A stretch of 64,000 nucleotides of DNA from Sulfurifustis variabilis (GTDB lineage: Bacteria; Pseudomonadota; Gammaproteobacteria; Acidiferrobacterales; Sulfurifustaceae): assembly GCF_002355415.1 (NCBI RefSeq), contig NZ_AP014936.1, positions 3,341,126-3,405,125 on the forward strand. Direction: 5' to 3'. The notes beneath the pieces were generated by a model. It was not told the DNA's origin. It made no database searches and saw only the letters and a program-made list of their open reading frames with translations. A program made the translations under genes and the position numbers. The first letter of the stretch is position 1. Each line of letters begins with the position of its first letter. Below, piece by piece: positions 1-64,000 of this stretch.

Positions 1-725
1 TCCATGATGGAATCGTCACGGCCGCTATAGCCGACTACCACGAGTCCGAAGCGCCGGCAGGAGTCGATGAGGATTTGCCTCAGCCGTTCGTCTTGGTGGC
101 GCAGTTCGTCGCCAGTATTCTTTAAGCGGCGCGACCGAAAATCCCCATGCAGTTTGACCTCCACGGGCCAGCGTCCTTGCGTAATGCATTGCGCTGCCAA
201 GTCCGGCGCGTCAAGGGCCGCACAAGTCAGCGCCCCCGTTCCGTCGTACACCTTGGCACAGCCATCAGCCATGAGTGGATCGAAGTTCGTAGTCCACACA
301 AGGCGGGTGAGTTGCGCACGCATTAGTGTCGCGAGAGCGAGGTGACCATAGGAAGGCTTCGCCCCGGCCATCTTGGCATCCAAATAGGCGCGCCGGTCGA
401 CTTCGGCCGGATAGGTCGCCTCGAAAAGCGCGGCATATTCTTCCGGCGAACCTGGCGGCGGGAAGTTCTTTGTCGAATCGATATGAGCTTGCAACTGAGC
501 GCGGATCGCCGAATTCGAGAGATCCGCGACTGACTGCGGCGAGACTCGGCGTTGGCTGATATACAACTGTTGCTTGAACTCCCACACCATGTCCGACGCA
601 GTTGGTATACCGGCTGACGCCGATGCTCCAGCACCGAGTAACCACATCAGGTTTTCTGCGCGCAATGAAAAGCGCCGGGCGAAATCATCAGCGCTAATCT
701 CAGGTAAAGTGGTCTTGTTATCCAT
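1..725 (-). CDS. SIR2-like (sirtuin fold) protein, C-terminus beyond the window
   Basis: I translated this reading frame directly because it has no stop before the window edge; 241 residues are visible. It begins MDNKTTLPEI. Sirtuin landmarks are the NAD-binding loop LLGAGASASAGIP (residues about 29-41), TTNFDPLM (about 147-154), VKLHGDFR, and VVVGYSGRDDSIM near the cut end. SIR2-like domains in bacterial defence proteins usually deplete NAD+ during infection rather than deacetylate; that role is inferred here. The gene lies 82 bases after the DUF1998 helicase stop, on the same strand, so it may be the last gene of the same operon or a separate defence gene. No good Shine-Dalgarno precedes the ATG at 725. 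The partner or effector domain that normally follows the SIR2 domain lies outside the window. Confidence 0.8.
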   Translation of the reverse strand, partial: MDNKTTLPEISADDFARRFSLRAENLMWLLGAGASASAGIPTASDMVWEFKQQLYISQRRVSPQSVADLSNSAIRAQLQAHIDSTKNFPPPGSPEEYAALFEATYPAEVDRRAYLDAKMAGAKPSYGHLALATLMRAQLTRLVWTTNFDPLMADGCAKVYDGTGALTCAALDAPDLAAQCITQGRWPVEVKLHGDFRSRRLKNTGDELRHQDERLRQILIDSCRRFGLVVVGYSGRDDSIM

Positions 726-807
726 GGGTGGCTGAAAGGAGCTGGAGTTCAGCGATTTTTCTATGGCCGTTTCGGAGGTCTGTACGCCAATACATGCTCG
801 TTGCCTG

Positions 808-3800
808 TCAGAACGGCCTTCTTAGCACTTCAAAGATCGACTTAAACGTAACGTGACAACCAGCTGCTACAGCCTGCGCATATGCCCCGGCGAGCTGAGG
901 ACCCAAGCGGTTTCGATCGGTATCCCACAGCGGGTGCGTGATAATCTCAACCTGATTCCCGCGGCGGCCTGCTTGAAGACCCCCATACGTAAGGCGCTGC
1001 CAGCCGGGCATCGCTGCGAAGTACGGTCCGGCAGCTGACGCGTCAATCCCTTGCCAGTAGGGCACCGAGAAGTCGATCTGAGCGTTTGGGTCCAACGCCA
1101 ATCGAGCCAGATCTAGACCCAAGCGCCAGTCAAGAATGTTGTGGTACGCGAGATTGCTGAAATCGCGGAGACAGTCGGGGCATGACGTCTGGCAAATACC
1201 AGAGTGCACTGCAGTGACCAGCGGTCCGTAGAACGTGTTGCTCGTCTGGCCAACGACGAAACGCAAGAGACTCTCAGCTTCGGTTGGGCTACCGAAGTAC
1301 GAACTGTATCCAGCACCATTCTCCAGGCTGTCTGAGATGAAAATCTGGCCAATAACTTGCCCATTCGCGTCCTGCATCACGCGTAAACCAACCTTAAGTT
1401 CTCGCTCATGGATATCCAGCCGTACCGCCGCCGCTCGCCGGAGCAGGAAGCCCAAAGAATACAGCGCCGCGCGGCCTTCAACCCGAAGCGGCATGGCACT
1501 GACACCTACCGGCCATGTTCGGATACCGAGCACAAGAACATCGGTAGGTTTGACGGAGGCGAGAGCGCGGCGGTCAACTGCTCCTCCGGGGGCGAGGGGA
1601 ACATTATTGATGCCGATTTTCGCCAGGGCTTCCCGTGTGACCCATGTTTCTCCTTGGGCGAGCTTTTCAAAGTCAAACTGACGCCCTTCGTTGTCGTTGA
1701 TAACGTAAACCGTGTCTTGGCCGCTCCAGACCTCGAAGTTTGCAACTGGTGTCATCGGAACCGGTGTAACACCGACTTTCGGACGCGATGCCCGCGCAGT
1801 CCATTCGAATACGCCGTCGAAGTCGCGGCTTGCTCCAGACCACGTGCGGAACCCTCGCGGCTGCGAGAGGCGTACCAGGTCGTAGTCGGGCGGTGCCGCA
1901 CCACAGACCGGGCAGGCTGGTGCCGGGTTTTGCGAACCGTCAACCGCTTGACACCGCCGGCATAATCCAACGACCTGAGGCGGGCCAAGTGGATTCGGCT
2001 GCTCGGTGACCGTATTTCCCTGAGGCTGATAGTCGACGACACCAACCGATGTATGAATGAGTCCATCCTTCACCGTTTCAGAGCAAGGTGCAAACTGGCT
2101 GATTGCTATATCGAGTTCGCGATCGACAACGCCCTCTGGCGGCCATTCGTAGGCTGTGCCGGGCCTCTCATGGAAGAGGTAGCGAACGCGCGTCGGGAAC
2201 CCGAACATCGGCAGTATGCCGGCGTTTGCGAGCCGCTCACTTAACGATCTCTGCGGGAGCCTTGGGTCAGTTGCAGCTGCCGTCACTCGCGCCACGAGCT
2301 GATTCTGAATGAAACTGATCAAGTCGGGCCGCTGTGCCTGCAACTGCGGCGTCGTGTAGGAAAGCAGAACGTCGCACGTTCGCGCAATGGCGGCTGGGTT
2401 GCTTTGAATCCAAGCGCCGACAAGCTGCGCGACGGTCATGCCCGGCGGAGTGCCAGGAACAGGCTGGGCTGGCGGAGCGCCCCACTGCGCAGCATCTCCG
2501 AACTCGCCGTGGACGCTGTCACCACCCGTGGCCGCAAACAGACCGAGAGCGCCAAACGCTTGCCGCAGGACCTCCTTGGCCAGCACGCGCTGTAGGATCA
2601 CCTCCCGGCGCATGTCAACGTATGGCTGCGGAGGAGGATCGGAGGTCATGCGGTCGGGACGCTGGAAATAGTAATCATCGTGGCTGCGGCCCCGGCATAA
2701 CGTCAGTGCTACCGAAAGGCCAGCACCCCGCCGGCCTGCGCGGCCGACGCGCTGCTGGTAGTTGAAGCGCATCGGCGGCATGTTCGCCATCATCACGGCA
2801 AGCAACGAGCCGATATCGACGCCTGCCTCCATTGTTGTGGTCACGCTAAGGAGGTCAATCGCGTCCGTAATTGGGATCTCATCGGGGGGTGGGAGGCAGA
2901 TGTCTTGGAAGAGCCGCTGGCGCTTCCTTCCTTCGTTCTTGTTTGTTTGCCCCGTGAGTTCCTCGCAGTTCAGGCGGAACAGCGGGCCCGCCTGGGTTGC
3001 GAGATAGCTGTAGTAATCAGGTGAGACCTGTGCCGCCGCCATTGGCTGGGGCGGCCCGAGCGGCGTATTGCAGTCCGTACAAACGCCGCCGGATGGGTGG
3101 AGGTGGATGCGGCGGCACTGACCGCATTCGTAGTAGGACGGGCCTGGGCGCGCGAGGCAGAGGTTCTGGACCATGAGCACGTGCTGGGCAAGCACGCCTG
3201 CGCCATTGAGATAAGTCAAAACATCGGCAGCAAAGGTCTGAGGTGTTTGGCCATGCTGTTGGGCGACGGCTGCGAGATACTGGGCGACGTACCCAGGTGG
3301 ATTAGGCTGGCTAGCGGCGCCATGAGTTGAGAGGCGCCGCCGCGCGCCGAGCAGTCGAATCACGCCATCGGCGGCCTCTTGCACGAGAGGGTTAGGGGCT
3401 GGAGCGCCGATCCGGTCAGTCGTTGCGTACGCAATTCGCAGCGATTCAAGGCTGCGCCGCCCAGAAGCGAAAATGACATCCATCACCTCAAGGAGCGACT
3501 GATCTTGAATCCGCCGCAGGTGATCTCGCTGTGGCTGCGTAAGCTGCGCCCCTCTAGCCTGCGGCACAGATCCTGGTGGTCCCCAGACATACAAATCTCG
3601 CCAGCTCCCGGTCTGCTGCCGCGGGTCCGTCCAGAGCACGTCTTGTATAAATCCGCCTGGGTTCATCCCGCGAGCCAGGAGCTGCGCCGAGGCATCAGCT
3701 GCAAGTTGCGCTACATGAAACGGACCCTGAACTGCGCGAGTCAGGATGCGCTGCGCAGCCTGCTGGTACGTTAGCCCCGGATAGTTAGGGCACGCCTGTT

Positions 3801-6336
3801 GAGCAGTCACCGGGTTTGCGGCACCTAAGAGAATCGCCGACTCCGCTGTGTGCGTGCTTGCGAATGTAGTTGCTAGCGCCTGCTGTTCCGGCGGCAGCAC
3901 CTGTCCAGCGAGTTGCGCCGCGAACGCTTGCGCGCCGGCGCCTTGCACTGCGATCGCCTGGGTAATCGCTTGGCGCAGCGCGTCGCGGTAGTGAGAAAAG
4001 CGCATGCCCGCTGAAAGCTTGGCCGCGTCCTGCCGGCTGTCCGAAAAAACCACGAGCTTGCGCGACTGGCTCGCTCCCGCGCCAGCGATCCGGCGGAGAA
4101 GCGAATCAGATAGCACTTGGGCAATCTTCTGAAAACCGGTCCGCAGGGTGCGAATGGGGGAACCAATCTGGCGGCGCGACCAATCCGCGTCGCAGCGCGG
4201 GCAGCGCGCAGGGTACGCCTGGTTCGCGCTGTCGGCCGCCGGTGGGTTCGGGCCCTGCATCGCCGGCACGAAGTAGAGATAGCCAGGACCCCCGAGAACT
4301 ACCTTGCCATCAGCGGGTGTGAACCGGGCTGGCCTCCAGAACCGTTGCACCCCCTCTTGTGTCCACTGCGGCGATGCCGGCGCCATTCCAGGACCAGCCG
4401 GCCAGTAAACAGCGTACCGAAGATAGTCGCGGTCGAGCGATGCCATGTCCGGAGATGCTTCAAGGTCGGGGTGATCAGGGCTGAGGTACCACTCGTTAGG
4501 ATTTAGGCCGGTATCGCGCCGGTATCCCCCGAAGAATATCTCGCCGCACGCCTCGCAATAGAGCAACTCGAGAACTCTAGAGCCACACCCGCACGTTAGC
4601 GTCGGGACGTAGTGCAGCGTACCGGCCGGGCAGGCGCCGTTTCGCGGCGGCGCCTGCGTGCAGCTCGCGTTTGTGCAGACCCATAGTCCTTGAAGGTTGC
4701 GGAAAACCATGTGTGCCCGCACGGGCAAAGGCGCTGTGCCGGCGGCACCTCGCGCCGCAGATAGGCCAGCAAGCAACCCCTCAAGTGCCTCGAGGCGATC
4801 CGCTGGTGCGAGCGCGGGGAACATGGCTGCCGCGATTTGTTCAGGAAACCGGGGCTCGATCTGGGGTGTCTGAGCTGGACCGGTGGAACATGCCAATCGC
4901 AACGCATCTGCGGCCATGATGTGCCCGAGTGCAGATTCGAGAACTCCCTCGGGAGTCGCGCCGGGACCGATTGCGGTTGCTCCGATAGCTGCATGAAACG
5001 CGTGCGCCGCTGCTGTTATCGGCACCTGCGACGCTCGCAGATCCTGCCGGAGTTGGCGCAGCGCAGTTGCGCTGGCGCGCACGGGGGCAAACGCGCCGGG
5101 GTTGAGGGGTTGCGTGGCGCCCCCTACTACCCGAAAACGATTCTGATCGCGCCCGAAAAACGCCTCAAGGTACTGGAGACCGGCTGCACCGCTGGCTACC
5201 GAGGCGCTCGACGCGATGATGCGGAGCTGGTCTGAGTCTGGCGACAGGCCGAATCGGTCAAGCAAAACTCTGATGAGGTACGCAACCTCAGTTCCGGGCG
5301 TGCCGCGGTAAGTGTGTAGCTCGTCGACGACGAGATGGAATATATGAGAGGCATCTGCCTGGAGCCACTGTCTCGTCTGGTCGAAGATTGGTGATTCAAC
5401 TCCGCGCATCAACATGATGTTGAGCATTGAGTAGTTCGTGATCAGGATGTCTGGCGGGTGATCCTGCATATCCCACCGCGACCACATCTCGCCGCCGTCC
5501 ATACTGGGGAAGAAGCGTGCGGCGGGCGATCCAACAACGAGCTGCGCGTCGCGCTCGATGCTTGCGAGTTCGGTACGTAACCTGGCTTCTGCGTTCTTCG
5601 TGGGAATACCGGATACAGGAGTACGCCCAGTGTAACGCCCGAAGTAAAAGCGATTGCCTCCACGCTGTACTTGGAGCCACGTGCGGGCTTGAGCGCTATC
5701 CAAGCCGTCACGGAGTCGTGCGAGCTGATCTTCAACGAGTGCGTTGAGTGGATAGAGAATCAGCGCCCGCACGGCCGCAGGCCGCACCGCCGGGTCCTCG
5801 TGGGCGCGCTGGGGAATCCGCGGCGCCCACCTTCTCCTGCTCCCCTGCATAGTCCAATGATTCCACCAGTCCCACTGCGCTGGCCGCGGCCCGGGAGCCC
5901 CCCACGCAGACGATTCGCGAATCAACGCCGCGGCGATGGGCAAGAGGAAACACTCAGTCTTTCCTGAACCAGTTCCCGTTGTGACAACAACATCACGTCC
6001 CTGCACTACCGATTCCTGAAAGACCTCCCGCTGGTGCGCGTACAGTTCGCGCGAAGGCGGGAAGAGACCCTGCGACACGAAGCCAACCAGATCCGCCAGC
6101 GCGCCGGGTGCCCAGGACGCCCCGAGCAAGGATTGTGCTACCTGCTGGAATGTTTGCCCGCAGGTCTGATAGGCGGGCACCGGCTCAATCAGCGGGTACC
6201 GATATAGCCGCCCATCAGCATCGAGCAGCTGGCGGCGCTCGGCGACGAGATCCGGGTATCTGAGGTCGAAGGGGCTATCGAGGTACCTTAGATACGTGTC
6301 GCGCAGACTTTCGAAGATCGCAAGCGGGTTACTCAT
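808..6336 (-). CDS. Giant DEAD/DEAH helicase with DUF1998-type C-terminus (DruE-like)
   Basis: This 1842-residue protein has a superfamily 2 helicase core. Landmarks are a Q-motif-like YAHQREV (about residue 99), Walker A TGTGSGKTE (119-127), a DELH box (338-341), motif V TTTMEAGVDIG (about 1167) and motif VI QQRVGRAGR (about 1194). About 830 residues are inserted between the two halves of the core. Cysteine clusters that look zinc-binding occur near residues 554-597, 712-715, 1071-1089 and 1459-1478. The end (about 1620-1750) carries a DUF1998-like region with CQTSCPDC and a WRLGLDL helix. Length, core and DUF1998 tail fit DruE of Druantia systems better than the shorter, split DrmA/DrmB of DISARM. 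The ATG overlaps the stop of the preceding gene by 4 bases (6333-6336). It is expected to be the motor of the system, translocating on DNA; substrate and trigger are unknown. Confidence 0.85.
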   Translation of the reverse strand: MSNPLAIFESLRDTYLRYLDSPFDLRYPDLVAERRQLLDADGRLYRYPLIEPVPAYQTCGQTFQQVAQSLLGASWAPGALADLVGFVSQGLFPPSRELYAHQREVFQESVVQGRDVVVTTGTGSGKTECFLLPIAAALIRESSAWGAPGPRPAQWDWWNHWTMQGSRRRWAPRIPQRAHEDPAVRPAAVRALILYPLNALVEDQLARLRDGLDSAQARTWLQVQRGGNRFYFGRYTGRTPVSGIPTKNAEARLRTELASIERDAQLVVGSPAARFFPSMDGGEMWSRWDMQDHPPDILITNYSMLNIMLMRGVESPIFDQTRQWLQADASHIFHLVVDELHTYRGTPGTEVAYLIRVLLDRFGLSPDSDQLRIIASSASVASGAAGLQYLEAFFGRDQNRFRVVGGATQPLNPGAFAPVRASATALRQLRQDLRASQVPITAAAHAFHAAIGATAIGPGATPEGVLESALGHIMAADALRLACSTGPAQTPQIEPRFPEQIAAAMFPALAPADRLEALEGLLAGLSAARGAAGTAPLPVRAHMVFRNLQGLWVCTNASCTQAPPRNGACPAGTLHYVPTLTCGCGSRVLELLYCEACGEIFFGGYRRDTGLNPNEWYLSPDHPDLEASPDMASLDRDYLRYAVYWPAGPGMAPASPQWTQEGVQRFWRPARFTPADGKVVLGGPGYLYFVPAMQGPNPPAADSANQAYPARCPRCDADWSRRQIGSPIRTLRTGFQKIAQVLSDSLLRRIAGAGASQSRKLVVFSDSRQDAAKLSAGMRFSHYRDALRQAITQAIAVQGAGAQAFAAQLAGQVLPPEQQALATTFASTHTAESAILLGAANPVTAQQACPNYPGLTYQQAAQRILTRAVQGPFHVAQLAADASAQLLARGMNPGGFIQDVLWTDPRQQTGSWRDLYVWGPPGSVPQARGAQLTQPQRDHLRRIQDQSLLEVMDVIFASGRRSLESLRIAYATTDRIGAPAPNPLVQEAADGVIRLLGARRRLSTHGAASQPNPPGYVAQYLAAVAQQHGQTPQTFAADVLTYLNGAGVLAQHVLMVQNLCLARPGPSYYECGQCRRIHLHPSGGVCTDCNTPLGPPQPMAAAQVSPDYYSYLATQAGPLFRLNCEELTGQTNKNEGRKRQRLFQDICLPPPDEIPITDAIDLLSVTTTMEAGVDIGSLLAVMMANMPPMRFNYQQRVGRAGRRGAGLSVALTLCRGRSHDDYYFQRPDRMTSDPPPQPYVDMRREVILQRVLAKEVLRQAFGALGLFAATGGDSVHGEFGDAAQWGAPPAQPVPGTPPGMTVAQLVGAWIQSNPAAIARTCDVLLSYTTPQLQAQRPDLISFIQNQLVARVTAAATDPRLPQRSLSERLANAGILPMFGFPTRVRYLFHERPGTAYEWPPEGVVDRELDIAISQFAPCSETVKDGLIHTSVGVVDYQPQGNTVTEQPNPLGPPQVVGLCRRCQAVDGSQNPAPACPVCGAAPPDYDLVRLSQPRGFRTWSGASRDFDGVFEWTARASRPKVGVTPVPMTPVANFEVWSGQDTVYVINDNEGRQFDFEKLAQGETWVTREALAKIGINNVPLAPGGAVDRRALASVKPTDVLVLGIRTWPVGVSAMPLRVEGRAALYSLGFLLRRAAAVRLDIHERELKVGLRVMQDANGQVIGQIFISDSLENGAGYSSYFGSPTEAESLLRFVVGQTSNTFYGPLVTAVHSGICQTSCPDCLRDFSNLAYHNILDWRLGLDLARLALDPNAQIDFSVPYWQGIDASAAGPYFAAMPGWQRLTYGGLQAGRRGNQVEIITHPLWDTDRNRLGPQLAGAYAQAVAAGCHVTFKSIFEVLRRPF

Positions 6337-7289
6337 CGGAGCTCCTGTCGCAGTAATCCCGATGCGAGCCTGGCGATAACCTCGGGCACATCGGAGTAGT
6401 GAAGAAAGCCGGTAGCGCCTTGCCCTCCCTCATAGGCAGGCGGCAATCCTGAACAGAGAACGAGCGCTCGCTCCAAAAGGAAGGGCGGGCGGCAACTTGC
6501 GGGCACTGAAAGCCGGCGGTTAACAACAGCATAATGAAGAATCCGCCGGCGCCGGCGCTTTAGGACGATGTACTTCCCCACTTGGCCTGGCACCTGATAA
6601 GCCATGCCCCTGGAGCAGAGTAACACTTGGCGCTGGTGCCGAAGCGAGAAGCGAAAGAGACCACCGGAGCTGGAAAGAGCTTCATCGCGTGTCGCAGCTC
6701 TCCACCGGAGACTGGAAGCCGACCATTGTTCGATCCTCCACTCAGAACCGAACGGTAATTCGACCCGGCGGCGCACCGCGGGATCATCCACAGGCGGCAG
6801 GCTCATCAGGATGGCCGCCGGCGCATCGGGTTGCAAGAACAGCCCAGCGCGTTGCGCTATATCGGCCAGCGTGTCTGGATCGCTCGCGACAATCCGGAAT
6901 TGATCCGGGCACGCAGCAGATGGCAGCGTTTCGAACTTGTTCGGGGTAGCTGCGTTTCCAAGCCGTTGGAGGAGTGCGGGCGACCGTGCTCCGGCGAGTA
7001 CGCCAAGCCACCCCTTATCATTTCGTGTCACGGCAAGACTCGGTGGTACCACCCTCCACTCGTTATCGCCGCCAGCTCCCCCAAAGAACTCGGCGTGGCC
7101 GAGCCGCTGCAGGTTAAGACGCAGGGCTTGGTAGAGCGGAAGGGCGTACTGGTCAGTGCCCTCTTCGCTCCCGTCTGGCAGATCGCCATTACTGTCGGCC
7201 ATGTGGAGTTCTTCGACCGCGGTGCGGAACTGCTGCCAGGAACCCTGCCGGCGTGCGGACATCCAGAGAAGGAGATCGTTTGCGCTCAT
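6333..7289 (-). CDS. Unrecognised 318-residue protein of the Druantia-like operon (DruG position)
   Basis: I do not recognise a domain. The start was set at 7289 because an AGAGG Shine-Dalgarno lies 8 bases upstream and the ATG makes a 4-base overlap with the stop of the gene before it; a start at 7337 would overlap that gene by 52 bases. The protein starts MSANDLLLWMSARRQGSWQQ, is soluble with no signal peptide or membrane segment, and has a mixed alpha/beta look. A very basic patch KRRRRR lies near residue 250, and a C-terminal third contains FLLERALVLCSGLPP and GFLHYSDVPEVIARLASGLL. It sits between the membrane-anchored protein and the helicase, the position taken by druG in Druantia type II as I recall it. 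An adaptor role linking the two neighbours is inference only. Confidence 0.7.
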   Translation of the reverse strand: MSANDLLLWMSARRQGSWQQFRTAVEELHMADSNGDLPDGSEEGTDQYALPLYQALRLNLQRLGHAEFFGGAGGDNEWRVVPPSLAVTRNDKGWLGVLAGARSPALLQRLGNAATPNKFETLPSAACPDQFRIVASDPDTLADIAQRAGLFLQPDAPAAILMSLPPVDDPAVRRRVELPFGSEWRIEQWSASSLRWRAATRDEALSSSGGLFRFSLRHQRQVLLCSRGMAYQVPGQVGKYIVLKRRRRRILHYAVVNRRLSVPASCRPPFLLERALVLCSGLPPAYEGGQGATGFLHYSDVPEVIARLASGLLRQELR

Positions 7290-9370
7290 CGCATACGCCT
7301 CTGAATCGCTCTCGCGTGCTGCTTGTAGACTTGCCACAACGAAGCCACCTCAGTTCCAGGCGGTTCGGTCGCAAGACCTTTTCGGCCAGCAGCTAGGATT
7401 GCAGACGTCCATGCTTTGATACGCCTCGCGTGCTCCCGGCCAGCGCACTGCGGCCGCTGGATCATGTTTGCCTGCCGAGGCGACTCCTGCCCGCCAGCAG
7501 GGCGTAGGTCACCGATGAGCAGCACGCGGGCGATGCGCTTATCGCACCGGAGCGTATCGGCTGGTATCGCCCAAACCGGGTCGAACCAAGGAAATCCGAT
7601 GCACGTCTGGGCGCGGACATCACCGCGGACATCGCACGCGTAAATCTGGCCGGGCTCCGCGCCAATAAGAATCGAGTTAGACGCCGGCACCACAACCCCG
7701 TGGCGCCCTGCCGGTCCCGGCCCAAGGCGCGGCGGCAGAACCAGTACGCCACAGATAGCTGGGTGGACCCGCTCGCCGTCCGCGCTGAAATCCCCCATCG
7801 ACCAGGTGTATGCATCCCAAACTTCCCAATCCTCGGCTCCCTCACGAATTGAATAGGAGCGCGATGCGCTTGCGCACCAGACTTGGTGTTGGCCCGGGAG
7901 GTCCCATCCTGGCGCGGCATATCCGCCGTCTGGGCCCAGTGTCGCCTCACGTCCGTCGATCACCACGTTATGGATCGCCTCGACATCGCCGCGAAGGCGG
8001 ATACGGGGCGGGTAACCGCGGAGCCATGTCTGGCGTTCGAGCCGGATACCACCCTCGAGGACGACCTCGACGTTGGCCAGGGGCCGGAGCACGTCGAGAA
8101 TTTCTCCTTGCTGGCTCGCTGCGACGGGCGTTCGAGGCACCACACCGCGAAGACCGATCCAGCCCTGGGGTATTCCAGTTGTGGTATCCAGCACGTGAGG
8201 TTCTGGGCTCCCCGTTTGTTCGACTGCGCGCCTGACGTCTTGAAGGCGTTCCTCGGTGCAAAGAACGACGTGCTGTTCTCCGAGGATCAGCCGCGGCGTG
8301 CTGACAAAACCATTGAGGTCGCCATGCCTGCAGAGCACGAATAACTCGCGCCCGCTGAGTGACCATCGAACGATTCGACCATCAGCAAGGTGTCCTTCCC
8401 ACTCGATCCCTCGCCGCAGCAAAGTTCCCATGTCCGGCAGAATAACGTCCTGATACCAATCGTCCTGTAGCGAGATCAGCTCAGGCGGGTCTCCCGACCC
8501 AGAGACAGCGATCTCACCGGGGAGTGCCGGTGCCCGGCGCGGCAACAAGGAGATATTGCAGAAGCCGGCTTTCTCGAAGATAAGGCGCACTTCGATTGGC
8601 AGCGCTCGCTCGCGCGCCACCCGCTCTTCCGAATCTTGGGGAGTCTCTCTTGGCGCAGCCGGCGCGCGAACTACTGGACGATACTGTCGGGGAGACCGCA
8701 AGCGCTTCGGCGACTCCTTGGATGGCTCTGGAGTCGCGACCGGTGCGCTAACCGTGATATCTCGAGGTGCAACCGTTATCGGCACAGCTGCAACGGAATC
8801 AGGCTTCTCAGCTGGCGGTGGTTCGCTGGCGCCACCTCCACCGCCCGGAGCTGCGGGGTTAACAACTTTGCGTAATTCGTCACTCTCTGGCGGAACCTTC
8901 TCGCCGCTCGCTACGGGAATGGCTGGCTCTATTACAGTTTCAGGCCTAGCGCGGGGCAGGTCGTCGGCAGGTCGTGGAGGAACTCTTGGCTCGCCTGCGG
9001 ATTCTTGCGACAAGACCGACGGTTCTGCGGGAATCTCTCCGGGTTCCGCCACGGCTTGGGGCGCTATAGGCGGCGTCCCTGCCTCGGTCACGGGAAACGC
9101 ATGGCCTGCGGTGTCTTCTCCAGCGTGTCGTGAATCCGCCGCTGTTTTCGCGGCTGAAGAAGATGAGTCGACCGGACCAGGAGCCGTGGAATCTACAGGT
9201 GGCATACGTAAAGGCTTCCCATCGCCACTAGGTCGCTCCGGCTGTTCTTCAAGACCCCCCTGGGCCTCCCGGCTCCGGGATTCGCGGAACGCGCGCAGAA
9301 TAAGCACCGCGATCGCAAGTGCGAGCACGAAAGAGCAGATAACAAGCAATAGAGTTATCGTTGCGGACAT
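7286..9370 (-). CDS. Membrane-anchored 694-residue protein with disordered linker (DruF position)
   Basis: Residues about 5-27 (ITLLLVICSFVLALAIAVLI) form one transmembrane segment next to an arginine-rich stretch, so a cytoplasmic C-terminal body on a membrane anchor is likely. Residues about 30-255 are rich in Pro, Glu, Ser and Ala and look disordered. From about 260 to the end the sequence is globular and beta-rich (for example VEVVLEGGIRLERQTWLRGYPPR, shown here only as a composition example of alternating strands). I recognise no catalytic motif. The start has a GAGGAGA sequence just before the ATG. It follows the HhH-GPD gene by 35 bases and overlaps the next gene by 4 bases. Its place in the operon matches druF of Druantia type II by memory; a role tethering the helicase complex to the inner membrane is inferred. 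Confidence 0.72.
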   Translation of the reverse strand: MSATITLLLVICSFVLALAIAVLILRAFRESRSREAQGGLEEQPERPSGDGKPLRMPPVDSTAPGPVDSSSSAAKTAADSRHAGEDTAGHAFPVTEAGTPPIAPQAVAEPGEIPAEPSVLSQESAGEPRVPPRPADDLPRARPETVIEPAIPVASGEKVPPESDELRKVVNPAAPGGGGGASEPPPAEKPDSVAAVPITVAPRDITVSAPVATPEPSKESPKRLRSPRQYRPVVRAPAAPRETPQDSEERVARERALPIEVRLIFEKAGFCNISLLPRRAPALPGEIAVSGSGDPPELISLQDDWYQDVILPDMGTLLRRGIEWEGHLADGRIVRWSLSGRELFVLCRHGDLNGFVSTPRLILGEQHVVLCTEERLQDVRRAVEQTGSPEPHVLDTTTGIPQGWIGLRGVVPRTPVAASQQGEILDVLRPLANVEVVLEGGIRLERQTWLRGYPPRIRLRGDVEAIHNVVIDGREATLGPDGGYAAPGWDLPGQHQVWCASASRSYSIREGAEDWEVWDAYTWSMGDFSADGERVHPAICGVLVLPPRLGPGPAGRHGVVVPASNSILIGAEPGQIYACDVRGDVRAQTCIGFPWFDPVWAIPADTLRCDKRIARVLLIGDLRPAGGQESPRQANMIQRPQCAGREHARRIKAWTSAILAAGRKGLATEPPGTEVASLWQVYKQHARAIQRRMR

Positions 9371-9405
9371 TCTCCTCTCGTCACTCCTCCCTGCGATCTC
9401 TTGCT

Positions 9406-10218
9406 CTACTTCAAAGGACGCTCAGCCATCAGGTGCGCGCCTCTATAGTTGGCCGGCAGAGTCCGAAGGCGCTTTGTTTGTGCTGCCAAGTCAAACGGCC
9501 CAGTCGCGGCTTTGCGAGCCGCGCGAGGAAGTCCCTTCATCGCGCATATTGACCGTATCGGACAGCGAGGACATTGCGGTGCAACGGGCAGGCAAGTGCG
9601 CTGCCCATGGATCACCAGGTTCACGTGCAGGACTCGCCGGCGAGCAGCTGGAACGGCTGCCTGGAGTGCATCATGCAAGTAACGCCGCCTGTAGATGGCG
9701 GAGGAACGAAGGACTCCAACGCGCTTTAGAATCCGAAACGTATTCCCGTCCACGGGGAACACGTTTCGTCCAAGACTGTAGAGTAGGACGCAACGGGCCC
9801 CCTTCCACGAAAGTCCGGGAAGCCGCGTGAGGATCTGTTCAGCTTCCTCGTCGGTCATGTCCCGGAGTAGGTTCAGAGACAGCTCGCCGGCAATTCGGCG
9901 GACTTCAGTGACGAGGCGTTTGAGTGTGCGTGCCTTCTGCCGGTGGAGGCCTCCCTCGCGGAGGACTCTGGCGACTTGCGGAACCGGCGCGCGTTCGAGT
10001 GCCTCCCAGCTTGGATAAGTTGTCTTAAGCCTGTCCCAGGTCGCTCCGAAGCGAGCCAAATCCGTCTGGAAGCTGAGGATGATGTAAATCGCTTCATCCA
10101 GCGGATCCTCCTTGTTACCGAGAACGGCTTCAGGGGTCCCATACGCCTTCTCCAGACGGCGATCCAGCTCATCGAGACGATCTCTAGCACCGCGCGCCAG
10201 CGGCGAAGTGATTGTCAT
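9406..10218 (-). CDS. HhH-GPD DNA glycosylase of the endonuclease III superfamily, [4Fe-4S] type
   Basis: The 270-residue protein has the helix-hairpin-helix LPGLSWKGA (133-141) with the catalytic lysine of bifunctional glycosylase/AP lyases (K139), the catalytic aspartate in FPVDGNT (D157), and a canonical C-X6-C-X2-C-X5-C iron-sulfur motif (C209, C216, C219, C225). The run RCVLLYSLGRNVFPVDGN recalls the same segment of plant DEMETER/ROS1 5-methylcytosine glycosylases more than standard Nth; this is a memory-based comparison. Its ATG overlaps the methyltransferase stop by 4 bases, so the two are co-translated. Two roles are plausible: repairing T:G mismatches made when 5-methylcytosine deaminates, as the Mig.MthI type does, or excising a modified base in DNA. 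It is not part of the Druantia sets I remember. Confidence 0.88.
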   Translation of the reverse strand: MTITSPLARGARDRLDELDRRLEKAYGTPEAVLGNKEDPLDEAIYIILSFQTDLARFGATWDRLKTTYPSWEALERAPVPQVARVLREGGLHRQKARTLKRLVTEVRRIAGELSLNLLRDMTDEEAEQILTRLPGLSWKGARCVLLYSLGRNVFPVDGNTFRILKRVGVLRSSAIYRRRYLHDALQAAVPAARRRVLHVNLVIHGQRTCLPVAPQCPRCPIRSICAMKGLPRAARKAATGPFDLAAQTKRLRTLPANYRGAHLMAERPLK

Positions 10219-11420
10219 TGCTGGCCACCCTTGGGATCAATTTCTAGAACCTCGCCCAATACGCGCTCGATCATGAGGGGAGGCACTGAGTTGCCGATCA
10301 TTTCATAGACGCTGCGCCGGCATGCCAGTTCGGACGGAAATGTGATCCGGTCTGGTATACCTTGCAGTCGAGCGTATTCGCGCACTGACAAAGATCGCTC
10401 TTGCGCGTAGTGATACACACAGTCGTATTTGGTCGAGAGTGCCGTGGACGGGGCATCCGGATGGAGACGCCGGTACGCGGAGTCGTAGCGTCGCGAGAGG
10501 CCATTGAGGTGCTCTGCGGGTATCGCGCGCGCGCAACCTCCTGGGGGAATGTGTCTGAGGCGACTTACTGTCTCTGCGTTGACCGCTGGCGTACGAGTAT
10601 CGCGGAGCTTCGGCGGGGCACCCTTGCGCACCCAGCGCTGGAACACCGTCTTTGGTCCACGCGCGTAAGTTCTCTCTTGCTCCGGCTCGCCGGGACCTAG
10701 CACCGGCATGTCGGACAGTGCTTGCGATGCAGACGTAAGCGAGCCATCGTCGGGATCTCTGAGCGCTTTAAGATACGTCTCCAACTCTGCAGGAACTGCC
10801 CCACCGTGCCTTACGGCGGAGAACAGGGGCACCAAGTCTGGGCCTGGCTCTGGCAGGCTCTCGTCTCCGGAACCGTACCGAACACCTAAGATGAGTATTC
10901 GCCGCCGGGCCTGCGGCGTACCGAAGAGAGCTGCATCATAGATGCGATACTCAACACGGTAGCGCAGTCTTCGTGCAGGACGCTCCAGCCGGTCAAGGAG
11001 AGTGGCAAGGGTCTTGCCATCACGGTGCCTGATCAGATCCGGAACGTTCTCGATGAGAAACAGGCGCGGCTTGAGCAGACCGATGTACTCTGGCATCGCT
11101 GCCAGAACACGGTTGTGCCCGTTGCGGCCATCATGGTGACCGTTCCTCAGTTGGCTGAACCCCTTGCAAGGAGGTCCAGCAGCAAGAAGGTCTATCTCGC
11201 CTATCTTCCGCCTGTCCGCAGCAACAGCCTTCCTCCCGCTCTCACTCAACAGATTGCACGTAACCGCTACCTCTTTCGGGAAATTGTGGTTGTAGATGGC
11301 AACCGCCTCCTGCCAAGAGTCGTACGCTTTGGCAATATGAAAGCCGAGCGCGCGGAGCCCGATCCCGATACCGCCGAGACCCGCGCATAGTTCGACAGCA
11401 ATTCCCTTAGCAGCAGTCAT
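10215..11420 (-). CDS. C5-cytosine DNA methyltransferase (DruM-like)
   Basis: The 401-residue enzyme transfers a methyl group from SAM to C5 of cytosine. The ordered motifs are all present: motif I ELCAGLGGIGIG (10-21), motif IV GPPCKGFSQ with catalytic C85, motif VI ENV (124-126), motif VIII QARRR (170-174), motif IX RLHPDAPSTAL, and motif X YEMIGNSVPPLM near the C-terminus. The target sequence cannot be read from the protein. No type II restriction enzyme lies beside it; instead it heads an operon with an HhH-GPD glycosylase and a DUF1998 helicase. It probably marks self DNA for that system, as druM is thought to do. The start is the ATG at 11420; only a weak ribosome site precedes it. An 84-base gap separates it from the AbiEii gene, and I see no clear promoter there. 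Confidence 0.93.
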   Translation of the reverse strand: MTAAKGIAVELCAGLGGIGIGLRALGFHIAKAYDSWQEAVAIYNHNFPKEVAVTCNLLSESGRKAVAADRRKIGEIDLLAAGPPCKGFSQLRNGHHDGRNGHNRVLAAMPEYIGLLKPRLFLIENVPDLIRHRDGKTLATLLDRLERPARRLRYRVEYRIYDAALFGTPQARRRILILGVRYGSGDESLPEPGPDLVPLFSAVRHGGAVPAELETYLKALRDPDDGSLTSASQALSDMPVLGPGEPEQERTYARGPKTVFQRWVRKGAPPKLRDTRTPAVNAETVSRLRHIPPGGCARAIPAEHLNGLSRRYDSAYRRLHPDAPSTALSTKYDCVYHYAQERSLSVREYARLQGIPDRITFPSELACRRSVYEMIGNSVPPLMIERVLGEVLEIDPKGGQQ

Positions 11421-11504
11421 TCACACTTTGTCAGTAAAGTACGACGTGCACATTCTTAACCCACGAGCCGCAATGACCCTGGTTATCCATTACGCCTAGA
11501 ATCT

Positions 11505-12338
11505 TCATATTGGCTTGCTCACCATCTTCCGAAACGTCTCCACCCACTCCCGCCACGTCTGCTCAAACTCTGGCAGCTCCTTCAGCATCGGGCCCAGCCG
11601 GTCAACCCAGGCGTCTCGATTCCATTCGCGGAGATTCTCCGAAATCAGTCCCTCAAGATCGGGTTCAATATCACGCACGCGGCACTTCTCCCGAAAGAGC
11701 GGCTCAAGTTCTTCCCACGCGTAGCGCTCTCCCGACCGGCACAGGATGTACCAGAGGTCGTACAGGTCTCGCGGGCGCGGCCACTTCTTCTGCTGTTGCA
11801 GCAAGGCGCGCAGCTTCTCGGCGATGATTTCCAGCTTGCTATAGGCGGCGATTTTGAATGGCGGAAGATCCGGGTACGCCGGTGTCACCGAACGTTCTTC
11901 GACGCCTGTAAGGATTGGCTCGTCAAACGTGAGTTGCACCTTAACGTGCGGCAGTGCCTGCCGCCGCGCCCCGCCACGAAGATACTGAACGGGAATCTCG
12001 ATCTGAAAGTCACCGGGTACCGTCCGCGGTTCCTTGAGCGTCAGACGGGTGCCGGATTCATCCCCGATCCACGCAGCGACCTGCGCCAGCAATTCCAAAG
12101 ACGTTTGGAGATTGCTGCCCTGCGGCTCGCAACTGAAATCGAGGTCCTCGGAAAAACGATAGCCCGCGTAGTAACAGTGGCGCAGGCAGGTACCGCCCTT
12201 GAACGCCCATCCCTTCGGCGCCAGGTCCGGGCGCGTCAGCCCGTAGAGTAGCCAGAGGATAACGTAGTCCTTTTCGGTCTGGTCGAAACGCAGCCCCTCT
12301 TTCTCAGCGAACTGGTGCAACGCCGCGGTGCTGATCAT
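11505..12338 (-). CDS. abiEii: AbiEii/AbiGii-family nucleotidyltransferase toxin
   Basis: The 277-residue protein has the DUF1814 (nucleotidyltransferase AbiEii) pattern: WAFKGGTCLR around residues 43-52, the metal-binding SEDLDFS (about 64-70), a KLEIIAEKLRALL helix, and RPRDLYDLWYIL with the conserved Arg-Asp. These proteins are the toxins of type IV toxin-antitoxin systems that cause abortive infection; related enzymes such as MenT3 transfer nucleotides to tRNA. The start overlaps the antitoxin stop by 4 bases (12335-12338), the usual AbiE layout, which keeps toxin synthesis tied to antitoxin synthesis. No key residue appears missing, so it is probably active. Confidence 0.9.
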   Translation of the reverse strand: MISTAALHQFAEKEGLRFDQTEKDYVILWLLYGLTRPDLAPKGWAFKGGTCLRHCYYAGYRFSEDLDFSCEPQGSNLQTSLELLAQVAAWIGDESGTRLTLKEPRTVPGDFQIEIPVQYLRGGARRQALPHVKVQLTFDEPILTGVEERSVTPAYPDLPPFKIAAYSKLEIIAEKLRALLQQQKKWPRPRDLYDLWYILCRSGERYAWEELEPLFREKCRVRDIEPDLEGLISENLREWNRDAWVDRLGPMLKELPEFEQTWREWVETFRKMVSKPI

Positions 12339-13144
12339 CTCTTGATCTCGACGTTCACGAGCAATCCCCAGCGGCGGTTGTACTTGCCGCGCTTGGGCAG
12401 CGTAGGGTCTAGGGGCGAGAAGCCGGGTGCGATGGGTACGGCCTTGCGCAGCGCTTCGGGGTCGCCGAGCTTGAGCGTCTCCATCAAGAAGCCCAGGCGT
12501 TTGGCGACAGCGCTGTTACCGATCTTGCCAGCGTAGTGGCGTAGCTTCGTTTCATCGAGCTCCGACCAGTTGCCGGCGAGCGCCTTGGCGATTTCATCCA
12601 CCCCGCCTACGTACTGCGGGAGGTCCAGACCGTCGATGATGGTCTTTTCCTTGTCCGTTACTTGAAACGGCTGTTCATCGATCCAGTCCTTAACCACGGC
12701 GAAGAACTTGGCGGGCTTGAGCGAGATGAGCTTGAAGTTGATCCCCAGCACCTGCTTGGGGGGGCGGCGCACGGGGTGATTGGTTGCGACGAAGACCGTG
12801 CGAGGCAGTTGTTCGGTCAGGCCGTGATGGTTGAGCGCCGACCAGTAGGCGATCGCCGCCGGCGACACAAGCTCCATGGCCACGATGAATTCATGTAGCT
12901 GCGGCGTGCGGGCCTCGCCAGAGGAAAGCGGGATGACGGCGAAGCGGCCCCGCCGGATGCGCTTGATCCAGCCCTTTGTCTGGAGCTTTTCGAGAAACTG
13001 CCGAGTAGGATCTTCGGACTTGTGTCCCAAGACTTCGCGCGCATTGGCGATCGAAAACGTGGCCCGGGATCCGACCACCGCTAGAAACCGTGCCTCGGAC
13101 CTACCCAAGGGACTTCTTGTTATATTGCGTGCGTCGTTTGTCAT
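12335..13144 (-). CDS. abiEi: AbiEi-family antitoxin and transcriptional repressor
   Basis: The 269-residue protein starts MTNDARNITR. Residues about 20-80 form a winged-helix domain (FSIANAREVLGH, then GWIKRIRRGRFAVIPL), followed by the AbiEi C-terminal antitoxin domain with SPAAIAYWSALNHHGLTEQ and DKEKTIIDGLDLP. AbiEi proteins bind inverted repeats in their own promoter and counter the toxin by a type IV mechanism, acting on the toxin's process or target rather than by direct binding. It is the first gene of the pair and overlaps the toxin gene by 4 bases. A promoter with a 9-base inverted repeat lies at its 5' end and fits autoregulation. Confidence 0.88.
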   Translation of the reverse strand: MTNDARNITRSPLGRSEARFLAVVGSRATFSIANAREVLGHKSEDPTRQFLEKLQTKGWIKRIRRGRFAVIPLSSGEARTPQLHEFIVAMELVSPAAIAYWSALNHHGLTEQLPRTVFVATNHPVRRPPKQVLGINFKLISLKPAKFFAVVKDWIDEQPFQVTDKEKTIIDGLDLPQYVGGVDEIAKALAGNWSELDETKLRHYAGKIGNSAVAKRLGFLMETLKLGDPEALRKAVPIAPGFSPLDPTLPKRGKYNRRWGLLVNVEIKR

Positions 13145-13197
13145 CTGTGCAGGTTACCTACGGCCTACAAAATATAACATTTGTGCAAGAAATCCAA
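13118..13197 (-). promoter_or_regulatory. AbiE promoter with candidate operator repeats
   Basis: On the minus strand a -35 box TTGGAT (13197-13192), a 17-base spacer and a -10 box TATTTT (13174-13169) precede abiEi. The 9-base sequence AATATAACA at 13171-13179 (plus strand), overlapping the -10, has a perfect inverted copy TGTTATATT at 13118-13126, just inside the gene, 44 bases away. The upstream copy also sits in a small palindrome ACAAA...TTTGT. AbiEi repressors are known to bind such repeats; this assignment rests on sequence only. Confidence 0.45.
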
Positions 13198-13999
13198 GGA
13201 CTTGTTTCTGGCGGTTCGTGGCCTTGCCCGCCCCTTTGCGGCAAATAAAGCAGCGCGGGGCAGTCCAGCGCAGCCGCACTTCGAACAGGATTGGGGGGTG
13301 CCCGAGCTTATGAAGCCGGTGCCCGGACAGCCGCAGATCACGTCATGCAGCGCTGCTTGCCGGTCCGCACCAGACCGTGGTGCGCCGTTCTCGGCATCGG
13401 ACACTATGCAGACTTCTACGTCCTGGCAGGTTTAGGAGAGGCGCATGGCGGATAACAAGACCAAGACCACCACTTATGAGCATGTGTAAACCTTTTTCGC
13501 CCAGCCGAAAAACGACCTCGAGCACGCACGCCGCTACTCAGCGACCGGAACTACCAATCCGACCGGTGGCTCAGCGATTGTCTCTCGTCTGGATGCGACA
13601 GATAGATCCAGAGCAGTCGTTGCGTTTGTAGCGAGTTGGGGTAGGCTTTCGAGAACCCATGAGACACCGCGAAATCATCGAGGGCGGGCGCGCGGATCTC
13701 GAGCTGGAGCTGCTCAAAGCCATGTTCACGCCTGGCGGCGAACACCGAGTGCGTGAAATCGAGGCCCGTCTTGCGCCCCGTGGCCGAGGCAAGCTTCGCC
13801 TCGTTTCAGATGTGACTCGCGAGCGCGCCTCGCCCGAGACCGGTGCCAATCAAAGCGCCAATCAAGGCCCGCGCACAGACTGAGCGCGAGGTTTCACTAC
13901 AGGGCAGCGAGTCCGACAGCGAGCGCAGGGCGATGGCCGACAAGCAAATCAGTCGCCTTACGGCCCGAAAGCGGACGTGCCATTCGGTATATCTTTGGA
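13198..13999. other. About 0.8 kb without a convincing gene; possible gene relic
   Basis: No reading frame here resembles a known protein. One point stands out: at 13445 a good ribosome site (AGGAG, 6 bases away) precedes an ATG opening a 14-residue frame, MADNKTKTTTYEHV, that ends at TAA. The same frame then stays open for about 90 more codons after that stop (TFFAQPKNDLEHARRYSATG...). A single C-to-T change of CAA to TAA would explain this, so it may be a decayed gene. The minus strand has a 79-codon GTG-start frame with several cysteines that I could not assign. Confidence 0.3.
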
Positions 14000-16900
14000 T
14001 CACCGCGTCGGTCCGAGTGCCATCGCCTCGATGTCGTTCTCGCCAACTTCGGATGCTACCTTCACGCTCAACTCCCTTTTCAAAATGGCGAGATCAAAGA
14101 GAAAGTCCGGCTCGCCCTTGCCCTTCCAGATAGCTGGAACAAGCCAATACGCGCCGAGCTCGTTATATCTGCCGAGGAAACGGACGAGGTTAACATCGGA
14201 CTCCGCGTGCATCGTGTTGATGCGGGCTGCAATCATGAACGGCTGCCCGCCAATCAACTCGACCTTGGGTGGCAGCCGCGAGGTAATCAGCACCCGATAG
14301 TGGGCGGGTTTCTCGGCAGAGATACCGCGGACTATTGCGACGTAGATATCTTCCTGCCTGTCCTCTTTCCCGAAACGCTCTCGCCAACGCTCAAAGATCT
14401 TCCGCGCAGCATCGGCGTCGGTAAATAGCAAGGCGATTGCGGGCGAATAGGATGGCCCCCAGTCGGCGAATGCGGTTCCCGTCCAGCCAGCGCGGTTCCA
14501 AAGATGGACGTCGATGATCGAGCGGACTCTGAGATCGCGATGATCCTTGGGCAGGGCCAATGTCATTAGCTCACCGGCCGGCGTATGTCTCTCCTCCGCT
14601 TCATTCTTGGAAGATTCGAGCTTGCGGCGAACGATGTTGGGGCGCGACGCCTGAGGTGGGAATGTGGTCTCGACAAGGCTAGTCCAGTCGTTCAGCCGCG
14701 ATATGGTCTTGCCGAGAAAGCGCTGACGACTATTCCCAACTACGATGACCATCGCGATGCGGTCGAGTACCGCGTCGTCCTCGTGGAAGCGCTTCAAGGC
14801 GTCCTTCATGTCCTGGACGAAGCAAGTGGCGGCAAAAATTGACGCCGATAGAGCAGCTAGCATCCGGTGGACCTCGCCCTGCTGTCCATAGCTGGAGGGC
14901 AGCCGGCCGGCGGGCCAGCGAACGGTCGCCGTCAGTCGCTCTTCGTCTAGCGTAAAGTCAGGCTCTTTCGTGGCTGTATTCTCCTCGATCCTGACGGTGA
15001 ACATTTCCGCGTGCGGCTGGGCGTCAAGATCGATGGTGGTCGCAAACAGTGCCTCGATTGATCCGATCACCGCCTCTGCTGCGAGAATCGCTGCTATGGA
15101 ACCTTGATGATGCACCTCGATCCGTATGCCCAGCACGCTCGACACGTAGATCTGCTGTCCCGGCTCATTGAAAATGACCGGACTACGCAGATTGTCCGAT
15201 GCGGGCTGGCTCGCGAGCAGCGTAAACAGCTCGGCAACTTTCTCGGGCGTCTCTTCAACCGGAATCGACCCATCTTCACGGAGCAAAGGCTCATAACCGA
15301 GCGCGTAGAGTAACGATGTACGGGCTAGATGTAGGCCGAGGCGATCGAGGACGTCGGGAAGCCGGTCAGCCTGCTTGAGTTCCAGCAGGCTGAAATTCAG
15401 GACTTGACTGCCAAGCACACCGTCGAACTCTTGCAGACGCTTTGCCGCGTGCTCTTTCGACGCCTCGTCGAGGGGCAGCGCCGCGACGCAACCTCGAACC
15501 AGTCGAATTGCTTCCAGGGCGTCGGGCAAATGGCGAAGCTCAATGGCGATCCAAGCGAGCAGCATGAGTGTAGGAACGACAGTGGCGGGAAGGTGACTAT
15601 CCTCCTCGGCTTCGATGAAGATCGATGCGAGCGCAAAGATGCAGCTGGCGCGGGCTGCCCAGAGCAGGCCAGCGCTGCGATACGCAAGTGAAAGCAATCG
15701 CATGGCCTCAATAAAAGAGCTAGCGTATTCCTTTTTGGTCAGTTGATGTGCCGCTCTGCCAAGCAAGCGAATCATTTCGAAACAATCATCGAAGTCTAGC
15801 TGCTCGGCTCGCTTGAGGAGTACGAGCGCGCCCTGAGCCTCGCTTGTGCGTTCAGAGACAAACTGCGCAACATCGTCTATGAGGCGAGCGTAACCGGGAT
15901 CATCACCCGTAACGTTGCCAAACACTTCGATCATCCCGATCAGTCGCTCGGCGGCAAACTCCCCAAGACCCCTCGCCCGCCGGAGGACATCGGAGAATTG
16001 CGGCCAGAGAGCGTTAAGGGCTGCCCGATCACCTGCGATCAAAGCTTGATTTGCCTGTATCACGAGAAGCGAGGTTCGCGCCTCCAAGGCATTGTTCGGC
16101 CTTTCCACGTCGGCCGCCATCACCTCAAGTCGGTGGATTAGCCGTGCAACGCGCTCGCTTAGCTTCGCTTCGTCGGAGGTGAGATGCCCATGGATGACTG
16201 CGTTGAAAAGAAGCTGAGCAAGATTGCACAAGAATTCGAGGTTCCTCGCATGATCGGTTTCGAGTGCGAGCGTCTCGAACGCGTCATAGCTGTTATTGAG
16301 CTGTGCAATATCGTCGAACCACCAGAAGGCAGTCCAAATCCACTCGTACCTCGCCTCAAGCCGTTGCCGGTAGGTGCCGTCCTCGTCGGCGAGGCGGACG
16401 GCGCGCGCGAACCGCCCGTCGGTCTCGGGCCGAGGACGTTCGAGGTTGCGCGAGAGCCTAGCTGCGACCAAAGCTTCGGTCACCCGCTGCATTTCCATGC
16501 CTGCGAAGGCCTGCGGGTCGCCGAGTGCCTTCTCGACATCGTCGAGCTGTTGCGCACGTGAGTAGTCAGACGGGCCGAGGCGGCGTGTCTCTGCGACCTC
16601 CTGGCCGATACCCAGATAATTGAACGCGAGGTCTTTGCGGTCGCCTTCAATAACCTGTTCGACAATCCAGGTCCGGTCAAGAATGGTAACGGTGACGCCG
16701 TATTGCCGAGTCAGTTCGTCCTCGACGCGAGCGCGATCCTTGGCCCGGGCGAACCGGGCGGTAACGCAGAAGATCTTTTGATACTCGCGTCCGGTTCCAA
16801 CGATGCCGGCGACGTCGCTACGTACCTTCTCAACCCATTTCTTCTTAGCGCTAAAGGCGAAAGCCCACCGCTCGCGACCGGAATTAGCCTCGCCGACATA

Positions 16901-17206
16901 GGCGAGAGTCGCAATCTCGTCAGCGATCGGAATGGTTTCGGTATCGGCCTTGCTGTCCCCGCCGCCTTCCGGTCCGGTTGCGGGTTTCAGATTCGGGCAG
17001 ATCGTCCGCTCGCACAGCTTTCGACAAAAGATCTCGAAGGCCTGCGTTTGATTGCGAGCAGTGATGGTCTCGAGATGATACTCGAGCGTTGGGGCGTCAA
17101 GCAGGTAGGTCGTACGGTCGACGCTGTCTGAATAGTACTCGGGGCGCAACCGACGCATAAAGGTCGATGGAGAAATTTTACGCCCATCTTTCACCCTATC
17201 TGACAT
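14000..17206 (-). CDS. Large protein with N-terminal Mrr-like PD-(D/E)XK nuclease domain
   Basis: The 1068-residue protein begins MSDRVKDGRK, with AGGA 8 bases before the ATG. Residues about 50-190 look like a restriction-endonuclease fold: a helix with Glu (AFEIFCRKLCER), then GPEGGGDSKADTE supplying the metal-binding Asp, and WAFAFSAKKKW as the xxK strand, then KIFCVTARFARAKDR and a DRTWIVEQVI helix. Residues about 240-720 are almost all alpha-helical with repeat-like Leu/Ala spacing, similar to TPR scaffolds. The C-terminal third is mixed and unrecognised. It stands alone between the AbiE locus and an integrase. A DNA-cleaving or DNA-sensing defence role is inferred from the nuclease motif and the location; I do not recognise a named system. 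Confidence 0.75.
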   Translation of the reverse strand: MSDRVKDGRKISPSTFMRRLRPEYYSDSVDRTTYLLDAPTLEYHLETITARNQTQAFEIFCRKLCERTICPNLKPATGPEGGGDSKADTETIPIADEIATLAYVGEANSGRERWAFAFSAKKKWVEKVRSDVAGIVGTGREYQKIFCVTARFARAKDRARVEDELTRQYGVTVTILDRTWIVEQVIEGDRKDLAFNYLGIGQEVAETRRLGPSDYSRAQQLDDVEKALGDPQAFAGMEMQRVTEALVAARLSRNLERPRPETDGRFARAVRLADEDGTYRQRLEARYEWIWTAFWWFDDIAQLNNSYDAFETLALETDHARNLEFLCNLAQLLFNAVIHGHLTSDEAKLSERVARLIHRLEVMAADVERPNNALEARTSLLVIQANQALIAGDRAALNALWPQFSDVLRRARGLGEFAAERLIGMIEVFGNVTGDDPGYARLIDDVAQFVSERTSEAQGALVLLKRAEQLDFDDCFEMIRLLGRAAHQLTKKEYASSFIEAMRLLSLAYRSAGLLWAARASCIFALASIFIEAEEDSHLPATVVPTLMLLAWIAIELRHLPDALEAIRLVRGCVAALPLDEASKEHAAKRLQEFDGVLGSQVLNFSLLELKQADRLPDVLDRLGLHLARTSLLYALGYEPLLREDGSIPVEETPEKVAELFTLLASQPASDNLRSPVIFNEPGQQIYVSSVLGIRIEVHHQGSIAAILAAEAVIGSIEALFATTIDLDAQPHAEMFTVRIEENTATKEPDFTLDEERLTATVRWPAGRLPSSYGQQGEVHRMLAALSASIFAATCFVQDMKDALKRFHEDDAVLDRIAMVIVVGNSRQRFLGKTISRLNDWTSLVETTFPPQASRPNIVRRKLESSKNEAEERHTPAGELMTLALPKDHRDLRVRSIIDVHLWNRAGWTGTAFADWGPSYSPAIALLFTDADAARKIFERWRERFGKEDRQEDIYVAIVRGISAEKPAHYRVLITSRLPPKVELIGGQPFMIAARINTMHAESDVNLVRFLGRYNELGAYWLVPAIWKGKGEPDFLFDLAILKRELSVKVASEVGENDIEAMALGPTR

Positions 17207-17447
17207 TCATTTTGTCCTAACACTTCCCTTAGTCGTTAACAATAGTAGAGCAGTGTTGCAGTCTCGCCTAGAACTCACCTGCCTGCCGGTACGCCTGACC
17301 CACCTGATTCGACTGCTATCAATGGTGTTCGCCTCCGACAACCGATGGGCCCGGTTCAAATCTGGTTCCAGACTTTGCTACGGTCTGCAAGCCGCCACAT
17401 GAGCCGGCGGCGACGTATTGGCCATCGCCGCCGTGCTCGATCTTTGG

Positions 17448-18554
17448 TTAAGTTGGATCGGGTCGACTGAAGTCCTCTGAGGATTGGGTCGGAAAGGGAC
17501 CGTGTGCTGTTTCCGCGCCCTGCTCCTCCTCCTTGTCTTCGGCTGACTGAGTGTTCCGACTCCGCTTCAGGGCGCTCACCAACGGACCCAGGTAGGCGCG
17601 CGTAATCTCCGGTCGCGAATGTCCTAGATGCTCCGCCACGACCTGGCGTGCCAGGTAGTCACGATCCGGATCGAGGGACGTCACGTCGCCGCCATAGACC
17701 GGGGCATCCACACCCGCGATGCTCTTGTAGATTGCGTTGGCCTCCTCGTGGCGAAGGCCGTGCGGCACCAGCCCGGTGGTGCGGGCGATCCCGCAGCTGC
17801 GACACACCCGGTAGAAATGGGAGCGCCAAGCCTTCAGTGACCGCGTGTCCGGGATCAGCGAGCCGGTGGAGTCGTTCGCCCAGCGTTTGGCGATGTCGAG
17901 GATCTGCCGCTGCGCGGGGTGCTCGATCGGCACGGTCCGATCCCGACCGCCCTTCGCGCCCCAGTTGATGGCAAGATGTGTTCCCTTGTCCGCCATCTCC
18001 GGGTGAAGCAGCCAGGCCTCCTTGGCCCTAAGGCCAAACACCCACTGCAACGCGAGCTGCAGGGCGACCAGCCGATCGCGCTTGGCGACTTCGGCGAGCT
18101 TCTGTTCGATATCGTCGACAAGACCGCTCCAGCCCTTGGCCTTCCGCGCCACGTACGATCGGACAGCACACGACGGATTGAGCAGGTACTTGGCGGCCGG
18201 TTCGACCATGCCATCCTTCCCGACCCAGGTGGCGAAGACTCGAAACACCGAGAATCGCTTCTGGATCTCGCTCGCTGAAAGTTTCTGCTCTTCCCAATGC
18301 CGCGCCAGCACCTGCATGTGGCGGTTACCGAAATTGGCTGGATCGCGCAGCTTGTAGCCGAGCTCGTGCAGCTTCAGGAATCCTTGCTTAAGTATTTGCG
18401 CCCGGGCCATCGCCGTGTCGCCGCTGCAGCCTTTCGCGAGCCGGCTGTGGCGGTGGTTGTGTTCGCGCAGGAGCTGGCTCAGCCGGTACAGCAGCTCGCT
18501 CTTCGCCGAGCGGCGGCTGCGACGTTTGTGACTGCGTGGGTACATCGTGTCCAT
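17448..18554 (-). CDS. Tyrosine recombinase, Integrase_1-like family
   Basis: The ATG at 18554 was chosen over one at 18758 because a GGAGG lies upstream and the extra 68 residues look non-coding; this gives 368 residues. The N-terminal half is basic and helical (RSHKRRSRRSAKSELLYRL) with a SAM-like core-binding region. The catalytic domain shows GLRAKEAW (first Arg), GAKGGRDRTVP (beta-hairpin Lys), HGLRHEEAN (His-x-x-Arg), HLGHSRPEITRAYLG (second His and the nucleophile Tyr). All key residues are present, so it should be active. Its long insertion between the H-x-x-R and HLGH motifs (GVDAPVYGGDVTSLDPDRD) is typical of this family by memory. It is the inner of two recombinases in the island, probably from an earlier or nested element. 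Confidence 0.87.
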   Translation of the reverse strand: MDTMYPRSHKRRSRRSAKSELLYRLSQLLREHNHRHSRLAKGCSGDTAMARAQILKQGFLKLHELGYKLRDPANFGNRHMQVLARHWEEQKLSASEIQKRFSVFRVFATWVGKDGMVEPAAKYLLNPSCAVRSYVARKAKGWSGLVDDIEQKLAEVAKRDRLVALQLALQWVFGLRAKEAWLLHPEMADKGTHLAINWGAKGGRDRTVPIEHPAQRQILDIAKRWANDSTGSLIPDTRSLKAWRSHFYRVCRSCGIARTTGLVPHGLRHEEANAIYKSIAGVDAPVYGGDVTSLDPDRDYLARQVVAEHLGHSRPEITRAYLGPLVSALKRSRNTQSAEDKEEEQGAETAHGPFPTQSSEDFSRPDPT

Positions 18555-19228
18555 GGTTGTGAGTCCTCCGAATCCGTGAGAATCGTTGAGTCGCTGGTGC
18601 TGGCTTGTGCCCGCCCCGCCAGCGTTGGGGCATACGGCCGTTTCGTTAGTGAAATGGGAGTCGCTGGCGGACCCGTTTCCGGGCGACGCGCCGCACAGGA
18701 TCAGTCCTGCGGCTGACTCGGGTACTGCCTGGCATGTCTGCTTCGATGACGAAGACACCGGTGGGCATCCTGCCGGCCAACAGCAGGCGAGGTGCTTGCG
18801 CGACTTCCCGGGTCACGTGGCGTCGCGTATGGACGCCAGATTCCCCGAGCGGCCTTGCGGCCGTGTACTGGGCGCAGCTTCGTCGGATCGAAATGTTCGC
18901 AACCGACGGGGCGATTGCGGTGCCGTGTGCCGTCTTCCTGCGACACGGTGCTTCGGTGGGCGGTTAACTCATGGCCACCATTCGGGCGGGGGACTGTCTA
19001 GCGGGACCTTCGCGCGGAGACGGCGCGAATCGCGCGGGCGTTACTGCTGCCCAACGCACTGCCCTGGCGCTTGCGTACTCGGTGCAAACGCCTGCCAACG
19101 ACTACACGAGGGACTTCACCTTCGGGTAAGCACTTGCGGCGTAGATGCCTGCGTGCTTTCAGCGCTGCGTCTTAGGCCGCTGCAGCTCGCGGGCCTCTTT
19201 CGAGGCGGGGAAAAATCTCGACGCGCGC

Positions 19229-19258
19229 ATCTTGCTTCGAGTGCCTGCGCCATGTCAA
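19229..19258 (-). promoter_or_regulatory. Promoter-like sequence facing the inner integrase
   Basis: On the minus strand a consensus -35 TTGACA (19258-19253) is followed after 18 bases by CAAGAT (19234-19229), three of six matches to the -10 consensus. A transcript from here would have a leader of about 670 bases before the integrase ATG at 18554. The evidence is sequence only and the -10 is weak. Confidence 0.25.
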
Positions 19259-19476
19259 GCGGGTCGCGCGTGATTTTTTCGCGCGTGCAACTCTTTGTTT
19301 GCGACTGGCCATCGTTGCCCAGAGAGCCTGAGGAGTCGATAACTCGTGGTACATGAATCAATATTCCGTGCGCGATTTGCATCTCTCTCTTGCAGCGGCC
19401 GGGCCGCGCGCATCTTGAGCACGAGGGTGCCGCGGCCCAAGCTGTCAGAATGTCGGCGCGTGACATGAAGCGGTAT

Positions 19477-19674
19477 CGCGGTCGGTAACCGACCGCGGTC
19501 GGCCCTCGCCGGCGGCCACCTGAGCCGTGCACTGTTGCCTTCAATCTCGAACGCGTCGCTAGCGACGTGCAGCGCCTCCTCACCAAGGGATGTCGTCGCT
19601 TGCGACGCGTTTGCGACGCGCACGACGGCGATAGATGCGCAATATGGCGATCTATCCCCCCTTGCGTCGCGACG
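19477..19674. repeat. Cluster of palindromes built on CGTCGC/GCGACG
   Basis: Within 200 bases are: a 21-base palindrome with 10-base arms CGCGGTCGGT and ACCGACCGCG around one A (19477-19497); a perfect 14-base palindrome CGTCGCTAGCGACG (19554-19567); CGTCGC-TT-GCGACG (19594-19607); a 10-base direct repeat TTGCGACGCG at 19600-19609 and 19611-19620; a stem GATAGAT/ATCTATC (19630-19656) with a possible inner CGC/GCG pair; and CGTCGCGACG (19665-19674). The shared half-site suggests repeated binding of one dimeric protein, such as a recombinase accessory factor, a replication initiator or a repressor. Confidence 0.6.
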
Positions 19675-20017
19675 AATCTTCGGCCAAGAATGTCGCCACG
19701 GATTCGACGGACTCGAATCCTGCAAACGAGAAGTGAATCGAGGGTTTGACCTCCCGGCCAAACCATCGAGCGGCAGCAGACCAGGCATCGCCAATGCTTG
19801 CGGTTTCTGCCGCGGCCCGTGTGATAGCGGTTTGCGCTGGATTCCTGCTATTTGCGTGCATGAAGCTAGGTAGCGTGCTGCTTTGCGCGCTCGCTGATCC
19901 GGTCTAATCCCGACCCGCCGCGCGGCACGCGGCGATGGTCAAATAGGTGCGGCATCGGGCTGATAGATCAGCCACCGGTGCCGGCCCTCTCTCGCGATCT
20001 TCCCTGTTCGTGATTTC

Positions 20018-20041
20018 CGCGGCGCGCTGCTGTGCGCCGCG
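20018..20041 (+). other. GC-rich hairpin upstream of the excisionase leader
   Basis: Arms CGCGGCGC and GCGCCGCG pair perfectly over an 8-base loop. It lies 81 bases before the leader ORF. No T-run follows, so it is not a standard terminator; it could affect translation or transcription of the excisionase-integrase unit. Confidence 0.3.
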
Positions 20042-20121
20042 CGGATTCCGCATGCCTGCGCGCCGGGTTTCTGCGCGCGCCCATCGCCACATACAACCGA
20101 ATTCTTATAAGGAGCTATTCC

Positions 20122-20175
20122 ATGAACACAACCATTAACAGTAGTGCCCGAGAAGCAAGGACAACGAACCGATGA
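20122..20175 (+). CDS. 17-residue leader ORF coupled to the excisionase-like gene
   Basis: A strong AAGGAG lies 7 bases before the ATG. The frame encodes MNTTINSSAREARTTNR and stops at TGA, which overlaps the next ATG as ATGA (20172-20175). The next gene has no ribosome site of its own apart from AAGGA within this frame, so ribosomes ending here probably restart on it. The peptide itself may have no function. It is too short for normal gene calling. Confidence 0.45.
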   Translation: MNTTINSSAREARTTNR

Positions 20176-20522
20176 ATCCCCGGCTCATTCGTCTCCGCGA
20201 CGTCCCGAAATACCTCGGGATGGACAAGAACCGCTTCAACGCCGAGGTCCGCCCGTTGCTGACGGAAGTTCCCATCGGCTCACGTGGAATCGCATTCGAC
20301 CGCCTTGAACTCGACGCCTGGGTCGACGATCATGTTCGTCGCAACGGGCGTTCCGTAAAGGAGACACCATGGAACGACCAAAGCTGCCCGAAGGCCTCGT
20401 TTGGCGAAAGAGGCCGGATGGGAAGTACTTCAAGTACATCTATTTCAAAGTGCAGTATCGGAAAAGGCGGATTCGCGGCTCTAGCGGAACGGCTGATCCG
20501 AGAGAAGCAGAGCGACGGCTGA
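20172..20522 (+). CDS. Excisionase-like small DNA-binding protein overlapping the integrase gene
   Basis: The 116-residue protein has a MerR/AlpA-like helix-turn-helix at its N-terminus (LIRLRDVPKYLGMDKNRFNAEVRP) and a short strand-turn region ending in FDRLELDAWVDDHVRRNGR, which is typical of phage excisionases and small regulators paired with tyrosine integrases. The last 51 codons overlap the integrase start in a different frame; homologues I remember have a similar length and tail ending (W-x-x...ASSxEGASGTST...GFAKAL), so the overlap is probably real. It likely bends DNA at the attachment site to favour excision, or controls the integrase. Confidence 0.72.
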   Translation: MNPRLIRLRDVPKYLGMDKNRFNAEVRPLLTEVPIGSRGIAFDRLELDAWVDDHVRRNGRSVKETPWNDQSCPKASFGERGRMGSTSSTSISKCSIGKGGFAALAERLIREKQSDG

Positions 20523-21502
20523 GACGGATCAAGGAGCAGATCGACAACCAGGAGCTCTACGGGGTGCGGCCGGATCGGCCCTTCCGCCTCGCGGCGGAGA
20601 AGCTGATCCGGGAGTTCCAGGGATCGCCCAAGACGCTGCTCATGTACGCACGAGCGGCCGATGAGCTCAATCCCTGGATCGGCGACGATCCGCTGCGGCT
20701 CATCTGCAAGGATCGCCTCCGGCCCTTCATCGAAGCGCGCCGGGCCGCCGGCGTCTCGGTCAGGACGATCAATCTCACCATCGCGTTCGTGCGGCGGGTG
20801 CTGCGGCTGGCAGCATATTACTGGCGGGACCAGAAAGGCATGTCATGGATCGAGAACTGCCCGATCATCCAGTTCGAGAAGGGGCCGGCGAAGAAGCCCT
20901 ATCCGCTGTCGTGGGACGAACAGGAGCGGCTGTTCGACCTGCTGCCCGGCCGCATCCGCAAGGCCGCCATCGTCGCCGTCAACACGGGCCTGCGGGAATC
21001 GCCCCTGATCCGGTTGCGGTGGGAGTGGGAGGAGCACTGCAGCGAGATCGGCGAGACGGTGTTCCGGCTGCCGGCGGAGATCATGAAGAACAAGAAGCCG
21101 ATGGTCCTGCTGCTCAACCGCCCGGCGCGCGCGGCGATCGAATCCATGCGCGGCTATCATCCGGAGCTGGTCTTCGGCGAGATGTACCAGATGACCAATA
21201 CGTCGTGGCAGTACGCGTGGAGGGAGGCGGGACTCCCGAGCGGCAAGGAGTACGTGAAGGGCGTTCACAACCTGCGGCACACCTTCGGCAAGCGGCTACG
21301 CGACGCCGGCGTGGCGGAGCGCGACGTGCAGGACCTGCTGCATCACGTTCCGCGCACGATCACGCGCCACTACTCGGTGCCAGAGCTGCGGAACCTCAAG
21401 GCCTGTCTGGAGCGCATCGCGGAGCGGCCGGCGCCCCCTACCGTTCGTCATGCCACAAAAGTGCCACAACGGGCGGTGTCCGAGGACCGGGTGAATTATT
21501 GA
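20369..21502 (+). CDS. int: Tyrosine-type site-specific integrase at tRNA-Lys
   Basis: The 377-residue protein has an N-terminal arm-binding region (GKYFKYIYFKVQYRKRRIRG), a core-binding domain (about 65-165), and a catalytic domain with NTGLRESPLIRL (first Arg), MKNKKPMVLLL (Lys), HNLRHTFGKRL (His-x-x-Arg), LLHHVPRT (second His) and TRHYSVPEL (nucleophile Tyr). AAAGGAG lies 5 bases before the ATG at 20369, which fixes the start inside the excisionase gene. It reads toward the tRNA-Lys gene and ends 35 bases from the tRNA 3' end, the classic arrangement for an integrative island that uses the tRNA 3' end as attachment site. It therefore probably mobilises the whole defence island to its left. 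Confidence 0.9.
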   Translation: MERPKLPEGLVWRKRPDGKYFKYIYFKVQYRKRRIRGSSGTADPREAERRLRRIKEQIDNQELYGVRPDRPFRLAAEKLIREFQGSPKTLLMYARAADELNPWIGDDPLRLICKDRLRPFIEARRAAGVSVRTINLTIAFVRRVLRLAAYYWRDQKGMSWIENCPIIQFEKGPAKKPYPLSWDEQERLFDLLPGRIRKAAIVAVNTGLRESPLIRLRWEWEEHCSEIGETVFRLPAEIMKNKKPMVLLLNRPARAAIESMRGYHPELVFGEMYQMTNTSWQYAWREAGLPSGKEYVKGVHNLRHTFGKRLRDAGVAERDVQDLLHHVPRTITRHYSVPELRNLKACLERIAERPAPPTVRHATKVPQRAVSEDRVNY

Positions 21503-21537
21503 ACGCGCGTAACTCGCGGTGGATGCTCGGGAATAAC

Positions 21538-21613
21538 TGGTGGGCCGTGCAGGACTTGAACCTGCGACCAACTGGTTAAAAGCCAGCTGCTCTACCGACT
21601 GAGCTAACGGCCC
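21538..21613 (-). tRNA. tRNA-Lys (anticodon UUU), CCA encoded
   Basis: Reading the minus strand from 21613, the 76-base gene starts GGGCCGTTAGCTCAG and ends CACGGCCCACCA. The acceptor stem GGGCCGT pairs with ACGGCCC, the D-arm is GCTC...GAGC, the anticodon loop is CTTTTAA with anticodon TTT, and the T-arm is GCAGG-TTCAAGT-CCTGC. All arms pair correctly. The 3' end faces the integrase gene, so this tRNA is the likely insertion site of the island, and its 3' half should have a second copy at the far (left) end outside the window. Confidence 0.97.
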
Positions 21614-21663
21614 GGAATGCGGGAGAGGCCGGATTATCCGGGCGCCTTCCGGGGCTGTCAAAC

Positions 21664-21688
21664 AAAAAGGGACTGCCGAGCGGCTCCC
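21664..21688 (-). terminator. Intrinsic terminator of the YeeE gene
   Basis: On the minus strand a stem GGGA..CCG/CGG..TCCC is followed by TTTTTGTTT, 16 bases after the YeeE stop codon at 21704. Confidence 0.65.
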
Positions 21689-21703
21689 GTTACGACGGCT
21701 CCG

Positions 21704-22906
21704 TCAGGCAGGTTTGCCGGGCGTGGGGAGCACGCGGAGATCCGCGAGACCGAGGCGCACCGAGCGCCAGAAGCCCTGCTCGTCGAGCATGTAGTACTGC
21801 ACCTTCATGGTCAGCGCAGCACCGAAGATGATGGAACCGAGCGTCAGGAATGAGCCAAGCGCCAGGGTGGACACCCCGGTGATCGCCTGCCCGACCGTGC
21901 ATCCCATCGAGAGGACCCCGCCGACGCCCATGAGCACGCCCCCCACCGCGTGGGAGAGAAAATCCTTGAACGAGGCGAACCACTCGAACCGGAACTTGCG
22001 CGTCACGAGCGAGTACAGCGCGGACCCGACGATCACACCGGCGACCGCCATGATGCCGAAGTTGAGCAGCGCGAAGTTCGTGGGCTCCATCAAGTACCGC
22101 ACGCTGTCGCCCATCGGGCTGATGAAGGTGTAGGACTGAACGAGCACGCGGCTTGGCGGGTTGTCGACCATCTCGAATTCCACGAACTCTTTCCATGCGG
22201 TCCCCCACGATCCGCCCGTGATCCACCATCCGGCGACCACGGCTAGGCCGATGACGGCGCCGCCGAGTATTCCGTCGAAGCTCGAACGGAAGTCCGCAGA
22301 CTTGAAGATGAAGGCGAGCAGGCCGATGCCGACTGCGAGGCCGAGCCCATAATGGAGCCACGGTGCGTCGCTTATACCGGACACGCCACCGACAATGGCC
22401 GCGAGCTCCTGGCTCCGGATGCCGTAGCTCTGGAGCTCGACGATCGTGGGCTGCATCCAGCTCATGAACGCGGTGTTGAAAAGATCGGTCCAGAGCATGA
22501 GGTACGCCGCCGGGGCCGCGAAGAACACCAGCAGCACCACCGACTTGAGGTTGCCGCCGCCGATGCGCACGAAGCACTTGTTGCCGCAGCCGCTGCCCAG
22601 CGTCATGCCGATTCCGAACAGCAGTCCGCCGAGCAAGTAGCGGATCCAGGCGAAGCTCGCGGTCCTGTACGGCGGGAACGTGCTGTTGCCGATCTGAAGA
22701 ATCCCGCCCGCCTCCAGCGCCAGAACGCCCAGCAGGGCGACCGCGATGGCGAACAGCCAGGAACGCATCCGGGTGCTGTCGCCGATGTTCACGAGGTCGG
22801 AGACCGCCCCCATCGTGCAGAAATTGGTCCGGCTCGCCACTGCGCCCATGACGACTGCGATCGCGAAAATCGACAGCAGGACCTGAGTATGGATGTTGAA
22901 TGCCAT
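21704..22906 (-). CDS. YeeE/YedE-family transporter (thiosulfate/sulfur uptake)
   Basis: The 400-residue membrane protein has about nine to ten hydrophobic segments and the Cys-containing signatures of the family: TNFCTMGAVSD (about residue 30), GSGCGNKCFVRIGGG (about 107) and SMGCTVGQAITG in the second half, which show the internal pseudo-repeat. In characterised members (TsuA) such cysteines pass thiosulfate across the inner membrane. Here both halves are in a single chain. The start MAFNIHTQVL at 22906 fits the first membrane helix. It is the first backbone gene beside the island and suggests use of sulfur compounds; the actual substrate is not proven. Confidence 0.85.
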   Translation of the reverse strand: MAFNIHTQVLLSIFAIAVVMGAVASRTNFCTMGAVSDLVNIGDSTRMRSWLFAIAVALLGVLALEAGGILQIGNSTFPPYRTASFAWIRYLLGGLLFGIGMTLGSGCGNKCFVRIGGGNLKSVVLLVFFAAPAAYLMLWTDLFNTAFMSWMQPTIVELQSYGIRSQELAAIVGGVSGISDAPWLHYGLGLAVGIGLLAFIFKSADFRSSFDGILGGAVIGLAVVAGWWITGGSWGTAWKEFVEFEMVDNPPSRVLVQSYTFISPMGDSVRYLMEPTNFALLNFGIMAVAGVIVGSALYSLVTRKFRFEWFASFKDFLSHAVGGVLMGVGGVLSMGCTVGQAITGVSTLALGSFLTLGSIIFGAALTMKVQYYMLDEQGFWRSVRLGLADLRVLPTPGKPA

Positions 22907-23031
22907 GGCGTTGTGCTACCCCGATTCGAAAGCGGACATCCGGCAGAAGACCGTGCGGGCGCCTATTTTAGGCCTCTCGGCTCGGCGAAACCAAGCCGCT
23001 GACGCGGAAAATGACGGGAATAATTCGCGAT

Positions 23032-23736
23032 TTAGCGCGTCACGCCACGATACCGCGTGGGGTCCGCCAAGCCGGCCGCAGCGAACCCCTGGCCCCGGAG
23101 CCGGCAGGCCTCGCAGACCCCGCATGCCCGGCCGGCTTCGTCCGGGTCATAGCAGGAAAGCGTCAGGCCGAAGTCGACCCCAAGCTCCGAACCGACACGG
23201 ATGATTTCGGCCTTGGAAAGATCGATCAGCGGGGCCCTGACGGCCGTTCCCCGCCCCTCCACGCCCGCGCGGGTCGCGACCTCCGCCACCCGATTGAAGG
23301 CCTCGATGAACGCCGGACGGCAGTCGGGGTAACCCGAGTAGTCGACCGCGTTCACCCCGATATAGATCGCGCGGGCGTCGAGCACCTCGGCCCAGGACAG
23401 CGCGAGCGCGAGGAACACCGTGTTTCGCGCCGGAACATAGGTGACGGGAATCCCTTCGCCCGGGCGAGTGGGGACCGTGATCGCCGGATCGGTCAGCGCC
23501 GAGCCGCCGATCCACGAAAGGTCGAAGCGCGCGACCCGGTGCTCCGTCGCTCCGAGCGACTGCGCGACGCGCCGCGCGGCCTCGAGCTCGGCCCGATGCC
23601 GCTGTCCATAATCGATCGTCAGGGCGTGACAGCTCGCCGCCTCGCGCCGCGCCAGGGCGAGCGTCGTCGCCGAGTCGAGGCCGCCGGAAAGCAGGACGAC
23701 GGCGCGTTCCACCCCGTCAGCGACCGGGGGCGCCAT
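23032..23736 (-). CDS. queC: 7-cyano-7-deazaguanine synthase QueC
   Basis: The 234-residue enzyme converts 7-carboxy-7-deazaguanine to preQ0 with ATP and ammonia in queuosine biosynthesis. The PP-loop [11 protein letters not shown] (about 15-25) and the C-terminal zinc site (CYDP...CGVCEAC) are present, as are LTIDYGQRH and [12 protein letters not shown]. It overlaps the end of queE by 20 bases and is the last gene of the Tol-Pal/queuosine run. Confidence 0.95.
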
Positions 23737-24442
23737 GCCAAAGAAGCTTGTGAAGCTGGATCTGCAGGCGCACCGGCAAGCGCTCTGCGAGGATCCAGTC
23801 CGCCAGCGTCGTCGGATCGAGCTCGCCGTGCACCGGAGAAAAAAGGATCTCGCAACGATCGGCGAGACCGTACTCGGCGAGCCGCGCGCGGCTCCATTCG
23901 TAGTCGGCCCGATCGCGAATGACGAATTTCACCTGGTCCGCGGGCCGGAGAAGCGCCACGTTGGCGTAGCGGTTGCGCGCCTCCTCGCCCGAGGACGGCG
24001 TCTTCAGATCCATGACGATGCTCACGCGGGCATCGATGTCCGCAATATCGAGGGCACCGCTGGTTTCGAGCGAGACGGCATAGCCCCGATCCGCGAGTCG
24101 CGCGAGGAGCGTCCGGCAGGCGGGCTGCGCGAGCGGCTCGCCGCCCGTGACGCAGACATATCGCGGCGCGTACTGCGCCACCCGCTCGAGAACGTCGTCG
24201 AGAGACACGCGGGTGCCGCCATGAAAGGCGTAGGCGGTATCGCAGTAGCTGCAGCGCAGCGGGCAGCCGGTGAGCCGGACGAACACGGTGGGGCACCCGA
24301 CGCTCCGGGCCTCGCCTTGCAGGGAATAGAAAACCTCCGTCACCCGCAGCACATCGTCAGGGGACGGCGGCCGGCGCGAGGAGGGTGGGCGATCGAGCTG
24401 CGACGTGAGGACCATTAGACGCCCCTTCCGAGGGGCATTCAT
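23717..24442 (-). CDS. queE: 7-carboxy-7-deazaguanine synthase QueE (radical SAM)
   Basis: The protein has the radical-SAM cluster motif [10 protein letters not shown] (C-x3-C-x2-C) preceded by [22 protein letters not shown], then VTGGEPLAQ and a LETSG segment. It rearranges 6-carboxytetrahydropterin to 7-carboxy-7-deazaguanine, the step before QueC, its neighbour. The start at 24442 gives 241 residues; the internal Met at 24415 (MVLTSQ) is an equally reasonable start because family similarity begins only near residue 25. Confidence 0.94.
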
Positions 24443-24471
24443 TATACCCGGCCGCCGTACCGGTGGAGGCG

Positions 24472-25275
24472 CTATCTGGCGTCCCGAGGCAGCTTGGACA
24501 GGCGCTGCTCGGCCGACTTGGCGACCGAGGTATTGGGGTAGCGGGCGATGACCTGATTCAGCACCTCACGGGCCTTGTCGTAGGCACCGAGCTCATGGTG
24601 GGTGTAGCCAAGCTTGAGCAGGGCGTCGGGCACCTTGGGGCTGTCGGGGTAGACCGTCATCACGCGGTTGAAGCCGTCCAGTGCCGCGCGAAAATCGCGG
24701 CGCACGTAAGCCGCTTCCGCCACCCAGTACTGCGCGTTGTCGGCCAGCGCGCTCCGGGGATGCTGGGCGATGAAATCGCCGAAGGCCTTCCCGGCCTGGT
24801 CATACAGGCCCTGCTTGAGCAGGCCGAATGCCGCGTCGTAAGCCTGCTGCTCCTGCGATGTGGGCGCCGTGGTGCGCGCCGACGCCGCTTTCGCGTTCCC
24901 GATCGTGCCGCCGACGGGCGGAGTGGTCACGCTGCCGCCGGGCTCCGTCGAGGACGGCGACTGGGCGCGGCGCTCGAGCTCTCGCAGGCGCCGGTCGAAA
25001 TCGACCAGCGCGTCCTGCTGCCGGCTCTTCAGCCGTTCGAGCTCGTGCGTCTGCACCTCGACTTGGCCGCGGAGCTGCCTGATTTCCGTCTGCAGCGCTT
25101 CGAGCTGCGTGTAGAGCTCGACGAGGCTCTGCTGCATCGCCGACGTCGAGGACGACGGTCCCTGGGCGGGAGCGACCGGCGGGCGAACCGTCCGCCGGTC
25201 GGGAAGCGTTTGCGCCGCGGCGGGTCCGGATAACCCCGCCGCGAGACCAAGCGCGATGAGAACGTACGGGCGCAT
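24472..25275 (-). CDS. cpoB: Cell division coordinator CpoB (YbgF), Tol-Pal cluster
   Basis: The 267-residue periplasmic protein has a signal peptide (MRPYVLIALGLAAGLSGPAAAQ, cleavage after the last Ala), a coiled coil at about 40-95 (LVELYTQLEALQTEIRQLRGQ), a low-complexity linker, and TPR repeats from about 145 (AYDAAFGLLKQGLYDQAGKAF, QYWVAEAAYVRRDFRAAL). CpoB links outer-membrane constriction by Tol-Pal with peptidoglycan synthesis. It follows pal by 2 bases. Confidence 0.93.
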   Translation of the reverse strand: MRPYVLIALGLAAGLSGPAAAQTLPDRRTVRPPVAPAQGPSSSTSAMQQSLVELYTQLEALQTEIRQLRGQVEVQTHELERLKSRQQDALVDFDRRLRELERRAQSPSSTEPGGSVTTPPVGGTIGNAKAASARTTAPTSQEQQAYDAAFGLLKQGLYDQAGKAFGDFIAQHPRSALADNAQYWVAEAAYVRRDFRAALDGFNRVMTVYPDSPKVPDALLKLGYTHHELGAYDKAREVLNQVIARYPNTSVAKSAEQRLSKLPRDAR

Positions 25276-25277
25276 AC

Positions 25278-25805
25278 TCAGCGGTAAATGATCTCGACGC
25301 GACGGTTAAGCCGCCAGGCCGACTCGCTATGCGCGCTGTCGAGCGGTTTCTCCTCGCCGTACGAGTTCATGGTGACGCGATTCCCCGGAACGCCGAGCAC
25401 GCGCATCAAGCGCTCGACCGCCTGCGCCCGGCGCTCGCCCAACGCAAGGTTGTACTCGCGGGTCCCGCGCTCGTCGGTGTGGCCCTCGAGCTGCACGCGA
25501 AGGTTCGGATTGCCGTTCAGATGGCGCGCGTGCGCTTCCACGATGCGACGGTTCTCCTCGTCCAGCGCGGCGCTGTCGAACTCGAAATGCACGCGGCGCT
25601 TGGCCAGCAGATCGGCGTCGTCCGCCGTGCCGGGAAGAGCGCCCGGGGACGGGGCGGCCTGGTCGCCCAGTCCTTCGGTGCCGGCGCCGGCACCCGGGGC
25701 GGTCTTGTCCTCCACCGGGGGCTCCTCGGTACGGGTCCCCGTTGCGCAGCCCGCGAGCGCCAGCACGCCCACCAGGCAGAACGCCAAGCGAAAGTTCATC
25801 TGCAT
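25278..25805 (-). CDS. pal: Peptidoglycan-associated lipoprotein Pal
   Basis: The 175-residue protein has a lipoprotein signal with lipobox LAGC (Cys about 20), an acidic proline-rich linker, and an OmpA-like peptidoglycan-binding domain with LEGHTDERGTREYNLALGERRAQAV and a C-terminal NRRVEIIYR. It anchors the outer membrane to the cell wall and binds TolB, encoded next to it. It lies 5 bases after the tolB stop. Confidence 0.96.
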   Translation of the reverse strand: MQMNFRLAFCLVGVLALAGCATGTRTEEPPVEDKTAPGAGAGTEGLGDQAAPSPGALPGTADDADLLAKRRVHFEFDSAALDEENRRIVEAHARHLNGNPNLRVQLEGHTDERGTREYNLALGERRAQAVERLMRVLGVPGNRVTMNSYGEEKPLDSAHSESAWRLNRRVEIIYR

Positions 25806-25810
25806 ATCGT

Positions 25811-27133
25811 TTACTCCTTATATTGAAGTTCTCGGTTGTAGGGTGACCAGGCCGGCTCACGTACGTCTCCTTCCTCGAGCCGGAAAAGCTGCCGCACTCT
25901 TCCATCGGACGACACCGACGCGAGCACTCCCCGCCCGCGCAGCTCCGTGGCATACAGAATCATTCTCCCGTTCGGCGCGAAGCTCGGCGACTCGTCGAGC
26001 GGCGTGTCGGTGAGCACCTGCAGGGCACCGTTGTCGAGGCGAAGCGTCGCGATGTGGTATCGACCCTTCACGGTCGTGACGAGCGTCAGCATCCGGCCAT
26101 CCGGGGCGAAACCCGCGCGCGCATTATAGTCTCCCTCGAACGTCAGGCGCTGCACCTGCCGTCCGTCGGCCGTCATACGGTAGAGCTGCGGGCGACCGGC
26201 GCGATCCGAGGTGAAGACGATGTAACGCCCGTCCGGCGACCAGGCCGGTTCGGTGTCGATCGCCGGGTCGCTGGTCAGGCGTCGGAGCTCACGCGTTGCG
26301 AGCTCCAGCACATAGATCTCCGAATTGCCGTCCTTGGAGAGCGACAGCGCCAGGCGCCGGCCGTCGGGCGACCAAGCGGGCGCGCTGTTTTTCCCCTTGA
26401 ACTCGGCGACCATCTGCCGGCGGCCGTCCGCAATGTTCTGCACGTACACCTTCGATCGCTTGTCCTCGAAGGAAACGTACGCCAGCTGCCGCCCGTCCGG
26501 AGACCAGGCCGGCGACAGCAGCGGCTCGTTCGAACGCACGATGGTGCGCGGGTTGTAGCCGTCGGAATCCGCGACCTGCAGTTTGTAGAGAGACGACTTC
26601 GGCCCGGCGGTCTCCATGGTGACGTAGCCGATGCGCGTGTTGAACGCGCCCGGCTCCCCCGTGAGCTTCTCGTAGACGATGTCCGCGATCTGGTGAGCGA
26701 CGGCGCGCAGCGTGTCGCCGCCGACCGTGTAGCGCAGGCCGGCGAGCTGCGCCTGCTTGAACACGTCGTACAGCCGGAACTGGATCTGATACCGCCCCGG
26801 CGCGATTTGGGCCACGGTGCCGATCACGAGCGCTTCGGCCTTGATCACGCGCCAGTCCTTGAAGACGACGTCGCGGTCGTCCGACGGATACGACACGAAA
26901 TCCTTGCGCGGCAAGGTCTGAAAGCGGCCGCTGCGCGCGAGGTCCGCCTCGATGATGTCGGCGACCGCCTGCGGCGGCTGCCCGGGGCCGCTCCAGCCGA
27001 ACGGCACGACGGCGATCGGCACGCCGGTCTCCACGCCCTGGGTGATATCGATGGTGAGGACCGCGCGCGCGGGAGCGACGAGCACCGCCCAAACGAGCGC
27101 AGCAACCGAGATCGAACGGGTGATGCTTTTCAT
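25811..27133 (-). CDS. tolB: Tol-Pal system beta-propeller protein TolB
   Basis: The start was placed at 27133 (MKSITRSISVAALVWAVLV), where a signal peptide ending in ARA begins and the ATG overlaps the tolA stop by 4 bases; this gives 440 residues. The N-terminal domain (about 25-160) is followed by six propeller blades marked by repeated PAWSPDGR motifs (SPAWSPDGRQLAYVSF, PAWSPDGRRLALSLS, PAWSPDGRYIVFTSD). TolB sits in the periplasm and exchanges between Pal and TolA. Confidence 0.96.
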   Translation of the reverse strand: MKSITRSISVAALVWAVLVAPARAVLTIDITQGVETGVPIAVVPFGWSGPGQPPQAVADIIEADLARSGRFQTLPRKDFVSYPSDDRDVVFKDWRVIKAEALVIGTVAQIAPGRYQIQFRLYDVFKQAQLAGLRYTVGGDTLRAVAHQIADIVYEKLTGEPGAFNTRIGYVTMETAGPKSSLYKLQVADSDGYNPRTIVRSNEPLLSPAWSPDGRQLAYVSFEDKRSKVYVQNIADGRRQMVAEFKGKNSAPAWSPDGRRLALSLSKDGNSEIYVLELATRELRRLTSDPAIDTEPAWSPDGRYIVFTSDRAGRPQLYRMTADGRQVQRLTFEGDYNARAGFAPDGRMLTLVTTVKGRYHIATLRLDNGALQVLTDTPLDESPSFAPNGRMILYATELRGRGVLASVSSDGRVRQLFRLEEGDVREPAWSPYNRELQYKE

Positions 27134-27990
27134 CCCTTGTCCTTCGCCGGATCGAAGTTGAACTTGATGTCTCTGAAGTACGGAAAGAGCTCGGGGTCGG
27201 TCGCGATCGGGAGCGGGGACGCCTTGCGCACGGCGACCTCCACCGAGCGGTCGAACAGGGCGTTGCCGGAAGGGCCGATGACCGTCGCCTCCACCACCTC
27301 GCCTCCGGGCAGCAGGCGCACGCGTACCGTGCACTTCAGGCCCTCCGGCACCCCGACCGGCAATACCCAGTTCCGGCTCACCTTCTGCTTGATCGCGCCT
27401 TCGTATTGCGACATGGCCGTCGCCGCGCGACGCTGCAACTCCTGTTCGCGCCGGGCCTGCTCGCGTGCCTGCTCCTCCATGGCGAGCTGCTCCCGCAACG
27501 ACTCCTCGGCCGCCTTGCGTCGCGTCTCCTCTTCCTTTTTGCGCTGCTCGGCCTCCCGCTGCTTCTGCTCCGCCTCGGCCTTCATGCGCGCCTCTTCCTG
27601 GCGCTTGCGCTCCGCCTCGGCCTTCCTGCGCGCCTCCTCGGCCCGGCGCTGCTCTTCCTGCTGCTTCTGCTGGGCGACCCGCTTCTGCTCTTCGACCCGA
27701 CGCTGCTCCTCGAGGCGCTTCTGCTCCTCGGCGCGGCGGCGCGCGTCCTCCTCCTTCTGCCGCTGCTCGGCCTCGCCCTTCCTGCGGGACTCCTCCTGGC
27801 GCTTGCGTTCGGCCTCGAGCTTGCGCGGGTCCTCGACCACGGTCGCCTGAATGGGCTGGGCGACCGGCGCGGTGGGCGCGGCCGTGTACTGGAACCCGAC
27901 GACGACGATCCCCACCACCGCGAGATGCACCAGCACGGCGAGAACGAGAGCGCGCATGCCGCCCGGCTGGCGGCGGTCTTTCCGCATCAT
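27130..27990 (-). CDS. tolA: Tol-Pal energy-transducing protein TolA
   Basis: The 286-residue protein has one N-terminal membrane helix (RALVLAVLVHLAVVGIVVV, about 13-31), a long charged helical domain of Lys/Glu/Arg/Gln repeats (about 55-185, many EEQRR and KAEAERKRQ units), and a C-terminal domain with NWVLPVGVPEGLKCTVRVRLLPGG that contacts TolB. It transmits the proton-motive force gathered by TolQR to the outer membrane. It overlaps tolB and tolR by 4 bases each. Confidence 0.94.
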   Translation of the reverse strand: MMRKDRRQPGGMRALVLAVLVHLAVVGIVVVGFQYTAAPTAPVAQPIQATVVEDPRKLEAERKRQEESRRKGEAEQRQKEEDARRRAEEQKRLEEQRRVEEQKRVAQQKQQEEQRRAEEARRKAEAERKRQEEARMKAEAEQKQREAEQRKKEEETRRKAAEESLREQLAMEEQAREQARREQELQRRAATAMSQYEGAIKQKVSRNWVLPVGVPEGLKCTVRVRLLPGGEVVEATVIGPSGNALFDRSVEVAVRKASPLPIATDPELFPYFRDIKFNFDPAKDKG

Positions 27991-28412
27991 TTACCGGGCG
28001 CCGAGGGCTCGGTCACGAGCCCCACGCTGGGCGCGCCGGCCGATTGCAGGAGCGCCATTGCCCTGATGACATCCCCGTAAGCGGCGCTCTTGTCGCCCCG
28101 TACCAGCACGGGCGTCTGGGGGTTGGCCCGAAGAAACGCGGCCACTCTGCGGCGGAGCTCATCCGAGGCGACAGGCCGCCTTTGCTCTTCGTAGTAGTAG
28201 CGCCCTTTGGAGTCGATGGTGATCACGAGCGGCTCTTTGTCCTTCTGATCGATCGGCTTGGTCGTCGCCTGCGGCAGATCGACCTTCACGCCCTCCGTGA
28301 GCAGCGGCGTGGTGATCATGAAGATGACGAGCAGCACGAGCATGACGTCGATGTACGGCACGACGTTGATCTCGCTCATCAGCCGGCGGCGCCGGCGCCC
28401 GTACGCCTGCAC
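27987..28412 (-). CDS. tolR: Tol-Pal proton-channel subunit TolR
   Basis: This 141-residue ExbD/TolR protein has a single membrane helix with the proton-carrying Asp in VVPYIDVMLVLLVIFMI and a periplasmic domain ending with ALLQSAGAPSVGLVTEP. It works with TolQ as an inner-membrane proton channel. The stop overlaps tolA by 4 bases, and TolQ ends 3 bases upstream. Confidence 0.96.
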   Translation of the reverse strand: MQAYGRRRRRLMSEINVVPYIDVMLVLLVIFMITTPLLTEGVKVDLPQATTKPIDQKDKEPLVITIDSKGRYYYEEQRRPVASDELRRRVAAFLRANPQTPVLVRGDKSAAYGDVIRAMALLQSAGAPSVGLVTEPSAPGK

Positions 28413-28415
28413 GGG

Positions 28416-29107
<692 letters not shown>

Positions 29108-29111
<4 letters not shown>

Positions 29112-29548
29112 GTGGATTCCTCTAGACGTTGAGCGAGGGCGGCGGGCAGGGCGCGCGGCGCGAAGGTCTTGGCATCCAGGCACGCGACGCGCACTTCGCC
29201 CTCGCAGACGGTCGCCCCTTCGCGCACGATCGTCTGCGCGAACGTGAGGCTCGCGCCGCCCCGCGCGGCGACCCGCACACCTACGTTCAGGACATCGTTG
29301 AAGCGCGCGGGCTTCACGAATTCCAGCCTTGCCGAGCGCACTGCGAAAATCACACCCTCGTTGGCGATCAATCGGTCCTGCTCGAAACCGAGCGCCCGCA
29401 GCCATTCGGTGCGTGCGCGCTCCATGTAGCGCAGGTAATTCGCGTAGTACACGACTCCGCCCGCGTCCGTGTCTTCATAGTAGATACGAACAGGGATCGC
29501 AAAGTTCAGGGCCTTGTCGTCCTCCACCGGACGCCTCCTCTTCCGCAC
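29108..29548 (-). CDS. ybgC: Tol-Pal-associated acyl-CoA thioesterase YbgC
   Basis: The 146-residue hot-dog-fold enzyme carries the family motif YYEDTDAGGVVYYANYLRYMERARTEW, split here as YYEDTDAGG and VVYYANYLRYMERAR, with the catalytic Asp. It hydrolyses short-chain acyl-CoA or acyl-ACP thioesters and is nearly always the first gene of the tol-pal operon. It starts the unit, 7 bases downstream of ruvB. Confidence 0.94.
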
Positions 29549-29555
29549 CCGGGGC

Positions 29556-30623
<1,068 letters not shown>

Positions 30624-30627
30624 GTTC

Positions 30628-31221
30628 TCAGCTCGCCGCCGCCTTCAGCGCGTTGCGGATGATTTCCTCGGTCGAGAGCCCTTGTGCCGGTACGCCGCGC
30701 ACGAGCCGGCTCGCTTCCGGCGGCTTGTACCCCAGCGCGATGAGCGCGCTCACCGCCTCGCCGACCGGATCGCGCGTCTCGGGCAACGGCGCGGCGGCGG
30801 CATATGTCTCGCTTCCGTCGGCCGACAGCTTGTCGCGCAGCTCGACGATCAGACGCTCTGCGGTCTTGCGCCCGATCCCCGGTACCTGGGTCAGGCGCGC
30901 GACGTCCTCGTGGGCGACGCACCGGGCGAGCTCTTCCTCGGAAAGCCCGGAGAGCACCGCCAGTGCCACGCGGGGACCCACCCCGTTGATCTTGAGGAGT
31001 GCCCGGAACTGGCGGCGCTGCGCCTCGCGTGCGAAGCCGTACAACAGGTGCGCGTCCTCGCGAACGACGAGGTGCGTGTGCAGCGTCACCGTTTCCCCGA
31101 CCGGGGGCAGGTCGTAGAAGGTGGTCATCGGCGCCTCGAGCTCGTAGCCGATCCCGCCCACGTCCAGGAGCAGGGCCGGCGGCTCCTTGCGGATCAGCAC
31201 GCCGCGCAGGCGGCCGATCAC
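30628..31221 (-). CDS. ruvA: Holliday junction-binding protein RuvA
   Basis: The 197-residue protein shows the N-terminal OB domain ([15 protein letters not shown], then [12 protein letters not shown]), two helix-hairpin-helix motifs ([15 protein letters not shown] and [16 protein letters not shown]) and the C-terminal domain ([17 protein letters not shown]). It holds the four-way junction for RuvB. The ATG overlaps the ruvC stop by 4 bases. Confidence 0.97.
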
Positions 31222-31739
31222 GCCGGCACCCCTGCGGTACGACCCCGCATCCCCCGACCGAGCGCGCCCTGGCCGACGGCATGATGCGCATGACAGATCG
31301 CGCAGGCGAGCGCATCCGCCGCATCCGACGGCGGCGCCCGGTCGAGGCCCAGGAGCGCCCGCACCATGTGCTGCACCTGGGGCTTCTCCGCTCCCCCCGT
31401 GCCGACGACCGCGCGCTTGATCTCGCGCGCCGAATACTCGCTTACCGTCAAACCTCGATTCGCGCCGGCGAGCACCGCCACGCCCCGCGCCTGGCCGAGC
31501 TTGAGGGCGGAGTCCGCGTTGCGCGCCATGAAGACCTTTTCCGCGGCGAAGACGGTCGGCTGGTAGGTATGGATGATTTCGCTCACTCCGTCGTAGACGG
31601 CCTTGAGGCGGTCGGCGAGGCTGCCGGCCGGCAGGCGGATGCAGCCGCTCGCCACGTACTGAAGCCTGCCGTTGCGCAGCACCTGCACCACCCCGAAGCC
31701 GGTCACCCTCGACCCCGGATCGATGCCGAGGACTCGCAT
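31218..31739 (-). CDS. ruvC: Crossover junction endodeoxyribonuclease RuvC
   Basis: Starting at [10 protein letters not shown] (31739), the 173-residue nuclease has the RNase H-like catalytic acids in [22 protein letters not shown], and [13 protein letters not shown]. It resolves Holliday junctions by paired nicks. The start shares one base with the yebC stop, so they are co-translated. Confidence 0.97.
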
Positions 31740-32488
31740 CAGCCCGCCTGCCGCTCCAGTACGGACTCGGGGAAATCGGCGTTGGTGTAGACGCTCTGGA
31801 CGTCGTCGAGATCTTCCAGCACCTCGAGCAGTTTGAGCATTCGCTCGGCGTCCTCGCCCTCGAGCGTCACCGTGAGGGCGGCGCGTTCGCAGATCTCCGC
31901 GACTTCGGGTTCCAGGCCGGCGCGGTCGAAGGCCTCCCGCACCGGCGGGAAGCCGTCGGGGCTCGTCAACACTTCGAGCGTGCCATCGTCGTTCGTCACC
32001 ACATCCTCCGCTCCCGCATCCAACGCGAGCTCCATGATCCTGTTTTCGTCCGCGCCCGGCGGAAACGAGATCACGCCCTGGCGCCTGAACAGGTACGCGA
32101 CCGAGCCGTCCTGGCCGAGGTTCCCGCCGTGCTTGGTGAACGCATGGCGCACCTCGCCGACGGTACGCGTCCGGTTGTCCGTCGTGCACTCGACCATCAC
32201 CGCCACGCCGCCCGGCCCGTAACCTTCGTAGCGCACCTCCTCGTAGCTCGCGCCCTCGAGCTCGCCGGTGCCCCGCTTGATCGCGCGCTCGATATTGTCC
32301 TTTGACATGTTGGCCGCGAGCGCTTTGTCGATCGCGTGGCGCAGGCGCGGGTTGTGTGCCGCATCGCCCCCTTTGGTGCGCGCCGCCACCGTGATTTCCC
32401 GAATCAGTTTCGTGAAGACCTTGCCCCGCCTGGCATCCTGCGCGCCTTTGCGGATGCGGATGTTGGCCCACTTGCTGTGACCGGCCAT
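31739..32488 (-). CDS. yebC: YebC/PmpR-family protein
   Basis: Starting at [15 protein letters not shown], the 249-residue protein has the whole family pattern ([50 protein letters not shown]). YebC proteins were annotated as DNA-binding regulators, and more recent work links them to relief of ribosome stalling on proline-rich sequences. It sits directly upstream of ruvC, its usual place in gammaproteobacteria. Confidence 0.95.
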
Positions 32489-32596
32489 CGGAAATCGCGT
32501 AACTCTTTGATTCGAGCAGTTTTCCGCCATCGAGCGGTGCCGGGCAGTGTAACATCGCACGCGGCCTCCGCGCACGCCGCAGGCCGCGCCGCCGGT

Positions 32597-33250
32597 TCAG
32601 TGCCTGAAGCGCCCGGTCCGCAGGAAAACGCACACCTGCGTTGCCACCGCACGCGACACGAGCATGCCGCTATGGCTCGTCGGGAGGACGATCGAGTCGG
32701 ACGCCTCCGCAAGTCCTGCCTCGGTGACCGTGACCACGCCGTCGTTCACCTCGTCATGCCGCACGAAGAGCCGCCCCAGTCCGAGGGGCACGCTCCCCGC
32801 GATCACACCGATCTCGCGCCGGACGGGTCGCAAACCGCGCGCCTCGCCGGCCAACAGGGCGCCGATGCTGCGGCCGAGCCAGCGCCGTCCGAACGCCGTG
32901 CGGCCGACCTGGACGGCGGCCGCCGATCCGCCGTGCGGCGAGCCCAGCGTCACGACCCGCCCGGGTCGGTTCAGGTCGACGCCATGCAACGTTGCGCGAA
33001 TGACGACGCCACCGAGACTGTGCCCGACGAAGTGAACCACGTCGCCCGGTACCCGTGCCGCGAAGGCATGCAGTCGCGCGGCGTTCTCGCGCAGATCGAG
33101 GCGGCAGGTCGGAAAGGAGTACGGATACGTGTCGAAGCCGCAACGCGCGAGGCGTCGCGCGAGCAGCGCGAGACTCCAGCCGCCAAGCCAGAGACCGTGG
33201 ACCAGGACCACCGACTCGCGCGCCCCGTTTGCGGACCCTCGCAGTGCCAC
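32597..33250 (-). CDS. Small alpha/beta-hydrolase (lipase-like)
   Basis: A GTG at 33250, 7 bases after the nudB stop, was chosen because homologous sequence starts there ([13 protein letters not shown]); the longer frame runs back into nudB. The 217-residue protein has the oxyanion strand [12 protein letters not shown], the nucleophile elbow [10 protein letters not shown] (Ser) and likely acid/base residues in DGVVTVTEA and PTSHSGML (His). It resembles PGAP1/lipase-type esterases found beside nudB in related bacteria. Substrate unknown. Confidence 0.75.
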
Positions 33251-33257
33251 TCGCCTG

Positions 33258-33710
33258 CTATCCCAGGTTCCGCGCGATCGCCTCGATGGCGGCCCGGTTG
33301 CTCCAGGAGTACACCGTCGCCGCCGCCCGCGGGAACTCGAACCAGGCGAACTCGGCATGCTCGGGGGAAAGGACGACCGGAATCTCGGAGTCGACCGCCA
33401 CGGCAAAGCCGTACTCGGTGTTCTCGGTGACGCCGGGCGCATAGCGCGCACGCCACTGCGGCATGATCGTGTAGCGCTGGGTGAGCGCGAGATCGGTCAG
33501 GGCCTCGGGCAAAACGGCCAGCCCGGTCTCCTCGCGCAGCTCGCGCACCGCGGCCTGGCGCGGGTTGTCCTCGTTCCATTCCAGGCTCCCGGTTACGGAC
33601 TGCCAGAAACCGGCTGCGTCGGCGCGCCGCAGCAGCAACACCCGGTGCGCCGTGTGGACGACGACGAGAACGGATTCCGGACGCCTAAAGTTTGTCGCCG
33701 CCGGCGGCAT
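33258..33710 (-). CDS. nudB: Dihydroneopterin triphosphate diphosphatase NudB (Nudix)
   Basis: The 150-residue protein has a Nudix box, [15 protein letters not shown] followed by RELREETGL, with one residue more than the textbook spacing, and [11 protein letters not shown] as in NudB. It removes pyrophosphate from dihydroneopterin triphosphate in folate synthesis. It overlaps aspS by 26 bases, the usual aspS-nudB pairing. Confidence 0.88.
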
Positions 33711-35487
33711 CGGCGGAGCCCGCCGGCTTGCGCAGCCGGATGTGCAGCTCGCGCAGCTGCGCCTCGTCGACCGTGCTCGGCGCCTCGGTCATGAGGCACG
33801 AAGCCTTCTGCGTCTTGGGAAAGGCGATCACGTCGCGGATCGACTCGGCACCCGCCATGAGGGCGACGACGCGATCCAGCCCGAAGGCGATACCCCCGTG
33901 GGGCGGGGCGCCGAACTTCAGGGCGTCGAGCAGGAAGCCGAACTTTTCGCGCGCCTCCGCCTCGTCCAGACCGAGCGTCGCGAACACCCGCTGCTGCACG
34001 TCGGTGCGGTGGATGCGGACCGATCCGCCGCCGATCTCCGAGCCGTTCAGCACGAGATCGTAGGCCCGGGCGCGCACGTTGGCGGGGTCCAGATCCACCC
34101 GCTCGAGGTCCTCGGCCTTGGGTGCGGTGAAGGGGTGGTGCAGCGACTGCCACCGTTTGAGCTCGGCGTCGTACTCGAACATCGGGAAGTCGACGACCCA
34201 GACGAGCCGCCAGCCCTCCTGGCGCAGGCCCAGGTCCTCGGCGAGTTTGAGGCGCAGCGCGCCGAGGGCGTCGTTCACGATTTTTGCCTGATCGGCGCCG
34301 AAAAAGATGAGATCGTTCGTCTGTGCACCCGTGCGCTGCAATATCCCGCGGATGGCATCGTCCGTCAGGAATTTGAGAATCGGCGACTGCAGGCCTTCAC
34401 GCCCGCGCGCAGCGTCGTTCACCTTGATGTAGGCGAGCCCCTTGGCCCCGTACTGCCCGACGAACTCGGTGTAGCCGTCGATCTGGCTGCGCGTGAGCTC
34501 TCCGCCCCGCGGCACGCGCAACGCAGCCACCCGCCCCGACGGCGAGTTCGCCGGCCCCGAGAACACCTTGAACTCGGCCTCTTTCACGAGATCGGCGACT
34601 TCCACGAGTTCGAGCGACACCCGAAGGTCCGGGCGATCGGTGCCGAAGCGGTGAACCGCGTCATGATACGACATCCGCGGAAAGGGATCGGGCAGATCCA
34701 CGTCGAGCACTTCCTTGAACAGGCGCCGGACCATCTGCTCCATGAGTCGGGTGATCGCCGTCTCGTCCATGAACGAGGTCTCGATGTCGAGCTGCGTGAA
34801 CTCGGCCTGACGGTCGGCGCGAAAGTCCTCGTCGCGGAAGCAACGCGCGATCTGGAAGTAGCGGTCGAAGCCCGCGACCATGAGGATCTGCTTGAAAAGC
34901 TGCGGCGACTGCGGGAGCGCGTAGAAGTGTCCGGCGTGAATCCGCGAAGGCACCAGGTAGTCGCGCGCGCCCTCGGGAGTCGAGCGGGTGAGCATCGGCG
35001 TCTCGATCTCGATAAAGCCATTCGCCTCGAGGAAGCGGCGAAGCGTCTGCGTCACGCGATGGCGCAGCAGAATGTTGCGCTGCATCGAGTCGCGCCGCAG
35101 GTCGAGGTAGCGGTACCTCAGGCGCACCGACTCGTTCACGTCCGGCTCGTCGAGCTGGAACGGCAGCGCCTCGGCGCGGTTCAGCACCTCGATCGACTGC
35201 GCGGCGACCTCGACCTCCCCGGTCTTGAGGTGCGGGTTCTCGGTCCCCGGCGGCCGCCGGCGCACCCGGCCGACGATCCGAAGCACGAACTCCCCGCGCA
35301 CCTCCTCGGCCTTCCTGAAGACGTCAGGGAGTCCCGGATCGAACACGACTTGCGCGATGCCTTCGCGGTCGCGTAGATCGACGAAGATGACGCCGCCGTG
35401 GTCGCGACGGCGGTGCGTCCAGCCGCAGAGGGCCACTTCCTGGCCGATCAGTGACGCGTTGAGCTCGCCGCAATAGAGGGTGCGCAT
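33685..35487 (-). CDS. aspS: Aspartyl-tRNA synthetase
   Basis: The 600-residue class II synthetase has an N-terminal OB anticodon-binding domain ([20 protein letters not shown]), motif 2 ([18 protein letters not shown]), the bacterial GAD insertion, and motif 3 ([13 protein letters not shown]). It charges tRNA-Asp; whether it also charges tRNA-Asn cannot be told from the window. It starts at [11 protein letters not shown]. Confidence 0.97.
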
Positions 35488-35529
35488 CTTGAACAGTCCA
35501 ACAATCGGTTGAATCGGATGACGGGTGGG

Positions 35530-36174
35530 CTACGAGGCCTGCGCGCGCCGGGGCGCGATGAGCGCTTCTTTACGACCCTCGGGCACGACCACCCCTACGG
35601 AGATGATCATCTTGAGCCCGTCGTCGACCGGCATTTCGAGCTCGATCACGTCCTCTCGCGGCAGCATCAGGATGAAGCCGGAAGTCGGATTCGGGGTCGT
35701 CGGGACGAAGATCGTAAGCAGGTCCTGGCCCGTGCGATCGCGCACTTCGTGCACGCCCTCGCCGGTCAGGAAGGCCAGGCTCCATATGCCCTTCCGCGGG
35801 TACTCCACCAGCACTACCTTCCGAAACGACTTGCCGGTGCCGTGGAAAATGGCTTCGGTCAGCTTCTTGACCGAGGTGTAGATGGTGCGCACCAGGGGGA
35901 TCCGGTCGAGCAGCCGCTCGCCCAGGTGCAGGAGCTGCTGTCCGAAGAGGTTCGTGACGACGACCCCGGTGCCGACCACGATCGCGGCGGTCAACAGTAT
36001 GCCGAGACCCGGAATGCGAAAGCCGAGCAGATTCTCCGGACGAAGCCCCGCCGGCAACAGGAGCAGAGTCTGATCCATCAGATCGACCAGGAACTTGATG
36101 ATGAGGAGCGTCACCCCGAGCGGGACCCAGATCAGCAGTCCCGCCACGAGGTAACGCCGCAGGCGGTGCATCAT
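35530..36174 (-). CDS. DUF502 family membrane protein
   Basis: The 214-residue protein has two membrane segments (about 8-28 LVAGLLIWVPLGVTLLIIKF and about 55-75 GLGILLTAAIVVGTGVVVTN) and the DUF502 pattern IPLVRTIYTSVKKLTEAI and FVPTTPNPTSGFILMLPREDV. Function is not established. It lies one base after the FmdB-like gene and just upstream of aspS, its normal context in proteobacteria. Confidence 0.9.
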   Translation of the reverse strand: MMHRLRRYLVAGLLIWVPLGVTLLIIKFLVDLMDQTLLLLPAGLRPENLLGFRIPGLGILLTAAIVVGTGVVVTNLFGQQLLHLGERLLDRIPLVRTIYTSVKKLTEAIFHGTGKSFRKVVLVEYPRKGIWSLAFLTGEGVHEVRDRTGQDLLTIFVPTTPNPTSGFILMLPREDVIELEMPVDDGLKMIISVGVVVPEGRKEALIAPRRAQAS

Positions 36175-36175
36175 G

Positions 36176-36466
36176 TTATCCGGCGCAGCCGCAGGTCCCG
36201 CCGCCGCACCCGTGGGCCTTCTTCTTCTCGCCGGCCTCGGTCCCCTCGGACGCCTTCTCCTTCTCCTTTTCCTTTTTCTTGCCTGAATCCTTGAAATCGG
36301 TGGCGTACCAGCCGCTTCCCTTCAGCTGAAAACCGGCCGCCGACAGGAGCCGCTTCAGCGACGGCTGCCCGCACGCGGGACAATCACGCAGTGGCTCCTC
36401 GGCCACCTTCTGAATGGCCTCCAGGCCGTGGCCGCAATCGGTGCACTTGTACTCGTAAATCGGCAT
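36176..36466 (-). CDS. FmdB-family zinc-ribbon protein
   Basis: The 96-residue protein starts MPIYEYKCTDCGHGLE and has two CxxC pairs (C8/C11 and C29/C32) forming a zinc ribbon, a lysine/glutamate-rich middle and a Cys/Gly-rich tail. Members are thought to regulate or assist neighbouring genes, but the role is unclear. It is the first gene of the aspS unit. Confidence 0.9.
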   Translation of the reverse strand: MPIYEYKCTDCGHGLEAIQKVAEEPLRDCPACGQPSLKRLLSAAGFQLKGSGWYATDFKDSGKKKEKEKEKASEGTEAGEKKKAHGCGGGTCGCAG

Positions 36467-36818
36467 ACCACACCCTCCGCTTGGCTGCGCCCCGAAACAT
36501 GGGGACGAAGCGACATCGAAACAACCGGTCGATTATAGCGGCTCCCGGGCGCCTAACACATTATTTTTCCGATGCATTCCTCGTCGCGCTCCTCGATGGG
36601 CCGGTCGCGCCGCTCACCCGGCGAGCGGCGTCCGATCCCGAGGAGTCGATAACAGGTCGTCGGCGCGAGGGCGTTGCGCTCGGCAGCGGTCGACCGCCGG
36701 GCGAGTCGGCGAGGCGTTCCGCCGGACGCTTTGCTCAAATGACGCTGTTTTTTTCGATAAATTACTGCTAGCGTATCGCAGCCGCACAACCTTCAACTTC
36801 CACCGCAGGAGTCACTAC
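36467..36818. other. Intergenic region between divergent FmdB-like and HU-like genes
   Basis: No gene is supported. It must hold promoters in both directions. Just before the HU-like gene is a T-rich stretch (TTGCTC, then GTTTTTTTCGATAAATT) that may contain its promoter, and CCGCAGGAG supplies its ribosome site. Confidence 0.5.
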
Positions 36819-37133
36819 ATGGCGACAGCCGGAAAAAAACCAACGACCAAATCCGAGATCTTTGCCTATATCGCCGAAAAGACGAACCTCAAGCGCAAAG
36901 ACGTGGTCGGGGTCTTCGATGCCTTACAGGATCTGATCGAGCGTGACCTCAAGAAAGGGCCCGGGATCGTGAACCTGGCCGGGCTGATGAAAATCAAGGT
37001 GGTCAACAAACCGGCGGTACCGGCCCGCAAGGGTATCAACCCGTTCACCAAGGAAGAGGTCCTGTTCAAGGCAAAACCGGCCCGCAACGTCGTCAAGATT
37101 CAGCCGCTCAAGACCCTGAAGGACATGGTTTGA
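36819..37133 (+). CDS. HU-family histone-like DNA-binding protein
   Basis: The 104-residue protein has the HU/IHF fold: an N-terminal helical part (KSEIFAYIAEKTNLKRKDVVGVFDALQDLIERDL), the GPGIVNLAGLMKIKV strand region and a beta-arm with INPFTKEE replacing the usual RNPATGE. It is more basic and longer than HU-beta, like the HU-like proteins of other high-GC gammaproteobacteria. It is expected to bend and compact DNA. CAGGAG lies upstream, and a hairpin follows. Confidence 0.9.
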   Translation: MATAGKKPTTKSEIFAYIAEKTNLKRKDVVGVFDALQDLIERDLKKGPGIVNLAGLMKIKVVNKPAVPARKGINPFTKEEVLFKAKPARNVVKIQPLKTLKDMV

Positions 37134-37144
37134 GAGGCGCTCCC

Positions 37145-37172
37145 GGCGCGGAGAGGGGGAGCTCTCCGCGCC
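37145..37172 (+). terminator. Hairpin after the HU-like gene
   Basis: Perfect 11-base arms GGCGCGGAGAG and CTCTCCGCGCC over a 6-base loop lie 12 bases after the stop. There is no T-run, so efficiency as an intrinsic terminator is uncertain. Confidence 0.5.
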
Positions 37173-37254
37173 TGGCCCGTCCCGCCCCGGCGGTGATCGT
37201 CGATAGCGGAAACCGGCCTCGGAAGAGTGGGTCCGGCAGCCGGCCCCGACCTAT

Positions 37255-37575
37255 CTACTCCTCGTAGTCGTCCTCCTCCTCGTCGTCGTAGTCGTCCAGG
37301 TCCTCGTCGTCCTCGTCGTCGTTCGCACGCCGCCCGCCGCGGGGCTTCGCTTCGTCTTCTTCCTCCTCCTCATCCTCTTCGCCCTTCCAGGGGGCCGACT
37401 TAAGCGGTTGAAGATCCATCTCGTACCAGGCGTCCAGATCGATTTCGTCCACGCCGCCATCGGCATACTGGATCTCTATGGTCCCTTCGTCCTCGTCGAA
37501 CGAGAGGACCTCGAACGCCTGGCCGTCCTGGTCCTCGTAAATCGCCCCTACGACCGGCTCTTCTTCCATCGGCAT
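37255..37575 (-). CDS. Small acidic protein with DUF6763-like N-terminus
   Basis: The first 56 residues (MPMEEEPVVGAIYEDQDGQ, FEVLSFDEDEGTIEIQYADG) form a small beta domain like the DUF6763 family, as I recall it. The rest is an extreme run of Asp and Glu with a basic interruption PRGGRR. Function unknown; the acidic tail could bind basic partners. It is transcribed away from the HinT gene. Confidence 0.7.
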   Translation of the reverse strand: MPMEEEPVVGAIYEDQDGQAFEVLSFDEDEGTIEIQYADGGVDEIDLDAWYEMDLQPLKSAPWKGEEDEEEEEDEAKPRGGRRANDDEDDEDLDDYDDEEEDDYEE

Positions 37576-37724
37576 CTACCCACCTCCAGATCAAGATGCA
37601 CGGATTTCTGGTTTCCCTATTTTAAACCACGGTCGCGCGGCGGCCTGGCGGCCGGGCCTTTTCGCATGCCCGGGCGCCGCCTATGCTCTGCCTCCTGAAC
37701 CCACCGCCGGAGCGAGGAGCAGCT

Positions 37725-38072
37725 ATGGCGCAAAATTGTCTCTTTTGCAGAATGGTTTCGGGGGAGATCAGGCCGGACGTGGTCTATCAGGACGACGAGG
37801 TCCTCGCCTTCCGCGACATCAATCCGCAGGCCCCTGTGCACGTACTCGTGATTCCCAAGCGCCACATCTCCACGCTGAACGATCTCGAGCCGGGAGACGC
37901 AACGTTGGTCGGAAAACTGTTTTTGGCCGCCCAGAGGGTGGCGCGGCAAGGGGGTGTCGCGGAGTCGGGCTATCGGACCGTCATGAACTGCAACGCCGAT
38001 GCCGGGCAATCGGTCTTCCACCTACATTTGCACGTGCTCGGCGGCCGGGTGATGGCATGGCCGCCCGGCTAG
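37725..38072 (+). CDS. hinT: Histidine-triad nucleotide-binding protein (HinT-like)
   Basis: Starting at MAQNCLFCRMVSGE after AGGAGCAGCT, the 115-residue HIT protein has the FRDINPQAPVHVLVIPKRHI region and the triad FHLHLHVLGGR. HinT proteins hydrolyse nucleoside phosphoramidates such as lysyl-AMP. It stands alone on the plus strand. Confidence 0.95.
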   Translation: MAQNCLFCRMVSGEIRPDVVYQDDEVLAFRDINPQAPVHVLVIPKRHISTLNDLEPGDATLVGKLFLAAQRVARQGGVAESGYRTVMNCNADAGQSVFHLHLHVLGGRVMAWPPG

Positions 38073-38142
38073 CGCCGGTGTTCACCCGACCGGGGATCGC
38101 AGGGTCGATCCCCTCAATCCCTTAGAATCTCACGCTCCAAGG

Positions 38143-38598
38143 CTAGAAAGGAATGTCGTCGTCGAAGTCGGGGGGCGCGCTCTTCGCACCGCCGGCCCGT
38201 GCCGGCGCCGCCTCGTAGCCGGCGGTCGATTCGGTCGCCTCGCTCGGCGCGCCGGCACCGCCACGGGAACCGAGCATCTGCATTTCATTCGCGACGATCT
38301 CGGTCGTGTAGCGTTCGTTGCCGTCCTTGTCCTGCCACTTGCGCGTCTGCAGGCGCCCCTCGACATAGATCTGTGAGCCCTTTTTCAGGTACTCCCCCGC
38401 GATTTCGGCCAGTCGGCCGAAGAACACGACCCGATGCCATTCCGTTCGCTCCTGCTTCTCGCCGGTGTTCTTGTCCTTCCACGAATCGGTCGTCGCAATC
38501 GTGACGTTGGCGATCGCCTGGCCGTTCGGTGAGTACCGCACCTCCGGGTCCCGGCCGAGGTTACCGACGAGTATCACCTTGTTGACGCCGCGTGCCAT
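38143..38598 (-). CDS. ssb: Single-stranded DNA-binding protein
   Basis: The start at 38598 gives 151 residues beginning [21 protein letters not shown]. The OB fold runs to about residue 112 ([22 protein letters not shown]), followed by a flexible Ala/Gly linker and the acidic tip [10 protein letters not shown] that recruits repair and replication partners. It covers single-stranded DNA in replication and repair; the repair gene uvrA lies nearby. Confidence 0.97.
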
Positions 38599-38734
38599 AG
38601 ACTCCTCCAGTGGTGGTCGTACCGCTTGTGATCCGGGAGAACGGGGGAAGGCGCTAGAGTCTAGCGGCAACGTCGGGGCCGTACAATTGAGCGCTGCGGA
38701 CCGCTGAAAAAACCGCGCCGGGCCTGAACCCCGA

Positions 38735-40111
38735 TCAGGCCGGGGTCGAGTAGCGCTCGAGGGCCGCATCGTCCAACGCCGTGTCGTCGACCTTGAGATA
38801 CGCCACGCCCTCGTCCGCGATGACCGTCGCCTCCGCCACCCCCGGTATGGCGGCCAGCCGCGATGCCAGGTCGCGCGCCTCTGCCGGGGCGCGGCGGCCG
38901 ACCTGCAGCGTCCGGGTCGTGAGGCGCGCCGGTGGGGGCGTAAAGACGGCCACAAGGAACCAGACGGCCAGGAGCGCCCCGGCACCCGCGTAGACCGAGG
39001 CGAGCCCGAAGCGCCCGTGCATCCAGCCGGCGGCCGCACCCCCGACAAAGGCGCCGAAGAACTGGAACGTGCTGTAAATGCCGATGGCGGCCCCTTTTGC
39101 CGTTGACGGGGCGGTCCTGGAGATCAGCGACGGCAGCGAGGCCTCCAGTACGTTGAAACCGGTGAAAAAGAGGAACAGGGCGGCCAGCAGATACGGGAGC
39201 TCGCTGTGTCCCAGATAGAGCGCCCCCTGCGCGAGGGCGAGCGCGAGCACGCTGCCCGCGAAGACGGGGCGAAATCCGCGCGGACGCTCCCCGGCGGCAA
39301 TCAGCGGGAACAGGAATACGACGGAGGCGAGCATGAGCGGGAGGTACACGCTCCAGTGGCGCTCTCCCGGCAGCCCCGCGTAGCGAACGAGCGTCATGGG
39401 AAGGACCACGAAGGTGGCGGTCAGCACGGCGTGGAGCACGAAAATGCCGATATCGAGACGAAGCAGGGCCGGGTCGCGAAGAACGAGCAGAAATTCCGCC
39501 CGTACCGGCCGCCGCGAGCCGGCCGGGGGCCCGGCAGTCGGCGTGGGGACGGTGCCGAAAAGCACGGCCAGACCCACCCCCGCGAGGCCGGCGGTGAGCC
39601 AGAAGATCCCCGGGACGCCGATGACCGAGTCGAGCGCGGGGCCGAGCAGCAGCGAGCCGAGAAACGAGGCACCCACCGTGATACCGATGATCGCCATGGC
39701 CTTGGTGCGCACCTCCTCCCGGGTGAGGTCGGCCACGAGGGCGACGACCGCGGCGCTGATCGCCCCGGCGCCCTGCAACGCCCGGCCGACGATCACCCCG
39801 GCGATGCTGTCCGCGAGCGCGGCGATCGCGCTGCCCACCGCAAAAAGAAGAAGCCCGACCGCGATGACCGGCTTGCGACCGAGCCGGTCGGACAGCATCC
39901 CGAAGGGGATCTGAAGAAAGGCCTGCGTCAACCCGTAAACGCCGAGTGCGAGGCCCGCCAGAAAGGGCGTGTAGCCCGAAAGCCCCTCGGCGTACAGCGC
40001 GAAGACCGGCAGGATGAGAAAGAGGCCCAGCAGCCGCGTGGCGAAGATTCCCGCCAGGCCGGCGACCGAGCGGCGTTCGAGCGGGGTCAGGGGACGGGCG
40101 CGTGGGCGCAC
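38735..40111 (-). CDS. yajR: MFS transporter of the YajR type
   Basis: The 458-residue protein has twelve hydrophobic segments and the MFS loop motif [13 protein letters not shown] (about residue 72). After the last helix a soluble domain of about 65 residues ([37 protein letters not shown]) matches the ferredoxin-like YAM domain known from E. coli YajR. The transported substrate is unknown. It lies between ssb and uvrA and diverges from uvrA. Confidence 0.82.
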
Positions 40112-40224
40112 TGAGGGTCCAGGCGCGAGGCGCCTTACCTGCGTGCGCTCTCGCTTTGGTTCTTGTCCAACGGAGCGGGTATACTAGCAGGTTCGCCGCA
40201 TTTTCCGAAACCGCACGCCATCCC

Positions 40225-43079
<2,855 letters not shown>

Positions 43080-43083
<4 letters not shown>

Positions 43084-43856
43084 GCGGGCCCCGGCGCACG
43101 CCTGACGCGCCCACCCGCCGGTGCGCGTGAGGCGCGGACGCTCACCTCGCTGCCGACCCTCAGCCCCAGCAGTTCGGCAGCGCTCCCTCGGTTGACTGCC
43201 AGCTCGACCAGGCCGATCGAGTTCACGTACCAGAACGCCTCGCCGTCGGCCACGTCGGCAAACACGCGCGCCTGCGGCAGGCGGCGCCCCGCAGCCTCCA
43301 GGACAGCGTGCGCCGGTACCGCGCACGCCCGCAGACCGGTCATGGCGTTGCCATAATGGTCGATGTAGACGACCTGAGGGAGGTCATCCGGCCAGGGGGC
43401 GCCTTGGGGTGGGGTCAGCACTGCCGGCGCGCTCTCCGGCTCGATCCGGCGGGCGAGCAGGGCGGCTGCGGGTGCGAACAGGTCACGGCCGTGAAAGCTC
43501 GTGGACAGCCGCCCCGGGCGCCACGTGATCGCGCGCACCTCGGCGCTCGGGGCGCGGCGGGCCACGATCTCGAAGAGGCCGTTGTCCGGACCCACATAGG
43601 TCCGTCCCTCCGCCCGCAGGACCACGGGACGCCGGGATCCACCCACCCCGGGGTCGACCACGCAGACAAACACGGTCCCGGACGGAAACTCCGCGGCAAG
43701 GGCCGGCAGGAAGTAGGCGCCCGCCCGCACGTCGAACCGCGGGACCGTATGCAACAGGTCGATCACCGGGACACCGGGCGCGTCCCGGGCGAGCACCGCA
43801 TGAACCTGCCCGACATAGGGATCGGCGGCGCCGAAATCGGTATAGAGGACGATCAC
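43080..43856 (-). CDS. SAM hydrolase (SAM hydroxide adenosyltransferase, DUF62)
   Basis: The 258-residue protein begins [18 protein letters not shown] and has [43 protein letters not shown] and [15 protein letters not shown], the markers of the fluorinase/duf62 family. Most bacterial members split SAM into adenosine and methionine using a hydroxide. Its physiological purpose is unclear. It converges on uvrA, overlapping its end by 4 bases. Confidence 0.88.
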
Positions 43857-43924
43857 CGTCCCATCTTACCTGCCCGGCTCAACCGCTTCAGTCGCATTCC
43901 CGGGAGCCGGGCGCGTGCAGACAC

Positions 43925-43949
43925 AAAAAAGCCGGGGCTCGCCCGGCTT
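43925..43949 (-). terminator. Intrinsic terminator after rplQ
   Basis: On the minus strand AAGCCGGG and CCCGGCTT form a stem followed by TTTTTTGTGT, 25 bases after the rplQ stop. It ends the alpha operon. Confidence 0.85.
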
Positions 43950-43973
43950 CATTGTGTCAAAGCAGAGGCGGAA

Positions 43974-44429
43974 TCAGGTGCTCGCGCCGGTCTCGGCCGA
44001 CTGCTCCGCCGTGGCCTTCTTGCGGGGCTTGCGGGCCTTCTTCTCGGGCTCGGCCGCAGGCTTTTGGGCGGCGGCCTGCTCCACGAGCTGGACGAATGCC
44101 ATGGGCGCGGCATCGCCGGCCCGGTAGCCTGACTTGAGGATGCGCAGATACCCGCCCGGACGGCTCTTGAACCGCGGCCCCAGGTCCTCGAACAGCTTCA
44201 CCACCACATCGCGGTCGCGCAGCCGGTTGAACGCAAGGCGGCGGTTGGCGAGCGTCGGCGTCTTGCCGAGGGTAATGAGCGGCTCCGCGACGCGGCGCAG
44301 CTCCTTCGCCTTCGGAAGGGTGGTCTCGATGGTCTCGTAGCGCAGCAGCGAGCAGGCCATGTTGCGGAGCATGGCGTTGCGGTGGCTGCTGGTGCGGTTC
44401 AGCTTACGGCCGCTCTTGCGGTGGCGCAT
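43974..44429 (-). CDS. rplQ: 50S ribosomal protein L17
   Basis: [21 protein letters not shown] opens a 151-residue L17. Residues 1 to about 118 match the family; the last 33 are an Ala/Lys/Glu-rich extension ([22 protein letters not shown]) not present in the shorter E. coli form. L17 lines the area near the peptide exit. It ends the alpha operon, 16 bases after rpoA. Confidence 0.97.
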
Positions 44430-44445
44430 GGTTCAGCCTCTTCTC

Positions 44446-45444
44446 TCAGGACGCCTTCTCGCCCGCCCGGAGGGCAGCCGGCGGCCAGCTTTCGAGCTTC
44501 ATGCCGAGCGACAGCCCGTGCTGGGCCAGCACGTCCTTGATCTCGGTGAGCGACTTCTTCCCGAGGTTCGGCGTCTTCAGGAGCTCGAACTCGGTCTTTT
44601 GGATCAAGTCGCCGATGTAAAAGATGTTCTCGGCCTTGAGACAGTTGGCCGAGCGAACGGTCAGCTCGAGGTCGTCGATCGGCCGCAGCAGCAGCGGGTC
44701 CATTTCCGGCTCGCGCTTCTGCTCCTCCCGGCTCTCCGGGCTCTTGAGGTCGACGAAGATCGAGATCTGATCCTGGAGGATGTTCGCGGCGCGGCGCACC
44801 GCCTCCTCGGGATCGATCGAGCCGTTGGTCTCGATGTCGAGGACGAGTTTGTCAAGGTCGGTCCGCTGCTCGACGCGGGCATTCTCCACGGTATAGGAGA
44901 CGCGTCGGATCGGGCTGAACGAGGCATCGAGCTGCATCGAGCCGATTGCGCGTCCACCCTCGGTCGGCAGGCGCGCCGAAACCGGCTGATAGCCGCGACC
45001 GCGGTTGACCTTGAGCTCCATGCTCAGCGTCACCGGCTTCGTGAGCGTTGCGATGACGTGGTTCGGGTCCACGACCTCGATGTCGTGATCGAGCGTGATG
45101 TCGCCCGCCGTCACCAGGCCCGGGCCCTTCTTGCTGAGGCGCAACATCGCCTCGTCGCGCCCGTGCATGGTCAGCGCAAGCGACTTGAGGTTCAGCAGGA
45201 TCTCGATCACGTCCTCCTGCACGCCCTCGATGGTCGAGTATTCGTGCAGGACGCCATCGATCTTGACCTCGGTGATCGCCGCACCGGGCATCGACGAGAG
45301 CAGGATGCGACGCAGTGCGTTGCCGAGCGTGTAGCCGAAGCCGCGCTCGAGAGGCTCGAGCATGATCTTGGCGTGCGTGGGCGAAAGCGTCTCGACGTTG
45401 ACGTGACGCGGCTTCAGGAATTCAGTGGCGGTACTCTGCACCAT
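44446..45444 (-). CDS. rpoA: RNA polymerase alpha subunit
   Basis: The 332-residue protein has the dimerisation N-terminal domain ([21 protein letters not shown]) and the C-terminal domain that touches UP elements and activators ([22 protein letters not shown], containing the key Arg; [16 protein letters not shown]). It follows rpsD and precedes rplQ as in other gammaproteobacteria. Confidence 0.98.
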
Positions 45445-45470
45445 GGGCGATCCTCGTGACGATCCGTGAA

Positions 45471-46097
45471 CTACTTCGAGTAGAGCGCGACGACCAGCGC
45501 CTCGTTGATGTCCGAGGGCAGATCGGAACGTTCGGGGGCATTCTTGAACACGCCCTTCATGGCCTTGACGTCGACCTCGAGCCAGTCGGGGAATCCGCGC
45601 TGCTCGGCGGCCTCGATCGCCGCTTTCACCCGCAGCTGATCGCGCGCCGCGCCGGCGATCTCGACCGCGTCGTTCGGCCGGACCTGATAGGACGGCACGT
45701 TCACGCGCTTGCCGTTCACCATGACACCGTTGTGACGGACGAGCTGGCGCGCCTCGTCACGGGAAATCCCGAAGCCCATTCGATAAACGACGTTGTCCAG
45801 GCGGCTCTCCAGGAGCTTGAGGAGATCGACGCCCGTCGAGCCCTTGTGGCGCGCGGCTTCCTGGTAGTAGCTCTCGAATTGACGCTCGAGCACGCCGTAG
45901 ATCCGGCGCAGCTTCTGTTTCTCGCGCAGCTGCAGGCCGTAGTCCGAGACGCGCGTGCGGCGCTGGCCGTGCTGGCCGGGCGCGTACGTCCGCTTCTCGA
46001 CCGGGCACCGGTCGGTAAAGCACTTCTCGCCCTTGAGGAAAAGCTTGCCACCCTCTCGGCGGCACAAGCGGCACTTGGCATCGGTATAGCGCGCCAC
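45471..46097 (-). CDS. rpsD: 30S ribosomal protein S4 (zinc-binding form)
   Basis: The 208-residue S4 nucleates 30S assembly and can repress its operon. Unlike E. coli S4, its N-terminus carries the zinc set of cysteines (CRLC at 9-12, then C26 and C31), the C+ form. The S4 RNA-binding domain is at about 100-160 ([22 protein letters not shown]). Confidence 0.97.
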
Positions 46098-46114
46098 GGT
46101 CTACCCTCTCGTTC

Positions 46115-46516
46115 TCAGACCCGACGCCGCTTCGCGGGTCGGCACCCGTTGTGCGGAATCGAAGTCACGTCGATGATGTTGCTGATTTCGTATCCGAGCG
46201 CATGCAGAGCGCGTACCGCGGACTCGCGGCCCGGTCCGGGACCCTTGATGCGCACTTCGAGCGAACGCACGCCGTACTCCTGGGCGGCGCGACCGGCCTT
46301 GTCGGCTGCCACCTGGGCCGCGAACGGCGTGCTCTTGCGCGAGCCCTTGAAGCCCGCGTTGCCGCAGGTGGCCCACGAGAGGACGTTGCCCTGCCGGTCG
46401 GTGATCGAGATGATCGTGTTGTTGAACGAGGCGTGCACGTGCACGACGCCCTCGGACACGTTCTTCTTGGCGCGCTTCTTGGCCTTCGCGGCCCCCGTTT
46501 CAGTCGGTCCTGCCAT
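46115..46516 (-). CDS. rpsK: 30S ribosomal protein S11
   Basis: The 133-residue S11 has [19 protein letters not shown] and the C-terminal [19 protein letters not shown]. It forms part of the platform near the Shine-Dalgarno helix. It lies between rpsM and rpsD. Confidence 0.97.
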
Positions 46517-46528
46517 AAGTCACCTTTT

Positions 46529-46906
46529 CTACTTTGCCGGCGCGGCCGCTTTGCGGATCACGCCCTTGCGCGGGCCCTTGCGGGTACGCGCGTTGGTCCG
46601 GGTGCGCTGACCGCGTACGGGCAGCCCACGCCGGTGTCGCAGGCCGCGGTACGTGCCGAGGTCCATGAGGCGCTTGATGTTCATCGACACCTGGCGTCGC
46701 AGGTCGCCCTCGACGGTGATCTTCGCCACCTCGAGACGCAGGCGGTCCACTTCGGCCTCGGTAAGGTCCTTGACCTTGGTCGAGCCGCTTACTCCGGCCG
46801 CCTGGCAGAGCTGCTTGGCGGTCGTGCGGCCGATCCCGAAGATCGAGGTGAGCCCGATTTCGATGTGCTTCTGGTTGGGTATGTTGATGTTGGCTATGCG
46901 AGCCAT
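46529..46906 (-). CDS. rpsM: 30S ribosomal protein S13
   Basis: The 125-residue S13 starts [21 protein letters not shown] and ends in a basic tail ([15 protein letters not shown]) that reaches toward P-site tRNA. It bridges the 30S head to the 50S subunit. Confidence 0.97.
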
Positions 46907-47015
46907 TCACTGCCTCCGCCCGCAGACCGGCCGCGGGGAAACGCGCAAAGATACTTGCGTAATCCGTTTAAATCAACCTTTTACGTCGCTTTGGGCCCGC
47001 GATCGGCGTCCCCGC

Positions 47016-47129
47016 TCAGCCCTGCCGCTGCTTGTGCGTGGGGTCGGAACAGATGACGCGGACCACGCGCTTGCGCCGCACGATCTTGCAGTTGCGGCAC
47101 ATTTTCTTGACTGATGCTCTGACTTTCAT
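47016..47129 (-). CDS. rpmJ: 50S ribosomal protein L36
   Basis: I translated this 37-residue gene by hand: [20 protein letters not shown], then [18 protein letters not shown]11, C14, C27 and H32 form the zinc site, so this is the zinc-dependent type. It lies between secY and rpsM; no adk or infA gene intervenes. Confidence 0.95.
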
Positions 47130-47156
47130 GACCCAATCCCCAATGCGTGTCCAGAC

Positions 47157-48506
47157 TTATCGCGGAATCCCCATGCCGCCCCCGGTCAGGTTCGCCTTGC
47201 GCAGCAGACTCTCGTACTGCCGCGACATCAGGTGGGCCTGTACCTGCGACATGAAATCCATGCTCACGACCACGACGATCAGCAGCGAGGTGCCGCCGAA
47301 ATAGAACGGCACGTTCCAGCGCACGATCATGAACTCGGGCAGCAGGCACACCAGCGTCACATAAATGGCGCCGACCAGCGTAAGCCGCGTCATGACCCCG
47401 TCCACGTATTGCGCCGTCTGCTCGCCGGGCCTGATTCCCGGGATGAATGCCCCTGACTTCTTCAGGTTATCGGCCGTCTCCTTCGGGTTGAAGACGAGCG
47501 CCGTATAGAAGAAGCAGAAGAAGATGATCGCCGCCGCGTACAGCACGACATAGATCGGCTGCCCCGGCGAAAGCGTCGTCGCCAGGTCGCGCAACCAGCC
47601 CATCCCCTCGGCCTGTCCGAACCAGCTCGCCACCGTCGCCGGCATGAGGATGATGCTCGAGGCGAAGATCGGGGGGATCACGCCCGCCATGTTGATCTTG
47701 AGCGGGAGGTGACTGCTGGCACCCGCGAGCATGCGCCGACCTTGCTGGCGCTTGGCGTAGTTCACGGTGATCCGCCGTTGACCGCGCTCGACCAGCACCA
47801 CGAACCAGGTGACGCCCAGGGCGATCGCGAAGAGCAGCAGCGCGAACAGCGGCTGGAACGTCCCGCGGCCGACGAGCTCCAGCGTCTGTCCGATCGCGCT
47901 CGGCAGCCCGGCCACGATGCCCGCGAAGATGATCATCGAGATGCCGTTGCCGATGCCGCGTTCCGTGACCTGCTCGCCGAGCCACATGAGGAACATCGTG
48001 CCCGTGACGAGCGTGATCACCGTCATCAGCTTGAACCCGATGCCCGGCGCCATGACCACGGGCAGCCCGCCCGCCTGCTGGCTTTCCAGGGCGATCGCGA
48101 TGCCGAGCGCCTGGACCGTTGCCAGAATCACCGTCCCGTACCGGGTGTACTGCGTGATCTTGCGCCGCCCCGACTCGCCTTCCTTGCGCAGCTGTTCGAG
48201 CGCCGGGATGGCCGACGACATCAGCTGCATGATGATGGACGCCGAAATGTACGGCATGATTCCGAGCGCCAGCACCGAGAAGCGCTCGAGCGCGCCGCCC
48301 GAGAACATGTTGAAGAGCCCGACAATGGAGCTCTGGGTGCCCTCGAACAGCTCGCGCAGCGCGACCGGATTGATGCCGGGCACCGGAATATAGGTACCGA
48401 TCCGGTAGACGACGAGCGCCCCGAGAAGGAAGAGGATTCGCTGCTTGAGATCGGTGAGCTTGCCGAGGCCGCCCAACGCTCCCACGCGCGCTGCAGAACT
48501 CGCCAT
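47157..48506 (-). CDS. secY: Preprotein translocase channel subunit SecY
   Basis: The 449-residue membrane protein has ten predicted helices and the SecY landmarks [10 protein letters not shown] in the plug region, [13 protein letters not shown]-like text ([17 protein letters not shown]) and the cytoplasmic loop region [13 protein letters not shown]. It forms the SecYEG protein-export pore. Its ATG shares a base with the rplO stop. Confidence 0.97.
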
Positions 48507-48940
48507 CAGTCTTCGACCTTGCCGCCCGCCTGCTCGATCGCCGCCCGGGCGCCCTTACTCACAGCGATTCCTTTGAGCGTGACGGCGCGCTCGATCTTGC
48601 CGGACAGGTACACCTTCGCGCGCAGGGACTGCGCCCCCGCCAGGTTCCTCGCCTTGAGGGCATTAAGATCGATCACCTCGTCCTTCAGGCGTGCCAGGTC
48701 GCCGAGCCGCACCTCTGCGGTATCGCCCGCCGAGAGGGAATTGAAGCCCCGCTTCGGGAGCCGGCGCTGAAGCGGCATCTGGCCACCCTCGAAGCCGACC
48801 TTGTGGAAGCCGCCGGCACGCGCCCGCTGCCCCTTGTGCCCGCGACCGGAAGTCTTGCCGAGGCCGGAGCCGATACCGCGTCCCAGACGCTTGGGGCTCT
48901 GCTTGGCGCCCGCGGCGGGCTTGAGGGTGTTCAGGCGCAT
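48506..48940 (-). CDS. rplO: 50S ribosomal protein L15
   Basis: Starting at [20 protein letters not shown] (48940), the 144-residue L15 contains [21 protein letters not shown] start at 48955 would overlap rpmD and lacks support. L15 is a late-assembly protein of the large subunit. Confidence 0.96.
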
Positions 48941-48941
48941 C

Positions 48942-49133
48942 TCAGACCTCCTCACACTTCACCAGGTACGCGACCTCGCGGACCATGCCGCGGATCGCCG
49001 GAGTGTCCTCCAGTTCGCGCGAATCCCGCTGGCGCCGCAGCCCGAGGCCGCGGACACAGGCCTGATGGCGCTTGCCCGTTCCGAACGGGCTGCGCATCAG
49101 CGTAACGCGTATACGTTTCTTGATTTCGCTCAT
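48942..49133 (-). CDS. rpmD: 50S ribosomal protein L30
   Basis: This 63-residue gene reads [20 protein letters not shown], then [19 protein letters not shown], ending YLVKCEEV. It ends one base before the rplO start and follows rpsE, as in the spc operon. Confidence 0.96.
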
Positions 49134-49144
49134 GGGGTTACGCC

Positions 49145-49657
49145 TCACTCTGCCGTCAGGTCCTCGACCCGCTTGCCGCGCTTCGCGGCGACCTGAGCCG
49201 GGCTGTGGACGGCGCGCAGGCCGTTCACCGTGGCGCGCACGACGTTCACGGGATTGCGCGAGCCGATGCACTTGGCGAGCACGTCCTGCACGCCCGCCAC
49301 CTCGAACACGGCACGCATGGCACCGCCGGCGATGATCCCCGTGCCCACCGATGCCGGCTTCATGACGACCCGGGCCGACCCATGACGCGCGACCACGGCG
49401 TGATGCAGCGTCGGGCCCTTGAGCTCCACCTTCACCAGATTGCGGCGCGCGGCTTCCATCGCCTTCGCTACCGCGGCCGGGACCTCGCGGGCCTTGCCGG
49501 AGCCGATACCGACGCGGCCGGCGCCGTCGCCCACGACGGTCAGCGCCGAAAAGCCGAACTGCCGGCCGCCTTTGACGACCTTCGCGACCCGCCGGATGCT
49601 GATGAGCTTCTCCTGCAGATTGTCGCCGCGGCCTTCCTGCTCGATGAATGCGCTCAC
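49145..49657 (-). CDS. rpsE: 30S ribosomal protein S5
   Basis: The start is GTG at 49657 after AAGGAG. The 170-residue S5 has [19 protein letters not shown] (double-stranded RNA-binding domain) and [16 protein letters not shown]. It affects decoding accuracy. Confidence 0.97.
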
Positions 49658-49666
49658 GTTGACTCC

Positions 49667-50023
49667 TTAAAATTCCAGGCCGTTCTCGCGCGCGGCATCG
49701 GCCAGGGCCTTCACTCGCCCGTGGTACCGGAAGCCGGAGCGGTCGAACGCCACCCGCTTGATGCCCGCCGCCACCGCCTTTTCGGCAATGCGCTTGCCCA
49801 CGAGCTTGGCCGCCTCGACGTTGCCGCCGTGTTTCAGGCTGGCCCGCAGTTCGCGCTCGAGCGTCGAGGCTGCCGCAAGCACGCGGCCGCCGGTCGCGTC
49901 CACGATCTGGGCGTAGATGTGCCGCGGGGTGCGATGCACGCACAGCCGCTCCACGTTGAAACCCCGGATGCGGCGCCGGGTGCGGCCGGCGCGCCGCTCG
50001 CGCTTTTCGATCTGGATGCCCAT
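49667..50023 (-). CDS. rplR: 50S ribosomal protein L18
   Basis: The 118-residue L18 begins [20 protein letters not shown] and ends [15 protein letters not shown]. It binds 5S rRNA with L5 and L25. Confidence 0.97.
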
Positions 50024-50025
50024 GG

Positions 50026-50559
50026 CTACTTCTTCTTCGCCTCTTTACGCACGATATGCTCGTCGGTGTAGCGCACGCCCTTGCCCTTGTACGGCTCCGG
50101 CGGGCGGAAGCCGCGGATCTCGGCCGCAACCTGACCGACGGCCTGCTTGTCGGATCCCCGGACGACGATGTTGGTCTGGTCCGGGCACTCGATGGTGATC
50201 CCTTCCGGAATGGCGTACGCGATCGGGTGCGAGTAGCCGAGCGTCAGGTTCAGCTTCTTGCCCTGTACGGCCGCGCGGAAGCCGACGCCCACGATGGTCA
50301 GCTTCTTCTCGAATCCCTTGGTGACGCCCTGCACCATGTTGCTCACCAGGGCGCGCGTCGTGCCGGAGACCGCGCGCGCGAGCGGCGAGTCGCCCTGGCG
50401 TTCGACGCGCAGGCTGCCGTCGCTCTGGCTCAGCTTGACGAGCGGGTGCAACGCCTGGCTCAACTGGCCCTTCGGACCCTTGACGCTCACCATGGTGCCG
50501 GCGAGCTTGACCTCGACCCCCTTCGGGATCGCGACCGGATTCTTTGCCACCCTCGACAT
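50026..50559 (-). CDS. rplF: 50S ribosomal protein L6
   Basis: The 177-residue L6 has both related domains and the signature [20 protein letters not shown] at the end. It lies near the factor-binding site. Two bases separate it from rplR. Confidence 0.97.
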
Positions 50560-50569
50560 GGTCGATTCC

Positions 50570-50962
50570 TTACGAAACGAAGCAGATCAGTTCGCCGCCG
50601 AGGCCCGCCTTGCGCGCGGCACGCTCGGTCATCACGCCCTTGGACGTGGACACGATTGCGATACCGAGACCGCCGGCGACCCGGGGAAGCGCCTGCTTGC
50701 CCCGATACAGACGCCGGCCGGGCACGCTGGCGCGTTCGAGCCGCTCAATCACGGGCTGACCGCCGAAGTACTTGAGCTTGATCTCGAGCGTGGCCTTCGC
50801 GCCGTCGCGCGATTCCGCGTAGTCCTCGATGTACCCCTCTTCCTTCAGCACCTGAGCGATCGCGCGCTTCACGCGCGAAGCCGGCATGCGCACGGACACC
50901 TTCTCCGCCCGCTGGCCGTTGCGAATGCGGGTGAGCATGTCGGCAATGGGATCGGTCATCAT
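50570..50962 (-). CDS. rpsH: 30S ribosomal protein S8
   Basis: The 130-residue S8 begins [21 protein letters not shown]; either of two adjacent ATGs could start it. It ends [16 protein letters not shown]8 binds helix 21 of 16S rRNA and can repress the spc operon in E. coli. Confidence 0.97.
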
Positions 50963-50978
50963 GTTTGTTTCCCCTCTC

Positions 50979-51284
50979 CTACCAGCTGGCCTTGACCACG
51001 CCCGGCGCCTCGCCGCGCATCATGACCTCGCGCAGCTTGTTCCGGGACAGGCCGAACTTGCGGTAGTAGCCGCGCGGCCGGCCCGTCAGGCGGCAGCGGT
51101 TGCGCCCGCGGCTGGCGCTCGAGTCCCGCGGCAGCTTCTGCAACGCGAGCATGGCCGCCTCCCGCTCCTCGGCGGAGGCCTTCGTGTTCTTCACCTTCTC
51201 GCGCAGCTCCGCGCGGCGCGCGGCGTACTTCTTCGCGAGCTCGCGGCGGCGCTTGTCGCGCTCGATCATCGATTTCTTGGCCAT
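50979..51284 (-). CDS. rpsN: 30S ribosomal protein S14 (zinc-free long form)
   Basis: The 101-residue S14 starts [20 protein letters not shown] and ends [12 protein letters not shown]. It lacks the CxxC pairs of the short zinc form, so it is the C- type common in proteobacteria. Confidence 0.97.
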
Positions 51285-51287
51285 CGT

Positions 51288-51827
51288 CTAGCTCCGGAGC
51301 GGGAAGCTGAAGCCCTCGAGCAGCGCCCGGGCCTCCTCGTCGTTCTTCGCGCTCGTGGTGATCGTGACATCCAGTCCCCGGACCGCGTCGACCTTGTCGA
51401 AGTCGATCTCGGGGAAAATGATCTGCTCCTTGATGCCGAGCGAGTAGCTGCCGCGCCCGTCGAACGAACGGGAAGGCATGCCGCGGAAATCACGGATGCG
51501 CGGGATCGCCACGTTGATCAGGCGGTCAAGGAACTCGTACATGCGTGCGCCGCGCAGCGTCACCTTGCAGCCGATCGGCCATCCCTCGCGCAGCTTGAAG
51601 TTGGCGATCGACTTGCGCGCGCGCGTCATCGCCGGCTTCTGCCCGCTGATCTGCGCGAGATCGTTCATCGCGTGCTCGATCACCTTCTTGTCGGCCATCG
51701 CCTCGCCCACGCCCATGTTGAGCGTGATCTTGGTGAGCCGCGGGACCTGCATCACGTTCGCGTACCCGAAGCGCTGCATCAGCGCGGGGACGACGGTCTT
51801 TCGATAGTGCTCTTGCAGCCTGGCCAT
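51288..51827 (-). CDS. rplE: 50S ribosomal protein L5
   Basis: Starting at [20 protein letters not shown] (51827), L5 has 179 residues; a start at 51842 would overlap rplX. It contains [10 protein letters not shown] and [21 protein letters not shown]5 binds 5S rRNA and contacts P-site tRNA. Confidence 0.97.
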
Positions 51828-51838
51828 GGTTGTCGCCT

Positions 51839-52159
51839 TCACTTCACGTCGGCCGTTTCGCCGCTCTTCTTGAAGTAGCGGACCTTGGTGCCGTTCTCGA
51901 GCGTGCGGATGCCCACGCGCTCGCCCTTGCCCGTCGCCGCGTTGTACAGGGCGACGTTGGAAACGTGGATCGGCGCCTCCTTGTCGATGATCCCGCCGGT
52001 GACGCCGCGGTTCGGATTCGGGCGGGTATGCCGTTTCACGATGTTCACGCCCTCGACGAGGACACGGTCGTTCTCCAGCACGCGCAGGATACTCCCGCGC
52101 TTGCCCTTGTCCCGGCCTGCGAGCACCACCACCTGGTCGCCTTTACGGATCTTGCGCAT
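51839..52159 (-). CDS. rplX: 50S ribosomal protein L24
   Basis: Starting at [20 protein letters not shown] (52159), the 106-residue L24 has the KOW motif [16 protein letters not shown] and [14 protein letters not shown]. It starts large-subunit assembly. Confidence 0.97.
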
Positions 52160-52167
52160 AAAGCCCT

Positions 52168-52536
52168 CTACAACACTTCCGGCGCGAGCGAGATGATCTT
52201 CATGAAGTTCTCGGTACGCAGCTCGCGGGTCACCGGACCGAACACGCGCGTCCCGAGGAGCTCGCGCTTGTTGTCGAGCAGCACCGCGGCGTTGTCGTCG
52301 AACCGGATCACCGAGCCGTCCGCCCGCCGCACACCCTTGCGCGTCCGGACGATCACGGCATCGTACACGTCGCCCTTCTTGACCTTGCCGCGCGGGATCG
52401 CTTCCTTGACGCTCACCTTGATGACGTCCCCGATGTTCGCGTATCGGCGCTTCGAGCCGCCGAGCACCTTGATGCACTGCACGCTCTTCGCCCCGCTGTT
52501 GTCCGCGACGGCGAGCAAAGTCTGCATCTGGATCAT
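52168..52536 (-). CDS. rplN: 50S ribosomal protein L14
   Basis: The 122-residue L14 has [20 protein letters not shown] and [13 protein letters not shown], complete from end to end. It makes an intersubunit bridge. Confidence 0.98.
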
Positions 52537-52548
52537 CGCCCCTCCCGC

Positions 52549-52830
52549 CTACACCTGCCGAGCGCGCTCGAGCACCTTCACGAGGCGCCAGCTCTTGCTC
52601 TTGGACAGCGGGCGGCACGGCTCGATCAGCACGAGGTCGCCCTCCTTGCACTCGTTGTTCTCGTCGTGCGCGTGCAGCTTGGTCCGGCGCGTCACGTATT
52701 TCCCGTACAGCGGGTGCTTCAGACGACGGTCCACCTGCACCGTGATCGTCTTGTGCATCTTGTCGCTCACCACGCGGCCCTCGAGCGAGCGCGCCGTCGC
52801 GGTGGTTGTCGTATTGGCCTCGTCGCTCAT
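52549..52830 (-). CDS. rpsQ: 30S ribosomal protein S17
   Basis: The 93-residue S17 has an OB fold with [20 protein letters not shown] and [14 protein letters not shown] short Thr-rich N-terminal addition ([13 protein letters not shown]) precedes the conserved part. Its ATG overlaps the rpmC stop by 4 bases. Confidence 0.97.
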
Positions 52831-53021
52831 GCCTTGACCTTCGTCTCGTTCATCACGGTGCGCAGGCGCGCGATGTCGCGCCGCACCTTCCTGAGGTTCG
52901 CGGTATTGCCGAGCTGACCGGTCGCGTGCTGCATGCGCAGGTTGAACTGCTCGCGCAGCCGCTCCAGAAGCTCCTTCTTGCGCGCCTCGGCGTCCATCGC
53001 GCGTATGTCTTTGACTTTCAT
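52827..53021 (-). CDS. rpmC: 50S ribosomal protein L29
   Basis: The 64-residue L29 begins [20 protein letters not shown] and contains [20 protein letters not shown]. It sits at the polypeptide exit near the trigger-factor site. It starts one base after rplP. Confidence 0.97.
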
Positions 53022-53022
53022 G

Positions 53023-53430
53023 CTACACCCGCGTCACGAATTGGGTCCGGACCGGCAGCTTCGCGGCCGCCAGCTTGAAGGCCTCGCGCGCCTGCGCCTC
53101 GTTCACGCCTTCCATCTCGTACAGCACCGCACCCGGCTGAATCAGCGCCACCCACAGCTCGACGTTGCCCTTGCCGCTGCCCATGCGCACTTCGAGCGGC
53201 TTCTTGGTGACCGGCTTATCCGGAAACACCCGGATCCAGACCCGCCCGCCGCGCTTGATGAAGTGGGTGAGCGCGCGCCGGGCCGACTCGATCTGGCGCG
53301 CCGTGAGACGCCCGCGCGTCGTCGCCTTGAGCCCGAACTCGCCGAAGCTCACCTTGTTGCCGCGCGTCGCCAGGCCGCGGTTGCGGCCCTTCTGCTGTTT
53401 GCGGTACTTCGTTCGTTTCGGTTGCAGCAT
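53023..53430 (-). CDS. rplP: 50S ribosomal protein L16
   Basis: The 135-residue L16 begins [20 protein letters not shown]. It includes the loop region [15 protein letters not shown] with the arginine position that is hydroxylated in E. coli (R81). It helps shape the A-site area. Confidence 0.97.
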
Positions 53431-53444
53431 GATGCTTTATCCGG

Positions 53445-54119
53445 TCAGGCGGTCGCCCGCTTCTCGGTCTCCTCGACCTTCGGCTCGTCCTTGTCGAACA
53501 CCTCGCCCTTGAAGATCCAGACCTTGATGCCGATCACGCCGTAGGTCGTGAACGCCTCGGCGAATCCATAGTCGATGTCTGCGCGCAGCGTGTGCAGCGG
53601 AACGCGCCCCTCGCGGTACCACTCGGTGCGCGCGATCTCGGCGCCGTTCAGGCGCCCCGCGACCATGATCTTGATCCCGAGCGCCCGCAGCCGCATCGCG
53701 TTCTGCACGGCACGCTTCATCGCGCGACGGAACATGATGCGCTTCTCGAGCTGCTGGGCGATGTTCTCGGCGACGAGCTGCGCGTCGAGCTCCGGCTGGC
53801 GCACCTCTTCGACCGACAGCTGCACCGGGACGCCGGCGAGCTTCATGAGCTCCTGCCGCAGCCGCTCGATGTCCTCGCCCTTCTTGCCGATCACGATGCC
53901 CGGCCGCGCGGTGTGCACCGTGATGTTGATGCTCTGCGCCGGCCGCTCGACCACGATCTGGCTGACCGCCGCGTGCGAAAGCTTCTGCTTGAGGAAGCGA
54001 CGCAGCTTCAGGTCCGAGATCAGATTCTCGGTGTAGCCCTGGTGGCCGGCGTACCAGCGCGCGCTCCAGTCGCGGATGACGCCGAGCCGGAAACCGATCG
54101 GGTTGACCTTCTGTCCCAT
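53445..54119 (-). CDS. rpsC: 30S ribosomal protein S3
   Basis: The 224-residue S3 has [20 protein letters not shown], a KH domain ([20 protein letters not shown]) and a C-terminal domain with [20 protein letters not shown]-type text ([19 protein letters not shown]). It lines the mRNA entry and has helicase-related residues. Confidence 0.97.
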
Positions 54120-54120
54120 G

Positions 54121-54474
54121 TTACTTTCCTCCGGCCGCGTTCTTGTCGCTGACCGTGACGGTGATGTGACACGTACGCTTCACGACCCGCACGCCGCGGC
54201 CCTTGGCCCGCGCGTGGAAGCGGCGCAGCGAAGGCCCGACATCCACGCAGATGGCGTGCACCTTGAGCTCGTCCACATCGGCGCCCTCGTTGTGCTCGGC
54301 GTTGGCGATCGCGGACTCGAGCGCCTTGCGCACCGGCTTGGCCGCCTTCTTGTTCGAAAACTGCAGGACCTCGAGCGCCCGCGCCACCGGCAGCCCCCGG
54401 ACCTGATCGGCCACGAGGCGGCCCTTCTGCGCCGAGCAGCGGATGTACTTGAGGATGGCGGTCGCTTCCATCAC
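54121..54474 (-). CDS. rplV: 50S ribosomal protein L22
   Basis: The 117-residue L22 has [19 protein letters not shown] and the hook-tip [19 protein letters not shown] that reaches into the exit tunnel. The start overlaps the rpsS stop by 4 bases. Confidence 0.97.
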
Positions 54475-54755
54475 TTCGTCTCCGTGGTCGCCTTCCGGTC
54501 GCCCGAGTGCGCCTTGAACGTCCGCGTGATGGCGAACTCACCGAGCTTGTGGCCGACCATGTTCTCCGTGATGATCACCGGCACATGCTGCCGGCCGTTG
54601 TGCACGGCCACGGTCAGGCCGACGAACTCCGGCGTGACGGTCGAGCGACGCGACCAGGTCTTAATCGGCTTCTTGCTCCGCTCGGCCTGCGCGCGCTCCA
54701 CCTTCTTCGCGAGGTGCGCGTCGACGAACGGGCCTTTCCTGACGGAACGTGGCAC
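54471..54755 (-). CDS. rpsS: 30S ribosomal protein S19
   Basis: The 94-residue S19 reads [20 protein letters not shown] with [20 protein letters not shown]. It joins S13 in the 30S head. Confidence 0.97.
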
Positions 54756-54764
54756 GTGTCCTCC

Positions 54765-55589
54765 TTACTTCTTGCGCCGCTGCACGATCATGCGATCGGT
54801 GCGCTTGTTGTGGCGGGTCTTGTAACCCTTGGTCGGCGTCCCCCACGGGCTCACCGGATGGCGGCCGCCCTTGGTGCGGCCTTCGCCGCCGCCGTGCGGG
54901 TGGTCGACCGGGTTCATCGCGGTACCGCGGACTGTCGGGCGAATGCCGCGCCAGCGAGCCGCACCCGCCTTGCCGAGCTTCCGCAGGCTGTGCTCGCTGT
55001 TGCCGACCTCGCCGATGGTCGCCCGGCAGTCGATGTGCACCCGGCGTACCTCGCCGGAACGCAGCCGGAGCTGCGCGTAGCTGCCCTCGCGGGCGACGAG
55101 TTGCAGGCCGGCACCGGCCGCCCGGCCGATCTGCGCCCCCGCACCGGGCTTGAGCTCGACGCAATGGACCGTGGTACCGACGGGAATGTGCTTGAGCGGG
55201 AGGCAGTTGCCGGCCTTGATCGGCGCCTGCGCACCCGATACCAGCTCGTCTCCGGCCTTTACGCCGTTCGGGGCGATGATGTAGCGGCGCTCGCCGTCCG
55301 CGTAGATCATCAGCGCGATATGGCTGCTTCGGTTCGGGTCGTACTCGAGCCGCTCGACACGTCCCGGAATGCCGTCCTTGTCGCGCACGAAATCGATGAT
55401 GCGGTAGTGCCGCTTGTGCCCGCCGCCCTGATGACGTACGCAGACCCGGCCGTAGTTGTTGCGGCCGTTCTGCTTCGTCTTCTTCGCGAGCAGCGGCGCG
55501 TGCGGCGCGCCCTTGTGCAGGTCGCGGTTGACGACCTTCACCATGCCGCGGCGGCCGGCGGAAGTCGGTCTGACTTTGACGAGTGCCAT
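54765..55589 (-). CDS. rplB: 50S ribosomal protein L2
   Basis: The 274-residue L2 has the peptidyl-transferase-adjacent loop [18 protein letters not shown] with its conserved histidine. It is complete and starts [14 protein letters not shown]. Confidence 0.98.
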
Positions 55590-55600
55590 CGTGGTTGCCC

Positions 55601-55918
55601 CTACGCCTGCTGCCCGAGGAAGTCGATGTCCTGACCTTCCTTCAGCCGCACGTACGCCTTCTTCCAGTCCTTGCGCCGGCCCTCGAAGCGGCCCGAGCGC
55701 TTGGCCTTGCCCTTCATGTTCACGACCGTGACGGACTCGACCTGGACGTTGAACATCTTCTCGACCGCCTGCTTGATCACGGGCTTGGACGCGTCCGGGC
55801 GCACCTCGAGCACGATCTGGCGGTGCTTGTCCGCGAGCCGCGTGCTCTTCTCCGAGACGTGCGGCGCGAGGACGATCTGAAACAGCTTCTCTTCGTTCAC
55901 GGTCTTCACGGCGGTCAT
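55601..55918 (-). CDS. rplW: 50S ribosomal protein L23
   Basis: The 105-residue L23 has [20 protein letters not shown] and [20 protein letters not shown]. It is the exit-site docking point for trigger factor and SRP. The start overlaps the rplD stop by 4 bases. Confidence 0.97.
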
Positions 55919-56538
55919 TGCAGCAGCGCCTCGAGTCGCTTGATCGCGCCCGCCGTCATCACCACCTTCTCGTGGCGCAGCAGGCTTACGGGATCGGCGG
56001 CGCTAGCCGGCCGCACGTCCACGAGCGGCAGGTTGCGCGCCGCGAGTGCAAGACCTTCGTCCAGCCCCTCGGTCACGATGAGCGCATCCGGCGCGTTCAG
56101 CGCCTTGAGCTGCGCGAGCACCGTCCTGGTCTTCGGCTGCGCGACCTTGAAATCGTTGACCGTCACGAGACGTCCCTGGCGCACGAGCTCGGACAGGATC
56201 GCGCGCAAGGCGCCGCGATACATCTTGCGGTTCACCTTCTGCGTGAAGTTCTCGTCCGGCGACGCCGGGAACACCTTGCCGCCCCCGCGCCACAACGGGC
56301 TGCGGATGGTTCCGGCCCGTGCTCTGCCGGTGCCCTTCTGACGGAAGGGCTTGGCGCCGCCGCCCCGGATCTCGGCACGAGTCTTCTGCTTGCGGGTCGC
56401 CTGGCGCGCATTCGCCTGGTAGGCCACCACCACCTGGTGGACCAGCGGCTCGTTGAACGCAGCGCCGAACACGGCGTCGGCGAGCTCGATCTCGGATCCG
56501 GCGGCCTGGCCCGCTTCATTCATGACTTGCAGCTTCAT
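55915..56538 (-). CDS. rplD: 50S ribosomal protein L4
   Basis: The 207-residue L4 has the tunnel loop [20 protein letters not shown] with GGKVFPASP. In E. coli L4 also represses the S10 operon; I see no clear leader hairpin here to support that. Confidence 0.97.
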
Positions 56539-56550
56539 GGCGTAACCTGA

Positions 56551-57225
56551 CTATTTCTTCTTGGCTGGCGCCGCGGCCTTGGAAGCCTTGGCCTTGACGC
56601 TCGGCCGGATCATCACGTCCGCGCCCTTCGGCCCGGGAACCGCGCCTTTCACGAGGAGCAGGTTGCGCTCGGCATCGACCTGCACCACCTCCAGATTCTG
56701 CTGGGTGCTGGTAACGTGACCCAGATGCCCGGCCATGCGCTTGCCCGGGAACACGCGGCCCGGCGTCTGGCGCTGGCCGATGGAGCCCGGCGCCCGGTGC
56801 GACAGCGAGTTACCGTGGGTCTCGCGGCCGCCGCCGAAATGGTGCCGCTTGATGACGCCGGCATAGCCCTTGCCGATCGAGGTGCCCTGCACGTCGACGA
56901 AGCTGCCGACGCTGAACAGATCCACCTTGATCTCGGAACCGCTTTTGAGGTCCGCGCCTTCGCCGTCCGCCAGACGAAACTCGCGCAGGCGACGACCCGG
57001 GGCGACGCCGGCCTTCGCGTACTGACCCGCGACCGCCTTGGTCAGCCGGTCGGCGCGGCGCTCGCCGGCAGCGACCTGCACCGCCGCATAGCCGTCGCTT
57101 TCGGGCGTCTTCGGCCGCACCACGCGATTCGGCGGAATCTCGAGGACGGTGACGGACACCACGGCCCCGTCGGCCGCGATCACGCGGGTCATGCCGATCT
57201 TTCTGCCTATCAATCCGAGCGCCAT
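56551..57225 (-). CDS. rplC: 50S ribosomal protein L3
   Basis: Starting at ATG 57225 ([15 protein letters not shown]) after AAGGA, L3 has 224 residues; the longer frame would need a TTG. It contains [20 protein letters not shown] with the glutamine methylated in E. coli (by PrmB). The C-terminus has an Ala/Lys tail. Confidence 0.97.
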
Positions 57226-57235
57226 GGCCAATCCT

Positions 57236-57547
57236 TCAGGAAAGCTTGATTTCCACGTCCACGCCGGCGGCGAGGTCGAGCTTCATCAGCGCATCCACCG
57301 TCTTGTCGGTCGGCTCGATGATGTCCATGATCCGCTTGTGCGTGCGGATCTCGAACTGATCGCGTGACTTCTTGTCCGCATGCGGCGACCGCTGCAGCGT
57401 GTAGCGCTCCATCTTGGTCGGCAGCGGGATCGGTCCCTTGACGAGGGCGCCAGTGCGCTTCGCCGTGTCGACGATCTCCGAGGCCGAGCGGTCGATCAAG
57501 CGGTGATCGAACGCCTTGAGCCGAATCCTGATTCGCTGGTTTGCCAT
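57236..57547 (-). CDS. rpsJ: 30S ribosomal protein S10 (NusE)
   Basis: The 103-residue S10 reads [20 protein letters not shown] with [20 protein letters not shown]. It also acts in NusB-dependent antitermination. It heads the S10 part of the cluster, about 110 bases after tuf. Confidence 0.98.
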
Positions 57548-57660
57548 CTTCTAGCTCTTTGCCGCGGTTAGCTGCATCGGTACGTGAGATCGTCAGATCG
57601 CGAGGTCGTGAGGTGGAAGATCTTCGCCCTCACGCCCTCCCGCTTCCCGCCCTCGCGCCG

Positions 57661-58851
<1,191 letters not shown>

Positions 58852-58944
58852 AACTTATGCCTCTGCCTTCATGCCTGTATTCACAGAGAGATCGGTAGAT
58901 TTCCGCTTCTTCGACGAGAAGCTACCGATCATCATCCTCCTCAT

Positions 58945-61047
<2,103 letters not shown>

Positions 61048-61100
61048 GACGGCGATTCCTCGGTTCGGTAAGACGATTCCTTAATAAGGAGACGGACCGG

Positions 61101-61571
61101 TTACCACCGGTAGTGCGAGAAGGCCTTGTTGGCCTCTGCCATGCGATGCACGTCCTCGCGCTTCTTCACGGCGTTGCCGCGCTTCTCGGAGGCATCGAGG
61201 AGCTCGTCGGCCAGGCGTCCGCCCATGGACTTGCCGCTGCGCGAGCGGGCCGCATCGACGACCCAGCGCATGGCGAGCGCCATCTGCCGCTTCGGACGCA
61301 CCTCGACGGGTACCTGGTAGGTGGCGCCACCGACGCGCCGGCTCTTGACCTCCACCAGCGGCCGCACGTTGTCGAGCGCCTGGTTGAACACTTCCACCGG
61401 GTCGCTTTTCCCGCGGCTCGCCATGGTGTCGAGCGCGCCATAGACGATTCTCTCGGCCGTGGACTTCTGGCCGTGGCGCATCACCACGTTGATGAACTTG
61501 GCGACGGTCTCGCTCAGGTACTTCGGATCCGGCGTGATCGCGCGCTTCGGAACTTCTCTTCGTCTCGGCAT
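61101..61571 (-). CDS. rpsG: 30S ribosomal protein S7
   Basis: The 156-residue S7 reads [20 protein letters not shown] and includes [20 protein letters not shown]. It nucleates the 30S head. It follows rpsL by 105 bases. Confidence 0.98.
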
Positions 61572-61676
61572 ACTGCCATCCCCTGCGGGGTATTTGTAAA
61601 CGCCTGTTTATATAAGGAACGCCGTTCGCGGCGTTCGCGTGATGCTCGCCTGACGACCCGGCAGGCCGGGCCGGCT

Positions 61677-62051
61677 TCAGGACTTGGGCCGCTTGGCCCC
61701 GTACTTGGAGCGCCCCTGCTTGCGATCCGCGACTCCGGCCGTATCGAGGGTGCCGCGAACCGTGTGGTAACGCACGCCCGGCAGGTCCTTCACGCGCCCG
61801 CCGCGGATGAGCACCACGGAGTGCTCCTGCAGGTTGTGGCCCTCGCCGCCGATATACGTGATGACCTCGTAGCCGTTGGTCAACCGGACCTTCGCCACCT
61901 TGCGGAGCGCGGAGTTGGGCTTCTTGGGCGTCGTGGTGTACACGCGCGTGCAGACCCCGCGTTTCTGCGGGCAGTTCTCCAGCGCGGGCACCTTGCTCTT
62001 GCTGGTCGCCCGCGTGCGGGACTTGCGAACCAGCTGATTAACCGTCGGCAT
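61677..62051 (-). CDS. rpsL: 30S ribosomal protein S12
   Basis: The 124-residue S12 has the decoding-centre loops [16 protein letters not shown] and [13 protein letters not shown]. The lysines where streptomycin-resistance changes occur (in PKKPNSA and RVKDLP) are wild type. It starts the str operon, after a terminator that follows rpoC. Confidence 0.98.
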
Positions 62052-62077
62052 TGATTTCTCCGGGGTACAGAAACAAA

Positions 62078-62106
62078 CGACAGGCCGGCTTCCGACCGGC
62101 CTGTCG
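62078..62106 (-). terminator. Intrinsic terminator between rpoC and rpsL
   Basis: Perfect 11-base arms CGACAGGCCGG and CCGGCCTGTCG enclose a 7-base loop; on the minus strand TTTGTTTCT follows. It lies 67 bases after the rpoC stop and 26 before the rpsL start, so it should end the rpoBC transcript. Any rpsL promoter must lie within this short gap or be read through. Confidence 0.85.
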
Positions 62107-62172
62107 AGGGGCGCGATTCTAGGGGCCTGTTACAGGGGTGTCAAGCCAGAACAGGCCTTTATACCGCTGTTT

Positions 62173-64000
62173 TCAGGCGCCAACCGCCTCTTCGCCGGAC
62201 TCGGTCCGGGGGCCGCGCAGACGGCCGCTCAGCGACCGCTCGAGCTCCCGCGCCTCTTCCCTGGCCTCGCCGCGCTGGCGCCGCCGCTCCTGGTGATAAG
62301 CGAGCCCCGTCCCGGCCGGGATGAGCCGGCCGACGATCACGTTTTCCTTGAGCCCCCGGAGCAGGTCGTGCTTGCCGTTGATGGCCGCCTCGGTCAGGAC
62401 GCGGGTCGTCTCCTGGAACGACGCTGCCGAGATGAAAGACTCGGTCGACAACGAGGCCTTGGTGATGCCGAGCAGTACGGGCTCGAAGGTGGCCTCCTTT
62501 TTCTTGTCCAGCGACACCTCCTCGTTCTCCTCGAGGAGCCTCGCCCGCTCCGCCTGCTCGCCCGGCAGGAACCGGGTGTCGCCCGGATCGAGCACCTTCA
62601 CCTTGCGCAGCATCTGCCGGACGATCACCTCGATGTGCTTGTCGTTGATCTTGACGCCCTGGAGACGGTACACGTCCTGGACCTCGTCCACGATGTAGTT
62701 GGTGAGCGCCTCGGCGCCGAGCAGCCGGAGGATATCGGAGGCGACCGGCGCGCCCTCGACGATCACATCGCCCTGCTCCACGGTTTCACCCTCGAACACC
62801 GTGATGTGCCGGCCCTTCGGGATCAGGTACTCGTGATCCACGCCTTCCTTGTCGGTGATGATGAGCCGCTGCTTGCCCTTGGTGTCCTTGCCGAACGACA
62901 CGACGCCGCTCGTCTCAGCGAGGATGGCGTGGTCCTTGGGCTTGCGCGCCTCGAAGAGCTCGGCCACCCGCGGCAGGCCGCCGGTGATGTCGCGGGTCTT
63001 CGACACCTCCTGCGGGATGCGCGCGAGCACGTCGCCCACGCCCACCTTGGCGCCGTCCTCCACGGTAATGATCGCGCCCGGCGGCAGCATGTACTTCGCC
63101 GGGATCTCTGTGCCCGGGATCGTGACCGGCTTGCCCTTGCCGTCGAGCAGCGTGATGACCGGGCGGATGTCTTTCGCGCCCGAACGGTGCTTGGCGTCGA
63201 GCACGACGTAGGTCGACAGCCCCGTGATCTCGTCGGTCTGCTTGTTGACGGTCACGCCTTCGATGAGGTCGCTGAAGGCCACTTTGCCCGCCACCTCCGT
63301 GATGATCGGGTGCGTATGCGGATCCCAGTTCGCGACGACGGTCCCGGCCTTGGCGCGGCTGCCGTCGATCACGGAGAGCACGGCGCCGAACGGCACCTTG
63401 TAGCGCTCCCGGTTGCGGCCCTGGTCGTCCTGGATGATGAGCTCGCCCGAGCGGGACACCGCCACGTGGTTGCCGCTCGCGTGCTTCACGAGCTTGATGT
63501 TCTTGAGGCGCACCGTGCCCGTGGTCTTGACCTCGATGCGCGAGATCGCGGTCGCGCGCGAGGCGGCGCCGCCGATGTGGAACGTCCGCATCGTGAGCTG
63601 CGTGCCCGGCTCGCCGATCGACTGCGCGGCGATGACACCCACCGCCTCGCCGAGGTTCACCAGGTGACCGCGGCCGAGGTCGCGCCCGTAGCACTTGCGG
63701 CACACGCCGTAGCGCGTGTCGCAGGTCACCGGCGAGCGAACCAGCACCTGGTCGATGTGCTTCTCCTCCAGCAGCGCGACCAGACGCTCGTCGATCATGG
63801 TCCCGTCGGGGATGATGACCTGCTTGTCGTCGGCCGGGTCGCGGATGTCGCCGATCACGACGCGCCCGAGGATGCGATCCTTGAGCGCGATCACGACCTC
63901 GCCGCCTTCCACGAGCGCGCTCTTGGTCACGCCGTTGGTGGTGCCGCAGTCGTCCTCGGTGACCACCAGATCCTGGCACACGTCGACCAGGCGCCGGGTC
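62173..64000 (-). CDS. rpoC: RNA polymerase beta' subunit, C-terminal part (cut by window edge)
   Basis: The last 608 or so residues of beta' are visible; the N-terminus lies beyond 64000. The zinc-site cysteines [13 protein letters not shown], the region around [22 protein letters not shown] (given here in part: [15 protein letters not shown]) forming the bridge/trigger area, and [20 protein letters not shown] near the jaw are present. It ends with a charged tail. The gene order rpoC-rpsL-rpsG-fusA-tuf is standard for gammaproteobacteria with a merged cluster. Confidence 0.98.

Follow-up and report, generated by a model that had tools for sequence, protein, structure and literature searches.

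A Druantia operon of Sulfurifustis variabilis with a C5-cytosine methyltransferase and a probable clean-up DNA glycosylase in place of Vsr

Sites of 5-methylcytosine are protected by Vsr, an endonuclease that acts on T:G mismatches. In the published excerpts that mention it together with Druantia, Vsr takes the form of a helicase-fused nuclease domain, and the excerpt that mentions Druantia together with a glycosylase concerns another matter. Two types of Druantia are closest to the locus described here. According to the excerpted text of PMC8565338, type II requires the gene for DruM, and type IV is without DruM and DruG. Among glycosylases, the action described for EndoIII-1 of D. radiodurans (DrEndoIII-1) concerns thymine glycol and abasic sites, with no mention of ‘mismatch’ in the excerpted text (PMC9268735). 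The literature searched yielded no report of Druantia with an HhH-GPD gene, or of an HhH-GPD gene with restriction-modification and a cytosine methyltransferase, and as far as these searches go the arrangement is absent from print.

The locus lies in a stretch of 64,000 nt, termed the window, from Sulfurifustis variabilis (GTDB lineage Pseudomonadota; Gammaproteobacteria; Acidiferrobacterales; Sulfurifustaceae), at positions 3,341,126–3,405,125 of the forward strand of NZ_AP014936.1 (GCF_002355415.1). As the initial annotation had claimed, five genes run in one direction, all on the minus strand of the window. They encode a DruM-like C5-cytosine DNA methyltransferase (401 aa; 10215..11420), an HhH-GPD DNA glycosylase (270 aa; 9406..10218), a DruF-like membrane-anchored protein (694 aa; 7286..9370), a DruL-like protein (318 aa; 6333..7289) and a type IV-like DruE helicase of the YprA/DUF1998 family (1,842 aa; 808..6336). 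The three 4-base ATGA overlaps it described are present in the sequence (10215–10218, 7286–7289 and 6333–6336), the first of them at the junction where the glycosylase gene was said to be co-translated with that of the methyltransferase. A gap of 35 nt separates the HhH-GPD gene from druF. The 318-residue protein starts at the ATG at 7289, the mechanical ORF beginning 16 codons earlier at a GTG. Comparison of window positions 1–24000 revealed no convincing direct repeat that would mark att sites. We consider it probable that this defence operon combines a C5 methyltransferase with its own clean-up glycosylase, which replaces Vsr and is not a new effector.

The helicase matches the DruE models of PADLOC end to end, with 1,761 bits for DruE4 (residues 2–1841) and 1,601 bits for DruE2, and also matches PF00270 and PF00271. 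Its earlier description as a DUF1998 helicase holds, the Pfam domain itself (PF09369, DUF1998/MZB) being borderline at 18.7 bits against a cut-off of 24.2, or 24.7 bits when frame neighbours are included. The 694-aa protein has by eye a single N-terminal hydrophobic stretch, and its PADLOC matches to DruF2 (E=2e-10) and DruF4 (E=5.5e-10) are weak and partial; an iterated DruF profile retrieved 80 ORFs from the locus set. The 318-residue protein matches DruL4 (PDLC00057, E=7.9e-26) over nearly its full length and also aligns to positions 766–1010 of a DruF2 model in PADLOC. Its AlphaFold2 model (mean pLDDT 91) has no match in the PDB at E≤0.001. No DruG-named model appeared among the PADLOC matches at E≤0.1, the library's holding of one being unconfirmed, and the label druG for this protein was dropped as unsupported. 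The proposed order druM–druF–druG–druE is thus retained for its DruM-like, DruF-like and DruE members but not for the 318-residue protein, which is DruL-like. The methyltransferase matches PF00145 (E=1.3e-48) and DruM2 (PDLC00033, E=2.2e-55), the generic model MTase_II (PDLC03234) being slightly better (E=1.4e-59). Because of the DruM2 match, the locus is filed as a type IV variant with a methyltransferase. By these matches the core is Druantia, closer to PADLOC type IV, with a DruM-like methyltransferase added, and the locus stands between types II and IV; the earlier assignment as type II-like is partly supported, being right as to Druantia.

Fold, catalytic Asp and a four-cysteine motif place the predicted glycosylase in the HhH-GPD superfamily. 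It scores 39.6 bits against PF00730 (cut-off 26.2), matches the NCBIfam DR2438 model with E=5e-32, under that model's cut-off, and reaches 58.9 bits against TIGR01083 (endonuclease III), below the curated Nth threshold of 211.7. The best PDB match by sequence is DrEndoIII-1 (E=1.1e-27), and the best structural matches are EndoIII-1 and -3 of D. radiodurans, with an EndoIII-type fold at Z 22–24. Asp157 and Cys209/216/219/225, the latter forming a [4Fe-4S]-type motif, are invariant in seven of seven window-type copies. The EndoIII-type lysine, Lys139 in the window, is kept in six of the seven (Asn in L015; L-numbers denote individual loci and contigs) and suggests AP-lyase ability. The tyrosine that Mig has at this position is absent from the window's subfamily and present in the copies of L029 and L089 and in Mig of pFV1; glycosylases were sorted by their PDB matches and this Lys/Tyr position. 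The retained lysine, the missing Mig tyrosine and the thymine glycol activity of DrEndoIII-1, as given in the excerpt cited above, are observations that count against the clean-up reading. ROS1 scores above E. coli EndoIII against the glycosylase and is also high in the structural ranking; we rank ROS1/DEMETER-like excision of 5-methylcytosine low, because such an activity would attack the operon's own methylation. In PADLOC the protein matches a single model, PDLC03398 (‘Type II nicking endonuclease’; E=1.3e-9), which from its REBASE naming we take to be a T:G nicking/repair group. The Mig-like fused protein of L029 matches this model far better (E=1.3e-37), and a restriction glycosylase was set aside as a reading of the match.

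The resemblance to the D. radiodurans enzymes would also suit a general EndoIII for oxidative damage that hitch-hikes in the operon. We regard this as highly improbable, since the host carries three other HhH-GPD genes, two of them MutY- and Nth-like by eye, and since the gene is tightly coupled to the methyltransferase, fused to one in a sister locus, exchanged for Vsr and spread across phyla, as detailed below. Among 398 genomes of the phylum, window-type glycosylases at E≤1e-25 were found in the host and, with E=8e-30 to 7e-27, in a single genus (four genomes). A plasmid search yielded nothing at 1e-20 and, at 1e-8, 14 records of endonuclease III, DNA lyase or HesB, with one record lacking annotation; phages yielded six unannotated records (E=8e-12 to 1e-9).

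A search for DruE relatives found 333 stretches and retained the 80 best, and the survey comprised 89 DruE loci, window included. An HhH-GPD gene is present in 12 of the 89, and in six it lies directly between the methyltransferase gene and druF: in the window and, in five phyla, in L015, L018, L035, L049 and L077. At the methyltransferase–glycosylase junctions of these six, the genes overlap by up to 4 bases or lie up to 10 nt apart, and the window methyltransferase is 66–78% identical to its five counterparts. Across 15 pairs, which are not independent of one another, the identities of the two proteins are correlated (Spearman 0.84). As a control, 3.4–3.7 kb around the three other host HhH-GPD genes and four distant relatives contained no C5 methyltransferase. 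The presence of the HhH-GPD gene is not accidental. The initial annotation suggested that it may be a fixed part of a new Druantia subtype; it does recur, but in 12 of the 89 loci only, and the family also occurs outside Druantia. In two viral contigs found with the glycosylase alone (L101 and L102), the gene immediately upstream encodes a C5 methyltransferase, and this pair adjoins an unrelated SNF2 helicase, with no Druantia in the stretch read. Because the same pair accompanies an unrelated helicase, the glycosylase follows the methyltransferase rather than Druantia and is part of a methylation module. A viral scan with the window methyltransferase found no relative. In L029, from Nitrospira, methyltransferase and HhH-GPD domains form a natural fusion in a single 552-aa ORF, whose glycosylase part has thymine-DNA glycosylase (Mig.Mth, 1kea) as its best PDB match (E=6.2e-37). 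Two loci with damaged copies also fit this coupling. The HhH of L021 is truncated and that of L022 is a fragment, both without the catalytic Asp; L022 has no methyltransferase in the 7 kb upstream of druF or 10 kb downstream of druE, and the downstream side of L021 ends after 248 bases. In L017 an intact HhH adjoins an N6-methyltransferase fragment, with the C5 methyltransferase behind druE, an arrangement that counts against the clean-up reading.

Such a module might be independent, a solitary methyltransferase or the remnant of a type II system, with no part in Druantia defence. It has been swapped between closely related operons, the methyltransferases of L029 and the window being 33% identical (over residues 9–180) and their DruE proteins 82%, and in some relatives the methyltransferase gene follows druE or is encoded on the opposite strand, in L019 together with a NotI-like nuclease. 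We nonetheless judge independence improbable, as more distant clades (L011, L032, L036, L039, L044, L045 and L048) also keep the methyltransferase gene immediately ahead of druF, only a short gap away, and as DruM is requisite in type II in the excerpted account (PMC8565338).

Where the glycosylase is missing, Vsr is often found. Vsr occurs in 24 of the 77 DruE loci without HhH; all 24 ORFs match PF03852 at E≤0.001. Since some also match DUF559 (10 of 24) or MTES_1575 (8 of 24), the set may include proteins that do not act on mismatches. Eleven lie behind druE and a PD-(D/E)XK gene; with longest-ORF starts, ten of these overlap the preceding gene or begin no more than 12 nt from it. HhH and Vsr do not occur together within 6 kb of the F-L-E block in any of the 89 loci, an avoidance that carries little weight when taken alone (p=0.03 for the 89, p=0.08 for 50 of them). 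One or the other lies within 6 kb in 31 of 42 loci with a methyltransferase and 4 of 47 without (Fisher p=1.6e-10), and in 21 of 29 versus 2 of 21 among the 50 loci, counting the window, that extend 3 kb to either side (p=1e-5). Corrected for relatedness, the association comprises six independent pairs, of which about three agree and none disagrees, and is not significant. The 11 of 42 methyltransferase loci with neither gene within 6 kb count against the clean-up reading. In the window's DruE clade (20 rows), HhH is present in 11 (two broken) and Vsr in six (one a fragment); the remaining three (L016, L031 and L038), with neither gene, are cut off upstream by a contig end. No Vsr was found in the host genome by a search that was positive in 5 of 14 control genomes.

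We propose that the methyltransferase would mark host sites as 5-methylcytosine, which would serve DruFLE as a self signal in an operon predicted to act against phages. Deamination of 5-methylcytosine would yield thymine and a T:G mismatch. The glycosylase would remove the mismatched thymine, an activity we infer for the window's EndoIII-1-like subfamily, and base-excision repair would then restore C:G; its lysine may also nick the AP site. It would thus do the job of Vsr in sister operons, inherited and exchanged along with the methyltransferase.

The glycosylase might instead be a defence effector that excises an unmodified, damaged or phage-hypermodified base from the invader, leaving AP sites or nicks for use by DruE and nucleases. 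Base-excision restriction enzymes exist, as an excerpt of PMC10273834 describes, and the putative lyase lysine would fit. A PD-(D/E)XK (DruK-like) nuclease gene, present behind druE in close relatives, is absent from the window, and none was found in the host by a search without positive control, making another cutter conceivable. We think this role unlikely, given that relatives carry Vsr instead, that the fused copy is Mig-like, that the nuclease gene coexists with HhH in the close relatives L015, L029, L035 and L049, and that the glycosylase family stands behind C5 methyltransferases outside Druantia. Equally doubtful is a sensor or effector that makes AP sites or nicks wherever 5-methylcytosine-marked host and phage bases differ, as an entry point for DruE. 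That would be a new modification-dependent defence in which the glycosylase turns harmful and is inactivated once the methyltransferase is lost, the pair being addictive.

The clean-up reading suggests that methylation-marked Druantia brings along its own remedy for the mutations that 5-methylcytosine entails, with at least two solutions, Vsr or an HhH-GPD glycosylase, the latter once fused to the methyltransferase. It offers gene-context evidence that these systems make functional use of 5-methylcytosine marking, predicts which substrate an uncharacterized glycosylase family acts on and cautions that an extra enzyme in a defence operon need not be an effector.

Compared with known systems, the operon shares DruE4, DruL4 and an adjoining DruF-like protein with Druantia type IV, which is described as having neither DruM nor DruG, and adds the methyltransferase and glycosylase. 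With type II it shares the C5 methyltransferase in first place and the DruF-like and DruE genes, but it has a DruL match where no DruG-named one was obtained. Like Vsr in the relatives, the glycosylase accompanies the methyltransferase; unlike Vsr, which usually lies at the operon's opposite end, it is no endonuclease. Mig.Mth on plasmid pFV1 is likewise an HhH-GPD glycosylase (thymine/uracil-DNA) near a C5 methyltransferase. There, however, the two genes are divergent, ∼1.4 kb apart and accompanied by an NgoPII-type restriction enzyme, and it is the fused copy of L029 that is Mig-like, whereas the glycosylase of the window resembles EndoIII-1 and has Lys in place of Tyr. The nearest solved relative by sequence is DrEndoIII-1 (DR2438; 32–33% identity, Z 22), which differs in being a repair enzyme that, as far as seen, is not in a methyltransferase operon.

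Reading of the sequence, within a single-contig genome of 3.96 Mb, bore out the five minus-strand genes of the initial annotation and their three 4-base ATGA overlaps. They encode a C5 methyltransferase (10215-11420), an HhH-GPD DNA glycosylase (HhH; 9406-10218) separated by 35 nt from the gene of a membrane-anchored protein (druF, 7286-9370), a 318-residue protein (6333-7289, with the ATG at 7289 as start codon) and a helicase (druE, 808-6336). In PADLOC, the helicase matched DruE4 (1761 bits) and the 318-residue protein DruL4 (E 7.9e-26), the membrane-anchored protein gave weak matches to DruF2 and DruF4 (E 2e-10 and 5.5e-10), and the methyltransferase matched DruM2 (2.2e-55) about as well as generic type II methyltransferases (1.4e-59). 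Of the druM-druF-druG-druE assignment made initially, the DruM-like, DruF (weakly) and DruE parts stand, but the DruG label is not supported, the 318-residue protein being the DruL4 match and no DruG-named model being among the PADLOC matches of the operon proteins. The PADLOC authors describe type IV as DruE and DruF with DruL, without DruM and DruG (PMC8565338). From these matches and that description, the operon is, by sequence, type IV-like in its core and has a DruM-like methyltransferase in addition. Since the 318-residue protein also aligns to 766-1010 of the 1011-residue DruF2 model, types II and IV may differ partly by gene splitting. The structure model of DruL (window 6333-7289) is confident (pLDDT 91), and nothing in the PDB matches at E≤0.001. 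Bell et al. count Druantia I and II as a fourth group of CoCoNuTs, one in which the encoded CnuB GTPase homologues are inactivated (PMC12458937).

The region around the operon looks like a defence island. Beginning 82 nt behind druE, a minus-strand SIR2 gene and class I short Argonaute (PADLOC E 1.4e-192 and 7.4e-199; window 1-725 and beyond, L095:16700-19851 in the overlapping host stretch) take the place of the DruK-like PD-(D/E)XK gene of close relatives; PADLOC DruK is matched by the PD-(D/E)XK proteins of loci L035 and L016. A host search, run without a positive control, found no such nuclease. Directly upstream of the operon is an AbiEii/AbiEi toxin-antitoxin pair (11505-13144, minus strand), and upstream of this a 1068-residue protein (14000-17206, minus strand) that matches nothing in Pfam, NCBIfam or PADLOC at E≤0.1. 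Two minus-strand Integrase_1 genes flank the region (window 17448-18758 and L095:10906-12111). A tRNA-Lys lies at 21538-21613, and no att repeat was found within window 1-24000.

Related operons were surveyed in 89 loci, comprising the window, four loci from 398 genomes of the phylum, four plasmid loci and the best 80 of 333 relatives drawn from a collection of ∼85,000 species. Iterated profiles from the window's own proteins, together with profiles for the downstream PD-(D/E)XK gene and for the T:G mismatch endonuclease Vsr, were applied to every ORF of at least 60 aa; the window was profiled over bases 1-20000, and the sequence beyond druE was examined on its own. All 43 methyltransferase ORFs matched PF00145 and all 24 Vsr ORFs PF03852. 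Because some loci are close kin (the DruE proteins of L011, L032 and L039 are nearly identical), locus counts are not independent events.

HhH-GPD ORFs are present in 12 loci (window, L015, L017, L018, L021, L022, L029, L035, L047, L049, L077 and L089). The placement between methyltransferase and druF sought by the initial annotation is seen in six of the 89 loci: the window, L015 (Planctomycetota), L018 (Gemmatimonadota), L035 (Pseudomonadota), L049 (Myxococcota) and L077 (Rhodothermota). Junctions in these six vary between an overlap of 4 bases and a gap of 10 nt. The phyla are those given in the record titles, and the records are nearly all MAGs. In a Nitrospira MAG (Nitrospirota; L029:5173-6831), one 552-aa ORF combines a C5 methyltransferase with a glycosylase resembling the thymine-DNA glycosylase Mig. 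Behind druE, L047 has a methyltransferase and HhH pair on the opposite strand, and L089 a glycosylase of another, MutY/Mig-like kind adjoining a divergent methyltransferase. L017 has an intact HhH beside an N6-methyltransferase fragment, with a C5 methyltransferase behind druE. The copies in L021 and L022 are broken, the N-terminal part and catalytic Asp being gone. In L022, neither the 7 kb before druF nor the 10 kb after druE contains a methyltransferase; L021 has none in 4.2 kb upstream, its downstream side being cut after 248 bases.

The HhH-GPD glycosylase follows the METHYLTRANSFERASE. A scan of viral contigs for the window-type glycosylase gave two relatives (L101 and L102; 41% and 38% identity), and in both the next gene upstream is a C5 methyltransferase. 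In these stretches (L101:59-6572 and L102:6578-12403) the pair is accompanied by an SNF2 helicase and a protein of 509-529 residues; an MmeI-like gene is also among the L101 neighbours, and the other neighbours examined are without clear family. None of the neighbours examined is a Druantia gene. The stretches are possibly another methylation-linked defence locus. The glycosylase is thus not the fixed Druantia component first envisaged. No C5 methyltransferase was present in the 3.4-3.7 kb fetched around the host's three other HhH-GPD genes or four distant relatives from another genus. Across six operons the methyltransferase and glycosylase identities co-vary (Spearman 0.84), as they do with DruE (0.76 and 0.84), which is expected from common descent of the operon.

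Vsr was found in 24 of the 77 loci lacking HhH, and in 23 of these it is no more than 6 kb from the DruF-DruL-DruE (F-L-E) block. The usual long form is methyltransferase-druF-druL-druE-PD-(D/E)XK-Vsr (L011, L032, L036, L039, L041, L044, L045, L048, L056, with its methyltransferase cut by the contig end, and L068), and L033 is a further example cut on its upstream side. In 10 of these 11 loci, the start of the Vsr ORF is at most 12 nt from the gene before it or overlaps that gene, the distance in L032 being 1.2 kb. The six-gene arrangement is tightly spaced and occurs in several phyla (L011, L036, L039, L041, L044, L045, L048 and L068); no such operon with Vsr as a gene of its own was met in the literature searched. 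When genes up to 6 kb from the F-L-E block are counted, with the fused L029 ORF entered as both methyltransferase and HhH, no locus of the 89 has HhH together with Vsr. One or the other accompanies 31 of 42 loci with a methyltransferase versus 4 of 47 without (L021, L022, L033 and L092; Fisher p 1.6e-10, kinship ignored), and 21 of 29 versus 2 of 21 among the 50 loci whose flanks reach 3 kb in either direction (p 1e-5, kinship ignored). The DruE tree, built without L026 (DruE in pieces), offers only six independent pairs; ∼3 of them are in agreement and none is contrary, a non-significant result. Taken alone, the avoidance between HhH and Vsr is a weak signal (p 0.03 over the 89 loci, 0.08 over the 50). 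By parsimony the kind of repair gene switches at least three times on this tree. The window's clade of 20 rows contains 11 with HhH (two broken), six with Vsr (one a 64-aa fragment, L027) and three with neither (L016, L031 and L038); these three are cut off upstream at the contig end and have no Vsr or HhH in downstream flanks of 3.6-10 kb.

Given the exchange with Vsr, the fusion to a methyltransferase and the coupling, we propose that the glycosylase quite probably repairs 5-methylcytosine damage from the operon's own methyltransferase. Deamination is faster for 5-methylcytosine, which it turns into thymine, than for cytosine, giving C-to-T hot spots that Vsr-type enzymes are held to counter (PMC12907096). 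The operon methyltransferase would place 5-methylcytosine in host DNA, a mark that by restriction-modification logic may shield it from DruFLE, and the glycosylase would repair the damage arising on deamination. Against this role, 11 of the 42 methyltransferase loci have neither repair gene within 6 kb, which may be because vsr can be absent or need not adjoin its methyltransferase, as the same source states (PMC12907096). Also against it, some of the Vsr ORFs match DUF559 (10/24) and MTES_1575 (8/24) as well, and some may therefore be nucleases of another kind. A Vsr-like protein burdens cells without the matching methyltransferase, according to that report (PMC12907096); the broken glycosylase copies of L022 and L021 would agree with a burden of this sort, although two cases prove nothing.

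The closest PDB sequence to the HhH protein is D. radiodurans EndoIII-1 (E 1.1e-27), and the HhH protein scores under the cut-off of the NCBIfam DR2438 model (E 5e-32). Its AlphaFold2 model (mean pLDDT 76.5, 7-row alignment) fits EndoIII-3 and -1 best (Z 22-24), followed by ROS1 and EndoIII-DNA (both Z 21) and the thymine-DNA glycosylase structure 1kea (Z 20); the modelled fold by itself does not settle the substrate. All seven window-type copies share Asp157 and four cysteines, and all but L015 (Asn) keep the EndoIII Lys; the window hairpin is LPGLSWK in place of LPGVGxK. The fused L029 glycosylase carries Tyr where the Lys would be, and its best match is 1kea (E 6.2e-37); on plasmid pFV1, taken as a yardstick, Mig is near a cytosine methyltransferase. 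Judged by PDB matches and the Lys/Tyr position, glycosylases of two or more lineages seem to have become partners of such methyltransferases. Unlike L029, the window subfamily is without the Tyr of Mig, and EndoIII-1, the nearest relative that has been characterised, is described on thymine glycol, both of which speak against repair of the operon's own 5-methylcytosine. The parts of the operon are of known kinds, and their combination was not found in the literature searched. DruE4, DruL4 and DruF4 matches are shared with Druantia type IV, whereas the DruM-like methyltransferase sets the window operon apart from the published type IV.
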